The position numbers and the translations under genes are program-made. The notes beneath the pieces are model-generated. The model had not been told where the DNA came from. It made no database searches and saw nothing but the letters and a program-made list of their open reading frames with translations. Of a stretch of 64,000 nucleotides of DNA, positions 1 through 64,000 are shown one piece after another (position 1 is the stretch's first letter; every line of letters starts with the position of its first letter). The stretch comes from Sycon ciliatum (taxonomy: Eukaryota; Porifera; Calcarea; Leucosolenida; Sycettidae): NCBI RefSeq assembly GCF_964019385.1, contig NC_088643.1, positions 3,940,329 to 4,004,328 of the forward strand. The letters run 5' to 3'.

Positions 1-236
1 AGGTTCTCTAGAGTCCTCATCTGCATCGCTTTCGGATTCATCGCTACCAGCCGCGTTTATAGAGGCTAAATCTAAGCTGCTTTGCCTCAGAGCGATGGTT
101 GGTAGGGACGGCTTGGAATCCACACGCTTCAAGCTAGCCTGTGACGCAGTTGGGGACATTTTGGCGTCGGTCATTGAGGCCGACGGCGAAATACTACCAC
201 AACGACGTTTACGCACTAATCCAGAGCCACGAGTCA
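1..236 (-). CDS. FHOD: Fhod exon 11 (partial, Ser-rich linker)
   Basis: A strong acceptor (TTCTTTTCTAATCCCC then ACGCAG|) opens a frame with 78 uninterrupted codons to the window edge. The product is Ser-rich, with RKRRCGS and an acidic [12 protein letters not shown] stretch. It looks like the flexible, phosphorylatable linker between FH3 and FH1. It needs phase 1 from the previous exon. Confidence 0.65.
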
Positions 237-1624
237 CTGCGTGGGGATTAGAAAAGAACGGACAGACACACATGCAGGTATGCATACAAACACACGTGCA
301 GGCATACGCACCGACACACGCGCAGGCATACGGACAGACACACATGCATGCATACGGGACAGACACACGCGCAGGTATACGCACCGACACACCCGCAGGC
401 ATACACACAGACACACATGCAGGAATACGGACAGACACACCCGCAGGAATATGGACAGACACACGTGCAAGCATACAACAGCAGAGCATGACACAGATTA
501 GCTACTATAGAGGCCGGATAAGTTGACAGTTGACCTGCTGCACAGCTAGTGGCATGTGGTGTGAATCTAGGGAAGCCAAACTAGGTTAGGCTAGGCTACA
601 AAATTAGGACAGGTATGCCATGGCAAAGTGTATGGAGAAGCACATCCCAAACCCAGATTTCTGAGATTCAAAGTGGGTTTTTGATCCTCAATTCGGCCCA
701 AATCGGACTTTCAAAAGCCAGCGGGACTGTTTCCGATGAATGGACTGTAGGCTAAGCTAGGCTAGACAATGCATGCAGCATTGAGTAAACTCTTTGCTCG
801 AAGAATTCTGACGGGATGTGCTTTAAAAAAGCACCCTGCAGGGATGCGGAGAACACTCAACTGCACTACTATCAAGAGTATATGTACGTTTGCTAATACC
901 GTAAAGTACCGTTGATCCGCCCCCTCTCTAATTCCCGCCCCCTGTCGATTTTCTCCTTGTGAAGCGACTTCGGCGTATACAACGAAATACGATGTTGAAC
1001 CGACGCATGCACTGCTGTACACAATATTCGCCAATCCAGGATCAAAATGTGCACAATCCAGCACATTGAGTCTGATCCTCTACATTGTTGTACATCGTAC
1101 TGCACTTGACAGCCTTGATCTAATTCCCGCCCCCTGCCGAAAACCCAGCTGGGAAGTGACATGGCGTGGGGGCGGATCAACGGTACTTTACGGTACTCAC
1201 AACATAGTCAAGGTCTGTATTTCCGTGCTTATTTATTTATTTTTATTTATTTCACTCAACTCGTGGTCCATGACCAATTGGCACGCAAAGTGCGAGAGAG
1301 AGGGGTGATAGCCAACCACGGCAAGAAAAGAATTATGAATAGCATCCAGCTACAAGTCACAAACCCACTTCCCCGGACTTTGTTTTGACTTGAGTCCACT
1401 TTGGAATTGATCAACGCTTGAAACCCCCAGATGTTGGATCAACATTGAATCTAAACAGACTACAGAGCTTGACACTGAATTCGGACGGGCAAACTTGCAG
1501 AAATCAACTTACGCAAACTGGTGGATTTCCTGGAAGCACGTATGAGCAAATACACATTCCCATAAACATATGCACAAGCATGCACAAGCATGCACACACA
1601 CGCACGCACGCACGCACACACACC

Positions 1625-1686
<62 letters not shown>

Positions 1687-3429
1687 TGCACATGTGAAGG
1701 TAATGCATGATGCTAGTGTGGGTGCCAGAAATACCCCATCGGCCAACAGGTACATCTGCTTCAAGAGATAATAAGTATGAAGCCTGAAATCATGATGAAT
1801 GACAAGTACAGATGGTCAAGCAGCCCAGCCCATAGCAACACACCCAAAACCACTGTCTGGCAGAATTGCACACATCACCCCCCCCCCCCCCCACACACAC
1901 ACACGCAGCAACACAAGGGATCATCACATCACGGGAAGGGAGTGACGAGACGAGTCAGACTTACTTGACACCTACGGTCAGCTCATTCGCTGGTTCATCA
2001 TCTGGAGCAACAATATCGTACTCCTCCCGCAATGCTTTCTACAAGCAGTTTAGAGAGACAACGACAGAGAGAAAGCAAACCAATTTATACACCAGCAAAG
2101 AAACGTATAGGCGGGAGAGATGCATTAGCGCAAACATCTACAACCTGTTTAAAGCACAAAAAGCATTAGAATAAACACAGAGACAGCATAGGAATGCAGG
2201 CTGCATGTACACCATGTGGGTGCTAAGAGAGTTGGTTCTAATTTCACTTCCTTCTCTCTCTCTCGAGTGGGTCTATTGTTAGTAGTCAGATATCTGCAAT
2301 AGTCCCCACTATACAGAACAACAAGGACAATCAAGGCTTGTTTGCTGCTACTTCAAGTTTCACCACTATAAATAATATCCAATCGAATCCAATCCATGGG
2401 AGTATGTCCTTCACCTTGGCAATTTCACACACTGTCTTTCCTGTGATAATGATCCCCCCCCCCCCCATGCATCGACCAGGCGCCAGGCGTGAACTGATGA
2501 TGGTGGTGGTGGTGGTGAGAAGGAGAGCTCTGTGCCAGAACTTTGCAGCCTAGAGAGCGTGCGTGGGCAGGCGTGTGTTTACCGCCATATTGCTAAGTGT
2601 TTCTCTACCACCATAATCATTTCTCTCGAGTGGGTCTATTATTAGTAGGCAGATGTCTGCTATACATAATATCCAATCCAATCCATTGAAGTATGTCCTT
2701 CACCTTGGCAATTTCACACACTGTCTTTCCTGTATCCTAGGAAAAGGTGATGAGCTGGGGGAGACAATTGTCACCTGCTTGTCTATGCGTACTGCCTTTG
2801 CACTTGGAAGGTGGCGGACACGCAAACCAAGCTCGTGCCTCGTACTAGTGGCGTGGAGCGTGGTAACAAGAAGTTACAGCACCACCTCACAGAATGCATG
2901 TGTGCATCTGAGGGATGATCATGTTTCCGTATTGAAAGCATCACACCCACAGGCCTACACACCAAAATACTTTCCCAGTCACCAATCACCCAAACATTTC
3001 AGAATTCCATCGGCCGTGAGTGCTAAATTGATCACTCTGTGTCAAGAAGCAGCACGTTAGTTTTTGCCTTTCCCAGTCCAGTACCGCAATACAAAGGCCA
3101 GCAAACCGAGAGGACTGGTTGGGCTGGATATTGACCGGAAAATAGCATGTGCCAGTTCAAACTCGCATGCAGCACATGGTATCGTTTCTCACCTCATACT
3201 GGCTGAACTGTTCCAGGAGTGGTTTATTTCTATCAATTCCAACCTTAGCTTGGTGTTGCTGAGCATTAACAATAACAGCAGCAGCAGCAGCAACAGCAGC
3301 GGCAGCAAAAACAAGAAAAAGGTATTTTACAACAAACAAGAAAACAGCAACAGGAACAATGCTGGAGTGAATACTCACAACAAGAACAAACAGAAGCAAA
3401 GAACACTAGCGGCACCAGCATAACCAGCT

Positions 3430-3468
<39 letters not shown>

Positions 3469-4947
3469 TACACACACACGAAGTACACTAGGGTGTAAGG
3501 AGTCCCAACCCAGCGAGTTACCTATCCACACACTACGCACGCACGCATGCATCACCTCTAGTGAGCGGCAACTGTTCATGGCTACACAGAACATACTTAA
3601 CTCCAGCAGGAAACATATTACACTAGATACGCTAGCATCAAGAAACATGAAGTGAACAAGCTGATCGTGAATACCGTAAAGTACCGTTGATCCGCCCCCT
3701 CTCTAATTCCCACCCCCTGTCGATCTTCTACTTGTGAAGGGACTTCGGTGTATACAACGAAATACGATGTTGAACCGACGCATGCACTGCTGCACATAAT
3801 ACGTGCCAATCCAGGATGAAAATGTGCACAATTCAGCACATCGAGTCTGATCCTCCACGTTGTTGTACATGTACATCGTACTGCACTTGACAGCCTTGAT
3901 CTAATTCCCGCCCCCTGCCGAAAACCCAGCTGGGAAGCGACATGGCGTGGGGATCAACGATATTCTACAGTACTACCTGATGCTAACTGTAAGTTGACAA
4001 ATTGTCGGCCCATTCCAATGTTCGGCCTGTACTATATACTGCTGCTGCCTGTATACACTGTCACACTGAACCTTGCAAAACAAATTTTCAGCTGCAACAC
4101 ATTTTCGGCCAGCTATGACCAGGCCGAAAATAGCCGAAATTAAGTATGCGCCGAATATTTGTTGACTAAGAGTAATGCCTGATGCCTACGCAGGAAGTGG
4201 ACAAGGACTTACAGCGATGATTTGTTCCATGTTGTGTACTTCCAGTTTGTCTGTTCTTTCATAGTATTCATCTTGATCTGAGGATTGTGTTAGTAGCTAC
4301 ACAACCCAAACACAACAAGAGAAGACAGTGAAAAACAGATGAAAACTCAGAGGAGAGACAGACGTACAAACAGACAGATAGGCAAAGGAACACACACACA
4401 CACACACACTTCAGATGCATGTGGGTACATAATGCATTCAGCAGCGTCAGGACATGTTTGCGGAGTTAACACAGTACCTACACATTCATGTACTGGCTGG
4501 AGAGCACGCTAGAAGTTCGCACGGAACTCACGTGTGCAGGTTTAGTCCTCCACAAGTATGTTTTAGAAATGCACGGTAATAAGTACATGTCTACCAACCT
4601 GGTTAATGAGTGTCATGACCAGCGTCAGGAAGTTGTGCCCGTGGCATAGCGTCTTCTCCCGCATTGCTGATGCTAGCGTGGTGAACGGCTTTTGGCCTGC
4701 ATTACGCGGGCACGCACACACACAGACACATAGACACGTGCATGCACATACACTTGCACGCACACACACACACACACATGCTCGCGTGTGCACACACACA
4801 CATGTACGCATATGCACATGCACACACATACACACACATACACACACACACACCACACACATACACGCATAAGTGTGTGCATGCCCAAACGCCCAGTGGA
4901 CAAACAAACCATTCACATGAAGACCAAATGACGAAGAATGGTATTAG

Positions 4948-5023
<76 letters not shown>

Positions 5024-8000
5024 TATTTCGACCACACTGTCTTTTCCCACACCATCCACTGAGCGCAACCGTGGTGCACAGGCCATGCTACTCGGAGAGT
5101 CAAGTTGGGGTGAATTCTAAGTGGCCGAATGCCGCTGCTTACCTTCCTCTACATACTGTCAGACCTCGATTAACCGCACACATCCGTTTTCCACAAAAAA
5201 ATGCCTGAATAGGCGAGGGAACCGGATAATCGAACACATATACTGTATGTATGCATGGCATATGCTGTAAATCAGTAAGCAATGATTTTCTTCCGGATCG
5301 GCGAGGTCTGACGGTACTGCAACACATGCCATGTACACATGCATGTCCACAACCAAATGAGCCGCAACGTGACAAAAGGGTGCTTATGGCAAAAATTTAA
5401 CAAACTGAGTTATGGATACAGCGCAATGGCTGAATTCTCACCGCTTCTGTTGCAAAAACATATTCAAAAAGCTTGATAAATCGCACCGAAAACTAATTGA
5501 ATTCAAAAAGAAAATGTGCACTCTCAATATTGCATACTCAACTTTCAAACGAGTTTTTCTCAGTTTGATGTCGCGTGCCATAAGCACCCTTTTGTCGTGG
5601 CGCGGCTCAAATAATATTACACAGGGAGCAGAGACTTATAGCAATGCTTCTGTTGGCACCCATACCGGCTCCTAGGAACCAACATGTACCATGCAAGAAG
5701 CATGCACATCTAAACACACTACACTAATCAACGGCCAGCACGACAAAGATTTTTTTAAACTTGGGCCAGTACGACTACAGTATTCACTTTGTCTTGGGGG
5801 TTAGACATGGGGAAGTTGCCGTACTGGGGTGGTGAGCCCGCCCTTCGGCAAAGATCAAGTGCCTTACCGCGGCCGGCATCCTCCTTCTCGATTGCAGAGT
5901 ACAGCCACTTGGCTGGGGTGATCTCCTCTTCATTAGAATTCGTCATGTAGTTGACTTTACAGTTGACAAACACCAGCATCAATTCAGTGGCATTCTGAGC
6001 AACGAGACGGGACTGCAGCCAACAAACGCAAACACAGCACACACGTATGATAGCCATTGTTAGAATCATAGTGTGTGTGTGTGTGGGGGGGGGGGGGGGT
6101 GTTGCGGGTGTATAGCACCCGGAGTCTTGAAAGGGATAGACGTGCCATAACTCCACTTTTCGTACAACACTCAAATGTCTCGTATCCGGGCCCTCTTACC
6201 TTGGGACCGGATACCGGCCGTATCTCAGGATAACTTCATCTTCCATGAGCCCATGACCCATTTCAGTTTTTGATGAAGTTTATTTGGCACGTATTCATGT
6301 ACTTGTGTAGGATAAAAAAAAGAGTCTGGAGCAGTCAACACCAGAGGAGCTGGTAGCCTTAATACCTTGGAGACACCGCAACCACCACCTCTGCCCTCAT
6401 CTGTGACATAAGAGAGCAGCGCCAAATACATCTTCTCTGGTAGCTTCAGTGGAGCTGTTCACATCCACGTTCACATCTCACTTTTCCTATTTATAATACT
6501 CGTAATCGTGCAATTTTCTTCTAGTGATAATCCATTCTTTTCGGACTGCTTCCTCTTTTCTCGTTCACTCCCTGTCCTCGTTCTCTACAGTCCATTTCAA
6601 AACTATAGACGCGTACCTAGGCAAAAACCGTTATGCCAGCATCTATACCACATAAAATCTGTGATCACTTTGTGCATAATTTTTTCCAAATTGGGCGTCT
6701 GTTATCCAATCCTTTAGAAACTATATGAGAGTAATTGTGGAGCGATCCTGAGCAATATTCCGAAAACTATTCTCAAAAAGTTCCAGCCAAATTTGAAATA
6801 TTTCAAAAACCCTACGCGTCTATAGTTTTGAAATGCACTGTAGGGGGAGAGTATTGTGGCACTTTGCTTGGAATTTTCACTTTTCCATTCAGAAATTCCC
6901 TATAAATCTTCTAGGTTTCAGCGTACAAGTACATGTACACGGTTGCTCTGTAAACACATTGTAACTTTCACACAGTGTAAATTTTATCTTTGTCTTTTGC
7001 GGTTAGTATCCATATTTGATGATCCTTGGCCTTGTTTTTCCGCCATGTAAGGCATTCTTCCCCATTCAGATACAAACAAGCTTGAAGCTTAAAACTGTCA
7101 ATCAGGGAGTCGCAGCGCGCAAAGAGACGATGCGGGCAACTGTAGAGCCGAATCATGTGGATGTCAACTTCACAGTCGCCCTTGCATTGGGGCAGGGGCC
7201 GCAGGGCCGATTTCTACACGCTTGCATATGGCATCGCTTGTCTGGGCCTGCACTTGCGGTCAGCTGGTCAAGGCTACGATCGTGAGTTGCATAGATATGG
7301 GATGATGTAGAACTTCCGGATAAGGGGGAACCTGGGTAAGGGAGAGTCCAGATAAGGGGAGTCAGGATAGTATTTGGGGGAGTTTGAGTGCACATGCACC
7401 ACCGGTGCATCGTGCACCGGCACCGATGAATAAAATACAAAGATTTTAATGCAGGGATAAGCTAGTTTTCAGCAGGCACAAGCGCACAATTCTGGTGGTC
7501 CGAATGAATCCGCCTGTAGTGCAGTAGCCACTGAAAGTCAGGAGGGCACTTGAAACGACAGCCCCTAGCTACAAAATTTATGCTTCTTCCTTTTTTTTAC
7601 TATGTTCACATACCCAACTCGTGAATAATAATGAAAGACAATGGTACTGAGACTAGGACAAACGTTAAAACTATTGAGCAGGAGCTGCACCGAGACGCAG
7701 CAGTGATGGTGGGGCATTGATGGCTCTGCCGACCGGAGGTCTCGGCATCACGGCCAAAAACACTGCACACAGCTGCAGACTTACACTTGATCGCACACAG
7801 CTATGCAGCCACTGCAGCACTAAGCTGTCTTCAAATACGGCATTGAGACCATCCAAATACAGCAGCAACTCTCCCAGAACTGAATTCAAACACACACACA
7901 CACACACACAAACGGAAGCACCACATGCATCAGCAGGAGGAAAGGATTGGAGATGGTCACACAAACAATGGCTTTTAAAAAGATTAGGAAATGTGCAATG

Positions 8001-9889
8001 GCGTCATTAAGCGAGGAGCTTTGTGGGAAGTGGCATCACAAACACTAGTTCGCTGCTCAATACAAAAACATGCCATGATGTCATGATGATGTCATTTGCA
8101 TAATGTCGATGACTGACACTGTGGAGTGGGATTCACAGAAGCTTTTTTACGATGCGATACGCGATCCGATACGATCTGCGACGGTGACGTGCAAAATACC
8201 ATTCACAGAAGAAGTCAGCGATGTGACGACGCCTTGCTGATTTGGCGCGGAGTTCAATGCAGGTGAGTACGTCACCATGGTGTTCGCGTGGCTGGGTACA
8301 ATGTTTACAAATCTACAAGCAACTCCTGAACCTTTGTGCCACTTCACTGGAAAAAGGCCAAAATCGTGCATCGTATCGCATGTCGCATCACAAAAGTTGA
8401 GCCAAGCTGACCGAGTTCAACTTCTGCGTCCAGTTGCAACAGTTGCATGAGCTGCGAGATGGATTGCGATTTGGGGATTTCCCAGTTTCGTGGCCGTCGT
8501 ATGGTGCATCTCAAAAATGCGCCTGTGAATCCCGCTTGAATCAAGGTACATTTATAGCAATATACGCTGGTGGTGACTGAAATGCGACCTGTGACGCGGT
8601 GCACTCGCACTGCACGAACACTGCACACGACCACACCAGCCTCAAAGCACGAAAAACGCACGCTTCCATAATACTACAACTGCTGTACTGTCCGCATGAC
8701 CTATCTTGCAGTTACCATGGTTACCGTACACGATATCTACAAGGACGACTAATTGCACTGTAAGCATTTCCTACATGTCGACATGTTTGTGTAAAATGTT
8801 ATATGATGAAGATATCTTAAAAGAATTTTCTGGATTTTGTAACGTATACATTTGAAAAAGAAGACAACTGACCTCTTAGTACATATTGCTGGGTGGTGTC
8901 ATCTGACATACGGGCCAGCTCAGTTAGAGCATTGAGACCCTGGCAAGACAGGAACTCCTGCAGGAAATCTAAATCCTCCTGTAGAGCACACGGGGAGTAC
9001 ACAAAACACAACGGGCAGTGATGAGACAACGTAGTCAACAGGATTCGGTCTCGATCCTGGGTTGCACAGGCCTGGGTGGCGCAGGCCTGGGTGGCGCAGG
9101 CCACACATCATGTAGAATTTCTACACCCATGCAGAGTGGAGCAAGCTGATAAAGAAGCCGATCGGAAATCGGAATTTTTCATCGGCTTGAGGCTAGTAGA
9201 AAGGAGGTCATGTTGGAATGAATGTTCAAAGTTTGAATGTCAGACATCCACCACCTACTAAGCTTGAATAGACATCAGGCACGAAAAGCGTAAACCTCTC
9301 TATTGTTTAGACCGGATCACATATTTTATATAATGGGAGGTATGCATCGAAGATGGCCGTCACCTTTTTGCGCTGCAAATTGCCCCATTTTTGGCAGGTA
9401 CAACCCGCTCTAGTACATTTATGAGTATGACCTCACAAAGTTCATGATCTTTTATGCAGAGTTGGTATCACAGTGTGTACGGCTGTAGTGGACTGGCCCC
9501 TCAAAAGCCCCATTAGATCAAAACCTGGCCCCTCAAAAGCCCCATTAGATCAAAACCTGGCCCCTCAAAAGCCCCATTAGATCAAAACCTGGCCCCTCAA
9601 AAGCCCCATTAGATCAAAACCTGGCCCCTCAAAAGCCCCATTAGATCAAAACCTGGCCCCTCAAAAGCCCCATTAGATCAAAACCTGGCCCCTCAAAAGC
9701 CCCATTAGATCAAAACCTAATGGCGGGAAATTGATGCATACTGGTACACATGTACGTCACATTATCTAAAGGATGTTGTGATTTCATGAAATGCATCACC
9801 AGTTACTCACGTGAAGGAGACGCTTGAGAGCAAAGAGAATTTTGCGCATGATGGTCGGTGGGCCATCTTGCAACAAGAGCGTTTCTGTA

Positions 9890-9964
<75 letters not shown>

Positions 9965-10624
9965 CGCACGCACAGACTTTGACTACCGGTATGTCAAACG
10001 CAGTCACGGAATGGGATCCGCAGCTGCCAAGGACCCTCCATCACCACACCATACACCAGCAGGAATACTACATACTACACACAGAACAAGGACTGAGTAA
10101 GAACAGAGTGACCACAGTGAAACCTGCCTAAGATGGCCGCTCAAAGGACAGTCAAAGTGTGGTCTCTGTTACCAGGTGGTCTCCTTATCCAGGGTCATTT
10201 TACTGGAAAGAGATTCCTTGTATTGGTCCTGGTTGCAGTGGTCTTCTAGGACAGGTGGCCGCCTTATGCGAGTGGTCGCCTTGACAGATTTTACAGTATT
10301 CAGTTGCCAGTATAATGTTACCATGCCAACTCACCAATAGTTCTGTTGACTCTCACGCTCAGCTTGGTTCTCAGCAGCAGTACAACACGTCGGTTAACTT
10401 TGAGCTCCTTGTCATTTAGAAACACTGGTGTGTCATCGTGTATTTCCGAGAGGGAGAGGTCTACGTCCACCTCCACCGCCTCTTTCATGTTCCCAGTGCC
10501 GGGAATAATCTGAATGCAACATTCTGACACCTATGTGCGCACACAGATGGACACACGTGCACGTGCACACACATACACACACACACACACATACACACAT
10601 GCACGCCCTCAAATACAAACACAC

Positions 10625-10679
<55 letters not shown>

Positions 10680-12850
10680 GACGTGTTCACAGACACAGAC
10701 ACACCATTTTCAGCCAAACAGCACACTACAGTGGATTGTATAGATGGTCCCTTACCACTGACCAAGACTAGCTCGAATACCAGTGACATGCTGCTGTCTT
10801 ACTGTACAAGTACATACACAAGAGACATTGGAAGCTGTGTCGCAACTCTGAGTTTCACGTATTACTACGATCATCAGGCAACAAGTACATACAATATAGG
10901 TGTCTGGTGATTGCCTATGGGTATGAACACTATTAGTTACAAGGAATGATACGTGGTGCTCTGTGTGCCGTGCGTCAGATAGCTCCATTCGAATGAATAT
11001 TGAGCATTCTACGGAGCCGGAGGACTCTCATTTGTACATACAATATACATAGTGTATATACAATATACATGGTGCTCATACAATATACATGGTGCTTATA
11101 CAATATACATAGTGCTCATACAATATACATGGTGCTTATAGTTTGACAGCAGCATGTAACAAGGTGGAGGACACCGTGTTCGGAAACAGCGACCTTTCTA
11201 CAACCATCCACGGTTGGTAGAGCCCCGGTCTGTTGGGACCATCTGAACCGTATGGGTCTTAGACCCGGTTCCGACCCGCTTTATTCTAGGGGGGGGGGGG
11301 TATAGACTACTCCTAAAGTCAGCCGAGCACTCCGCGATCGCTACTGGGTGTCTCCTCGAGAGTCCGAAAAAATAGAAGTTATTTTAATCCGAAATGTTTT
11401 TCCTGAACGTCATTTCTTCCAACTTCTGCCCATGCTGCTGTCAAACTATGAACACCATGTAAACAAAAACAAGGTTTATCTACTCGTCTATACAATATAC
11501 ATGTACAGTTGTCTTAAGTCCCTAGGCTGCTTACAGTGCTCAATGTCCACTGGACAGAACAAGTAATATACAGTCATGTACATGTGAAATGATCTGTGAG
11601 TGGTGGTGCATGGCGTCAGGCTTCTTGCAATGGTACACTGTGCTGCACAGATGAGTCAGGACCCATGAATGCAGTTCTACTCTAATCTCAACGACAAGTG
11701 ACCAGCCCAGGTGTGTGTGTGTGTGTGTGCGTGTGTGTGTGTGTGTCAGTGCCATTGCTGGCGGAATGTGTCCTCGGACTTTACTGTCATCGGTTTACCT
11801 GAAGCGGACTGGTATCACACAGCGCAGGAGAGATCCACCTGGTTTCAGTGTTGTCGACAGAGGGTGGAGAAGCCGCAGACATTCCGTGCCCCAACTACCG
11901 CTGTGACAGAGCGTTCCGTCGTCCTGGTGACCTCAAGCGGCATGCGCCATACTGCAGATCTCGGGTTTAGAGCCTCAGCGTGAGGAAGCCGTCGCTATCA
12001 TTGCTACGGCAATGGGCATTCAAGGTTGAAGGTGTGCGTGTGTGTGTGTATGTGTGTGTGTGGTGTGTGTGTGTGTGTGTGTGTGTGTGCATGCGTGTGT
12101 GCATGTTTTGTGTGTGTGTTTGCATGTGTATGCATGTCTTCCATTTGCCTATATCCAGGTTGTTGTCTGAACTAGCCAAGGTAGACTTGCAACACTCCCA
12201 GATCATACAGACATTTACGATTGCACTATATGATAGATTGGAAACTAACACACCCGTTGACTGCACGCCAGAACATCAACATCAACAGCAAAGCCTGCAC
12301 TGATCACAACAGAGGCTGTGCAGGACTTTCGAAAGCAAGTATTAGTTCATGGCCGTGCAGGCGAGTGTAGGACGGCAAATTTGAAGCTGCTACACAAAAT
12401 TGATGACAACACAGGGGGTATTTCCGGATGGTGGACACAGGCTGTGCGTACGGTTACATGAACATGGAAGACGCGCAGGACAACCTTCAAACACCGAAAC
12501 TCTGCGACACGGACATCTCGTGAAGTCGTGTTATGTACCAGCATCTATCTATCAACGCACGAAACAGGGGGAAACTCGTTTTCAAATACTGGCCTGGCTT
12601 TTCGCAATGAGGCAAACGGCTGATTGCTCCCAAGTTATGTGGTAGATTGTATGTACGACAAAACATCGTGAACCAGTACATGCCATGTACTCCTCACCTC
12701 ATTGGGAGCGTTGAGATGTTCCTTCAATGCAGCAAGTTGAACACGTAATGGCAGCTCGATATCGAACTTATAAGTGGTGGGCGTAGTGGGCGACGGGAAG
12801 GTAAGCTTACATGGGTCAGTGTCATCGATGAACTGAACTCGGAAATCCAT
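1..12850 (-). CDS. FHOD: Fhod-type formin, N-terminal half (gene span, 11 exons seen)
   Basis: Formins of the FHOD group are Rho/ROCK-regulated actin nucleators and bundlers of stress fibres and sarcomeres. The exons listed below translate in consistent phase into the family's N-terminal GTPase-binding and FH3 armadillo region. Recognisable stretches are the opening [10 protein letters not shown], then [44 protein letters not shown] and [12 protein letters not shown]. The last visible exon is a Ser- and acid-rich linker, as expected between FH3 and FH1. The FH1, FH2 and autoregulatory C-terminal parts lie beyond the left edge. The gene is downstream of the dynein gene on the same strand, separated by a transposon nest; nothing suggests they share a transcript. 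Between exons 10 and 11 the phase does not join cleanly, so a small exon may be missing there. The family call is firm; the exact paralogue is not. Confidence 0.85.
245..480. repeat. Imperfect CA-rich minisatellite
   Basis: About ten copies of a 22-26 base unit built on CAGACACACnnGCAGGnATAC. It lies just upstream (sense) of Fhod exon 11. All reading frames here are repeat shadows. Confidence 0.8.
897..1195. mobile_element. Miniature inverted-repeat element, family A copy 1
   Basis: Ends are inverted copies starting TACCGTAAAGTACCGTTGAT. The element is 299 bp, non-coding, and is repeated at 3672-3972 with a very similar interior. If the terminal TA is the target duplication, it resembles a Tc1/mariner-type non-autonomous element. 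Confidence 0.75.
1577..1684. repeat. CA microsatellite
   Basis: CA repeat with GCA and CCCA interruptions in an Fhod intron; reads TG on the gene's sense strand. Confidence 0.9.
1965..2038 (-). CDS. FHOD: Fhod exon 10
   Basis: Acceptor CTTGTAG|, encodes [20 protein letters not shown], the end of FH3. The best donor is CAA|GTAAGT (exon end 1965, phase 2). That does not fit the phase needed by exon 11. The weaker donor TAG|GTGTCA (exon end 1972, phase 1) does fit. Confidence 0.7.
2262..2444 (+). repeat. Diverged direct duplication, copy 1
   Basis: Begins CTCTCGAGTGGGTCTATT and ends CACACTGTCTTTCCTGT. The same two blocks recur at 2622-2733, closer together, so one copy gained or lost about 70 bases between them. 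Non-coding, inside an Fhod intron. Confidence 0.7.
2622..2733 (+). repeat. Diverged direct duplication, copy 2
   Basis: Shorter partner of 2262-2444 with the same start and end blocks. Nothing coding is recognised between 2039 and 3192. Confidence 0.7.
3193..3258 (-). CDS. FHOD: Fhod exon 9
   Basis: Acceptor ATGCTCAG| and donor GAG|GTGAGA, 22 codons in phase 0. Encodes [16 protein letters not shown], aligned with the FHOD segment that ends EQLNIYE. Confidence 0.82.
3431..3480. repeat. CA microsatellite
   Basis: CA repeat in the Fhod intron upstream of exon 9. Confidence 0.9.
3672..3972. mobile_element. Miniature inverted-repeat element, family A copy 2
   Basis: Second copy of the 897-1195 element in the same orientation, 301 bp. 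Its right terminal repeat is more diverged (GTACTGTAGAATATCG on the minus strand). Confidence 0.72.
4213..4296 (-). CDS. FHOD: Fhod exon 8
   Basis: Acceptor TTGTGTAG| and donor GCT|GTAAGT, 28 codons in phase 0. Encodes [15 protein letters not shown], equivalent to the DQD-x-FYD motif of FHOD proteins. Confidence 0.85.
4599..4696 (-). CDS. FHOD: Fhod exon 7
   Basis: Acceptor AATGCAG| and donor CAG|GTTGGT; two bases plus 32 codons. Ends [11 protein letters not shown], matching the FHOD helix whose vertebrate form reads close to LLVYAMTLVNK. Confidence 0.87.
4715..4870. repeat. Compound CA microsatellite
   Basis: CA-rich tract with TGC/TACG interruptions, starting about 20 bases upstream (sense) of Fhod exon 7. 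Confidence 0.9.
4950..5019. repeat. Pure CA microsatellite
   Basis: About 35 uninterrupted CA units in an Fhod intron. Confidence 0.95.
5154..5316. mobile_element. Miniature element, family B copy 1 (TA duplication)
   Basis: Ends TACTGTCAGACCTCG and its inverted copy. The interior matches 49541-49731. The GACCTCG-type end resembles pogo/Tigger-like non-autonomous elements, an inference from the terminus only. Confidence 0.72.
5359..5608. mobile_element. Miniature inverted-repeat element, AAAT duplication
   Basis: Inverted ends of about 33 bp containing GACAAAAGGGTGCTTATGGC, flanked by AAAT on both sides (5355-5358 and 5609-5612). It is 250 bp and non-coding. The superfamily is not assigned. 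Confidence 0.72.
5868..6012 (-). CDS. FHOD: Fhod exon 6
   Basis: Acceptor GGCTGCAG| and donor CGCG|GTAAGG; 48 codons plus one base. Encodes [17 protein letters not shown] and then [11 protein letters not shown], an FH3 helix with its loop. Confidence 0.88.
6013..7784 (-). other. Fhod intron 5 content
   Basis: Carries a short GT tract (6071-6083), a poly-G run, and the TA-flanked miniature element at 6588-6840. No exon or gene recognised in the rest. Confidence 0.55.
6588..6840. mobile_element. Miniature inverted-repeat element, TA duplication
   Basis: Ends CAGTCCATTTCAAAAC and an imperfect inverted copy, each followed by a shared ACTATAGACGCGTA block. Flanked by TA (6586-6587 and 6841-6842). 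It is 253 bp, non-coding, Tc1/mariner-like by duplication. Confidence 0.75.
7785..7879 (-). CDS. FHOD: Fhod exon 5
   Basis: Acceptor GAATTCAG| and donor AAGT|GTAAGT; two bases plus 31 codons. Encodes [15 protein letters not shown] and LQWLHSCV, the next FH3 repeat. A sense TG tract lies about 12 bases upstream of the acceptor. Confidence 0.87.
7880..8872 (-). other. Fhod intron 4 content
   Basis: A CA tract (7891-7910) hugs the exon 5 acceptor. From about 8119 to 8680 there is GC-richer sequence with GATGCGATACGCGATC-like palindromic blocks, probably an old transposon, but I could not fix its ends. Confidence 0.4.
8873..8978 (-). CDS. FHOD: Fhod exon 4
   Basis: Acceptor CTCTACAG| and donor AGAG|GTCAGT; 35 codons plus one base. 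Encodes [18 protein letters not shown], an FH3 armadillo helix pair shared with FHOD1/3. Confidence 0.9.
9494..9717 (+). repeat. 32-bp tandem repeat, 7 copies
   Basis: Seven near-identical head-to-tail copies of a 32-bp unit that begins CTGGCCCCTCAAAAGCCCCA. There are no spacers, so it is not a CRISPR array. It lies in the Fhod intron before exon 4. Confidence 0.95.
9811..9884 (-). CDS. FHOD: Fhod exon 3
   Basis: Small 74-base exon, acceptor GATACAG| and donor CAC|GTGAGT. It takes the spare base of exon 2 and returns to phase 0. It encodes a helix ending [13 protein letters not shown], matching the FHOD segment before the next armadillo repeat. The acceptor sits about 9 bases from a long TG tract. 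Confidence 0.85.
9893..9975. repeat. CA microsatellite at the exon 3 acceptor
   Basis: Long CA tract whose sense-strand TG run ends about 9 bases before the Fhod exon 3 acceptor, so it replaces most of the usual pyrimidine tract. Confidence 0.92.
10115..10297. mobile_element. Miniature element, family D copy 1
   Basis: Begins CAGTGAAACCTGCCTAAG and ends with a degenerate inverted copy. It shares the GGTGGTCTCCTTATCCAGGG block with 29706-30048. Pogo/Tigger-like by terminus. Confidence 0.68.
10335..10530 (-). CDS. FHOD: Fhod exon 2
   Basis: Acceptor CACATAG| and donor ATTG|GTGAGT; 65 codons plus one base. Encodes the end of the GTPase-binding domain with [13 protein letters not shown] sense-strand TG tract begins about 25 bases upstream of the acceptor. 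Confidence 0.85.
10556..10680. repeat. CA microsatellite
   Basis: CA-rich tract with a CG-alternating island, just upstream (sense) of Fhod exon 2. Confidence 0.9.
11036..11140 (+). repeat. Short tandem repeat, about 20 bp unit
   Basis: Five copies of CATACAATATACATGGTGCT with small changes. Confidence 0.85.
12031..12090. repeat. GT microsatellite
   Basis: GT on the plus strand, hence CA on the Fhod sense strand, opposite to most tracts in the window. A similar tract is at 11710-11746. Confidence 0.9.
12698..12850 (-). CDS. FHOD: Fhod exon 1 (start codon)
   Basis: Fifty-one codons from ATG at 12850 to a GAG|GTGAGG donor, phase 0. The peptide opens [13 protein letters not shown] and continues into a [13 protein letters not shown] strand, the signature start of the FHOD GTPase-binding domain. 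This ATG is chosen because family similarity begins at once after it. Confidence 0.85.
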
Positions 12851-14440
12851 CTTCCGAGGGCAATTTCTACGCTTGGTCTACACTACAGTCGACGGTTCAA
12901 GTTCAAGACTGGTGGAAAGCCTGCCATTCAAGCGGCACCCTGGCTGGGTAAGAACTGCACTAGATACTGATTGCGTTGTAATGCTCCACAGTATTCCAGA
13001 CTTGTGCATGTCCTTCAGGCTTCTTCGTGAATGACGACCGCACACCGAAAACCTTCTTTGTCACTCCAGCAGGACTGCCTGAAAAGCAAACAAAGAAAGA
13101 CAGCGTCGTGGTAGAATTTCACAGGCAGAAAGCATCTTCATGTCTCACTCAACTGTCAACATGATGTGGCACGTGCCAAAGATAGGGGAAGCTACCGTAC
13201 ACGCGCAGATCTACGCGAAGATTTTATCCGATCGAGATCCCGGTACCGGTATACCGGTAGATCTACGCTTTCCAACGGCCAAAGATACTGAAGTAATTAG
13301 TTGGAAAGCTTGTGTCTTTGTGGGTACTGTACTCGTACTTGAACATTTGGGCTCATGCAAAATCGCACCGATTTTGGGATTTCCCCACAACTTTTTGCGT
13401 CAGCAAAAATGTTGTGCTGGACCGCATTCCTGTCACCATTGGTCACTTCGCAGTGGCTTTTCGTTGGTGCAGTTTGCCGAGCCACCGTGCTCACAGCAGA
13501 GACTTCTGTGTGTCACTGTGTGTTATTGTTGTGAAGGCTTGTGGCGTTGTGAAGTGGACCACAAAGACCGGAACTGAACTGAAATCGTAGAGCGCCTACG
13601 CGGTTCCGCGATTCCGCGAGATAAGACGCGATCGCGCGATTTGAGTGTAGACAAGAATTACACTGTACTACAGGATGTCTCCCGGATAAGGACCCATATG
13701 CAAGAGTCCATAAATAAACAGTTTTGTCAAGAGTACATGAAGGTTTTCATTAGGGCTGAAACGATTATACCGAATAATCGAGTACTCGTTTGATAACTCT
13801 AACGATCGAGCAATCGTTTAGATTACCGATAACGATTATTTTGCGTTTTTTTTATTTGTGTCAAGAAAGTACTGTTAACCCTCGTTTTGTGAAGTTTGAA
13901 TCAGTTTCCGCTGGGAGTATGCAGTTGCCAGGGGTATGCATGGTTCATGTTCTGAGGTTAAAATAATTGACTTCAAAACTGCCATGTTTCGGAGCTACCC
14001 TTTCACTAATGCAGATTTGTTGGTATTATGAAGGCATAGTTTGTGGAAACAGAGTAATGTTTGCGCAGAACTATGACTCTATTTGCTAACGATTATAATC
14101 GATTACTCGATCGTTAAGCTAAAGAGTAATTGATACTTGAAAATCCACGATCGTTTCAGCCCTAGTTTTCATGTACTCTTGCCTCTTGGTTTTATGGATT
14201 CTTGGTAGATCTACACTGTATGACGTATGGTGAAGAGGCAAGATGAGAGCTAGACCGAGTGACATGCATACAGTGGACCTGGTGTGTGTGGTGGACTACT
14301 ATAGTACACTCTACAGTCTAGTCATGACATGAAGCTCTGGGTATGATGTAGCCAGCACTGGCAGCAGTCCCAGCTATGTAGATCTACGAGTAGAAGTAGA
14401 GGATATAAAATAAACCGGAGTCAGAGGTTTTGCCTAGTCG
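12851..14440. other. Region upstream of the Fhod start
   Basis: Should contain the Fhod 5' UTR and promoter, but no TATA box or initiator can be assigned with confidence. A probable old repeat with CTTGGTCTACACT / AGTGTAGACAAG ends spans about 12872-13652. A hAT-like element occupies 13751-14165. Confidence 0.45.
13751..14165. mobile_element. hAT-like non-autonomous element with 8-bp duplication
   Basis: Ends TAGGGCTGAAACGAT and an inverted copy with one extra G. Perfect 8-bp target duplication GTTTTCAT at 13743-13750 and 14166-14173. An 8-bp duplication and TAGGG ends are typical of hAT. It is 415 bp and non-coding, so movement would depend on a transposase made elsewhere. Confidence 0.82.
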
Positions 14441-14444
14441 CACG

Positions 14445-14465
14445 TGTAGCGACCTCACTCCCTGA
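14445..14465 (+). repeat. 5' LTR of miniature element, first 21 bp
   Basis: Starts TGTAGCGACCTCACTCCC and matches the first 21 bases of the LTR at 26211. The final TGA is the duplicated target of the inserted DNA transposon. Confidence 0.85.
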
Positions 14466-15219
14466 TAGTCCTGCGGCCCAAATCTGAAAGACGTTGTTTT
14501 GCAAGTCCCGTTTCAGTCTCAAGCAGACAACCTGAGCTTTGCATGGGTGGAAAGACCATGTTCTAGGGATGTCGAAACGGCTTGTTGTCATGTCCAGAAC
14601 TAGGGCATAAGCTGGGGAGAACCAATTTTAGGTTTCGTTACGGAAGTCGTTATTTTACGTTATTTTACGACTCCTTGATCGAAATTGGCAACATGTGATA
14701 CGATATTTTATTGAAAATTAGTGCAGTCGATGTGAATTTGTTCTTGTGTTTGGATGATTTGTAGATCATGGTTGCCCTTTGCCGAGCGTTCATTTCCTAT
14801 TGATGGTGATTAGAGATGGCACAGATTGATTTGTTGTAAAATTTGACCAAAACACCCCCAAACATGGATCTTTCGTATGAGAGGATTTCATTTATTGGGA
14901 CACTATCTCGACAACACCAGCGGAAGAGAGCTAGCACGAGCGAAGCAAAGGACACCGGAAAACGGCAGAGTGATAGCGATCATAAGCTGATCTTAGCAAA
15001 CGAGCGATATGGAAGATGTTGTAAATAATAGCGCAGTAGTGTATTTGTCATTTGCTGCAGAGTGGAAAAGTACAATTCAAATTCAAATCAATTCAAAAAC
15101 TTCAATAGTGCGGTCCACCAGCCTTAGCTTTCAGACTCACTGTCCGATTCACAGTCGGACTTACAGTCCAATCCACTGTCGAATCTGCCTTCACCCTCAT
15201 CATGGCATTGTGTGCATGC

Positions 15220-15380
15220 GCGCGCGCGCACGCACACTCGTACACACACCGCACAACACATGGCATTGTGCGCGCGCTCGCACACACACATACACAAACC
15301 CCACACGCACGCACACACACCGCACAACACATGGCATTGTGTGTGCGCGTCCGCGCGCGCGCGCACACACTCACACACCA
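15220..15380. repeat. CA/CG-rich tandem repeat
   Basis: Imperfect copies of ACACCGCACAACACATGGCA alternating with CA and CG runs. Reading frames across it are repeat shadows. Confidence 0.85.
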
Positions 15381-15465
15381 CATAGCACGCTAGAGATCAG
15401 CAAGAACCTGCTGCGACCGTGGTTGAGATGGCGCTGTAGAAGACACCGCAGCCGCCACTGGTTAC

Positions 15466-15959
15466 CTCGCACCCGAGATTGTAGTCAAAGCCGTACTAGC
15501 CGACACATCTGTACTGGAGGCTGATGTAGTACCCAAAGATGAAACTGATCCACTGGTGTTCACCTCACGCGGCGGCGTAGCGGATCCTTTGAAGCCGAAA
15601 TGAGTGGGCAACACGACATAGGCGGGGACAAGCCCAGCGGATATCGCAGCGGGCCTATCGTAACTCCTGGCAGTGAGCCTATCGTAATTCCTGGCAGTGG
15701 GCCCGTCGTAACTCCTGGCATTGGGCCCGTTCTCTTGCCGGACACTGGGGTGCGGAGTGGACGTGGATGCGGGCAGGAAATCTGCGGCGACCGGCTGGAC
15801 TGGGATGGTTGGGGTCGGGCCAGGTGCGTTACTAGTATGACTGTTCGGCAATGACTGGGTATTACCGGCCATCGGACCGTTTCCAGACGACACAGACAAG
15901 TGGTTGCTCCGTGAAGAGTGCGCCTGTATACCTATGCCACTTACCATACATGTCAATTG
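15466..15959 (-). CDS. Possible downstream exon of the transposon gene
   Basis: Open for about 165 codons between an acceptor TTTCCTTCAG| and a donor GCGAG|GTAACC. It is in the phase the 24140 donor needs. The product is Ser/Thr/Pro-rich and contains an 8-residue repeat (ARSYDRPT-like), encoded by a 24-bp tandem repeat at about 15653-15735. Low complexity means chance openness is possible. No family recognised. Confidence 0.3.
15653..15735. repeat. 24-bp tandem repeat
   Basis: About 3.5 copies of a unit starting GGGCCTATCGTAACTCCTGG. A multiple of three, so frames stay open. Confidence 0.88.
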
Positions 15960-16560
15960 CTGAAGGAAACACACAGTTCAAACACAAAACGTAAATGAAA
16001 CACGCCAATGAAATTCGATCCTTAAACAAGTCAAGTTCGCATGTCCGCGTTATCACGGGCTATACAATTGTGTTTAGAAAACAACCAGTTTATAATTCTG
16101 TCTCTTCTTGCATAAAGTCAGCCTAGAATACTGACGTCAGCTTTGGACATTACTCTGACTCGGACCACAAGCCCTGATTTATTCTGACCTACATGTGTAT
16201 CGTGTGAAGTAGCGCGAGAGCCAAGCTGGTCATAATAATACGTGTAACAGCCACGAACGTAATTCAACCAAAGAAGACTACCACATTACATGAGCATGAA
16301 CACTTGCATTCCATTTAATACATTCCTATGTTGTAGATGTCAGGCACTGTAGTGTTCACGTCTACATACACTTTGTGGCATTCCTTGGCCACCCAGACAT
16401 TCATGATAGTAGCGCATCGTGAAATGAACTTAGCGGCTTTTAGTTGCTGTGCATGAGTCTGGACTCATGATCTGGTGTGTACATGCGATCATGTGATCTT
16501 GTAGTTGAGCGTATGTGTTATTTGGATTCCCTTGGTCATGACCAAACAATAAAACATGAT

Positions 16561-17025
16561 TGGCGTGGCGAGAATGCCACGGAGTTAGTCTACACGTTCA
16601 TGTCATGTTCAGTTGCGATTTGCTTTCTCTTCCTGATTGCCATTGCGGTCATGCTGTCGGTTCTCTGTGATTTGACCTTTATCTCCTGGCATCTTACTGT
16701 CTTCATGTGCTCCCCTTGGGGGCACCTTGATGCCTGATGTAATATCGCAGTTGTACAGCGGGCTACCTTTTAGGTTCCGCTGCGGTCGGTTTCGCTGAGC
16801 CAGCCTTGGCACCGTGTAGCCTTTTTTGGTTGTTGTGTTCTTGTGCGTGCGGCATGAGGTTTTAGCTGTACCTTTGTTTGGCTGCGCTGCCTTTTTGTTT
16901 CCTGAGAGTTTTTCTTTGCATGTATTGTAGTTTGTTGGAATAATCGAGTGCTCTTCGAGCCAACACCACAGCGATTCAGGAGTGTCGATCCTCGCCGAGG
17001 TGTATGATCTGTAGCCGTCAACACA
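16561..17025 (+). repeat. BEL/Pao 5' LTR
   Basis: 465 bp, starts TGGCGTGGCGAGAATGCCAC, ends GCCGTCAACACA. It should hold the promoter and polyadenylation region of the element, but no canonical box was assigned. Confidence 0.95.
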
Positions 17026-17027
17026 TT

Positions 17028-17043
17028 TGGTAGCAGAGGACGG
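17028..17043 (+). promoter_or_regulatory. Primer-binding site, initiator tRNA-Met-like
   Basis: TGGTAGCAGAGGACGG starts two bases after the LTR. It is complementary to the 3' end of animal initiator tRNA-Met (ending CUCUGCUACCA) over at least 13 bases, then one mismatch. This would prime minus-strand DNA synthesis. Confidence 0.75.
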
Positions 17044-17074
17044 TTAGTCGTTAGGTTAGGATCCTCGCCTGAGA

Positions 17075-20000
17075 ATGGCATCCTCGGAGGAATGCCATGA
17101 TTTGGAGCGTGAGATCGAGCTCCTGAAGCTGCGGAAGTCGGCAGCGAAGACGCAGCTCACGAATGCGAGGCGGGGGCTGTTGGTCTTGGTAGATGTCGAC
17201 ACGCGACCTGTGCCGGACAAGGCAACGGTACTGAAAGCAGTTTCCTTGCTGCAAGGAGCCATGGACGAACTTGCAGGCGTCACCAGGACCCTGGCGAGTT
17301 ATGTTCAGCAGACCCCAGACTGTCTGGGAGAATTACGCAAGTTATCTGAGGATGCGGAGCAAACAGAAGAGAAATATACGTCCGCGATGGAACGAAGTGC
17401 GGACTTCTGTCGGCAATACAGCAGTTTTGTCACGCCCAGTACACGTTTTGGAAGTCCGTCCAGAAAAACTCAAATCTACAAACTGCGAGCTTACCTGGAT
17501 AGGCACACTGCTCTTGTCGATGAGAACAGCGCTGATGAACGCGATGAACATGCTGGTGGAGCACGGGAATTTGAGTACGGAGTGGAGTCGCTAGCGCTGC
17601 AGACAGATAGTAGTAGTACTGTGGATATGGAGCACACAGCGATCAGAGAAGCTGGTGCTCAGCCCAGTGCCAGTGAAGTGAAAGTTAGAGCAGACGTAGC
17701 GGGCCTCAGTCTCGGAGACCAAGCGCTTCAGTCCAGCAGTAGCAGTACTACTTCTGCCACTAACACTAGTAACAGTACTACATGTAGTTCTAGTACATGT
17801 ACCAGCACCACTGCAGGGTTGTCACCTGCAACCACAAACAACCTGTCACCACCACAGGCCAGTGTGACAAGCATTAGTTTCAGAAGTACAGGTGCCAGTT
17901 TCAGTACCAACTACTTGGCAGCATCCAGTGCACCACCACCAGGTTACCTGCAGGCCAGGCCAGTGATAGGTATAGGAAGCACTGTGACAGTCAGCGCTGC
18001 CACTGGGACCAGGACTAGCAGCAGGCATGCACCAGCAGTGCCTAGTACAAGTACAACTGTGCATACCACTCTGCCAGTGTCTGGGATGAGCTTGCCAACA
18101 GCCAAGACCAGAGTAGGCCAGACTGCCACTCAACCTATAGCTCTGCAATCTGCTGTACCTACACCAGCAATGTTTTCAGCCGCACCAATGTCAGCAGCAT
18201 GGGCTGCTCCAGTACCAGTATCAGCAGCTCCATCATGGTCTGCTCCAGGATCAGCATTTCCAGCAGTCTCAGTCTCAGCAGCACAGGCTGCACCTGTGCC
18301 AATGTCCGCAGTGCCAATGTCAGCACCACACGCTGTGCCAGCTAGCGCAAGCTCGATGCCGAGGTCTGTGACAGCATCGCCCGGACCAGCGGCGTTGGGA
18401 ACAGACATGTGGCGACAACTCAAGCGTGTTGCGGTCCCAGAGTTTTCCGGCGACAAGCGGCAGTACAACGCGTGGCGTGCAGCTTTTGTAGCTTGTATTG
18501 ACCAGGCACCCGCTACACCTGAGTATAAACTGTTGCAGCTTCGCCAGTACCTGAAAGGCGACGCGCTGAAAGTTATTGACGGACTCGGACACTCAGCAGC
18601 GGCCTATGAGGCAGCCAAGCGGCGACTCGAACGGAAGTTTGGCGGACAACGTCGTCAATTAGCGCTCCACTTGGATGAACTAGAAAGTCACCCCAGTGTG
18701 AAGAGCAGCAAAGACCTCGAGCATTTTGGTGACCTGCTCGACATTGCCATCCTCAACTTACGCGAGGCAGGCCGAGACCAAGAGCTCGGAGATGGCACCC
18801 TGTACAGAGTTTTACAGCGAAAACTGGCAGAGTCGATGCTCACCAACTACCAACGTTGGTTAGTTGACCACCGACAGCAGCCAACGGTAGTAGCGCTTCT
18901 TGAGTGGACACTGCAAGAAGTGGAGTACCGTACAGTGGCAGCCGAGGCGGTACATGGCGTGGCAGCAGCAGTACCTGCAACAGCACCAGGCACTGCCCGT
19001 CACTTTGACAGCAGCAGACCATCATTCCGGCCAAGTAGCCATCGCTCGTTGCAGCAGAGCAATGCTCATACACACTTGGCAGACGGACAGACGGCACGAG
19101 ACGAGGAGACTTCTTTCATATCCTCTCGCGCCACTTGTCCAGAATGCAGCGGGAGCCATGGCATTTGGGAATGCTCCACCTTCAAAGGACACGACACAGG
19201 CCGACGGTGGACAAGAGCAAAGGAATTAAGCCTGTGCTATCGCTGCCTGGGAACAGGGCACAGAGGCGACAAGTGTCCTCGAACTCACACTTGTGGTGTC
19301 GATGGTTGCCAACGGAATCATCATCGTCTACTACACGGCTTGGCACGATCAGATTTTGAGATCAGGAAGAAGCCGAGAGCCGATGGCAAGGAAAGGAATT
19401 ATGACAAAGCAAACACCAAGGCTGAACAAGGACACTGTGGCGTCGCAACAGCGCATGAGACTCCAACGGAAGGGGAGTCCCCCCAGCAATGCAGCAATGC
19501 AACAGCCGAGAAGAGCTACACCAGTTTACGCACTGTGCCTGTCGCTCTCAGGTCCGGTAGTAAGCGGCTCGTCGTCAATGCGCTTCTGGACGACGGAAGT
19601 ACCAACACCTTCATCCATGAAGACGTTGCCACAGCGCTAGGAATGAGTGGTGAGCAGCATGACATGACTATCAATATGCTGAATGGAAAGCGGAGCACTT
19701 TCAAATCCATGGAAGTGGAGTTCGATATCGCCAATATTAACGGTCAATCATGGACAACCGTAGTCGGACTCACAACTCCCAACCAAGTAACAGGACGTCT
19801 GCAGCTAACGGACTGGAGTAGCAAGAAGATTGGCTATGAGCACTTGGCTGATATACCGTTTCCGGAACCGGCCACCCCTGAAAGGATCGAGCTGCTCATT
19901 GGCGTCGACAATGCCGAGCTTCACCGTGCGTTGTATGAAGTGTCTGGACCAGCCGGAGAGCCCATCGCGCGTCTCACACCTCTCGGATGGACCTGCGTCG

Positions 20001-23000
20001 GAGCAGGGGTTAGCCGTGGCGGGGGCACAAACCACTGCTGCAGCGCTATCATCGCCAGCAGCGAGACCCTTCTGAGTGTGGATAAGACTTTGCGACAGTT
20101 CTGGGAAATTGAGCAAGTGACCAGCCCAGAACACCCCATGTCACCGGAAAACCTGGACGTCCTGACAGCGACAAAGAAACGAATGACGTTCACCAATGGT
20201 CGCTACTGTGTCGGGATGCCATGGCGGGCAGATGCATCACGGCCCACCAACAATTACGACATGGCAGCGAAGAGACTTGCGCAAACACAGAAGAGGCTGA
20301 AACGGGTCCCAGAAATTGCAGAGCGCTATGCAGAGACCATTGAGAGTTACGTGAGAAAAGGGTACGTGGTGAAGGTGAATGCAAACCCACATGAAGCAGG
20401 ATCGTGGCTCCTTCCACACTTCCCGGTTGTCCGACTGAACAAAAGTACGACGAAAGTTCGCATTGTGTTCGACGGGTCAGCTAAGCATGATGGCACCGCC
20501 CTCAACGACCTGCTGCACACCGGTCCGAAGTTACAACGTGATCTATCGGCTGTTCTGCTCAGATTTCGGCGGCATCCGATCTGCATTGGCTGTGATGTTA
20601 CGGAGATGTATCTACAGGTTGAAGTCAGAAAATCAGATCGGCCATATCTGAGATTCCTGTGGAATACAGACTCGCAGTCAGCTCCAGATGTGTACGAATT
20701 CAACCGGGTGGTATTCGGTCTGAACTGCTCCCCGTTCTTAGCGCAACTGGTCGCGCGAGAGCACGCTAAGACACTAGATCCAGAATTCGCCCGTGCAGCC
20801 GAGATGATGCTCGAATCAACTTACATGGACGACGGTATGGACTCAGTCTCTACAATTGCCGAGGGTGTGGCCCTGTACAAGAGTGTGACAGCAGCATGGA
20901 AGGGAGCAGGCATGGCAGTGAGGAAGTGGCTGTCGAATGCTCCGGAGCTGTTGGGTCACATACCCAGAGAAGATCAGGCAACGCAACTCAGCCTGAACGG
21001 AGACGGCCCATCCCAGATTAAGACTCTAGGGATCAGTTGGTTGAGCGACAGCGACATGTTCAGCTTTCAGGCTGTCATACCACCTGACGATATGATGATG
21101 ACGAAGAGGAACATCCTCCGAAAGATCGCGACGATCTTCGACCCGCTAGGATTTCTGGCACCGGTGATCATCCGTGCCAAGATACTGATGCAAGAGATCT
21201 GGGCTAGCGGTGCAACTTGGGACGAAGTGCTTCCCGTCGAACTGAGCTCACGTTGTAGACAGTGGTTCCAGGATCTCCTTGCACTGAGCTCAATTCAAGT
21301 GCCACGCTGCTTGCAGGCCATTGCAGGCGCTACACCGCAAGATGTCGAGCTTCACGTATTTGGCGACGCATCAGAGTTAGCGTATGGTGCCGTCATCTAC
21401 CAACGTATCCGCTACGCCTCCGGCGAGATCAGCACCGTATTTGTGTCTGCTAAGTCACGAGTTTCGCCAACTACCGCCACAAGCATCCCACGGCTCGAAT
21501 TGATGGCTGCTGTGCTGGGAGTCGAAATGGCCAACGAAGTAGCCAAGGTGTTGCAGATCAACCCGCAGAACATCATCTACTGGACTGACAGTATGGACGT
21601 GATCTGGTGGATCCGTGGCCGGAGTCGCTTGTTCAAGACGTTCGTTGCCAACAGAGTGAGCACGATTCACCAGGCAAGCAGCCCAGATCAATGGCGGTAT
21701 GTCCCTACGGCAGAGAACCCGGCTGATATTGTGTCGAGAGGATGCGCCCCAACATCGCTCACGCCGGACAGTATGTGGTGGACCGGTCCTAGCTTCATGG
21801 CCAAGCCGTCTGATGACTGGCCAGTACGACAGTTACCTACAGCCCAAGCAAAGGAAACAAAGTCCATGAAGGAGACCGTTCTGATGAGCAGCACTGAGAC
21901 GGGTACTGATGATGAGGGCACAGGCGCAACGGAGCCCAGTGTTTGGCGACTGGAACCGCAGCGATACTCTGATTTGGAGCGCTTGATTCGTGTGCAGGCG
22001 TGGGTGATGAGATTTCTTCACAACGCTCGAGCGCCACATGAACGCCGCGAACTGGGTGAATTGACAGTGGACGAATTGAGTGAGTCTGAGTTGATACTGG
22101 TGAAATCAGCGCAAGAGTCTGAGTTCCGAGATGAGATCAAGGCCATCAAGAAGGGACAACCTGTGAGTTCCCAGAGCAAGATTGCAGCACTCCATCCACA
22201 GTTAGATGACAGTGGTTTGCTGCGTGCAAGGAGTCGACTTCAGTACGCGGACTTCTTGCCCTCTGACACGATCTCACCGATCATCCTTCCCAGGACGCAT
22301 CCAACGACTAAGCTTGTGATCACGCGGATCCATGGCAACGGTCATCACGCACTCGGCAACAATCAAGTTCTGAACGAGTTAGTAAAGCGGTTCTGGGTTG
22401 TCGGTGCACGCGAAGCAGTCAAGGAAGTGGATCGTCAATGTCCTGAATGCCAACGCCGAAAGGCCAAGCCTGCTAAGCAGCTCATGGCGCCACTGCCAAC
22501 ACTCCGGATTGAACCCGGCACCCGTGCGTTTGAAAGGGTTGGAATCGACTTTGCAGGACCAATGTACACCAAGCAGGGACGCCGAGCGCAGGCAAAGAGA
22601 TGGCTGTGCATCTTCACCTGTCTTGCCACACGCGCTATCCACATCGAAGTAGCGTATGGTCTTGATACTGGAAGCTTTCTGAACTGCTTCTTCCGAATGG
22701 TCGGACGACGTGGCGCCCCACACGAGGTGCTCACTGACAATGGCACGAACTTTGTTGGTGCAGTAACCGAGCTACGCGAGTTGAGAAGAGAACTGGACGA
22801 GAAGAAGATCATCAAGGCAACCAACGGTCAACGGATTCAGTGGCACTTCAACCCACCCGCAGCACCGCACTTCGGAGGACCATTTGAGGTCATGGTGAAG
22901 GCTGCCAAACGAGCACTGTACGCCATTCTGAAGTCAGGTGACATCACAGATGAGGAGTTAGTGACGGCAACGATTGGAGCAGAACACCTGATCAACAGTC

Positions 23001-23422
23001 GGCCCTTGACAACGGTATCTTCAGATGCCAGAGACTGTACTCCTATCTCTCCAAGTGACTTGCTGCTAGGCGACGCGAGCCACAGTATTGATGTACCCGG
23101 TGATGACCCAGCAGCTAGCCTGAGGAGACGCTGGAGACGAGTCCAGGAGCTGGTCAGACATTTCTGGGCAAGATGGATGCAAGAATGGCTGCCCATGCTG
23201 AGTGGTCGTGCCAAATGGAAGAAACCCTACAACAACGTGCAAGTCGGTGATGTCGTTATCCTACTCGCCAAAGACACACCACGTGGTCAGTGGCAGCTGG
23301 GACGAGTTGTCGATGTTCACCCAGGACGTGACGGGCTGGTACGAGTCGTGGACGTAAAGGTGAAGAACACCACGCTACGTCGCCCAATAAGCAAGATCTG
23401 CCCGCTGGAAGCATGTCAGTGA
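17075..23422 (+). CDS. BEL/Pao gag-pol polyprotein, 2115 aa
   Basis: Replicates the element through an RNA intermediate in virus-like particles. The order is typical of BEL/Pao. Residues 1-110 are helical. About 110-440 is Ser/Thr/Ala/Pro-rich and low complexity. A gag-like domain sits near 448-610 (PEFSGDKRQYNAW), and CCHC-type zinc motifs near 688-755 (CYRCLGTGHRGDKC). The protease with LLDDGST is near 833. Reverse transcriptase runs about 1080-1330 with the catalytic YMDD box near 1250. RNase H runs about 1420-1560 (FGDAS, YWTDS). The integrase has a zinc domain with paired His and Cys (HGNGHHALGNN... CPECQRRK) from about 1752, then core Asp, Asp and Glu positions near 1824, 1887 and 1935. 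A C-terminal DUF5641-like domain is near 2050-2100. There are no stops or frameshifts. Confidence 0.95.
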   Translation: MASSEECHDLEREIELLKLRKSAAKTQLTNARRGLLVLVDVDTRPVPDKATVLKAVSLLQGAMDELAGVTRTLASYVQQTPDCLGELRKLSEDAEQTEEKYTSAMERSADFCRQYSSFVTPSTRFGSPSRKTQIYKLRAYLDRHTALVDENSADERDEHAGGAREFEYGVESLALQTDSSSTVDMEHTAIREAGAQPSASEVKVRADVAGLSLGDQALQSSSSSTTSATNTSNSTTCSSSTCTSTTAGLSPATTNNLSPPQASVTSISFRSTGASFSTNYLAASSAPPPGYLQARPVIGIGSTVTVSAATGTRTSSRHAPAVPSTSTTVHTTLPVSGMSLPTAKTRVGQTATQPIALQSAVPTPAMFSAAPMSAAWAAPVPVSAAPSWSAPGSAFPAVSVSAAQAAPVPMSAVPMSAPHAVPASASSMPRSVTASPGPAALGTDMWRQLKRVAVPEFSGDKRQYNAWRAAFVACIDQAPATPEYKLLQLRQYLKGDALKVIDGLGHSAAAYEAAKRRLERKFGGQRRQLALHLDELESHPSVKSSKDLEHFGDLLDIAILNLREAGRDQELGDGTLYRVLQRKLAESMLTNYQRWLVDHRQQPTVVALLEWTLQEVEYRTVAAEAVHGVAAAVPATAPGTARHFDSSRPSFRPSSHRSLQQSNAHTHLADGQTARDEETSFISSRATCPECSGSHGIWECSTFKGHDTGRRWTRAKELSLCYRCLGTGHRGDKCPRTHTCGVDGCQRNHHRLLHGLARSDFEIRKKPRADGKERNYDKANTKAEQGHCGVATAHETPTEGESPQQCSNATAEKSYTSLRTVPVALRSGSKRLVVNALLDDGSTNTFIHEDVATALGMSGEQHDMTINMLNGKRSTFKSMEVEFDIANINGQSWTTVVGLTTPNQVTGRLQLTDWSSKKIGYEHLADIPFPEPATPERIELLIGVDNAELHRALYEVSGPAGEPIARLTPLGWTCVGAGVSRGGGTNHCCSAIIASSETLLSVDKTLRQFWEIEQVTSPEHPMSPENLDVLTATKKRMTFTNGRYCVGMPWRADASRPTNNYDMAAKRLAQTQKRLKRVPEIAERYAETIESYVRKGYVVKVNANPHEAGSWLLPHFPVVRLNKSTTKVRIVFDGSAKHDGTALNDLLHTGPKLQRDLSAVLLRFRRHPICIGCDVTEMYLQVEVRKSDRPYLRFLWNTDSQSAPDVYEFNRVVFGLNCSPFLAQLVAREHAKTLDPEFARAAEMMLESTYMDDGMDSVSTIAEGVALYKSVTAAWKGAGMAVRKWLSNAPELLGHIPREDQATQLSLNGDGPSQIKTLGISWLSDSDMFSFQAVIPPDDMMMTKRNILRKIATIFDPLGFLAPVIIRAKILMQEIWASGATWDEVLPVELSSRCRQWFQDLLALSSIQVPRCLQAIAGATPQDVELHVFGDASELAYGAVIYQRIRYASGEISTVFVSAKSRVSPTTATSIPRLELMAAVLGVEMANEVAKVLQINPQNIIYWTDSMDVIWWIRGRSRLFKTFVANRVSTIHQASSPDQWRYVPTAENPADIVSRGCAPTSLTPDSMWWTGPSFMAKPSDDWPVRQLPTAQAKETKSMKETVLMSSTETGTDDEGTGATEPSVWRLEPQRYSDLERLIRVQAWVMRFLHNARAPHERRELGELTVDELSESELILVKSAQESEFRDEIKAIKKGQPVSSQSKIAALHPQLDDSGLLRARSRLQYADFLPSDTISPIILPRTHPTTKLVITRIHGNGHHALGNNQVLNELVKRFWVVGAREAVKEVDRQCPECQRRKAKPAKQLMAPLPTLRIEPGTRAFERVGIDFAGPMYTKQGRRAQAKRWLCIFTCLATRAIHIEVAYGLDTGSFLNCFFRMVGRRGAPHEVLTDNGTNFVGAVTELRELRRELDEKKIIKATNGQRIQWHFNPPAAPHFGGPFEVMVKAAKRALYAILKSGDITDEELVTATIGAEHLINSRPLTTVSSDARDCTPISPSDLLLGDASHSIDVPGDDPAASLRRRWRRVQELVRHFWARWMQEWLPMLSGRAKWKKPYNNVQVGDVVILLAKDTPRGQWQLGRVVDVHPGRDGLVRVVDVKVKNTTLRRPISKICPLEACQ

Positions 23423-23616
23423 GTTACTGAGTGGCAACAGCATTGGACCATCGCCATTGACGTATGGTCATGTCTTTTCACTCTCTTGCTTCTCTCTTGC
23501 TTCTCTCTTTTTTTTTGTTTCTGTTTGCTTGAGCACTAGCAACTCAGGCAATCTTTTCTGTTTTTCTTTCATTTTTCCGCTTCGAGTGTTGGTGATGTAT
23601 CTCTCCGTAGACACAT

Positions 23617-23630
23617 CAGGAAGGGGAGAA
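23617..23630 (+). promoter_or_regulatory. Polypurine tract
   Basis: CAGGAAGGGGAGAA lies immediately 5' of the 3' LTR, where plus-strand priming is expected. Confidence 0.75.
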
Positions 23631-24095
23631 TGGCGTGGCGAGAATGCCACGGAGTTAGTCTACACGTTCATGTCATGTTCAGTTGCGATTTGCTTTCTCT
23701 TCCTGATTGCCATTGCGGTCATGCTGTCGGTTCTCTGTGATTTGACCTTTATCTCCTGGCATCTTACTGTCTTCATGTGCTCCCCTTGGGGGCACCTTGA
23801 TGCCTGATGTAATATCGCAGTTGTACAGCGGGCTACCTTTTAGGTTCCGCTGCGGTCGGTTTCGCTGAGCCAGCCTTGGCACCGTGTAGCCTTTTTTGGT
23901 TGTTGTGTTCTTGTGCGTGCGGCATGAGGTTTTAGCTGTACCTTTGTTTGGCTGCGCTGCCTTTTTGTTTCCTGAGAGTTTTTCTTTGCATGTATTGTAG
24001 TTTGTTGGAATAATCGAGTGCTCTTCGAGCCAACACCACAGCGATTCAGGAGTGTCGATCCTCGCCGAGGTGTATGATCTGTAGCCGTCAACACA
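23631..24095 (+). repeat. BEL/Pao 3' LTR
   Basis: 465 bp, no difference seen from the 5' LTR, followed by ATGAT. Confidence 0.95.
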
Positions 24096-24140
24096 ATGAT
24101 CAAATTATTTCTGCACATTCAACAATGCCAAGAACTCACC

Positions 24141-24905
24141 TGGTCCCCAAGTAGCTCATTATCTTCTTTTTCAGCATGAAAGTTGGATACTAAGGCGGAG
24201 TGTGATGGTCGGCCAAGCTGGTGCCGTTTGCAGTTATTGTACTTATCCGTGAGAAGCTTCATGGGCAAGGCCCTTGCAGACTTCAACTCGGACTGTATAT
24301 ACAGCACCAGGCTGTCAAATGTTTCGTAGGCCGACGGCTGGTCACTCCCTTTGCCACTTCGTTGCCGGTGCATAGTGGCCAGGTGGGTGAAGGCACTGTA
24401 GCATGCTCCGACGTTGATAGTGGATTTCCGCTGCAACGCAATCTGGGCCATTCTGGAGCGAAAGTCAAAATTCTTGCGTTGTTCTCCAACTCTGCTAGAT
24501 GCACATGTCATGAGGCACAAGTCTGCAGATGTGGATTCAATCATTGTACATCTCTCCTTGTTCTACGCTTTGCTGGTACATGGTGTCCCATCATCACATA
24601 CATGTATCTCCTCCAATTCAGAATGGCTTGAAAAGTCATGGCCACGTCCAAGTGGCAGCCGACCCAGCAACGTTTTGTTAGTGTATGTACTGTAGCACTT
24701 GCGGTGGTACCATCCGCGGACGCTCTCCTCGGTGCAGTGGCTCTCGCACAAGAAGGTATAGCTCGTCCTGCCTGCATTTAGCAGCTTCAAACAAAGTTTC
24801 CCAACTCTGCAAAGTAAATCGGGTTTGCTTTTCCTGCGATGCATTGAACGCAATGGCACAAGCAAAATTCCCGCGATACAACGCCATTCCCAGGACGAGG
24901 CCTAA
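24141..24905 (-). pseudogene. Decayed transposase-like gene of the inverted-repeat transposon
   Basis: One minus-strand frame reads FTLQSWETLFEAAKCRQ. A second frame continues with CESHCTEESVRGWYHRKCY and STYTNK. Together they match an N-terminal pattern I recall from multi-copy uncharacterised proteins of aquatic invertebrates, with a Trp-rich helix followed by H-x2-C-Y and YTNK. The two parts are joined by a frameshift, and an in-frame TAG follows (about 24563) before the frame resumes and ends at a CAG|GTGAGT donor (exon end 24140). The BEL/Pao element landed about 40 bases beyond that donor. The location between terminal repeats suggests it belongs to the transposon. Its function is not known. 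Confidence 0.5.
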
Positions 24906-25306
24906 GAAGCTCCACGGCCTCTTCCTCCATCATGTCAAAAGGTGTCTACCATGCTGTGAGCGGTGGGCAGGAGGCACTCAAACAGCGCGAAACGCAACTA
25001 CTATGCAACTACCAAACGAAAAATGCAATTCTACATTTCAAAGAGTATCCTGTCGGTGTCGTCGTCATCTTCAAAATTTTGAAAAAGGCGCTCCTTTCCG
25101 TGAACTGTGCACCCCCAGATGGTGCGCAGTATCGCCGACGAGAGCGGAGAAATTGGCTTCTCCTGAGCTTCTGCCCTAACTCTGAAGATGACAACAAGCG
25201 GAATCCAGGTCAGGTATACATACTTTAGGCCGTAGTGAAGAACCCAGGTTGTCTGCTTGAGACTGAAACGGAATTTTTTTTTGAAGTTTGGGCCGCTGGA
25301 CTATGA

Positions 25307-25426
25307 GTATTACGTCATTCTACATACGCATTCGCAAGAAATAAAATCATTCTCTTTGGTCACAACTTCTTCGTTGTCCGGTTGGCCAAAGTAGCCGTCG
25401 TCTAGGGCCCGACGTAAAACCCTAAA
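25307..25426 (+). repeat. 5' LTR of miniature element, remaining 120 bp
   Basis: By eye identical to the last 120 bases of the 3' LTR, ending GACGTAAAACCCTAAA, just before TTGGTGACCCC. Confidence 0.87.
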
Positions 25427-26210
25427 TTGGTGACCCCTGACGCTGCGCTCTTCGGAGTTTTGAACATGCCATCCCTGAGCTCGGCCCGCCGCAGTTTCCT
25501 GCTCGCCTCAACTCTCGGGATCCCGTCAATCGCCGGCTGTTGACGTAAAACTTGAGCCTCACCACCACTCGTCACTGGATCCGCCTCGGAGCTGCTGTGG
25601 CCCCTGCCACCCTCCCCGGCCCACCTGGATACCCCGCTATCCTGCCACGGCATTGTCCAGTCGTCCGTATTCGTCCTGGCCTCAAGCTGGAAATTGGCCA
25701 CCTCCACCATCCGTACCAGCCCAACTGTGCACGCACGCAGGCACACGCCCGGCACCGGACCCCATGGAGCTGCGCTCGCCTCCATCTGTCCCCGCCTCAG
25801 TCGGCACGCCTCGCCCCAGTGCAGCGCTCCTGCTGGTATCCCGCCAAGCCTGCAACATGCAGCCGCCTCTGACACCATAACACTCCTCTGTCACGCGTAC
25901 ATTTCCTCTTTTCTTTCTTTCTGCCTCTGACATGCTCTCCACCTCTGTCACGTTAACACACCTCTGACACGTTAACCCGCCTCTGTCATGCATTTCTCTC
26001 TTTCCTGCTTTTCTGATTTTTGTTTCGGCATTTGTTGCCACGTCTCAAACAAATTTCACGCACGCAGCGCTCTCGCCTGTACATATGTATCATATTATTA
26101 TATTTTTGCCTTTCCGCCTTGTACATGCTGCGCTTTCCTTTCTCTTCTCTTTCTTGTTTCTTGTTTATCGTGCTTCGCTCCTCCCGACCTCACCACTGGC
26201 GGGGGAGTAC

Positions 26211-26351
26211 TGTAGCGACCTCACTCCCTGAGTATTACGTCATTCTACATACGCATTCGCAAGAAATAAAATCATTCTCTTTGGTCACAACTTCTTCGTT
26301 GTCCGGTTGGCCAAAGTAGCCGTCGTCTAGGGCCCGACGTAAAACCCTAAA
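26211..26351 (+). repeat. 3' LTR of miniature element, 141 bp
   Basis: Intact LTR beginning TGTAGCGACC, containing an AATAAA (GCAAGAAATAAAATC), ending CCCTAAA and followed by CACG. Confidence 0.9.
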
Positions 26352-26355
26352 CACG

Positions 26356-27118
26356 ACTCGATTTAAGTTCGAAGCAAGAAATCCTTGACTACAGGTGCCA
26401 GGTTTACAACCCTTGCACGCGACTGCCATGTACATGCTGCCACGGCCACCTCAGAGCAGCACTGATACTGAATAAACATTCGGCAAAGCCGCTGGCAGAC
26501 AGGCCTACACCGGCTCAGCACGACAACGGCTCATCTGGGCATGGCCGTTGAACAAAGGATAAAGAAATCTAACAGCAAAAACAATAATTGACGACTACAG
26601 AGTCAATGCCAAGCGTAAACATTTACTTGTTGCACAGAACAGTAACTGTATCTAACAGCAAACCGGTGGAGCTGGAAAGTGCAAAATTCAAACCAAAAAC
26701 ATATCCAAATACGTGTATCTCATGTACTGATCCGCATCAACAACATTTTTGAACGATACGCGGTTTTGCATGAAACTCGTGAAAGCCAACAAAGACCGGC
26801 AGAATGCAGAGAGAAAACTTATGTTTTTCAGTTTTATAATATTTGATCACAAGCAGTATGCAGCTGAGAATCAGTATAGTGTGATTGTCTGGCTATTGAT
26901 TGCCAGAAAAGTAGAATATAATGTGGTTCCCGTGGTTACCAGCACAGCAGTGTATATTATAGTGGTTTCCGTTGTTACAACAGTACTGGCACAGCTAAAG
27001 GTGTTCCCATGGTTACCATGACAATAATATCTAAAGTTGTTGCATGGTTACCATGACAATAGTATCTAAAGTTGTCCCATGGCTACCAGCACAGCAGCAT
27101 CCACAGCTGTTGCCGTGG
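26356..27118. other. Region downstream of the dynein stop codon
   Basis: Holds the dynein 3' UTR on the minus strand; no clear AATAAA was found on that strand. From about 26920 to 27125 there are diverged tandem blocks containing CATGGTTACCATGACAATA. A 90-codon plus-strand frame here is a by-product of those repeats. Confidence 0.5.
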
Positions 27119-28075
27119 TTACTTGATGTCACAGAGCAGTGCAACGCCGCGTAGTGTCCAGTGATCGGCGGACTGGCCGGGTGTGTTCAGTTTGAGCGTG
27201 GTGATGTAGGTCAGGTCTGTGCGCTGAGGTTTCTTATACACCGGACAGCTGTACGGTTGGAACGGTCCAGTTCTTTTGGCCTTTAGGGACATGTCAGTAC
27301 CGGCCATACCTGCCTGCGCTAACAAGCCAGCATCATGAGTGGAGGGTACCTGCACCACTGCTGGCACATCGGGCGGCGGGTCGGCGTTGGCAGGGGTCTT
27401 GTCACGCGTGCGCGGTGAAAACTTTGATTTTTTGCTGCTGGTGGATTTAGCCTTTGCTGAAGGGTCCTGTTGCTTCTTAGCATCCTGACCAGTCGCCTCC
27501 TTAGCAGCACCTGGAGCAGGCTGCCCCTGTCTTTGAGGCCAGGAGGGCTTCTTAGGCGGTGGCGCCGCCGCCTGTGCAGGTATCACCTGTCGCACACGCC
27601 GTCGTTCCAAGGCCGCATACTTCACCTTGCCCGTGACGGCTGGTGGCTTGCCGGGCGGTGGCGGGGGTTTAATCCAGTGCACGCTCCTCAGGTCCGTGTC
27701 AAGCCTATCTTGCTTTCGCGGCGGCTCGTCGGCAGGTCTTGCCCGGTTCATTGCTCCCGTCTCTATAAGTCTCCTGCGGGTTGCGGCGTCCGGCTTTGGG
27801 TATTTCCCTCCCTTTTTCGGATCAAACTTTGCCTCAGGCTTTTGTGATTCATCCTTTTTGCGCTCAGGCTTCTTTCTTGAGATGGTGGAGGCTGCCGCTG
27901 GTGGAGGCTTAGCAGAATGGGTGGGCGTAGAGGCCGCTGTGTTGGGAGCGCTGCTGGTCCCGGTCTTAGCCTTGTCGACCTTCTCCTTCTTCTTGTCCTT
28001 GGTGCTAGCTGTTGCCGGTGGTGGTGACGTATTGATGGCAAAGATGTGTACCACCGGCAAGGGACTGAACAAGAC
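27119..28075 (-). CDS. DNAH5: Dynein last exon with a long Lys/Pro/Ala-rich insertion
   Basis: Acceptor CCACTGTAG|, then [15 protein letters not shown], which joins exactly to the preceding exon. The conserved ending [18 protein letters not shown] ... [14 protein letters not shown] and the TAA stop are also present. In vertebrate DNAH5/8 about 8 residues separate these blocks; here there are about 259, rich in Lys, Pro, Ala, Ser and Thr (for example [14 protein letters not shown]). The frame is open through all 957 bases and no convincing intron removes the insert. The insert is probably disordered and strongly basic. Confidence 0.9.
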
Positions 28076-30343
28076 CTACAGTGGAAATACGCACACCGAC
28101 ACAGAAAGAGAGAGAGAGAGACAGAGAGAAAGAGAGAGAGAGAGAGAGAGGGGGGGGGGGACACACACACAGACACGCGCCGACACACCGTGACATTTGA
28201 TCATGTACACCCTAAATTCTTACCAAATTCAGCTCGCTAGGCCCGCCTGGAGTACATGTATATGAAATGCATTCGCCCAGTGACTATGTTCAGCCCGCTG
28301 GGCTAAGCTATTTCGGCAGAGTTCATCTGGTAGCCCAGCTGAGTGGCAACACACCCATCTCGATTACCGTATTCACTCGATCCGAGTCCTCTCTTGAATA
28401 GTACCCTGACTCAAACGGCACCCTGCCCCTGAGAGCCAATGAAAAAATATAGCTGCCCCCCCCCCCCCCTCTAATCAAGGGCATCTGCAAGTTTGGTGTT
28501 GTTTTGCTAAAAGACACCCTTAGCAAAAAACGTTATGTTGTAACGGTATTATCGTAAGGGGGAAAATACCGTGATTTGGGTTCGACCTTTAGCAAGATGC
28601 ACGCTATTTTTAGTACGCTGTTGCCACGAGAATAGCTTTGATTTCGCGCGGTACAACCATTTTTGTCACCATATACGCGATACAAGGTGAAATGCGTACG
28701 GACTATGCAATATTTGGCCAAAACACGTACCGTTGGTCACAACGATAAATCAGGCCCCATAACGTTTTTACGCTGCAGCTTCAACGCTATTTGGGTGATC
28801 AAGGTACGAGTACCGTAAAAAATAGCGTTACCGTTGTTTGCTAAGGGTGTCTAATGTTCTTGTCCATGCCATTGCACTGGTAGTTTCAGGATAAAAAAGG
28901 CAATCCTTGTTGCCGTTTCTGTTGAGTCGTGATAGTTTACACTTTACAGTAAACCGTTTAGACTTTAGCTCAAGTTTCAACGGTTTCGTTTATGCTGGAT
29001 CACGGCCCGGGCCGATGTGCCGGCATTGATGAAATAGTGCCCTCTCTTGAATAGTGCCCCGACTGTGATGGACTTTGAAAAAAAGTGCCCCAATTGCACT
29101 AATCACGCGAGCACAGTAACAGGCAGAACAAAGCCAGCATCATATCTACTGGCAACCCGGTTGGTCTAATGTTCAGTAGCCATCCCAGGCTGAAGTGAGC
29201 ACGAAATCATTGACGCGGCTTTTCCGCGTTCCCCGCCTGCAAGCCTACTAACCTTTTGTGGTGATTCCACCAGGCAGGACTCCTCTTTGTCCCAGGCGGC
29301 CCCGTCCAAGAAGAGCCCGTGCACGTAGACGCCTTCCTCCGGTGGTGAGCGAACGTCGGTCTTGTTCATGCTCGTCACGGTGTTGTCCAGTATCACGCTG
29401 TCCAGTGCCCAGCCTGTGTGTGCCCTGGTCACCTCCTGCAGCATAGCGATCAGGATGACGATGCCAGGCAAGCGCACATAGCATCATGGTATACACACAC
29501 ATACTAACACTGATGATGTCATAATGATGTAATCATTGCATAATGATATAATGGCACTGCAATTGCAACCCATGGTACTACTGATGGTGTTGCTGGAGAT
29601 GACGTCGTTGAAATTGCAATCAGCATTCGACAAGTCATGAAACCGGCGCTGCCTCCGATGTACACGACTTGTAGGAGGTACATGTCTGCACAACGTGCTC
29701 ATGGACAGTGAAACCTGTCTAAGACAACCACTCGAGGTCAAGGGACTTTCAAAACTACGGCGTAGTCTCTGTTACCAGGTGGTCTCCTTATCCAGGGTCA
29801 TTCGACTGGACTGAATACTGAATAGCATCCCTTGGTCCTGGTTGCACTTGTTGTAGATGTGGGGCTCTTGAAGTGTGGTACTAAATAGCTTTCTCTCTCG
29901 GTATCGAGAACCACTATTTTCCCAGTCCTTTTGTTTGTGTGGCAGGACGAAAGCGGAGAGGTAGTTCGTCCTTCGGGCCAAGCGACACAGTGGTCTTCTA
30001 GGACAGGTAGTCGCTTCATTCGAGTGGTCGCTTTGACAGGTTTCACTGCAATCATGCGCGGCATGTTCTCAGCTGCAGACAGTCTATACCAGGGCACTCA
30101 TGAATGACATCAGGCCCCAGACAAAGAGGCATTGTTATCAGGAGAGTAACTGATGCTAGTTCGTTCACGTACCTGTCGCATAGCGGTGAGGAATCCCTGT
30201 GGATTGAAGAAACCGGTCATCCAGAATACCTTGGGACGGCCTTTGAAGCACCATGCACGGAACTGAGCATCACGCTCCAGCAGCTCGGTAAACCAGAATC
30301 CCAGTGTGGATGATTGCCACGAGATCTACACACACACAAACAC

Positions 30344-30378
<35 letters not shown>

Positions 30379-33300
30379 AACACACACCGGAGGAAAACAA
30401 ACAGGGCTGGTCGAGGCAGCTCGAAGCAGAGTGCTCGATGCAAAAACGTGCAGAGCAGTGTACACAAACAAGGAAGGCTAAGGTATGCTTAGCTGTAACT
30501 TCAAGTTTCACGCATCCTAGCGATCATCAGACAATGGCATTCATTACTGGAGGTTTTGTGAGCGGACTGAGATCAGTGTTTGGGGAAACATGTGAACATA
30601 CACGTGTAGGTGCTTGTTCACAAATCATGACAGGAGACTAAAGTACCCGACCACAGCGGTGGATCCAGCGACCTCTACAGTATAGCCAAAACTGAATAGC
30701 TGATACACGTACATGGACACGCATATGGTTGCCAGTAGTACATTTACTATTTAGGGAACCCCTGGAACCCCTCCTGGATCCGCCCCTTCAACAGGTGAAC
30801 CGTGGTGAAGGATGCAATGCCGCAGAGGCCAGCTCTGCGGCACCGCAGCAGAATTGTCTGATTGGCTACATGATCGTCTGCTTTGTGTGGAGTGTTACAG
30901 GACCAGCAGGAGCAGTTTTTGATTGGCCCAGCCATACCATAGCCTTTCACTCTTTGTCCATGATATGGAGGGGTACACATCGCCTCCTCAGTAGAAAACA
31001 CGCATTGATGGCCAAAGAGTTGGTCCGACCATGGCTTGACCAGCTGGAGAGGTTCTGCCAGGCCTAGCTGCGGTATTTGTGGAGGCGTAAACGTCAAGTA
31101 CAGAATCATGCGGAATAGCAAAACTTCAAAACCAAAACTCTCCTCTTCACTCCTTCAATCTCCTTTTTATCTCTTAAATAGAGCTAAGTTAATGATGCCC
31201 CCCCCCCATCTCACTCCATGCTTAAGCCACGCACCTCAGTTCCTGACTGGAGTGTTGCCTGAGCTATGCATACCGGTAGTAGTAATAATGTCATGACCAT
31301 TGGCAAGCCGCAGCATTACTAATAGCAGCACAAGCAGCAGCAGCACCACCAGGAGGACCAGCAACAGCAGGACCAGCAACAGCAGCAGCAGCAGCAGTGA
31401 AAGTGTTAAGGGGGCTCAACCCCGAAGAGGGAGCAAAAAATATTATGGTAAATCGATCTGAACTGTGTGTTTTCAGATGGCCAGACACCTAGAGAACTGG
31501 TCTGGGCTATTTCAAGGATAGGTTTATTATGTGGTTCCCCAGCTATGGGGGTGTTATTGTACCTATGTTTTTCGGCAAAAATTCAATGATTTCTCACTAA
31601 AGGCGTAAAATTCCAGTTGGTAATGCTTCAAAAATCCTGAAAGTGGGTATGGAGGGGCCTACAATACTGTCTCCTTTGGAAAATGTCCACAACATATGAC
31701 CAGACCACTGTGAGAGGCCAAGGTAGCCCAGAATGTGATTTGGCAAAACGCGTATTTCAGCAGACCGATCTTTAGACTTGTTTGAATAGTGGAGAATCGA
31801 GACAATAACATGGTCCATTTTATGGTCATTATCTGCTCTTCAAGGCCATAGGAAGGCTCTACAAAAATAGATTTTTATGTCCACCATCTCGTTTCTCCGT
31901 GAGAAACAAAATTTGTGACGGATTTTGCATATTCAACTTGAAAGTCAGATTCAGCATTGTTGACAAAATGAGTGTATCGACTTCATTCAAGCTTCACTTT
32001 GACTATGTAGGGCGAGAAGCATTTGCTATAGACCAATCCCAGACAATACCCCATGCAACAGTCACAACTGAATTGTGTTATTCACATCTTTGTTGTATAT
32101 TGTGAGTATGTACATACATTTTCTAGGGTACCCTGTAAGAAGGCCTTAGCCTAGGCCTGTGGGGATTGCCCTATCAAAAATTTGATAATAATAATAATAC
32201 TATAATGTACATACATACATACATACATGCATGGGTATATCAATGTACAAAACAACGGATTATAAGTATAACGCTTTCAATGAGCAACTTGAGTTGCTTG
32301 GTTACTGCTGGATGCGATGGCTAGCAGCCACTGTTGGTATTGTGAGTTCGCGCCTCCAGTGTGCAGCACAACGTGAATGTTTGAGCAGATAACTGCAGCA
32401 TCATCACGAGTGGTAGAAAGTGGGGACGATGCTGCACCTCCTGCAGCTGCTGGAGTACTTGTGCGGTCTGGAGCAGTGTGTAAAATAGGGGTGTTGGTGT
32501 TGGGTCTTCCAGATGCTAGATGATGTGTTATGCGTTTTGCAATAGCAGAACTCGTTGTGACTAGCACACGCCCATCGCCACCCGGTTCGTGCAATAATCC
32601 AAGGATGCCAGTTCCCTGATTCCTCTCAAATGCCAACACCAGATGATTGTACCTGTAGGCATGATATATAACGTTGTTGTTGTTGTTGTTGTTGTTGTTG
32701 AAGTAGACTTCTACAAACACCCATGGTGCAGCGAAACTCCCACTCCAGCTTGTTTGCTGAGACTGTGACAGAAGCCTGACTAGTGCTGCAATGTGTACTG
32801 CTGTGATTCATGATTTCAGTTGACATTCCTTGCCTTGCCTTGCCTGGGTAATATTGCAGTTCTTCACAACATGCATAACACAATTTTATGCTGCATTTAC
32901 AGTCTAGGTCAAGGCCGAGCTCATGAAAATGTGGCAACTTGACCATGCATAATATTACGTGTCTGTGACTGTCTCTGCTCAAGTTGTTCTACAAGGCATA
33001 TTGCCAATATTTCAATATTCATTTTTATAATATTATACAGATTCCTGTCATAGTTCAATGATACAAGCACAGCCATACTACCTTGAACCCACAGCCTTCT
33101 CCTGAGAAACACAGGCACATGTCAGAACTCACCCAGTGCAGCCTTAGAGTTCATAGGATCCATGCTTTCCACTCCATCCAGCATGAGACTCAGATGTCTG
33201 ACCAAATTCTCCTGCCCACACATAGAACACTTCACTGGCATGTCCCTATGCTGTTTATATATACTGGCTGTTCCAGACCACACTCATTACTCACAGAGAT

Positions 33301-36300
33301 CAAGTCCCTACTTGCAGACACTACACTCTGACTCCACTATCTCCAGGTACTGCAGGTACAAGACCAGTTTTTCTCTCACAGTCGTCAGTAACATTTTTAT
33401 CTGGCGACTGGAAAAGAAAAAATAGATATCGTTCCAAGTGCCACTCAAGTGGATGCACTTGAACTTGAGAGAAGCATGTCACTTACCTGCGTTCTGAGAC
33501 TGGTACATGTATCACTGGTAGCTGGGCTCTGGACAATCTTGCAGGTTTACTTGTCTTCACTGGCAGGCGAGACTGAGAAAAGGGCATATCTGAGCTGGAA
33601 GTTAGAACTACACGACCTGAAGAAGCTTGACCTGAAGAAGATTGAACACGCTTTGTTCCTGAGCGCCCACGAAAACGGCCGTGCCTATTGATAACTACAA
33701 GTACTTGACGCGAAACTCCATCGATCGCCGACATCCAGCAAACCAAAATGGAAAACACAAAACGTTCAAACTGTTCAAGGACTGCAGTTTCTTTGAATTC
33801 TCGCAAAATAAACTTTTGAACACGACTATTTCTCGCAAAAAAACTTTCTCCAGCCGCGGACAAAATGTTTTCAAACGCGAAATTTTGCATAAAATCATGC
33901 CCAGATTTCGATGCGCGCGCAGAAGTACTGAGCCCCCTTAAAGGGGAAGTCCGGTGAAAATTTTAAATTTCACAGTCCGTAGAGTTCGGGGCGCTGAGTC
34001 GAATGGTCTTTGTCTGAGGAGGCTGCGGCCTATGGTTCGTCAGATACGCCCAATCGAACATGTGCGAATTTGAGCGCGCCTCACCCAAATCCAGGTGATG
34101 ACGTCACAGCGTGCAGCCAGGTAGCCACACCATCTAGTTGTGTACAAAATGGCCAAATTCGGAGCGCGTTCGATTGGGGAACCGTTTGTCGCAGTTTCTT
34201 CGGACCAAGACCATTCGATTCAGTGTTACAAACACTACGTACCCTGTGATTTTCAGCTCGGTAAACCTCGAGGTTATACCGTATTTTAGCCGTTTCCGAG
34301 TTGGACTTTTTCCGTCAGCCTGCAATGGCCTCTGTAGACTATGGCTCTAGCAATGCGCTGCGTGCAGGCTAGCTGTAGTGCAGTCAACAAACTCATCACA
34401 CACGGAACTACTCCCGCACTGCCGTGCTGGGGTAGCTACAACAAGACTCGAGTCACAAGACTCAGAAAACTAGTCAACACACAGACTTGTCATGTACTAC
34501 ACTCGTATCAGTTCATGTAGTCAGAGAACGTGCGTTTCTCCTTGCCGGTGCCGGTGGTTGTGCTTTGAGAAAGAAAATTTTAGTTTTCCGCTCCAGTCCC
34601 ACCTCATTATTTTATGCTACAGCGATGAGTGCACAACCGTGACAAGTGACAAAACAGCGAACAGCTCCCGGACCTAGAACTTTCAGATTCCATAGCGTTG
34701 CGAGCGAAGAGCCGTGCCCGAGGTTCAAAGAGCCTGCACTGTTCTCCAATTGAGTAGTCGGAAATATGCCAAGTTCGCACCAAAACATCACCATGTGCCA
34801 GGCTACTGGAGTCTAAGCGAATCGGTATGGAACAACATTTAGAGTACTCGCATCACTCTTCTCCATTTTGGCAACCCTGCTCTCCAGCGATCTGATAATT
34901 ATATCAGCCTCGTCTGCAATAGCTGCTGCTTCTTCATCAGTCGGAAACTCAGTAGCGCTCACTCTTGACCGGCCCGCGCGGCCATTTCTTCAGCTGAATA
35001 CCGAGGTTCTCAGCCCCAGACCAAACTCATGAAGGTCAGCCATGGCTGCATCCTCACTCTCACAAGGAGTTAGGTCTTCGGGGTCGCTTGCACCACCTAA
35101 TATCAGTCGCCAAATCATTTGAAATAGCACTGACACTATTGCTTTCACGCACTCCTTTTGACCTAGCTGCACGCTATGACGTTGCGGAGGGTGTGGCGCG
35201 GCCGCATGACGTCATGGCGCAGCCCCCGAAACTCAGTTTTTCAAACGGAAATATCTCGAGAACGCTTTGTCAGAGACACGTGGGACCAACACCATTCGAC
35301 TCAGCGCCCAAAACTCTACCGACACTGAAATTTAAATTTTTCACCGGACTTCCCCTTTAACGTTCTCTCCCACTAACCTTCTTCCACAGGGTTGGAATTC
35401 GAGCATCGTACATATTGTCCAATGCGTCACGTAGATTCTACACAGACAGGGGCATGGATACAGGGAGCACGAGGAGACATGCACATGCAGTTATTGTAGC
35501 GAGCAACAACACTCGGCAGAACAAGAACCATACTTACAAATTGCCCTTACTCGCCAAGTTCCATTTGTGGACCCATATTTGGTAGAATAAAACACGACGT
35601 TATCAAATTGAGGCTAATTTCGGGCTCCTAAGCAATGTGTTCCTAATTTCATATCGCAATGGAAAGGAACAAGAAAATTAACATCCAGGGAAGTGAACTG
35701 AAGATATGCATTAATTGTGCAACCAGCTGCTACGTACATGCAGGGGGGGTCCCATTCCCTACCTCATTCATGATTATGGTGCCATCAATGGCCAGCTTCA
35801 GATCAAGTAGCGTGGAGCGTACTGCGGAGATCACACGCTGCATGCGGTCGATCTCCTGCCGCAGGAAGATGTTCATGGGTTGCAGGTGACCCATGGCGTG
35901 CAGTCGCGCCTTGACCTCGTGCGGTACGTAGGCGGCGGGCAGGCGTTTGAGCATGTCTTCGGCCTGCTTGAAGACGACGCTCTCACGTGTAGCCCCACCG
36001 CTGCCACCGGAGTCCTTTGGCTGGATGCTGAGAATGATGTTCATGCAGGTTTGTGCCGTGTTGGTTTGGTAACTAATCACAAACACACATCGTATACCAA
36101 CGTCAGATCACAAACACATGATTGCATAGCAGCATCAGGTCACAAAGACATGAATGCATAACAACATTAGTAAAACCAGCATGCAAAGCCACGCATGGCC
36201 AAGAACGACAGCACAAGCAACACAAAATCAGCACGGAGATGCAACAGCTGGCACGTAGCAATAACACAATCGAGAAGTGCAGGAACGGCACAGGGATTGC

Positions 36301-39300
36301 GAATCGGCGTCTTGAGCGTCCTATCACTTCCCGTTGCTCCGTACATCGGGACAACACTCGGAAGGCCCCTTCAATAGTCGACTTACGAGTACACATGTTT
36401 CACTTTATGTGCATCAGAACTATCACTGCTACCGATACTGTCCAAAATTCTTGAGAAGGTCGTGCAGAAATCGTTGGTGGAACATGTCGCACGGATGAAC
36501 ATCTTGCCAGCGACCCAATTTGCGTTCCGTCATGGGCACTCTACGGAAGATGCTCTTGCCCTACTAACTGAAAGAGTCGACACTGGGCGAGATGACGGTC
36601 TAGTTGTGGCAACCTGCCTTCTAGATATGTCGAAAGCCTTCGACAAAGTCAAGCACAGCATTCTTATCCAGGACCTTTTTGACATTGGCGTTACTGGAGG
36701 AGCACTGACTTGGTTCAAACATTACCTGTCAAGTCGCCAACAGCAAGTGCGCACTGGTACCGGACTCGGCAGGGTTGTTACATGCACCTGCGGTGTTCCG
36801 CAGGGTTCGGTCCTGGGGCCGCTGCTCTTCAGCATATACACTAGAGACGTACCGACTGTTACCTGCCCGACTATGTCAATCCAGTTTGCAGACGATATAG
36901 CCTTGACTTCCACCCGCCGCAGCGCTGACCTCGTTTCTTCTGAGCTCACAACAGCTGTCTCTAACCTAGCTCGCTGGCTAGCCTCCCGTGGTCTCATCCT
37001 CAACGCCAACAAGAGTCAGCTCCTTGTCTTTGCAGGATCCAATGGCCAGAGTCCCAACGTTGTGGTAAAGTGCGAAGGCATACCCGTGCCAAGCGTCACC
37101 AGTGCCCGCTACCTTGGCATCATCTTGGATGTACGCATGTCATGGCAGCCCCAGGTCGATGCGAGCATCACGAAAGCCAATAAGAAAATTGGAACTCTGT
37201 GGCGGGCACGAAAGTCGCTAACACTTGCTAGCCGTGTGCTGTTCTTCAAGGCAGCTATCATGCCGGATCTACTGTATGGGTCCGTTGCGTTTAGCCCAGG
37301 TCTCACACAGGCCCAGACCGACCGGCTCCAAGTAGCACAAAACCGTGGGGCAAGAGCAGTTTATGGCCGGCCGGGGTTCTCTCGTGCCAGTGATCTCCTG
37401 GAACGCATGCAGGTGTTCAGGATTGGAGAAGTACATCGGCAGAAGGTCCTGGTCTTTGTCTGGAGGTGCATACACGCCAGTGCGAGTCCATCTCTCCAGG
37501 AGCTCTTCGTACGCTGCGCGGATCGTAGGACGCGCCTGGATCTCGCCCTGGGGCTCCGTCTACCAGCTACGCGAACCCGCGCCGGACGATCTCGCCCTGC
37601 CTCCCGAGGTAGTGCCCTTTGGAACGTCCTACCGGATGCAGTCAGAGTACTGTCGTCTCTCAGCAGCTTCAAAGCTGCCGTCGTACCGTATACCCTCCGA
37701 TCTTCCGGATGTTATGATTAGAAACTTGCCCTGAGACAGCTTCCTGTCTGTGATTGATTTTCACTGTTTACCATTATTATTTGCCATGGCGACCCCCGTA
37801 AGTCCGTAACTGGCAGGGCAGGGTTGGGCCTTTCATCCTCCCGATGTTAGTAGCAAGTACTCTCGTTAGCAGTAACTGTTAGTACTTTGTTTGTTTTTTA
37901 TTTTATTTTATTTTTTTATTTTATTTTATTTTCTCTATTTATTCTCTTTACCAGGCGTGGGCCATCCCCTGGACAAACAAAATGGGTGCCTTATTATTAT
38001 TTTTCTGTTTCTGTTTTAATGACAGTCCACTGCACGCCTGAAAAAAAAGTACTTAGTTTATTAGGCGGGTTACAGAACTATCGACTTATCGTTCGCTGGC
38101 TTACTTGTAGTTTGATAACGCTTCGCTCTTCATTGAGATATCTACCATTCTCTCTTTTTCTCCTTATTTTCTCCCCAACCCTCCTTCCCTGTAACATAAT
38201 AACATATTCGCTGCCTTGTCATTGAGCATTTGTGCTCGTTTGGATTTGCGAATTCAAATAAAGTATACAAACAAACAAAGAACAGCCCTCCCTGGACTCC
38301 GAACGCCTTCCTCTCCTTCCTCCTCCCCCCTAGCCTGAGGCTCCCTCCCCCCTAGCCTGAGGCTCCCTCCCCCTCAGCGGTCGGCTTACAGGGGGTATAT
38401 GTATATCAGAACAGTATCTATATCAGAACAGTATGTATATCAGAACATTATGTATATCAGAACAGTATGTATATCAGAACAGTATGTATATCAGAACAGT
38501 ATGTATATCAGAACAGTATGTATATCAGAACAGCACTACACCACCCCCCCCCCCTACCCTTCCCTGAACCCCCTACCCTTCCCTGAACCACCTGCTCTAC
38601 CCTACACACCTACAGTTTTCTACACACACAGTAATGGATGCAGGCAGGCACGCCAAATACAAAGTACAGCGCTTACGCAATATCAGCATTGACGTGCAGT
38701 CCAAACACCTCGGGCGTGTCATTGGCCGGCAGCTGGTCGATGTGGTCCATGAAGTCCTGCCATATGCGAAACTTGTCACCAGTGATATCCACCGGTATGG
38801 TGTAACCGGGCATACCGATGTAGTTACCATACGCAAACATGCAGGCATTGAAGTAGGTCTGTGCCAACAGTAACATAACAAGAGTACCAGCACACACAGT
38901 CTGTCCAGCCTTGCCACCATTCCAAAGCAAGACACCCACACTGACACTATAATGTATACAAAGGCAATTGTCTCCCATGTTAATGTATACAAATGTGTTG
39001 GTCCAAGGCAGGACAGTTGGACAGCCTGCACACATCATGCGAGAAAGCTGCAGTGGAAACCAGCACAGTAATCGCTGACAAGATGGTACAGTTGGGTACA
39101 CACACTGAGCAGCCACGGCCGTCGTGACTGTCAACATCTCACCAGGCACGATTGCCTGGGCTCACGGATATAGATGGTAGTCGGATTTAATGGGTTCAAA
39201 GGTCAGGAGTTCATGGGTTCATAGATTCATGGGTCCATAGGTTCATGGGTTCATAGGTTCATGAGTTCGTCAGTAACAGCGAGGTATGCAGGTGCTACTG

Positions 39301-42300
39301 TCCACGAGGGCAATGTGCTACAACTCAATGCAAGCGTGTAGTCTGTAGATATCTACTCAGCCAGTCAGCCAGGATTGAATGTCACCATGCACCACACTGT
39401 ACAAATGAATGCTGTGTGTGGATGAGAGCATGTTGTGTGTGCATGAGCGATGCTTACTCTGGCGTAAGTGTTCAGGAGAATCTTGTCGAAATCGTCCGTG
39501 ACACGACCGCCATACTGCACCTCACCAATCATGTACTGGATAGTTATCCATGAGACACCCTACAGGAACACAGCACACAGGAACACAGCACAACGAGAGT
39601 GAGACTCAACAACACCTCAGTCTCAGTAACACACAGCAACAACAGTAGAAACTACACCATGCCCAGTGGGGGTTTTCCCGTTTTCTTTCTACTTCAATGA
39701 CATTGACCCACTGGGAATAGGAAAGTACACGAGAAAGACAAATTTTCTTACACCAGGGAAAATCTCCTACTTCCGTCATCATATTACCAGCTGCTATCGG
39801 AATCGTGAGACTACGGACATCATAAGCTGCCAAAGGAATGATGTCGGGGTTGACACAGGGAACAAAGTACCTCCGCAAAGAGGAGTTTTTGATTCAGAAC
39901 ATCAGACCATGGCGGCCAGTGGCACTATTGTAACGGAATTGCAACCTGCTGAACAGCTGCCCCAAGCGGCCCAGTGTTCATAGGTCTGGGGCAGCGCACA
40001 GCCCGGAACGGCACTGTGGTTACCTTTTTCAGATCCATGTCATCGAGGTGGTTCTGAAAGAACTGCATAGTCGACGTGAAGTCGGACTGGTTGAACTCGT
40101 ACGGGATGTTCCAACCCAGCGGACCGAACTTTCGACGTTCCTGCACGATTGTATGCAGGAATGCCAGTGCGAACAGCATTGGTCTCCACTGGGGCATTCC
40201 ATTGATCTCCAGGTGCTCCTGTGTGATGCCTGGGTGTAAGTACGCAACAAGGATATGACATGAAGTTGATTGTTCCAAGGATATGACAGTTAATTAATTG
40301 AAGGACACTTGGGTGCATACAAGTACTTGAGCACACATCAAGGGTATGATAGTTAGTAGAAGGACAATGTGATGGAAGCTTGCCTATTCAGTCTAACTGT
40401 GTCAATGCCAGTACCTAGACAAGGCAAAGGAGAACGTTTTGTAGCAGGGACATTTGTATAGTGCTGGAATGTTGAATCAGTATTCTAGCAACATCACAGG
40501 ATGGGCTGGAAGAGGCCTAAAAGGGACAGAGATGAACAGTAAGGATAAGAGGGAGGGAAGCGTGGGTCTGTGGGAGGTGGGGGGGGGGGGGGGGGGCAGT
40601 GTGGTGGCAATGTGGTGTTGGGAGAGTGGTACTGAGTAAGGAAAAGAATAACGTGAGTAATGAAAGCAGAACGGAAGAGGATAGTGGACAAAGACAGAAC
40701 AATGCACTGGGTATACTGGGTAAGTGAAACAGGAGCAAAGCTCTGGGGCCAATTCCACTAATCCACTCACCTCTGTATGTTCGCTTCAGGCCTGGCTTGA
40801 TACCGTGCGGCGGCTCATTGGTATACTTAATGCCAATCTGCAGCAGGGAGATGGGGAACTTCGGGTGGACTTCGGTGGTGATCCATAGTCTGAAATCGGG
40901 ATTGACTTTCTCCGCTTCAGAGACCATGGTGAAGAGTTCGTCCATGAAGTCCAGACCTAAGTGACAGTTCTGCAATAGAGCCCAGGCGCCATTGCGCATG
41001 TCCTGCTCCAGAAGACGCCGAGCGTGCACGTCCTGTCCCTGCCCCATGCTGATGGCGTGGCACTCCAGCCGCTTGCGCTTGGCCAGGCCCTCGATGTTCG
41101 ACGTCGGGTCAGAGCCCATGGAGAGTAGGCAGATCAGCGGTGTGTGCGGGGTACTCTCGTTCAGCATTTCCTACATATCAACAGCAACAACACCATGTGT
41201 ACAAGCGAAGGCAGAAGCACAACTACCACTGGGACAACATCTAGAATTGACACAAGTACAACCGTATTATATTAACCTTAAGAAAGGGTTTGCTCCCCAC
41301 ACCGGAGCTCGCGCTATTCCGCCGACTTTCTTACAAATCATCGCCGAAGTCGCAACCACTATTTCGTTATATTAACCTTGGTTGTAGAAAGGTCACTGTT
41401 TCAGAAAACGGTGTCCTCGTGACCTTGTGACAAGCTGTCAACCAACAAGTACAACCATAGTATCTGAAACGGTAATCCATTCTTGGGAACATGAGACTGT
41501 GCTGTTCTCTCAGCTTTGAAGGCTATGATAACAGATGGTTTACCGCCGATCGGGCAAACACGAGTTTCAAGCAAGTATCAGCAATTTTGTACCAACTTGA
41601 CATACGTTTTTGCCGGTGTTTGCACCATGATGGTTTGAGACTATTTAAAAAAAAAAAAAAAAAAACATGCAGTGAATGGGAATTTCGGTCTTTGACCACT
41701 TTGTGGTGGGTCTGATCTACTCACCTCCCACCGCTTCAGGAGCTGCATCTGCGCCTTGATCCTTAAAGGGTGGTGGCGTTCCGGCGGATGCTGAAAACTC
41801 GGCCTCCAGCTGACTCTCATATGCAAACCGTGAATTTTTCTACATGCATTCCATCTACTACAAGTTGATCTAACGTTAGCTGTTCCGCAATTCTCACCTC
41901 TATATCGAGAATGTACCCTTCGGAGAAGTCCTCTCCCAGCGACTCGGCTATGTACTTCATGGCCTGTGCGGTGATGCGGTCTGGACACCAGCTACGCACT
42001 AGCAACAGCAAACTGAACATACTGTCATGCGGTGTCGAGTAGTCGCTGGGCACTTTAGCCTCCTCCGGCGCTGGCTTGTCAAACCAGGTCTTCCAGAGCT
42101 TGGGCTTCTTCAACACCTGCATGCATACACACATATTACGCATACACACAGCATGGGAAATTGCCAGCTGGGGTGAAATGTAGCTTAAGTAGAAGCAGCT
42201 CTACTCCTTTTCGAAGAGTTCTCAATACGTTGACAAGCCAAGCGACTGGTAGATGTACGTATTGTCCTTCACTTGAGCACACTTGTTCAGTTCAATACTA

Positions 42301-45300
42301 TGTCCAACTAAGCCTTATGTCCAACACAACGGGGACGTTCAAGCCCACATGGTCATCTTGCACATGTGGCCCGCGTGCACACACACAGTACCACATGAAA
42401 CACAATTCCACCTTGTTAGGGCTGCCTAAGGACACCCTGGAGAGAGTATTTCGCAACAAACACACGGCTCATAGCCCACGATGAAGAAGATATTATCCAA
42501 AGGCTTGTCTCACGGTTTCGGTTATCCCGCGGAAGCGCTCCAGATTCTCCAGCGCAACGAGATTTAACCATGTGCCGTCCAGCATCCAGGTAGGTTTGTT
42601 TTTGGGTATGGAATTGATGTCCAGTGCTGCGCCACCCTTGATCAGCACCATCAGCTCTTCATGCTTAATCTACAGAAGGCAGTCACAAACACAGGCACAG
42701 ACCAGGGACGGATCCAGGAGGGGTTCCGTGGAAACCCCTAAATTTCGTAAATGTACTGCTGGCGACCATATGTGTGTCCATGTATATGTATCAGCTATAC
42801 AGTTTCGACTATACTGGAACCCCTGTAGAGATTGCTGGATCCGCTGATGCAGAGGTCATTGTTTAGCAATACACCACCCTTGAGCAACCCTAGTGGAAGT
42901 CACAACATACCGGTGCACACAAGGGACATTCAGTAAGCAACATAAAAGCATGCTGGGCTTGATCTTCAAAACCAGAGTGGTGATGATGTCCCTCAAACCA
43001 AGTGGTGATGTCATAAATAGTCATCACCTCTCGACGATGTCATGGTGATGTCATGGATACATACTAGTACCACACTGCAAAGCAATGCATTGATTTCAAC
43101 AGGATGCACTGCATGTACTAACCTTTCTGAGATCAATATCAATTTTGAGAGTCAGCAGAAGAGTAAACAGGAACTTGTCCTGTTCGTATAGGCCTCGCAT
43201 TGTATAGCGAAACACCTCCAGTGTTAGGTAGTTGACTATGTTGTCGATGCGAGCATCGGCAAAGTAGGACTTCTCCGAGCGTTCCATGGACTTGTCGAAT
43301 AGTCCCAGGAACTGCGGTAGAGATGTTTGGTACATACAGTTGACCATGCTCATGTTTGTGATCAAGAAGTAGAGAATACTGCCGCGTGTGGCCACTGGTC
43401 GGAACTCCTCACGCGCAGATGTGATCTTGACTTGTGTGGCCGCAGCAACCTGTACATGGGTATAGAGAGACGGGGACACGGGAGGGATGGAAGAGAGACA
43501 GGGAGGAGGGGGATGGAGCCGAGGGGCGGGGTAGGTGAGCAATAGTTATGGGAGGAAGAGATGCAGCAGGGGACAAGCGGACAAGAACAAGAACAGCTGG
43601 AATGAGAATAGATAGCAAGGTGGTGTGGTGTGTGCTGATGTTGCGGAACATTCCCATCTAATCATGACGGACTACACTAGAGTACCACATAGCAGTGTTA
43701 CTGTGTATGTGTATGTTCATCTGCTTGGTCTCTCCCACATTTATGTGCAAGAATGGCAGTGTTTTTTGTTTGTTTTTATGTAGAAAGAAAAAAGGACATA
43801 TAGAAACGAGTTTTTGTTTTTGTTTTGTTTTTGTTTTGTTTTTACTGAATGCCTCAGAACCATCAGATGCTGCACAGTGGGGGCGGTGGCATATTGGATG
43901 GAAGTGGGGGCGGGGCACAAGTAACCGAGGCTCCTCCGACCAAAGGTCTCGGATTCATCGTTACTCATGTGCGCCGATACGAAGGAGAAAAGAACATGTG
44001 CGTGAGTGTATACTGTTAAAGACAAGAGGAGAGGGAAGGTCTGACTACTGGCATGGTATTGCTGAGCAAGATGAGCATATTGCGTTGTAGAGTCTACATT
44101 CCACGCCGAGACCCCTGGTCGGTCGAGTTGCTCCCTGTACATCGGCACGTCGTCCCTACATCCCCTGTGTCTTGTTTTGTGTTTGTCTCCACATGTCTCT
44201 TTGTAGGGCTGTGTTCCCAATAAAAAAATAAAAAAAATAAAAATTCCAGGACAAGATTCTATGCCAAGCTATCACTACCATTCCAGTTTGCCATTAGTTA
44301 TGCAAACGTGCACACACCGTGTACACACATATGCACACACACACACACATGGGCATGCCCACACGCCTACACACACACACATGCATTAACAATACACAGT
44401 CAACGCAGTTGCTTACGACAAGCTTTTCTTGTACGTCCTGTGCCGTCAGCTTTGTTGTTCTAAGAACATCGATCAACGTCTCGTCATCGACTAGGGAACC
44501 CTGAGTGGACGTCAGTCGATACAGAACGTTGTCCTCCAGCTCCTTCATCTTTCTCTTGTTGGACGTCACGTCTTCCAAGAGATCTACACGCTCTTGCTCC
44601 AGCTCTTGCTTCTCCTTCAAAATTACCAGACCCAGGAGCTGATCGCCGAGACCTGGAATATGGAACAAGAAAGAGAGATCATGGGGGCATAGACAGCTGT
44701 AGCATGTTATCAAGAGTACATAACCTCCCCAGAGTGTGCAACGCCTGATCCAGCTCTGCACAGGGTCTTGGTTGAGCGTAATCGGATCTTTGCGTCATAA
44801 TACCGTACACATCTTAGGTGAACCCGGGGAGTCGCGGGTACACTCGGATCAAAAACAACGGTGCCCTGCCTTGAGATCGGGCTTGCGGTGGTGTGGAGTG
44901 TACGCATGACATTAGAAGATCCGATTCCGCCAAAACCCTATGCAGAGCTGGATCGGCGTTGCACACTCTGGGGGGGGTTATGTACTCTTGATGTTATCTA
45001 GGCATGAAGTTGCAAGACAGTTGTTCCATTACAAAGGAGGAATACTCAATGGATACACCTTCCAAGCGCCAAATGCCAAAGATATTGCTGGCACGTAACA
45101 CCAACACAACACGCAATGAAGCCTTTCATTATGATGGTAAAGTCAAACATATGCCCAGAAAGTGGTGATGTCATCCTGACAGTGATGATGATGATGATGA
45201 TGATGTCATCATGCCTATCTGAAACTTACCCTTCATTGTGACGGTGAAATCGATGATGGAGGTTTTGGCCGAAATCTCGGGTGTATACGACGGATTGGGA

Positions 45301-48300
45301 AGTTTGGTTGTGATGTAGAGCATAAAGCCCTTCATGACATCCACCTCCTTGTCACCGACTTTGACCTTTAGAGACTTGCCACTCTTGATGAAGTTCTTCT
45401 CCAGCACATTGTCGAGTGCCGGGTCAAGCTCTTCGCCAATGTCTTCGATGAGCAACGGGTTACCGAGAGACAAGCTATCTTCCAAGTGTGTACGGAAGTA
45501 TTTGCTGTTCAGTGCGGTCACCTTTTATGGATCAAAAAGACACAGCAGCAAGAAATGCTTAGATTGCAATTTCCCCGCAGGATGCACACAGTGTGCAGTG
45601 CTCAACAGCTTGCAGGCAGAGCGCAATACAGCCAGACCTCGCTTATCTGGTCCTCTTTCATCCGGATCCCTCGCCATCCGGAAGAAAATAGCTGGTTACG
45701 GATTTACAGCATACGTGCTGCATCCAACAAAGCCGGCGTTCGGTTGTCTGGTTCCCTCGCCTACCCGGATATTTTAGTGGAAAGCGGATGTGTGCGGTTA
45801 AGCGAGGTCTGACTGTACACAGAACAATAAGGGAAAGGCTAGTTTGTCAATACTCTGATTTTCATGCTTACGCAATCATCAGGCAACAACCATGTTCATG
45901 TGATCAATGTCATGTGATCAAGGTCATGTGATCAAGGTCATGTGATCAAGGTCATGTGATCAAGGTCATGTGATCAAGGTCATGTGATCAAGGTCATGTG
46001 ATCAAGGTCATGTGATCAAGGTCACGTGACCAGGGTAGACCATGTAGGTGATCCGTGTAAAAATTGGATTGCCCGGATGAGTTGCAGGGCATTTTTGGAA
46101 AATTTCGGTTTGGATTATCAAAACCGCACAAGAAGTTTCAATGAAGATGATTTACTGTCACATGTGGGACTACACTCTGATCGGTAAAGAAAGAGCATAT
46201 GCTGGCTGTCAACATACCCGAAGACGATTCTTGGCTTCTCTGTTCTTGACCCAGCGCTTGCCTTGCCCCTGTGGGTCGATGAGCAATGGGTAGCGTGCTG
46301 CCGTCGTGACGATGATGCCGTTCTGGATGGATAGCTCATCGTTGGGCAGACCTTGCAGTCCCCATTCACCAATCTAGCAGTTTACATACCAACAGGCAAT
46401 ACAGGCATGCATAGACACATATGCATTAACTTACAGCTGTCTTACAAATCCCTGCATCTAACGTTACGTCCCTCAAAAAAAATCCGTGCACTTTTCACTC
46501 GTACAAAGGTATGTGTCAAAGTCCGAGGCTTCCATATAAAAAAAACACAACTGTGTGGCAATGGCATGGCCAATTGGCCATAGATATGCACTGACCGTCG
46601 TAGAGTCGACTAGCTCATCAATGATCTCTATGGTAGAAGTGAGGGGTATTCCCCTGTGCTTGATCTCCTTCTTCCAATCCTTGACCAGCACGTCTCGGAA
46701 CTCCTGATTGAATGGTCCGGCGTACGACAGGAAAGCCGTGCAAAGGAGAACGTCTCCGACAAGTCTATGCAGTAACACAATTTGGATACAGCCGTTCTCA
46801 GGTGATACAAACGTTTCAAGCAAACAATGAGAGAGAGAGAGGAGGAGGAGGAGAAGGAGGAGGAGGAGGAGGAGGAGGAGGAGAGGGAGAAAGAGAAAGA
46901 TAGACATGTACACACACAGGGTATGTATACGTATCTTACCGTTGAATCTGCTCGTCAAACTCCTTACTCTGCTGTGTCCATCTCTCCTTCTCTCCTGAGA
47001 GACCTTCAATCAGGGCCGTGGCTGAGCCCATCTTGCGACGACATAGCTCAGCGTCGTCTATCAGGGCCTGTCGAGCGGGAATTGCAGAAAACAAAGAATA
47101 AACACCACCACTACAAAATCGGTCCTTCACAAACATACTTGTAATAGCAAGAGTCCATAACCCAAGAGTATGCAACTGTGATCTCTTTTCTATAGGCCAA
47201 CCGCGCGGCGCGCTGCCTTCATTACATCATTCAGCTGCAGTCCGCGCACTGCGGAAAATCAAACACCGCACTTTCCCTCTAGTTTGAAATGAACTTTCGT
47301 ACGGAACTGGAGTTCACGCGCCAGAGTTCAGAGATTGTGTACGTACTGGAACGAATCGAGCAAAAACGGATGGGCTCGTGCGAGAAAATGAGAGTTTGAA
47401 TGCATGCTTTCAGAGCGTGATGAAGGCAAGTTACGTAATGAAGGCAGCGCGCCACGCATGCACCCATAATCACAGTTGCATACTCTTGGGTTATGGACTC
47501 TTGGTAATATTAAACATGGCCATTTTCAGCTTCTGGTATACAGGCACCATGCATGCTTCGTATATCAGTCCCATGTCACGGGATGTGTTTTGAATAGAAC
47601 TTGATCACAGAAAGCACTGCACAATGGATTGACCAGTAGTTGAGACTGAAGCAAAATGTCCCCGCAATGCAAGGGTATCCAAACTTGAGAAGTGAAGGCT
47701 AAGGAAAACAATACTAGGCTGTACAGAAAGCAACGAAGTTCGTTATAACAGAAATGCACTCACACCATACAAGCAGCAAGTCATGCCTGGTAAGTGGCCA
47801 ATGACAGTATGAGTGAACTTGGTTTACACGGGGCCCTACAAGATTTGGTTTGTTATAAACAAAAACTTGGAGCTATTAAGGGCCAATTTTGTATGGGTTC
47901 AAACAGGGACATGGACAAGGGTTCGCCATATCACGAAATTCGCTATATACGGGTTCGTTATAAGCGGAGTCGACGGTATAATTATACAAAGTGAATTCCA
48001 CTGTACATCACTTCTCAATTGCCAGCGCGAATCATTACATTGACCATATTCTCATTACCTGTTTCTCGGCCATGGCGTTTTCATACTTCATCTGCTGCTC
48101 CTTGAGCTGTGCTTCTTTCTCGTCCAGCTGAGCCTGTGCCTCATCCAGCTCTTTCTGAGCTACATTCAACAAGGCTTCTTGTTTCAACAGATTAGCCTGC
48201 ATGGGCAGAAGGAGAACAAGAGTGCTAGAATGAAATGTCCAGTCACACCCAGGGTCTGACCCAGTGGCCTGGCTGGTCAGTCCTAAAGACATGTGTGGTC

Positions 48301-49960
48301 TCTCATAGCAGTAGTGGTGTCACATTATGCCATGTCGCTTCAAGGGTCAGAGGCACCAAGTGGGGGTACAATGATTACGTGTGAACAACACTACACGCAC
48401 GCACGCACGCACGCGCGCGCACACACACACACACAAACACACGCCGCAGTTACCTTGAGTGGCAAGATCTCCTTATTAGTGGCGTAGAACTTAGCCATGG
48501 CTTTGGTCCAGGAACACAGACCAGCCACGTTGCCGCAGACTTTCTTCGCCGTCAGCGCATTGTAATCTTCGGCCTCAAAGTACGGCTGTAGCAGCTCGAC
48601 GATCTCATCGTTGATAAGATCTTTTGGGAAGTTCTGTAGGGCTTGTAGGAATCCACCTCCACTCATCAGCTGGGGAGATCATTAGAGCACAAAGAGGAAT
48701 GCCATCACTTTTTTCTTTAAAAAATTTCTACAAACCTCTTTTATGGGCAAAAACTAACATGCCATCACCATTGTACACAGCTATCCAAGATAAGTATCAT
48801 TCTTATTGATCAGGCTAGCAGCATCAATCACCACCGAGCACCTTAGAATTGATTTCAGCATAGTAGAAATTCAGGATTGTGTGTACGCAATACACATGTG
48901 CTCACATGGGCACACACACGTACACATACATGTATGCACGTGCACACACACGTGCACACACATGTACACACACGCATACACACACACACACATCACAGGT
49001 CACTGACCTTCATCGAGTCCGTCCAGCTTGGCTTGCACGTCTCGTGGTCCGGATCTTTCCTGAACGGACTGATCTTGCGTTGCATCAGCACCAGGCAGCA
49101 GTCCATGATTCTCATAATAAGGTGAGGTGGCTTGGACAACTTGCGTACAGTTGCAATATCAGCAGGCTTGATTGTCTGTAGCGGAAGACAGCAGCGAAGA
49201 GTTTTTACTGATGACACAACCTCCTCGAAAGAAAATGAGAGACAACAAAATCCAAACAGCGTAGGGGGGGGGGGGGGGGGTAGGGGCTCTAGGGTGGAGC
49301 CCGTGCTGGTGAGGCGCGCCAGCAACGCCACCATCTGATCATGGCGTTCGCGCTAGTTTGCGTACGCCTGTGGACTGACAGCAACATTTCAACTCACACT
49401 GAAATTCTGAAAATTCGCAGTCACGGTGGAGAGTTGTGAAAAAGAAATTCTGAATAAAATCAATTTCGTTGCTACACTAAAATAAATTTCCATATGCGTT
49501 ATTCAAAATGGTTCAGTGGGTTCATTGCATGAACAGAATACAGTCAGACCTCGCATAACTGCACACATCCGTTTTCGACAAAAATATCCGGATAGGCGAG
49601 GGAACCGGATAATCGAACAGACATACTGTATGTATGCAAGCCATATTATGCTGTAAATTGGTAATCAACGATTTTCTTCCGGATGGCGAGGGATCCGGAT
49701 AAAAGAGGACCGGATAAGCGAGGTCTGACTGTACTTCCTTCATTAAGACAGAGCTCTGGCATTCAAATTGCCCGCAACACAGATATTGTACAGGTAGACA
49801 TATCCTAGAACTGAAAGAGAAATGTCTAGAGTGCTATGGCAACTGACTAGCAAAGCTGCGGCAGCCTCTTCCAGGGCTGGTTTAGCTTCATCCAACTTAA
49901 CTTGAGCAACTTTACGATCAGCCTGAAAGCAAACAGCGCAGATAGAAACGCACACGCACC

Positions 49961-50022
<62 letters not shown>

Positions 50023-50068
50023 CACGCACAAATATGCACCCTATAGCAAGTATTTTACTAGATACTTT

Positions 50069-50148
<80 letters not shown>

Positions 50149-51008
50149 GGTTACGACTGATCTCCTGTCAGCGGCCTCAGACTGGAAACTTCTTGTCGAC
50201 TCAGTTAGTGCAAAGATTTCTTTCCCTAGCTGTGTTGCACTTACCACCCTAAGACCAGATATAGTTCTGTACTCTAAGAGTCGTAGGATTGTATTCTGGA
50301 TGGAGTTGACAGTTTGTGCTGAGGACAGATTCAGTGTCAGTAACTCGCGGAAGGACAGGCGGTATGCGGATCTGGCCGATCAATGCCGAGCAAACGGGTG
50401 GCAGGTCGTTTCTTTTTCGGTTGAGGTAGGTGTGCGTGGTTTCATCCCGGACTCTCTTCGGAGGGCTCTGAAAGCGCTTGGATTTTCTAATCGAAGAATA
50501 AAATTTATTTGTAATTTGTGCAGTAAGACGTCTCTGCGAAGCAGCTACATCATCTGGTTGCGGCGTCAACAAAAACACTGGTCGGAAGATCCACTTTTCT
50601 GAGGTACTGTATGTGGGGCTCCGTTTATTGAGGTGCGTTGAAATTTATTCTCTTTATCTTATTATTTCTTTTCTATAATTTCCCCATATGAGTTCCTATC
50701 AGTTGCTGTGAACACCTTGAGTGGAGAGCGCTTGCTCGAGCGTTGAACCGGGTTCTTAATCCACCATATCCAGTTCGCAAGGCTGGGCGGGGTTGTGAGC
50801 AGGCTTTCATTTCATCTTTTCTTATTATTTCTTATTATTTCTGCTTTTCATCTCATTACAAAAATTCTGCGCTTTTTCTCCATCTGCGCATAAAATCTAG
50901 ACTGACAACCTGCTTGTTAAATCATGCACCTGCTTTCAGGCGTAAAAACCCTGTTGTAGAGGTCTCAGTCCTCATTTGTTAGACTTACCTGTCTTTATAA
51001 ATGTAACT

Positions 51009-51080
<72 letters not shown>

Positions 51081-52240
51081 CTCTATCTCGGGAAAGCCAA
51101 GTTTGCATACTTCAAATAGAATCCACCCAAACTCAATGATGTGAATTGCACACGATGGCCAGTTTTACCTGGCTGCTGCAGGCCTCAAAGTGCAGGAGCC
51201 GGATGTAGTACAGTATACGTGCACTCACCCCAATAGCTACGACGATGGCCTCCGCCTTGTCCTTGACCACCTGCACCTCGGCCTTGACTTTCTCTGCCGC
51301 CTGTGCACTCTCCGTTACCTCACTCAACACCTAGTTAGTCAATACACACGCACACGCATACACACACACGAACACACATACACACACGAACACACACACA
51401 CGCACCCACCCACACACACACCCACACGCACACGCATACGCACGGTCGGAGACAAACAGAACATATGCGTGGATGGATGAACAAATGGATGAAGAGACGG
51501 ATGGCTGCCAGAACAGGTGGTTGGAAAGGCAGATGGACAGACAGTCACATCAACAGACCCAATCTCTTACCTACCTGTACACACAAAAACACGCACACAC
51601 ACACAAACACACAAACATGTACACACACACACACACACAAGTATTTACCCACCTTTTCGGCCTTAGTGGACGCTATGGCCAGCTCCTTCTCCTTGACTAC
51701 AAGCTCCTTGGAGAGCTTAGCCACGCTATGACCGGCCTCGGTCAGCTTATCCAGACCCGTCTGCATACGCTCGGCTAGCAAGCCAATGGCTGAGTGCTTC
51801 TCAGTGTATACAGACTTATAGCTGTTGATGAAGGATAGGTACGATACCGGGGTGACGTGGGTCGTACGCCGGAATCTACACACCAGTCACAACCCAATGG
51901 AACACAAAGACACACACACCAGTGTGCCATTTCTATGCAAGGATGCAAGCTGGAGAGGACGTTAAATAAGCCTCTGCCAGAGCAAATGGCACCGCTATGT
52001 GATACAATGGTGAGGATGTGGACTGTGGAGAGTTGCAGCTGGCAATGAGATGATGGAACGAGCTACAGTTGTAGCTCTGTATTATGTACACCAGTCCCCA
52101 GCATTGCAGCGAAGCATAGCTGGTATCATGGCAATAGTGTTGGAAATTGCACAAGCACAGACACGAGTACAGTGTCCTCCACTCTAATTTTCTTTTCAGG
52201 ATCCTTACAAGCACGCCCAGGACACGTGGCACACCATCGG

Positions 52241-52284
<44 letters not shown>

Positions 52285-52911
52285 GCTGCTGCTGCTGCTG
52301 CAGGCCCGTGGCAGCCCCATTTTGGTTGGTCCGGCAAGATCCGACTTCGATGCCCCCGAGCCCATACTCATTTATACATGTATGCCGGTAGATGTACATG
52401 CATGTAATCGTGACCATGCAGAGTGACAGTCATGTAGGGCGAGAAAAGGAAGAAGGACGTTCTGCATGAGTCAGGAAAAAGGGCATCAGCATGTTGTGTC
52501 CGTCCAAACAGAACTTGTTGAAGCATAGCAACAGTATCTAAATGCATGTGATAAAAGAACCAAAATGTGCCTTTCGAGGAGGAGAAAGGATATTGCAATG
52601 GAATATCTTTGGTACAAACTCTATCTAGAAAGAATTGGAGGAAGAAAATAATCAATACATTTCAGGAAGTACAGAGTAGAAACATTCACGGGCATGACTG
52701 TCCACATGACCTTCAGCAGGGTCATACTCCTGATGACATGTACATGTAGGTCTACTACCGGCACTACTTTGTACTACCTCTATACTACTTATTGCACACA
52801 TCATCATCATGGGTGGACATCCTGAGCTGCTCCCATGTGTGAGCTCCCGCTTTTTTGCCGAATATTGGTCCGGCAGCTGCCGGACCTGCCGGACCGCCTG
52901 CTACGGCCCTG

Positions 52912-52943
<32 letters not shown>

Positions 52944-55900
52944 TTATCGTCGTCGTCGTCGTTTTCGCCGTCGTCGCCGTCGTCGATGCTTAGTTTCAAT
53001 TCGCATAGTCTATGGACTTCAGGCAATTTGAAGTGGATTACAATAGTTAAACCTGCAAAGTCTGTTCTTCACTGACCTATGAAAGTAGTCGACGCTGGCC
53101 TCCGCCACGCGATCTTGGAACATTCCCATGGCAAAGACAACGTGCTGCTTCACCGCTGCGGTGCATACGATGTCGTAAGAGGCCAGGAAATGCCTGGCCA
53201 CCGCCTGCAGGGCTTCTTTGGGCCAGCGACTAAACCAGTCCATGGTACAGCCGGAAATCAATGCTGGGAACTTGAGAGCACGGTTACGGAATTTCTCACC
53301 AACCTGAAGAAGCACAGGTATGGTCGACAGTGATAGTGAATGCATGATGTCAATATAGGCAACCCACTGGCCAGGAGAATTATTCTTTGTTCTGCTCATG
53401 CAATGGCAGTTGGGCAAATGCTAATCGCCAGAACTCCTGGGAGTGCCCTGCCTATTGAAACGTTGCATTACTCAGCTTTGTGTGAGTTGCTCACGTGTTT
53501 GAAGGGAGTGTATATCGGGGCTGCTTGAAGCAAAGGTTTGCTAGACTTTGGCTTCTGATGTTCATGTCTGAATTATGAGCATTTTCGGCTATCAGATTTA
53601 CCAGGGGATTTACAAAGAAGACAGAACAAGGTTTCAGCTGTAACTCGCGTTTATAGCCGAATGAATTCTCACGCAACAATAACCACCGTAACACCACCAC
53701 AACTCTGTCTTGTTCAGCAATGATGTTCTGCTAACTAATTCTAGTCTGATACCTAGCTATGCACTTACTGGTGAGAAGCACAACACAACGTGAAGATTGA
53801 GACGACAGCGGTACAGAAAGTACTCGTGAAGGTTCTCCTGGGTCGGCGGTCGTCGTGGAAACTCTTTTTTCATCGGCGATATGATGTCATTCATTATCTC
53901 ATCGTGTTCATCACGCGGGAAGAGGTTGGCAACCTGGAACGACACGCCGTGGAAGGAGAGAGTGTGCAATTGAGATGCAGAGAGAAGGAGAAATGATATA
54001 CATGTACCACAAAAGTGTGGATTTTAATCAACACGTTCTCATTGATTGTACTATGCTGTGTGATTCTCCAGGAGTGAATGGATATTTATCTTAGGAGTCT
54101 CCTTAAGCCAATAGAAAATAGAATGTAGTTCTAGGACTTCCAACACGCTGAGCGAGTGTATCTCACCCTACATAAACGTTACACCGTGAGCAATCCTATG
54201 TGTTACCTCTCCTGAAGCCAGTATGTTGTTCAGGTACTCCAGGAATGCCTCCTCCTTCACATCCTGATCGGTGAAGATGAACGTTATGCCTTTGCCTTGA
54301 TGGCCGGCAGTACGGTAAAGAAAGCGCAGGTCTTCCTGCAGGTTGGTGACGTTGTACGACCTGGGCACACGGCAAACGGCGATAACAAGACAGTTGAGGG
54401 TAGTAGAACATCCGTTATCGGAACTTCATCTCTACACGACACATCCCCATAACACCGTTCCGGTACAGGACATTCTCCCTGTACAAGACAATTCCCTGTA
54501 TATGACAAATTCCCTGTGCAAGAGACTTCCCTGATACTGGGCAGGTCCTTCTACAGGACGATTTCCATATACAGGGCACTTCCCCTACATAGGAAACTTC
54601 CAATGTAGAGAACTCTTCCCCTACAAAGGACACTTTCGTTATAAAAGACACTTTCCCTACAGAGGACACTTTCGTTATAAAAGACACTTTCCCTACAGAG
54701 GACACTTCCCTATGTAGTACACTTCCATATAGAGGACACTTCCCTATAGAGGACATTTCCCCTATAGACGAAACTTCCCCTATAATAATTAAGGTCACTT
54801 CCCCCATAGAGGACACTTCTCGAGCAGAGAACATTTCCCTATAAAGGACAAATCCCCTGCACAGGACAAATCCAGTATACAGCACACCTTCCCTATACAG
54901 AGCAATTTCCCCGTACAGTACACTTCAGCTTACAAGACACCTTCCTTATGGTAGACACATTCCCTATATATGACACTTCACCTATAGAGAACACCTCCCC
55001 TATGGAGAACAATTCCTCTACAGAGGACAATTCCCCTATAGAGGAGACTTCCCTTATAGAGGAGACTTCCCTTATAGAGGAGACTTCCCCTATAGAGAAC
55101 AATTATCCACATTATGGACACATCCCCTATAGAGGACACTTCCCCCATAGAGGAGACATCCCCTATAGAGGAGACTTCCCCTATAGAGGAGACTTCCCCT
55201 ATAAAGGAGACTTCCTTATGGAGGACGCTTCCCTTATAGAGGACAATTCCCCTACAGAGGACACTTCCCCTATAGAGGAGAGACTTCCCCTATAGAGGAC
55301 AATTCCCCTACAGAGGACAATTCCCCTATAGAGGACACTTCCCCTATAGAAGACATTCCCCTACAGAAGACACTTCCTCTATGGAGGACACTTCCCCTAT
55401 GGAGGACACTTCCCCTAGAGAACACTTCCCCTATAGAGGACACTTCCTCTAAAGAGGACAATTCCCCTACAGAGGAGACTTTCCCTATAAAGGAAACTTT
55501 GGAGACTTCCCTATGGAGGACACTTCCCCTGTAGAGTACACTTCCCTATAGAAGACAATTCCCCTACAGAGGACACTTCCCCTATGGAGGACACTTCCCC
55601 TATAGAGGACCCTTCCCCATACAGATTACACTTCCCCTAGGGAGGACACTTCTCTATAGAGGAGACTTCCCTTACGGAGGACACTTCCCCTACAGAGCAA
55701 TTCCCCTCTACAAGATACCTTTCCTACAGTGGACACCTTCCCAATAGTGGACACCTTCCCAATAGTGGACACCTTCCCAATTGTGGACACCTTCCCAATA
55801 GTGGACACCTTCCCAATAGTGAACACCTTCCCGATAGTGAACACCTTCCCAATAGTGAACACCTTCCCGATAGTGAACACCTTCCCGATAGTGAACACCT

Positions 55901-58900
55901 TCCCGATAGTGAACGCCTTCCCGATAGTGAACGCCTTCCCGATAGTGAACGCCTTCCCGATAGTGAACGCCTTCCCGATAGTGAACACCTTCCCGATAGT
56001 GAACACCTTCCCGATAGTGAACACCTTCCCGATAGTGAACACCTTCCCGATAGTGAACACCTTCCCGATAGTGAACACCTTCCCGATAGTGAACACCTTC
56101 CCGATAGTGAACACCTTCCCGATAGTGAACACCTTCCCGATAGTGAACACCTTCCCGATAGTGAACACCTTCCCGATAGTGAACACCTTCCCGATAGTGA
56201 ACACCTTCCCGATAGTGAACACCTTCCCGATAGTGAACACCTTCCCGATAGTGAACACCTTCCCGATAGTGAACACCTTCCCGATAGTGAACACCTTCCC
56301 GATAGTGAACACCTTCCCGATAGTGAACACCTTCCCGATAGTGAACACCTTCCCGATAGTGAACACCTTCCCGATAGTGAACACCTTCCCGATAGTGAAC
56401 ACCTTCCCGATAGTGAACACCTTCCCGATAGTGAACACCTTCCCGATAGTGAACACCTTCCCGATAGTGAACACCTTCCCGATAGTGAACACCTTCCCGA
56501 TAGTGAACACCTTCCCGATAGTGAACACCTTCCCGATAGTGAACACCTTCCCAGTGAACACCTTCCCGATAGTGAACACCTTCCCGATAGTGAACACCTT
56601 CCCGATAGTGAACACCTTCCCGATAGTGAACACCTTCCCGATAGTGAACACCTTCCCGATAGTGAACACCTTCCCGATAGTGAACACCTTCCCGATAGTG
56701 AACACCTTCCCGATAGTGAACACCTTCCCGATAGTGAACACCTTCCCGATAGTGAACACCTTCCCAATAGTGGACACCTTCCCTGTGTGTAGAGGACACT
56801 TCCCCTACAGAGCAGTGTCTGCTCCAGAGCCGGTTGGGGGGGGGGGGGGGGGGGTGCTTGGACCCGTTTGAAAAAAAGAACACCGGGTCACTTGTGACCA
56901 GTTTGGGAGGATGCACGATAGTCATGTCGAGTACCTTTTCTGTACTTCAAGGGAGCACAGACTGATCTATCAGTGACAGGCTGAAGGTGTGGACTCGGCT
57001 CTGACGCGGTTGCAAGACTTGTGCCAGGTACTGATGTACCCGGTTGGGTTGAACTCCTAGAGCAGACACTGTAGAGAACACTTCCCCTATAGAGGACACT
57101 TCCCCTATAGAGGACACTTCCCCACGCACAACAAGGCATTATTGGTCAGTGGGTACGCAACCGGTATTCAGTACATGGGGCAACCAGCACAGAAAACAGA
57201 CAACGGAACCGAAAAAGTAAAAATTACATCGTTCAACCCTCCCTTCAGCCACAGCGTAAGAACCAACGTTGCTGCTGATTTCGCCAGACTTATCGACCGT
57301 CACTTCAAAAACACAGCCGTGAAGATCTTCAGCCGACACAACATGAAGGTTAGCTACTCATGTATGCCTAACATCGCAGAAATTATTAGTGGGCACAAGC
57401 GGCAACTGAAAGAAAAAACTCCAGAAAAGCCTTGCAATTTTCGGAGAAAGCAGGAATGCCCCATGGAAGGACGTTGCCAGGCCTCACACGTCGTCTACGA
57501 AGCACACGTCACCAGCCAGGATGAGCTCAAGACATTCATCGGCTCAGCAGAAACAACTTTTAAGACAAGATACAACAACCACACCTTCCGCCACGAAAAA
57601 TACCGCACCAACACGGAGCTCTCCAAACGCCTATGGCAAAAGAAAACCAACAACAAAGAGTAGCAGCTGTCCTGGAGGATCAAGGACACGGCCAGCTCGT
57701 ACAACCCCGCAACGAAGAGATGTTGCCTTTGTACCACGGAGCAAGTATGCATCCTCACTGCTGACAAGACACAAATCCTGAACGAGAGAAGTGAAATCAT
57801 CGCCAAATGTCGCCATGCCAATAAACACCGGCTCGCCAAGTTCAACGGAATCACGTAAAAAACGTGACATGGGCCAAGCAGCCTGATGACCCCTGGAACT
57901 AGACACACTGCACTGTTATTGTTGGGTCAATGACTAACGCCAATATCGCACCGCAACGGGCTTGCACCTCCTGACGCCAGGCATGCGCTGTCATCTCGCA
58001 TCTTTGTTCCGCGCTAGTGCACTCAGGATGTACGCACTCCGTTCAGCGCTTGCTGCAATAATGGACATTTTTATACCACCTCCACCCAGCAGCCTCTCCC
58101 CTTCACACTTCACGCTTCCTTTTGTGCGCCTTGCTATGTGGCTGTGTATATCTTTAGTGAACCTGACAGCCCTGCTTCAGTTAGATATGTTTCCTGATGA
58201 TTGATAACTCAAGAAACTCGGAGTAGCAACAGATTATGTTTCCTTGGTGAGGACCGCTTCCATTGAGGATACTTCCCCTCTAGAGCACATTTCCCCTATA
58301 GAGGACACTTCCCCCACAGACGACATTTCCCCTATACAGGACAAATTCCCCTTTTTCACAATAGAAAAGATGGCACAACGCAGCAAGGCAGCGATGAGAC
58401 ATGGAATTGCAGGAGTGGGGGAGAGGTGGGGGCAGCTTGACCGACTATAGGGTCTCGGCTTCATTGCAACCCAAGCGCTCCTATAGAGGACACACTCCCT
58501 GTACAGGACAAATTCCCCTATGAATGGCCCATCCCCTATGCAGGACACTTCACTTCCCCCGTACAGGACAGGACAGTTCCCCCTAGGCAGGATAGAAGTG
58601 TTTGATCCCTTGGATGTCAATAGTAGAGTGATTCCACAGATAGATAGAAGACTAGGGCATACACGCATGCACACGAGGACACACACACACACACACACAC
58701 ACACAGCAAGAAACAGAGAGCCGTGTGTCACGAGCAAGCGAGCAAGCAGGCTGACCTTGAGAGGGTGATCTGGAAGGTCTTGTAGCCGGCAATGTATGAT
58801 GCCAGGCGTGTTAAACTTTGCTTGCCAGAGCCACCCACACCAACCAGTAGACAGTGGCCACGGCTTGTTCGTATCACACGTGAGATCTGCATGCCAGAGT

Positions 58901-61049
58901 GTATGCACATGTAGACATGCAAGTACGCACACACACATACACACACACATGCACACACACACACACGCACATGCACGTACACACACACACATAACACATA
59001 CAAGTGATTGTAGTGTGTCGTTCCAAATTCCACTGCACAAGACCTGATATAGTCAGTGTGCTCCGTCAACGTGTGAGATGATGTGTAACATCAGAAGACC
59101 AACAACACAACATTATAATTCATTGTCAACCTGGTCATGAACCGTCAGTGAGTCTACACGCTACCCGTCCTTGGACAATACACAGTACTGTATACTGCTA
59201 CTGATCTACAATCAGAACACATTGGGGCAAGGACAAGGAGTAACGTATGTGCATGGTCTGAAGGACATAGAACTACCTTGTGTGCCTAGCTAAAGCCTGC
59301 TGATTCCAGGAAGAAGTGATGGTAAACAAAATGGAGGTCAACCCCATATACCATCTTTAAAATTTGATCAAATTTACGACGGTAGTTTTGCTGATCACTA
59401 CACATGTGGAGTATCAGGTCATAATATATCTACATGTACTCGTACGTCAAACTGGGACTGAAAGAGATACGATAGATAGAATGGCTGTGCAGCTATGCAC
59501 GATTGTCAGCTGTTCCGCAGGGCAGCAGCCTAACCTTTATTAAATGTGTCATGGCGTCCTTGAAGAACACTAGGTCCATACCGACACCGCGTATTGACTC
59601 ATTGTACTGCGCCTGCAGAGAGCTCAAACGCTGCTCCAGTTCATCGAGGGTCATCACCTGCAGCATCATAATTGGACAAGCACGGAAAGAAAGCATTCTA
59701 ACACTGCTAACCAATAGGCTCATAAACATTATGAAGTCTGGCGGAGATTGCTTTGTCACATCTTCACGCAGTAGGAGCATTTTCCTTAGACACAAGGCAC
59801 AAGGCTGTAGCATTGCAATATTGTGCCAGGCCTGTATGCTTCTCACTGAAAAACAATGCAGTACATGTATCAACGAATCATGCTGTCCCAAGCCCATCTG
59901 CAGAGTTGAACACTCTCCATGATGCGAACTTTTGGCGGAGCTCATTGCCTTGTGCTCAAGCACACTTAAAAGAATGGATGCTACATGATCCTAGGTGGAT
60001 ATGCACTCACCCTCTCGTAGATCTTAGGAGCTTCCATGTCTTGGTCATCTGGTTCATCGCCTGTGAGCTCAGGAGCATCACGCATGAAATCGACGAAATA
60101 TGGCTCATCGGGTAATTGACTGGCGAGCTCCGGTGACATTTTTCTCGAGCAGGTCTGCTTCATGCACTGATCGAACCAGTCACGATCCGCTTTCTCCGTG
60201 AACCGGTCGGCGATGACACGCTGGCACTCATGCTTCCACAAGCCGATGACGTCGTTCGCCGTCGTTATCGTCTCGCCGCTGACCTTGAGCATGCCCTCCC
60301 ATATACGGGAGAGGTCGCGCAGGTTAAAGATGTAGTGGAACTTGGCAGGCGTTGGTAACATCTTCACCTAAAAACCGGGGGAGCAGTTGATCAGGAAATG
60401 AATGTGTTGGAAATGCAGCTAGTGTCTATGCCCAATTAATCCCAATGAATGCCTTTTCTCGTTTAACTCCCTCGGACCTTATGAATGAAAGACTTCGTGG
60501 TCATTGGTACTTTGAAGATGTGATTGTGAGGAGCCTGAGGCTTGCTCTTTTCTTCAGTGTTATTGACAGGCCTGGTACTGACAATTGCTGCAAAGGCTAA
60601 GGCACAAGAGATACAACATAGTCTGGTGGTGTAAAAGATGGAATTAGGCTAGCTGACACAAGCGGCGGTGAAAATATGGACACATCATCTATCAAGGCAA
60701 CGGCCAGAGCTCTGCTAATAAACTACATGGCGGTGCACGCCACTGAGGATTACCTTAGTACTCTGCCATAACAGCCGTGTACACGCCACTGAGGATTACC
60801 TTAGTACTCTGCCATAACAGCCGTGTACACGCCACTGAGGATTACCTTAGTACTCTGCCATAACAGCCGTGTACACGCCACTGAGGATTACCTTACTCTG
60901 CCATAACAGCCGTGTACACGCCACTGAGGATTACCTTAGTACTCTGCCATAACAGCCGTGTAACTTGCACTAGGTCACCAATTAGCGAGACGACCTCGGG
61001 TGTAAACTCTCTTTCAGCACAGAAGTAGCCCTTGGCAATTACACCTGCA

Positions 61050-61141
<92 letters not shown>

Positions 61142-62495
61142 AAGCCGGATGAACACCAGCAAAGAGGTGGTGATGTACGTAACGTATTTTCCGGAGTATA
61201 CACCGCACATAGATGCTAACAATCAGGAGTCTTTGTCCACAACTCCATATGTGTAGAATACTATGACCCACAATTACTACACCCAAAACTGCTTAGTTCA
61301 ACGGCTGGTAAACGTGTTGTAGATGCCTTTCTTCACCTGCTCCCAGCCCCGTGCCATCTCTACACTCAGACAATGGACGACGGGATAACTACATTTGAAA
61401 GACTATAAAACAATAAAAGGACAGAGAAAGTGTTTTAACTCTGAGTTTCACGCACTAAGCGATCATCAGAAAGCAGTAATGAGTAAATCTGGATCAGTAT
61501 TGAAAGACTATATTGCGACAAGACGAAGAATGTTCTTGCATTGTAGTGCTGGCAAACTGAAAAGAGCTAGCAACGACAAAAATCAAATCATATCCTATTG
61601 GCTCTTGCTCCTGACTTACCAAATATTTTGTCGATGGAGTTTTCGGACGGCAGTGTGCAGTTCAGAATGGCAAACTGCCGTTTCAGACGACTGGGAATGT
61701 CGTTGCGACCTCCACCAGGGTGAATCATGGCGGCTAGGAACTGAATGTCGACGATACTGGTGAAATCACCAGGCTTCTCCAAGCTGTAGAAGCCCTGCAT
61801 CTCGATAGTCTGTCGTACAATCTCATTGGTGACCTTGACAACAACAAAATATATACCATGCATCATTCAGCACATTGGCAGCGTCTTTAACTCCACCAAG
61901 TTCTGATTGTCTACACCAGAAAACCTCAATCGACAGTGCAATACAAAGTCAGCGTACTTTGAAAAGTCATCTGGTACACCCTTTGGAGTAGGTCCAGACA
62001 CCTGAAGATGCATGACCTCACCAACAGACTACATACTGACAACTACAGTGAAACGGTTCAGACGGTATCGGTTACCAAGTCATGGGCAGGATAATAACAG
62101 TATCCTTAACCAAGCATCCCGGAGATTTTAAAACCTGTGTGTTTCTCCAATGTAAAAACCAGCCGGTGTGCGCAAGACACACCCAGGCTGTGCTCACATG
62201 AAACTTGAGCCCAGCCTGTCAAGTATATGGCAGTAGGCATAGGCATCGTGTGTGCTCATGACACTTGAACTCAGCCTGCACGCACAGCATGTAGCAGCGG
62301 GCATGGGAGAAGCAATCTCTAAGACCATCCCTGTCACAATACTGGCATTATGTGTGTACACTTCTGACTCACTTGATCACCCCATTCGTTGATGATTGGC
62401 ATGTTGATGTCGTCGATGAAGACGGTCATCTTACGGCCAGCCGGTGGGCCAAACGTCATGCCCATACGCTTCTCCACATACGACTCTATCGTTCT
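27119..62495 (-). CDS. DNAH5: Axonemal outer-arm dynein heavy chain, DNAH5/DNAH8 type (gene span, 32 exons)
   Basis: ATP-driven motor of outer dynein arms of motile cilia and flagella; the heavy chain slides microtubule doublets. The 32 exons give 2253 residues in unbroken phase (6762 bases), roughly the C-terminal half of a protein that is usually about 4600 residues. In order: AAA3 Walker B FIDDINMP, post-AAA3 linker, AAA4 P-loop [10 protein letters not shown] with [11 protein letters not shown], coiled-coil stalk with the microtubule-binding domain, AAA5, AAA6 (LSMGSDP) and the C-terminal domain ending [14 protein letters not shown]. Segments such as [15 protein letters not shown] and [12 protein letters not shown] point to the DNAH5/DNAH8 class rather than DNAH9/11/17. 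The N-terminal tail and AAA1-2 lie past the right edge. A large insertion in the last exon is unusual. DNAH5 and DNAH8 cannot be separated here; a single ancestral gene is likely. Confidence 0.95.
28076..29252 (-). other. Dynein intron content
   Basis: A GA-rich run with a poly-G stretch (28107-28161), a miniature element at 28511-28851, and otherwise nothing recognisable. Confidence 0.55.
28511..28851. mobile_element. Miniature inverted-repeat element
   Basis: Ends AGACACCCTTAGCAAA and its inverted copy, plus an inner CGTTA/TAACG-rich zone. About 340 bp, non-coding, superfamily not assigned. Confidence 0.62.
29253..29435 (-). CDS. DNAH5: Dynein exon ae
   Basis: Acceptor TATGCTGCAG|, donor AAG|GTTAGT, 61 codons. 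Encodes [16 protein letters not shown] and [20 protein letters not shown]. Confidence 0.95.
29706..30048. mobile_element. Miniature element, family D copy 2 with an insert
   Basis: Begins CAGTGAAACCTGTCTAAG, ends GACAGGTTTCACTG. It shares its outer blocks with 10115-10297 but carries about 160 extra bases in the middle (29815-29985). Confidence 0.7.
30173..30325 (-). CDS. DNAH5: Dynein exon ad
   Basis: Acceptor TGTGTGTAG| directly after a TG tract, donor CAG|GTACGT, 51 codons. Encodes [17 protein letters not shown] and [19 protein letters not shown]. Confidence 0.95.
30331..30387. repeat. CA microsatellite at a dynein acceptor
   Basis: Sense-strand TG tract ending about 6 bases before the acceptor at 30326. 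Confidence 0.92.
30651..30790. mobile_element. Miniature element, family E copy 1
   Basis: Begins CGGTGGATCCAGCGACCTCT and ends GGAACCCCTCCTGGATCCGC. Matches 42708-42848 in inverted orientation. The GGATCCAG termini suggest a hAT-type element. Confidence 0.62.
32277..33890 (-). CDS. Possible small gene nested in the dynein intron (unrecognised)
   Basis: Several minus-strand segments join in phase through plausible splice sites. An open segment ends at 33491 with CGCAG|GTAAGT. Next, TTTTCCAG| opens a helix [20 protein letters not shown] followed by [17 protein letters not shown], spliced at AA|GTAGGG to CATAG|. It then continues [13 protein letters not shown] to a GTGAGT donor near 33120. The paired CxxC motifs look like a small zinc ribbon. 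Further open stretches follow at 32640-32980 ([20 protein letters not shown]) and 32277-32640, linkage uncertain. The first segment overlaps repeat-like sequence. This could instead be a transposon gene or chance. Confidence 0.3.
32672..32700. repeat. GTT trinucleotide repeat
   Basis: About ten GTT units. It would read as Asn on the minus strand if coding. Confidence 0.9.
33942..35356. mobile_element. TTAA-flanked inverted-repeat element, 1.4 kb
   Basis: Ends AGGGGAAGTCCGGTGAAAA and its inverted copy. Similarity continues imperfectly to about 75 bases (GGCGCTGAGTCGAATGG inside). Exact TTAA on both sides (33938-33941, 35357-35360), as for piggyBac or Kolobok. There is no transposase frame, so it is non-autonomous. 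Inner inverted blocks around TGATGACGTCA / ATGACGTCATGGCGC suggest a foldback structure. Confidence 0.82.
35378..35437 (-). CDS. DNAH5: Dynein exon ac
   Basis: Exactly 20 codons, [20 protein letters not shown], between acceptor CTGTGTAG| and donor AAG|GTTAGT. It lies only 21 bases from the TTAA-flanked transposon at 33942-35356. Confidence 0.93.
35763..36072 (-). CDS. DNAH5: Dynein exon ab: C-terminal domain
   Basis: Acceptor TGTGATTAG|, donor GAG|GTAGGG; one base plus 103 codons. Encodes [20 protein letters not shown] and [14 protein letters not shown]. Confidence 0.95.
36415..38279 (+). mobile_element. 5'-truncated CR1/L2-like LINE
   Basis: In-frame similarity begins near [15 protein letters not shown] at about 36415. 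An upstream in-frame TAG near 36377 and the missing endonuclease show truncation. After the stop at 37721 comes about 550 bp of 3' UTR ending with an AATAAA and short ACAAACAAACAAA tail. It is inserted opposite to the dynein gene. The clade is judged from RT motifs only. Confidence 0.78.
36462..37721 (+). CDS. Non-LTR reverse transcriptase fragment, about 419 aa
   Basis: Reverse transcriptase that would copy element RNA at a nicked target. The visible motifs, in order, are [45 protein letters not shown], the catalytic FADD box ([10 protein letters not shown]) and [14 protein letters not shown]-terminal WNVLPDAVR stretch follows, typical of CR1/L2 and Jockey-like elements. The frame is open to its natural stop. 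The reading frame continues upstream of 36462 to about 36380 without an ATG, so no own start exists. It lacks the apurinic endonuclease domain, so it is dead as an autonomous element. Confidence 0.88.
   Translation: MQKSLVEHVARMNILPATQFAFRHGHSTEDALALLTERVDTGRDDGLVVATCLLDMSKAFDKVKHSILIQDLFDIGVTGGALTWFKHYLSSRQQQVRTGTGLGRVVTCTCGVPQGSVLGPLLFSIYTRDVPTVTCPTMSIQFADDIALTSTRRSADLVSSELTTAVSNLARWLASRGLILNANKSQLLVFAGSNGQSPNVVVKCEGIPVPSVTSARYLGIILDVRMSWQPQVDASITKANKKIGTLWRARKSLTLASRVLFFKAAIMPDLLYGSVAFSPGLTQAQTDRLQVAQNRGARAVYGRPGFSRASDLLERMQVFRIGEVHRQKVLVFVWRCIHASASPSLQELFVRCADRRTRLDLALGLRLPATRTRAGRSRPASRGSALWNVLPDAVRVLSSLSSFKAAVVPYTLRSSGCYD
38397..38535 (+). repeat. 17-bp tandem repeat, 8 copies
   Basis: Unit TATATCAGAACAGTATG, highly uniform, in a dynein intron. 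Confidence 0.95.
38677..38858 (-). CDS. DNAH5: Dynein exon aa
   Basis: Acceptor TTGGCACAG|, donor TTGC|GTAAGC; 60 codons plus two bases. Encodes [13 protein letters not shown] and [12 protein letters not shown]. Confidence 0.94.
39190..39272 (+). repeat. Short tandem repeat
   Basis: Imperfect copies of GGGTTCATAGGTTCAT in a dynein intron. Confidence 0.8.
39458..39559 (-). CDS. DNAH5: Dynein exon z
   Basis: Acceptor TCCTGTAG|, donor AGA|GTAAGC, 34 codons. Encodes [20 protein letters not shown]. Confidence 0.95.
40024..40229 (-). CDS. DNAH5: Dynein exon y
   Basis: Acceptor TACACCCAG|, donor AAG|GTAACC; two bases plus 68 codons. Encodes [20 protein letters not shown] and YEFNQSDF. Confidence 0.96.
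40771..41170 (-). CDS. DNAH5: Dynein exon x: AAA6
   Basis: Acceptor GATATGTAG|, donor AGAG|GTGAGT; 133 codons plus one base. Encodes [42 protein letters not shown] and FPISLLQ, the core of AAA6. Confidence 0.96.
41171..41897 (-). other. Dynein intron content
   Basis: Contains a member of the GACAGC/CAAGGT foldback family near 41386-41450, a poly-A run (41645-41664) and an open stretch ending in a GTGAGT donor near 41724 that is not needed by the dynein protein. Confidence 0.5.
41898..42116 (-). CDS. DNAH5: Dynein exon w: AAA6
   Basis: Acceptor GCATGCAG|, donor GAG|GTGAGA, 73 codons. Encodes [12 protein letters not shown] and [20 protein letters not shown]. Confidence 0.95.
42514..42669 (-). 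CDS. DNAH5: Dynein exon v
   Basis: Acceptor CTTCTGTAG|, donor ACC|GTGAGA, 52 codons. Encodes [20 protein letters not shown] and [15 protein letters not shown]. Confidence 0.93.
42708..42848. mobile_element. Miniature element, family E copy 2
   Basis: Inverted partner of 30651-30790, starting GGGACGGATCCAGGAGGGGT and ending TTGCTGGATCCGCTGATG. Inside a dynein intron. Confidence 0.62.
43123..43449 (-). CDS. DNAH5: Dynein exon u
   Basis: Acceptor CATGTACAG|, donor AAG|GTTAGT, 109 codons. Encodes [20 protein letters not shown] and [20 protein letters not shown]. Confidence 0.96.
43450..44416 (-). other. Dynein introns 43450-44416
   Basis: GT-rich spacer, short TTTTTG repeats at 43811-43842, A-rich AAAAAATAAAAA at about 44221, and a CA tract (44330-44385) just downstream of a dynein donor. 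No gene seen. Confidence 0.5.
44417..44652 (-). CDS. DNAH5: Dynein exon t: AAA5-AAA6 helices
   Basis: Acceptor TATTCCAG|, donor GTC|GTAAGC; two bases plus 78 codons. Encodes [19 protein letters not shown] and [15 protein letters not shown], the buttress-type coiled-coil helices. Confidence 0.95.
44711..44990. mobile_element. Miniature element, CAAGAGT family copy 1, 7-bp duplication
   Basis: Inverted ends of about 45 bp starting CAAGAGTACATAACC, containing CAGAGTGTGCAACGCC. Perfect 7-bp target duplication ATGTTAT (44704-44710, 44991-44997). It is 280 bp and non-coding. Confidence 0.85.
45230..45521 (-). CDS. DNAH5: Dynein exon s: AAA5
   Basis: Acceptor CATAAAAG|, donor AAGG|GTAAGT; 97 codons plus one base. 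Encodes [20 protein letters not shown] and [20 protein letters not shown]. Confidence 0.96.
45629..45815. mobile_element. Miniature element, family B copy 2 (inverted)
   Basis: Begins CAGCCAGACCTCGCTTATC, ends GCGAGGTCTGACTG, flanked by TA. In reverse orientation it matches 49541-49731. Confidence 0.8.
45895..46032 (+). repeat. 14-bp tandem repeat, about 9 copies
   Basis: Unit CATGTGATCAAGGT, nearly perfect, in a dynein intron. Confidence 0.95.
46218..46373 (-). CDS. DNAH5: Dynein exon r: AAA5
   Basis: Acceptor ACTGCTAG|, donor CGG|GTATGT, 52 codons. Encodes [18 protein letters not shown] and [18 protein letters not shown]. Confidence 0.95.
46596..46764 (-). CDS. DNAH5: Dynein exon q: AAA5 start
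   Basis: Acceptor ACTGCATAG|, donor ACG|GTCAGT; one base plus 56 codons. Encodes [20 protein letters not shown] and [10 protein letters not shown]. Confidence 0.95.
46832..46893. repeat. GAGGAG-rich purine run
   Basis: GGA/GA repeat in the intron between dynein exons p and q. Confidence 0.85.
46940..47067 (-). CDS. DNAH5: Dynein exon p: stalk base
   Basis: Acceptor CTCGACAG|, donor CG|GTAAGA; 42 codons plus two bases. Encodes [19 protein letters not shown], a conserved return of coiled coil 2. Confidence 0.95.
47148..47503. mobile_element. Miniature element, CAAGAGT family copy 2
   Basis: Ends CAAGAGTCCATAACCC with about 35 bp of inverted similarity (AAGAGTATGCAACTGTGAT). Flanked by GTAATAG and GTAATAT, a 7-bp duplication with one change. 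The interior differs from copy 1. Confidence 0.78.
47815..48005. mobile_element. Probable diverged pogo-like miniature element
   Basis: Sequence rich in GTTCGTTATAAG / TTTGTTATAAAC blocks, ending AGTGAATTCCACTGTA, as in pogo/Tigger-like relics. The left end is not clear. Confidence 0.4.
48059..48196 (-). CDS. DNAH5: Dynein exon o: stalk coiled coil 2
   Basis: Acceptor CCATGCAG|, donor CAG|GTAATG, 46 codons. Strong heptads, [20 protein letters not shown]. Confidence 0.94.
48394..48442. repeat. CA/CG microsatellite
   Basis: GCAC, then CG, then CA run, starting about 12 bases downstream (sense) of the donor after the microtubule-binding exon. Confidence 0.9.
48454..48669 (-). CDS. DNAH5: Dynein exon n: microtubule-binding domain
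   Basis: Acceptor CTCCCCAG|, donor AAG|GTAACT, 72 codons. Encodes [18 protein letters not shown] and [20 protein letters not shown], the globular tip that contacts the B-tubule of the neighbouring doublet. Confidence 0.95.
48905..48990. repeat. CA microsatellite
   Basis: CA tract with ACGTGC interruptions, about 18 bases downstream of the 49008 donor on the sense strand. Confidence 0.88.
49008..49175 (-). CDS. DNAH5: Dynein exon m: upper stalk
   Basis: Acceptor CGCTACAG|, donor AAG|GTCAGT, 56 codons. Encodes [20 protein letters not shown] and WTDSMK, running up the stalk to the microtubule-binding domain. Confidence 0.95.
49541..49731. mobile_element. Miniature element, family B copy 3
   Basis: Begins CAGTCAGACCTCGCATAAC, ends GCGAGGTCTGACTG, flanked by TA on both sides. 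191 bp, non-coding, best preserved of the three copies. Confidence 0.82.
49848..49922 (-). CDS. DNAH5: Dynein exon l: stalk coiled coil 1
   Basis: Acceptor GCTTTCAG|, donor CTA|GTCAGT, 25 codons. Encodes [17 protein letters not shown], a near-universal dynein stalk stretch. Confidence 0.92.
49964..50017. repeat. CA microsatellite
   Basis: Pure CA run about 40 bases upstream (sense) of the 49922 acceptor. Confidence 0.92.
50073..50144. repeat. CT microsatellite
   Basis: About 36 CT units immediately before the retroelement fragment at 50145. Confidence 0.95.
50145..50602 (+). pseudogene. 3' fragment of a retroelement-type ORF with PD-E-x-T motif
   Basis: About 150 codons open to TGA, with no start of their own because a CT run lies directly upstream. 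Motifs [38 protein letters not shown] and [10 protein letters not shown] match a C-terminal domain I recall from many retroelement-derived proteins of marine invertebrates. The PD ... E-x-T spacing resembles a PD-(D/E)xK nuclease fold, which is inference. It sits opposite to the dynein gene inside an intron and is surely not a functional gene. Confidence 0.55.
51013..51086. repeat. CT microsatellite
   Basis: CT run with two TAT interruptions, near the 3' end of the same inserted segment. Confidence 0.93.
51229..51330 (-). CDS. DNAH5: Dynein exon k: stalk coiled coil 1
   Basis: Acceptor ACTAACTAG|, donor GGG|GTGAGT, 34 codons. Charged heptad-like helix [20 protein letters not shown]. Confidence 0.92.
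51340..51440. repeat. CA-rich tract
   Basis: Compound CA repeat ending about 10 bases from the 51330 acceptor (TG on the sense strand). Confidence 0.9.
51590..51641. repeat. CA microsatellite
   Basis: CA tract starting about 12 bases downstream of the 51653 donor on the sense strand. Confidence 0.9.
51653..51875 (-). CDS. DNAH5: Dynein exon j: start of stalk coiled coil
   Basis: Acceptor GTGTGTAG|, donor AAG|GTGGGT; one base plus 74 codons. Encodes [17 protein letters not shown] and the first heptads of coiled coil 1 ([18 protein letters not shown]). Confidence 0.94.
52241..52300. repeat. GTT/GCT trinucleotide repeat
   Basis: About 15 GTT units followed by five GCT units. Confidence 0.93.
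52916..52986. repeat. CTG/GTT/GTC trinucleotide repeat
   Basis: Three neighbouring triplet types in one run, in the dynein intron. Confidence 0.9.
53077..53303 (-). CDS. DNAH5: Dynein exon i
   Basis: Acceptor CTTCTTCAG|, donor ATAG|GTCAGT; 75 codons plus two bases. Encodes [20 protein letters not shown] and [11 protein letters not shown] at the end of AAA4. Confidence 0.95.
53769..53933 (-). CDS. DNAH5: Dynein exon h
   Basis: Acceptor GTTCCAG|, donor CCA|GTAAGT, 55 codons. Encodes [11 protein letters not shown] and [11 protein letters not shown]. Confidence 0.94.
54207..54360 (-). CDS. DNAH5: Dynein exon g: AAA4 Walker B region
   Basis: Acceptor GTGCCCAG|, donor GAG|GTAACA; one base plus 51 codons. 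Encodes [20 protein letters not shown] and [10 protein letters not shown]. The 4.4-kb intron before it holds the large minisatellite. Confidence 0.95.
54440..55731 (+). repeat. Diverged 18-bp minisatellite
   Basis: About 70 degenerate copies of a unit close to GAGGACACTTCCCCTATA, with length changes. Related scraps are at 57060-57125, 58255-58345 and 58478-58590. Confidence 0.9.
55732..56790 (+). repeat. Homogeneous 18-bp minisatellite, about 58 copies
   Basis: Unit GTGAACACCTTCCCGATA, almost perfect. The first five units read GTGGACACC...AATA, four units read GAACGCC, and one unit lost 3 bases near 56551. Because 18 is a multiple of three and the unit has no stop in most frames, four long open frames of 347-405 codons appear on both strands. 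They are artefacts. Confidence 0.97.
57142..57858 (+). pseudogene. Penelope-like element remnant, GIY-YIG end
   Basis: Encodes [20 protein letters not shown], a zinc-like [15 protein letters not shown] segment, then [24 protein letters not shown] and [16 protein letters not shown], the GIY-YIG endonuclease region seen at the C-terminus of Penelope-like retroelements. An in-frame TAG at 57661-57663 interrupts it. The same frame continues with [19 protein letters not shown] and [12 protein letters not shown] to a natural TAA at 57856-57858. No reverse transcriptase part is present. Inserted opposite to the dynein gene. Confidence 0.72.
58678..58705. repeat. CA microsatellite
   Basis: CA run about 50 bases downstream (sense) of the 58756 donor. 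Confidence 0.9.
58756..58886 (-). CDS. DNAH5: Dynein exon f: AAA4 Walker A
   Basis: Acceptor GGCATGCAG|, donor CAAG|GTCAGC; 43 codons plus two bases. Encodes the nucleotide-binding P-loop [18 protein letters not shown]. Confidence 0.95.
58887..59534 (-). other. Dynein intron content
   Basis: CA tract at the start, otherwise AT-rich unique-looking sequence without a recognisable gene. Confidence 0.5.
58925..58992. repeat. CA microsatellite
   Basis: CA run about 40 bases upstream (sense) of the 58886 acceptor. Confidence 0.9.
59535..59657 (-). CDS. DNAH5: Dynein exon e
   Basis: Acceptor ATGCTGCAG|, donor AAG|GTTAGG, 41 codons. Encodes [19 protein letters not shown], leading into AAA4. Confidence 0.93.
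60011..60367 (-). CDS. DNAH5: Dynein exon d
   Basis: Acceptor GTTTTTAG|, donor AGG|GTGAGT, 119 codons, phase 0. Encodes [20 protein letters not shown], a highly conserved axonemal dynein stretch after AAA3. Confidence 0.95.
60740..60957 (-). repeat. 46-bp tandem repeat that includes an exon end and its 5' splice site
   Basis: On the sense strand the unit reads ACACGGCTGTTATGGCAGAG + TACTAAG|GTAATC plus 14 more bases. The first copy is the true end of the dynein exon at 60935; four more follow in the intron, one 3 bases shorter. Each intact copy repeats the same AAG|GTAATC donor. Confidence 0.92.
60935..61044 (-). CDS. DNAH5: Dynein exon c
   Basis: Acceptor TGCTTGCAG| next to a pure TG tract, donor AAG|GTAATC; two bases plus 36 codons. 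Encodes GYFCAEREF and TRLLWQSTK. The last 26 or so bases and the donor are tandemly duplicated downstream (60740-60934). Confidence 0.92.
61052..61140. repeat. Pure CA microsatellite at a dynein acceptor
   Basis: About 44 CA units; on the sense strand TG runs to within about 8 bases of the acceptor at 61045. Confidence 0.95.
61620..61833 (-). CDS. DNAH5: Dynein exon b: AAA3 large part
   Basis: Acceptor TTGTCAAG|, donor TTTG|GTAAGT; 71 codons plus one base. Encodes [27 protein letters not shown] and [14 protein letters not shown]. Confidence 0.94.
61834..62372 (-). other. Dynein intron content
   Basis: No gene seen. A diverged pogo-like relic is possible around 62047-62115 (ACAGTGAAACGGTTCAGACG). 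Confidence 0.4.
62373..62495 (-). CDS. DNAH5: Dynein exon a: AAA3 Walker B
   Basis: Acceptor GTGTTCAG|, donor CAA|GTGAGT, 41 codons, phase 0. Encodes [16 protein letters not shown] and the Walker [17 protein letters not shown]. The exon before it (AAA3 Walker A) is not in the window. Confidence 0.93.
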
Positions 62496-62571
62496 CTGAA
62501 CACACATACATGTACATACATGTACATGCATGATATTAGATAAACCTTGTTTAATATGTTGAAAACATAGT

Positions 62572-62657
62572 TGTTGGTTGACAGCATGTAGCAAGGTGGA
62601 GAAAGGTGACTGTTTTCGAACACGGTGTCCTCCACCTTGTTTCATGCTGTCAACCAA
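62572..62657. repeat. Foldback of the TTGGTTGACAGCATG family
   Basis: Inverted arms TTGGTTGACAGCATG-nn-CAAGGTGGA around a loop containing GGTGACTGTTTTCGAACACG. Related single-arm copies occur near 11142-11200 and 41386-41450. Confidence 0.75.
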
Positions 62658-62678
62658 TAACATGTGCATACATGTACA

Positions 62679-62757
62679 TACATAGCAGACTCAGCGGAGG
62701 ACGTTCAGGTTGATTGTCACAACCAACCTGAACGTCCTCCGCTGAGTCTGCTATGTA
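62679..62757. repeat. Perfect 34-bp hairpin
   Basis: Arms 62679-62712 and 62724-62757 are exact inverted copies starting TACATAGCAGACTCAGCGGA, with an 11-base loop. Confidence 0.95.
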
Positions 62758-63064
62758 CTAAGCTCCGTCTCTGACATTGAGCACTCTCTGCAGCTCGGGG
62801 ATCAACGGATTTGTTACATGTACATACATACTGTATTACACATGCATGTACGGGCAATCATGGCAGCAGGAGCAGGTCAACACATATTGATGGGCACGTG
62901 TATTGATAGAGACGCGTAACACATTCAGCTGTGCCTCAAACCCGTTGGCCCACTCCTACCAATTCAGTATGATTATCACAATAACGACTCCACCAGAGTA
63001 TGAGAACTATAGGCATTAGAGGAAGATGTGTTTTTGTCAACTAGGACCTGCAACTGATCAGTTA

Positions 63065-64000
63065 CCACACTCTTCTCCTCACACAGGGGTCAGACCAGGG
63101 TCACACGGGGGTAACACAGGCTAGCGCAGGGGTTACACAGAGATCACGCAAGGGTCATAGGGTAACGCAGGGGTCACACAGGGAGGTCACAGGGAGGTTA
63201 TACCAGGGTCACAGGAGTTGTGGCAGGGTCGCGCATGGGTCACGAGGGATCACGCAGGGGGTCACCGAGGGGTCACGCAGGGTCACTGACGACAGTGACG
63301 GGTCACCCAGGGGTCACGCAGCGGTCACCGAGGGGTCACGCAGGGGTCATCGAGGGGTCACCAAGGGGTCACGCAGGGGTCACCGAGGGGTCACACAGGC
63401 GTCACCGAGGGGTCACGCAGGGGTCACCGAGGGGTCACTCACGGGGTCACCGAGGGGTCACTGACGCCAGTGACGGGTCACCGAGGGGTCACGCAGGGGT
63501 CACTGACGGGATCATCGAGGGGTTACGCAGGGGTCACCGAGTGGTCACACAGGCGTCACCGAGGGGTCACACAGGCGTCACCGAGGGGTCACACAGGCGT
63601 CACCGAGGGGTCACGCAGGGGTCACCGAGGGGTCACCGAGGGGTCACGCAGGGTCATCGAGGGGTCACGCAGAGGTCACACAGGGGTCACCGAGTGGTCA
63701 CACAGGCATCACCGAGGGGTCACGCAGGGGTCACCGAGGGGTCACGCAGGGGTTACGCAGGGGTCACCGAAGGATCAGGAAGGGGTCACGCAGGGATCAC
63801 ACAGGCATCACCGAGGGGTCACGCAGGGGTCACCGAGGAGTCACGCAGGGGTCACCGAGGAGTCACTGACGCCAGTGACGGGTCACCGAGGGGTCACGCA
63901 GGGGTCACTGACGGGGTCATCGAGGGGTTACGCAGGGGTCACGGAGGGGTCACACAGGCGTCACCGAGGGGTCACCGAGGGGTCACGCAGGTGTCACCGA
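63065..64000 (+). repeat. GGGGTCAC minisatellite running off the right edge
   Basis: Dozens of degenerate 13-16 base units, alternately GGGGTCACCGA and GGGGTCACGCA, with a higher-order block containing CACTGACGCCAGTGACGG. Confidence 0.95.

What the first reader, a model, noticed from the sequence alone, without database searches (positions are those of the whole stretch)
27119..28075. About 250-residue basic, low-complexity insertion inside the conserved C-terminal domain of an outer-arm dynein heavy chain
Seen: [15 protein letters not shown] and YSCPVYKKP, which are about 8 residues apart in vertebrate DNAH5/8, are separated here by about 259 residues rich in Lys, Pro and Ala, in one open 957-base exon. 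Known: this domain packs on the motor ring and its length is tightly conserved. Inference: the insert is a disordered loop that could contact tubulin (acidic tails), neighbouring dyneins or docking proteins, and would be lineage-specific.
Basis: partly seen in the sequence, partly recalled or inferred. Interest (0 to 1): 0.78.

Follow-up and report, generated by a model that had tools for sequence, protein, structure and literature searches.

The report
Sponge cilia motor with giant loop
In a sponge, one gene for a motor protein that beats cilia carries an extra stretch of about 250 mostly unstructured, positively charged residues in a surface loop that is short in the related proteins looked at here; it looks like real protein-coding sequence, but what it does, if anything, is untested.

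Summary
Window 28075-27119 (minus strand) is the last exon of a DNAH5/8-type outer-arm dynein heavy chain; 259 residues (28030-27254) separate HIFAIN from YSCPVYKKP in one open frame. The other 31 exons seen keep frame, and the gene pairs with that of the calcareous sponge Sycon ciliatum, which lacks the insert. The same spacing is 33-53 residues in 286 of 289 homologues measured; here 290. The insert looks coding: 1 of 5000 shuffles stays open, 0 of 5000 match its Lys/Pro/Ala richness or low hydrophobic content. Splice pairs inside it are no better than in shuffles, and none with sites as good as the gene's own restores a normal loop. No transcript was available. One premise fails: this loop is the most length-variable site of the domain's last 141 residues. 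Best reading: a translated, disordered, basic arm grown at a tolerated loop of the CT-cap. Contact with tubulin or neighbours is untested, and the net charge is no more than base composition gives.

The parts
27119..28075 (-). last exon of the dynein heavy chain gene (318 codons and TAA stop), holding the insert
   Evidence: open frame; acceptor and donor joined in phase; Dynein_C match on residues 272-315, E 7.3e-11
28031..28075 (-). [15 protein letters not shown], strand on the upstream side of the loop
   Evidence: tblastn of the Sycon protein, 76% over 17 residues; strand 212-219 in the model of homologue P0014, low confidence
27254..28030 (-). the insert: 259 residues, Lys/Pro/Ala-rich, net charge +30, no cysteine
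   Evidence: absent from homologues
27122..27253 (-). YSCPVYKKP...ALLCDIK, conserved C-terminal end of the domain after the insert
   Evidence: tblastn of Sycon 77% over 44 residues; PDB chains 8j07_n0 and 9fqr_I3
29253..29435 (-). preceding exon ([12 protein letters not shown]...LVESPQK), spliced to 28075
35378..35437 (-). 60-base exon ([20 protein letters not shown]) missing from the first gene model, recovered with in-phase splice sites
27119..62498 (-). dynein heavy chain gene, 32 exons in the window, from AAA3 to the C terminus; the 5' edge of the first exon was not set, and the 5' part of the gene lies beyond the window
   Evidence: gene model; tblastn of Sycon P0062 matches the exons in order except 49922-49848, which rests on the splice model

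Best explanation
The gene encodes a functional-looking DNAH5/8-type outer-arm dynein of a sponge close to Sycon ciliatum. A pre-existing, length-variable surface loop in the CT-cap (between the HIFAIN and YxCP strands) has grown from about 9 to 259 residues of translated, intrinsically disordered, basic Lys/Pro/Ala-rich sequence. It works as a flexible arm: both ends leave the folded cap next to each other, so the cap can fold normally and the arm hangs free from the face of the AAA ring. The most likely effect is weak and non-specific: excluded volume plus transient electrostatic contact with acidic surfaces nearby. Shown here: coding-like open exon, intact gene in the part seen, position in the natural variable loop, absence in the relatives fetched. 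Inferred: translation, disorder, unperturbed folding, and any contact.
For: The exon, its splice sites and the conserved blocks from AAA3 to the C terminus keep frame. Insert: 1 of 5000 shuffles open; K+P+A 44% against 28% expected (0 of 5000 as high); hydrophobic 12% against 17% (0 of 5000 as low); Cys 0 against 6 expected (6 of 5000 as low). FoldIndex -0.24 against +0.15 for the rest of the model. The loop is the main insertion site in homologues (51 of 177 rows, maximum 14). Internal splice pairs are no better than chance (145 and 106 of 300 shuffles as good), and of 165 in-frame pairs that keep both flanks only 4 leave 40 residues or fewer, each with a defect.
Against: No transcript or peptide was seen. 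Synonymous codon choice in the insert is not exon-like (log-odds 0.005 against 0.216 in the other exons) and GC is flat over codon positions (0.60, 0.58, 0.59 against 0.55, 0.36, 0.67 in the exons), so it may be young or of non-coding origin. Long open frames do occur in this gene's introns: up to 387, 392 and 412 codons, which I put down to the 18-base tandem array, then 176. Net charge is not above the base-composition expectation. The single-sequence model is of low confidence everywhere, conserved flanks included (mean pLDDT 46.5), so it says nothing special about the insert; the beta part of the homologue model is weak too (block means 33-62 from residue 181), so the hairpin geometry is only suggested. 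The gene's end branch is three times Sycon's (0.42 against 0.14), so relaxed constraint on the whole gene is possible.
Confidence: 0.62

Rival explanations
1. The insert is a functional polybasic arm that reaches acidic tubulin tails, a neighbouring outer arm or the docking complex, and tunes force or arm coordination through the CT-cap.
For: Net +30, pI 10.5. The CT-cap controls force and run length in cytoplasmic dynein (PMC4339881, passages), and the beta-chain CT-cap takes part in arm-to-arm and linker contacts in outer-arm arrays (PMC8500839, passages). Amino-acid make-up is non-random beyond base composition.
Against: Net charge itself is what the dinucleotide composition predicts (z 0.5). 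In the passages seen, the contacts named involve the beta CT-cap, not that of the DNAH5-type chain. No relative of the insert was found that could show constraint (queried with the insert, queried with Sycon's C-terminal end).
Confidence: 0.2
2. The insert, or parts of it, is an in-frame intron (exitron) removed from most mRNAs.
For: A GT-AG pair (28028 to 27248, 780 bases, summed score 7.5) removes the whole insert in frame; partial pairs score 11.5, 11.3 and 10.7. All are within the range of the gene's modelled introns (leave-one-out minimum 2.3, median 14.4). A ctenophore-like fragment (P0002) appears to hold an intron in the same loop.
Against: Of 165 in-frame pairs that keep both flanks, only 4 leave 40 or fewer residues between HIFAIN and CPVY: the 780-base one leaves 1 residue (11 in the modal form) with a donor score of 2.7, above only 1 of 30 modelled donors; two use a donor scoring 0.4, below all 30 (minimum 1.9); one uses an acceptor scoring -5.8, below all 30 (minimum -2.5). 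Pairs as good as the observed best arise in 145 of 300 shuffles, and for removals of nearly the insert's length in 106 of 300. None of 2000 intron windows reaches the insert's codon score; insert GC 0.59 against 0.47 in introns.
Confidence: 0.12
3. Assembly or gene-copy artefact: the stretch was joined wrongly, or this is a decaying duplicate of the real gene.
For: The own-genome search did not complete, so a second copy is not excluded; longer branch than Sycon.
Against: The exon is one open frame with matching flanks; no nucleotide match of the insert longer than 22 bases elsewhere in the window; the modelled exons keep frame and splice sites.
Confidence: 0.06

Closest known systems
Axonemal dynein heavy chain DNAH5/8 (outer arm), e.g. 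Sycon ciliatum P0062; human 8j07_n0 (DNAH5) and bovine 9fqr_I3 (DNAH8-type by sequence; its deposited label is Cilia and flagella associated protein 57)
   Same: same blocks in order from AAA3 to the C-terminal domain; 73-74% identity to Sycon without the insert
   Different: 259 residues in place of about 9; among homologues fetched the longest in the same place is about 23, apart from one apparent retained intron
Length-variable loop of teleost DNAH5 (for example P0084, P0100, P0171)
   Same: insertion at the same site, Gly-rich
   Different: 10 to 14 extra residues instead of about 250
Dynein CT-cap as a regulator of force and run length (rat cytoplasmic dynein, PMC4339881; passages seen)
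   Same: the insert lies in the same C-terminal cap over the ring
   Different: that work removed the whole cap from a cytoplasmic dynein; the passages seen do not concern a long loop or an axonemal dynein

Membership tests
Axonemal outer-arm dynein heavy chain, DNAH5/8 (Chlamydomonas gamma) type | AAA3-AAA6, stalk and microtubule-binding domain and Dynein_C in order | tested here: met
   the Sycon DNAH5 protein matches in order from AAA3 to the C terminus; Dynein_C PF18199 above cut-off. The names of the inner blocks are recalled, not from a domain search
Axonemal outer-arm dynein heavy chain, DNAH5/8 (Chlamydomonas gamma) type | groups with DNAH5/8 of animals | tested here: met
   named hits are mostly DNAH5/8; sister to Sycon with 100% SH-aLRT (no other dynein class was put in the tree). 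The best solved relative is human DNAH5 and the bovine DNAH8-type chain
Axonemal outer-arm dynein heavy chain, DNAH5/8 (Chlamydomonas gamma) type | N-terminal tail that binds intermediate chains | not testable with these tools
   beyond the window; own-genome search did not complete
Axonemal outer-arm dynein heavy chain, DNAH5/8 (Chlamydomonas gamma) type | short (about 9-23 residue) loop between the HIFAIN and YxCP strands | tested here: not met
   259 residues; a length trait of the homologues seen, not a condition for membership
Exitron / retained intron | in-frame GT-AG pair with sites like the gene's own whose removal restores a loop of normal length | tested here: not met
   4 of 165 pairs leave 40 residues or fewer, each with a defect; pairs no better than in shuffles. 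Removal of only a part of the insert is not excluded

The most novel reading that the evidence does not exclude
Calcareous sponges of this lineage have built a tethered, microtubule-associated-protein-like polybasic arm into the CT-cap of the outer-arm motor itself, giving the motor a second, regulatable contact with the axoneme that tunes force or arm-to-arm coordination in choanocyte or larval cilia.
Probability: 0.12. Interest if true: 0.75.

Novelty: new variant of a known kind. Interest (0 to 1): 0.42.

Why it matters
The motor part of outer-arm dynein is highly conserved. A 259-residue arm on its C-terminal cap, if translated, would show that this face can carry a large appendage in working cilia, would mark the loop as a natural site for tags or regulatory grafts, and would offer a natural experiment on the CT-cap, whose removal changes force and run length in a cytoplasmic dynein (PMC4339881, passages).

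Tried and rejected
Looked for relatives of the insert: two protein searches with the exon, Pfam and PDB sequences gave only the dynein flanks; a third protein search with Sycon's C-terminal end listed no near relative beyond Sycon. These searches need shared five-residue words; one search scored only the 7978 candidates sharing most words and listed 120 of 570 hits, one search listed 120 of 1868. Copies of the insert elsewhere in the window: no nucleotide match longer than 22 bases, best protein match E 0.032 to Pro-rich sequence. Exonised ancestral intron: considered because the ctenophore-like fragment P0002 seems to hold a phase-0 intron in the same loop (inferred from comparing P0002 with P0065); the insert's GC (0.59) and amino-acid make-up do not look like this gene's introns (0.47), but the neutral synonymous codon choice leaves the origin open. 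Tandem-repeat expansion: none listed in 27254-28030. The mixed alignment A2 was not used for folding because MAFFT spread the insert over the upstream domain; the exon was folded alone instead, with low confidence throughout. Paper searches for an insertion or a disordered or lysine-rich stretch in dynein heavy chains showed nothing on point in their listings; passages of PMC10266980 and PMC10267688 were seen and not used.

Full report
What is there. The minus strand of the window holds the 3' part of an axonemal dynein heavy chain gene. Stop-free frames were joined by in-phase GT-AG sites into a model of 31 exons and 2232 residues, from AAA3 to the stop codon, without internal stops. A tblastn of the homologue P0062 against the window shows the exons in the same order and adds one 60-base exon at 35437-35378, which splices in phase; so 32 exons. 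One short exon of the model (49922-49848) has no tblastn match and rests on the splice model alone. The splice sites are predictions; no RNA was available. The last exon, 28075-27119, is preceded by the acceptor CCACTGTAG|GTC and ends in TAA. Its first 15 residues and its last 44 match the C-terminal domain; between them lie 259 residues, 28030-27254.

Whose gene it is. The nearest proteins are P0062/P0064 (73% identity), named 'scpid...' by their source; a paper uses that prefix for the calcareous sponge Sycon ciliatum, and names of the form 'm. ...' and 'comp ... seq' for the sponge Oscarella carmela (PMC6526912, passages seen). In a tree of 27 rows without the insert, the window and Sycon pair with 100% SH-aLRT, and the two join P0193, whose name has the Oscarella form, with 99% (quick method, no bootstrap). 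The window is therefore most likely from a calcareous sponge other than Sycon ciliatum; the species is not known. The window's end branch (0.42) is three times Sycon's (0.14). Sycon has the short loop (NSTAGKDPRFYHCP).

Is the spacing unusual? Searches listed 60, 120 and 120 proteins (of 60, 570 and 1868 hits), 292 different ones. The distance from the tryptophan of DGAxW to the cysteine of CPxY, found by a pattern, was measured in 289: 202 have 40, and 286 lie between 33 and 53. Two values of 5 are pattern mis-hits (really about 49 and 54), the value 33 (P0277) is also a shifted hit whose true form is modal, and 109 (P0002) looks like a retained intron. The window has 290. The three not measured show short loops by eye. 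Among solved structures, 60 of 72 matching chains were listed for the homologous C-terminal domain P0014; in the 57 matched in one stretch the chain is at most 31 residues longer than the query over that stretch (my arithmetic on the listed ranges). Over the last 141 residues, 256 of 292 proteins gave a usable stretch (P0002 and stretches outside 111-239 residues were dropped), 177 of them unique; measured against mouse DNAH8 (P0255), with the window added without its insert, the loop is where insertions are commonest and longest: 51 of 177 rows, up to 14 residues. The next sites have 43 rows with at most 2 or 3 residues and 12 rows with at most 6.

Is it coding? Of 5000 dinucleotide shuffles of the insert, 1 stays open. 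Lys+Pro+Ala reach 44% against 28% expected (0 of 5000 as high), hydrophobic residues 12% against 17% (0 of 5000 as low), cysteine 0 against 6 (6 of 5000 as low). The frame's codon score exceeds all 2000 intron windows sampled. Against this, synonymous codon choice is neutral (0.005 against 0.216), GC is flat over codon positions, and introns of this gene hold open frames of 387, 392 and 412 codons (which I put down to the 18-base tandem array) and then of 176. So the stretch may be young, relaxed, or of non-coding origin. Splicing inside the exon: of 165 in-frame GT-AG pairs that keep both flanks, 4 leave 40 residues or fewer. One (28028 to 27248) removes the whole insert but leaves a single residue where the modal homologue has 11, with a donor scoring above only 1 of the gene's 30 modelled donors; the other three use a donor or an acceptor scoring below all 30 modelled ones. 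Pairs as good as the best seen arise in 145 of 300 shuffles, and for removals of nearly the insert's length in 106 of 300. Partial alternative splicing cannot be excluded without RNA.

What it would look like. FoldIndex is -0.24 for the insert against +0.15 for the rest of the model. Folded alone, the exon gives mean pLDDT 46.5 and one short helix (97-105), but its conserved flanks score as low, so this adds little. In a model of homologue P0014 the loop lies between strands 212-219 and 228-232, a part of low confidence; the best structural matches of that model are solved axonemal dynein chains. So the picture of a disordered arm hanging from a hairpin is reasonable but inferred.

What it could do. 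The C-terminal cap covers part of the AAA ring; removing it from rat cytoplasmic dynein raises force from 1 to 6 pN and lengthens runs (PMC4339881, passages seen). In Tetrahymena outer-arm arrays, the beta-chain CT-cap takes part in tail-to-head contacts and in one groove for the alpha linker (PMC8500839, passages seen). By sequence, the DNAH5-type chain corresponds to Tetrahymena chain A, named alpha in entry 7kek, and to Chlamydomonas gamma (my inference); in the passages seen, the CT-cap of that chain is not named as a contact. A basic arm there could reach tubulin tails or neighbours, but its net charge of +30 is what its base composition would give (z 0.5), so charge alone is no evidence of selection. 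I therefore favour a tolerated flexible arm with weak contacts, and give 0.2 to a specific regulatory role.

Verdict. Its importance hangs on transcripts, on relatives of the same lineage and on a binding test.

Noticed in passing
16558-24095: LTR retrotransposon of BEL/Pao type just downstream of the dynein gene: two 468-base direct repeats 99.8% identical around one long open frame (17060-23419) with Peptidase_A17, DUF5641, DUF1759 and integrase zinc-binding matches above cut-off and a reverse transcriptase match just below it. Probably a recent insertion.
   Followed up: partly
36378-37718: plus-strand reverse transcriptase frame (RVT_1, E 1.6e-31) inside a dynein intron, antisense to the gene.
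   Followed up: partly
54568-56812: about 124 copies of an 18-base repeat (TATAGAGGACACTTCCCC) in a dynein intron, with open frames of 383 and 403 codons on the plus strand that are no evidence of a gene.
   Followed up: no
25304-25426 and 26229-26351: 123-base direct repeat, identical copies 0.9 kb apart, downstream of the dynein stop codon; possibly ends of another mobile element.
   Followed up: no
63079-64000: GC-rich 11-base tandem array (64% GC) at the window's end, upstream of the first dynein exon seen.
   Followed up: no
P0002 (homologue, 204 aa): ctenophore-like fragment with an apparent phase-0 intron read through in the same loop (inferred by comparison with P0065), so an intron can sit at this site in another lineage.
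   Followed up: partly
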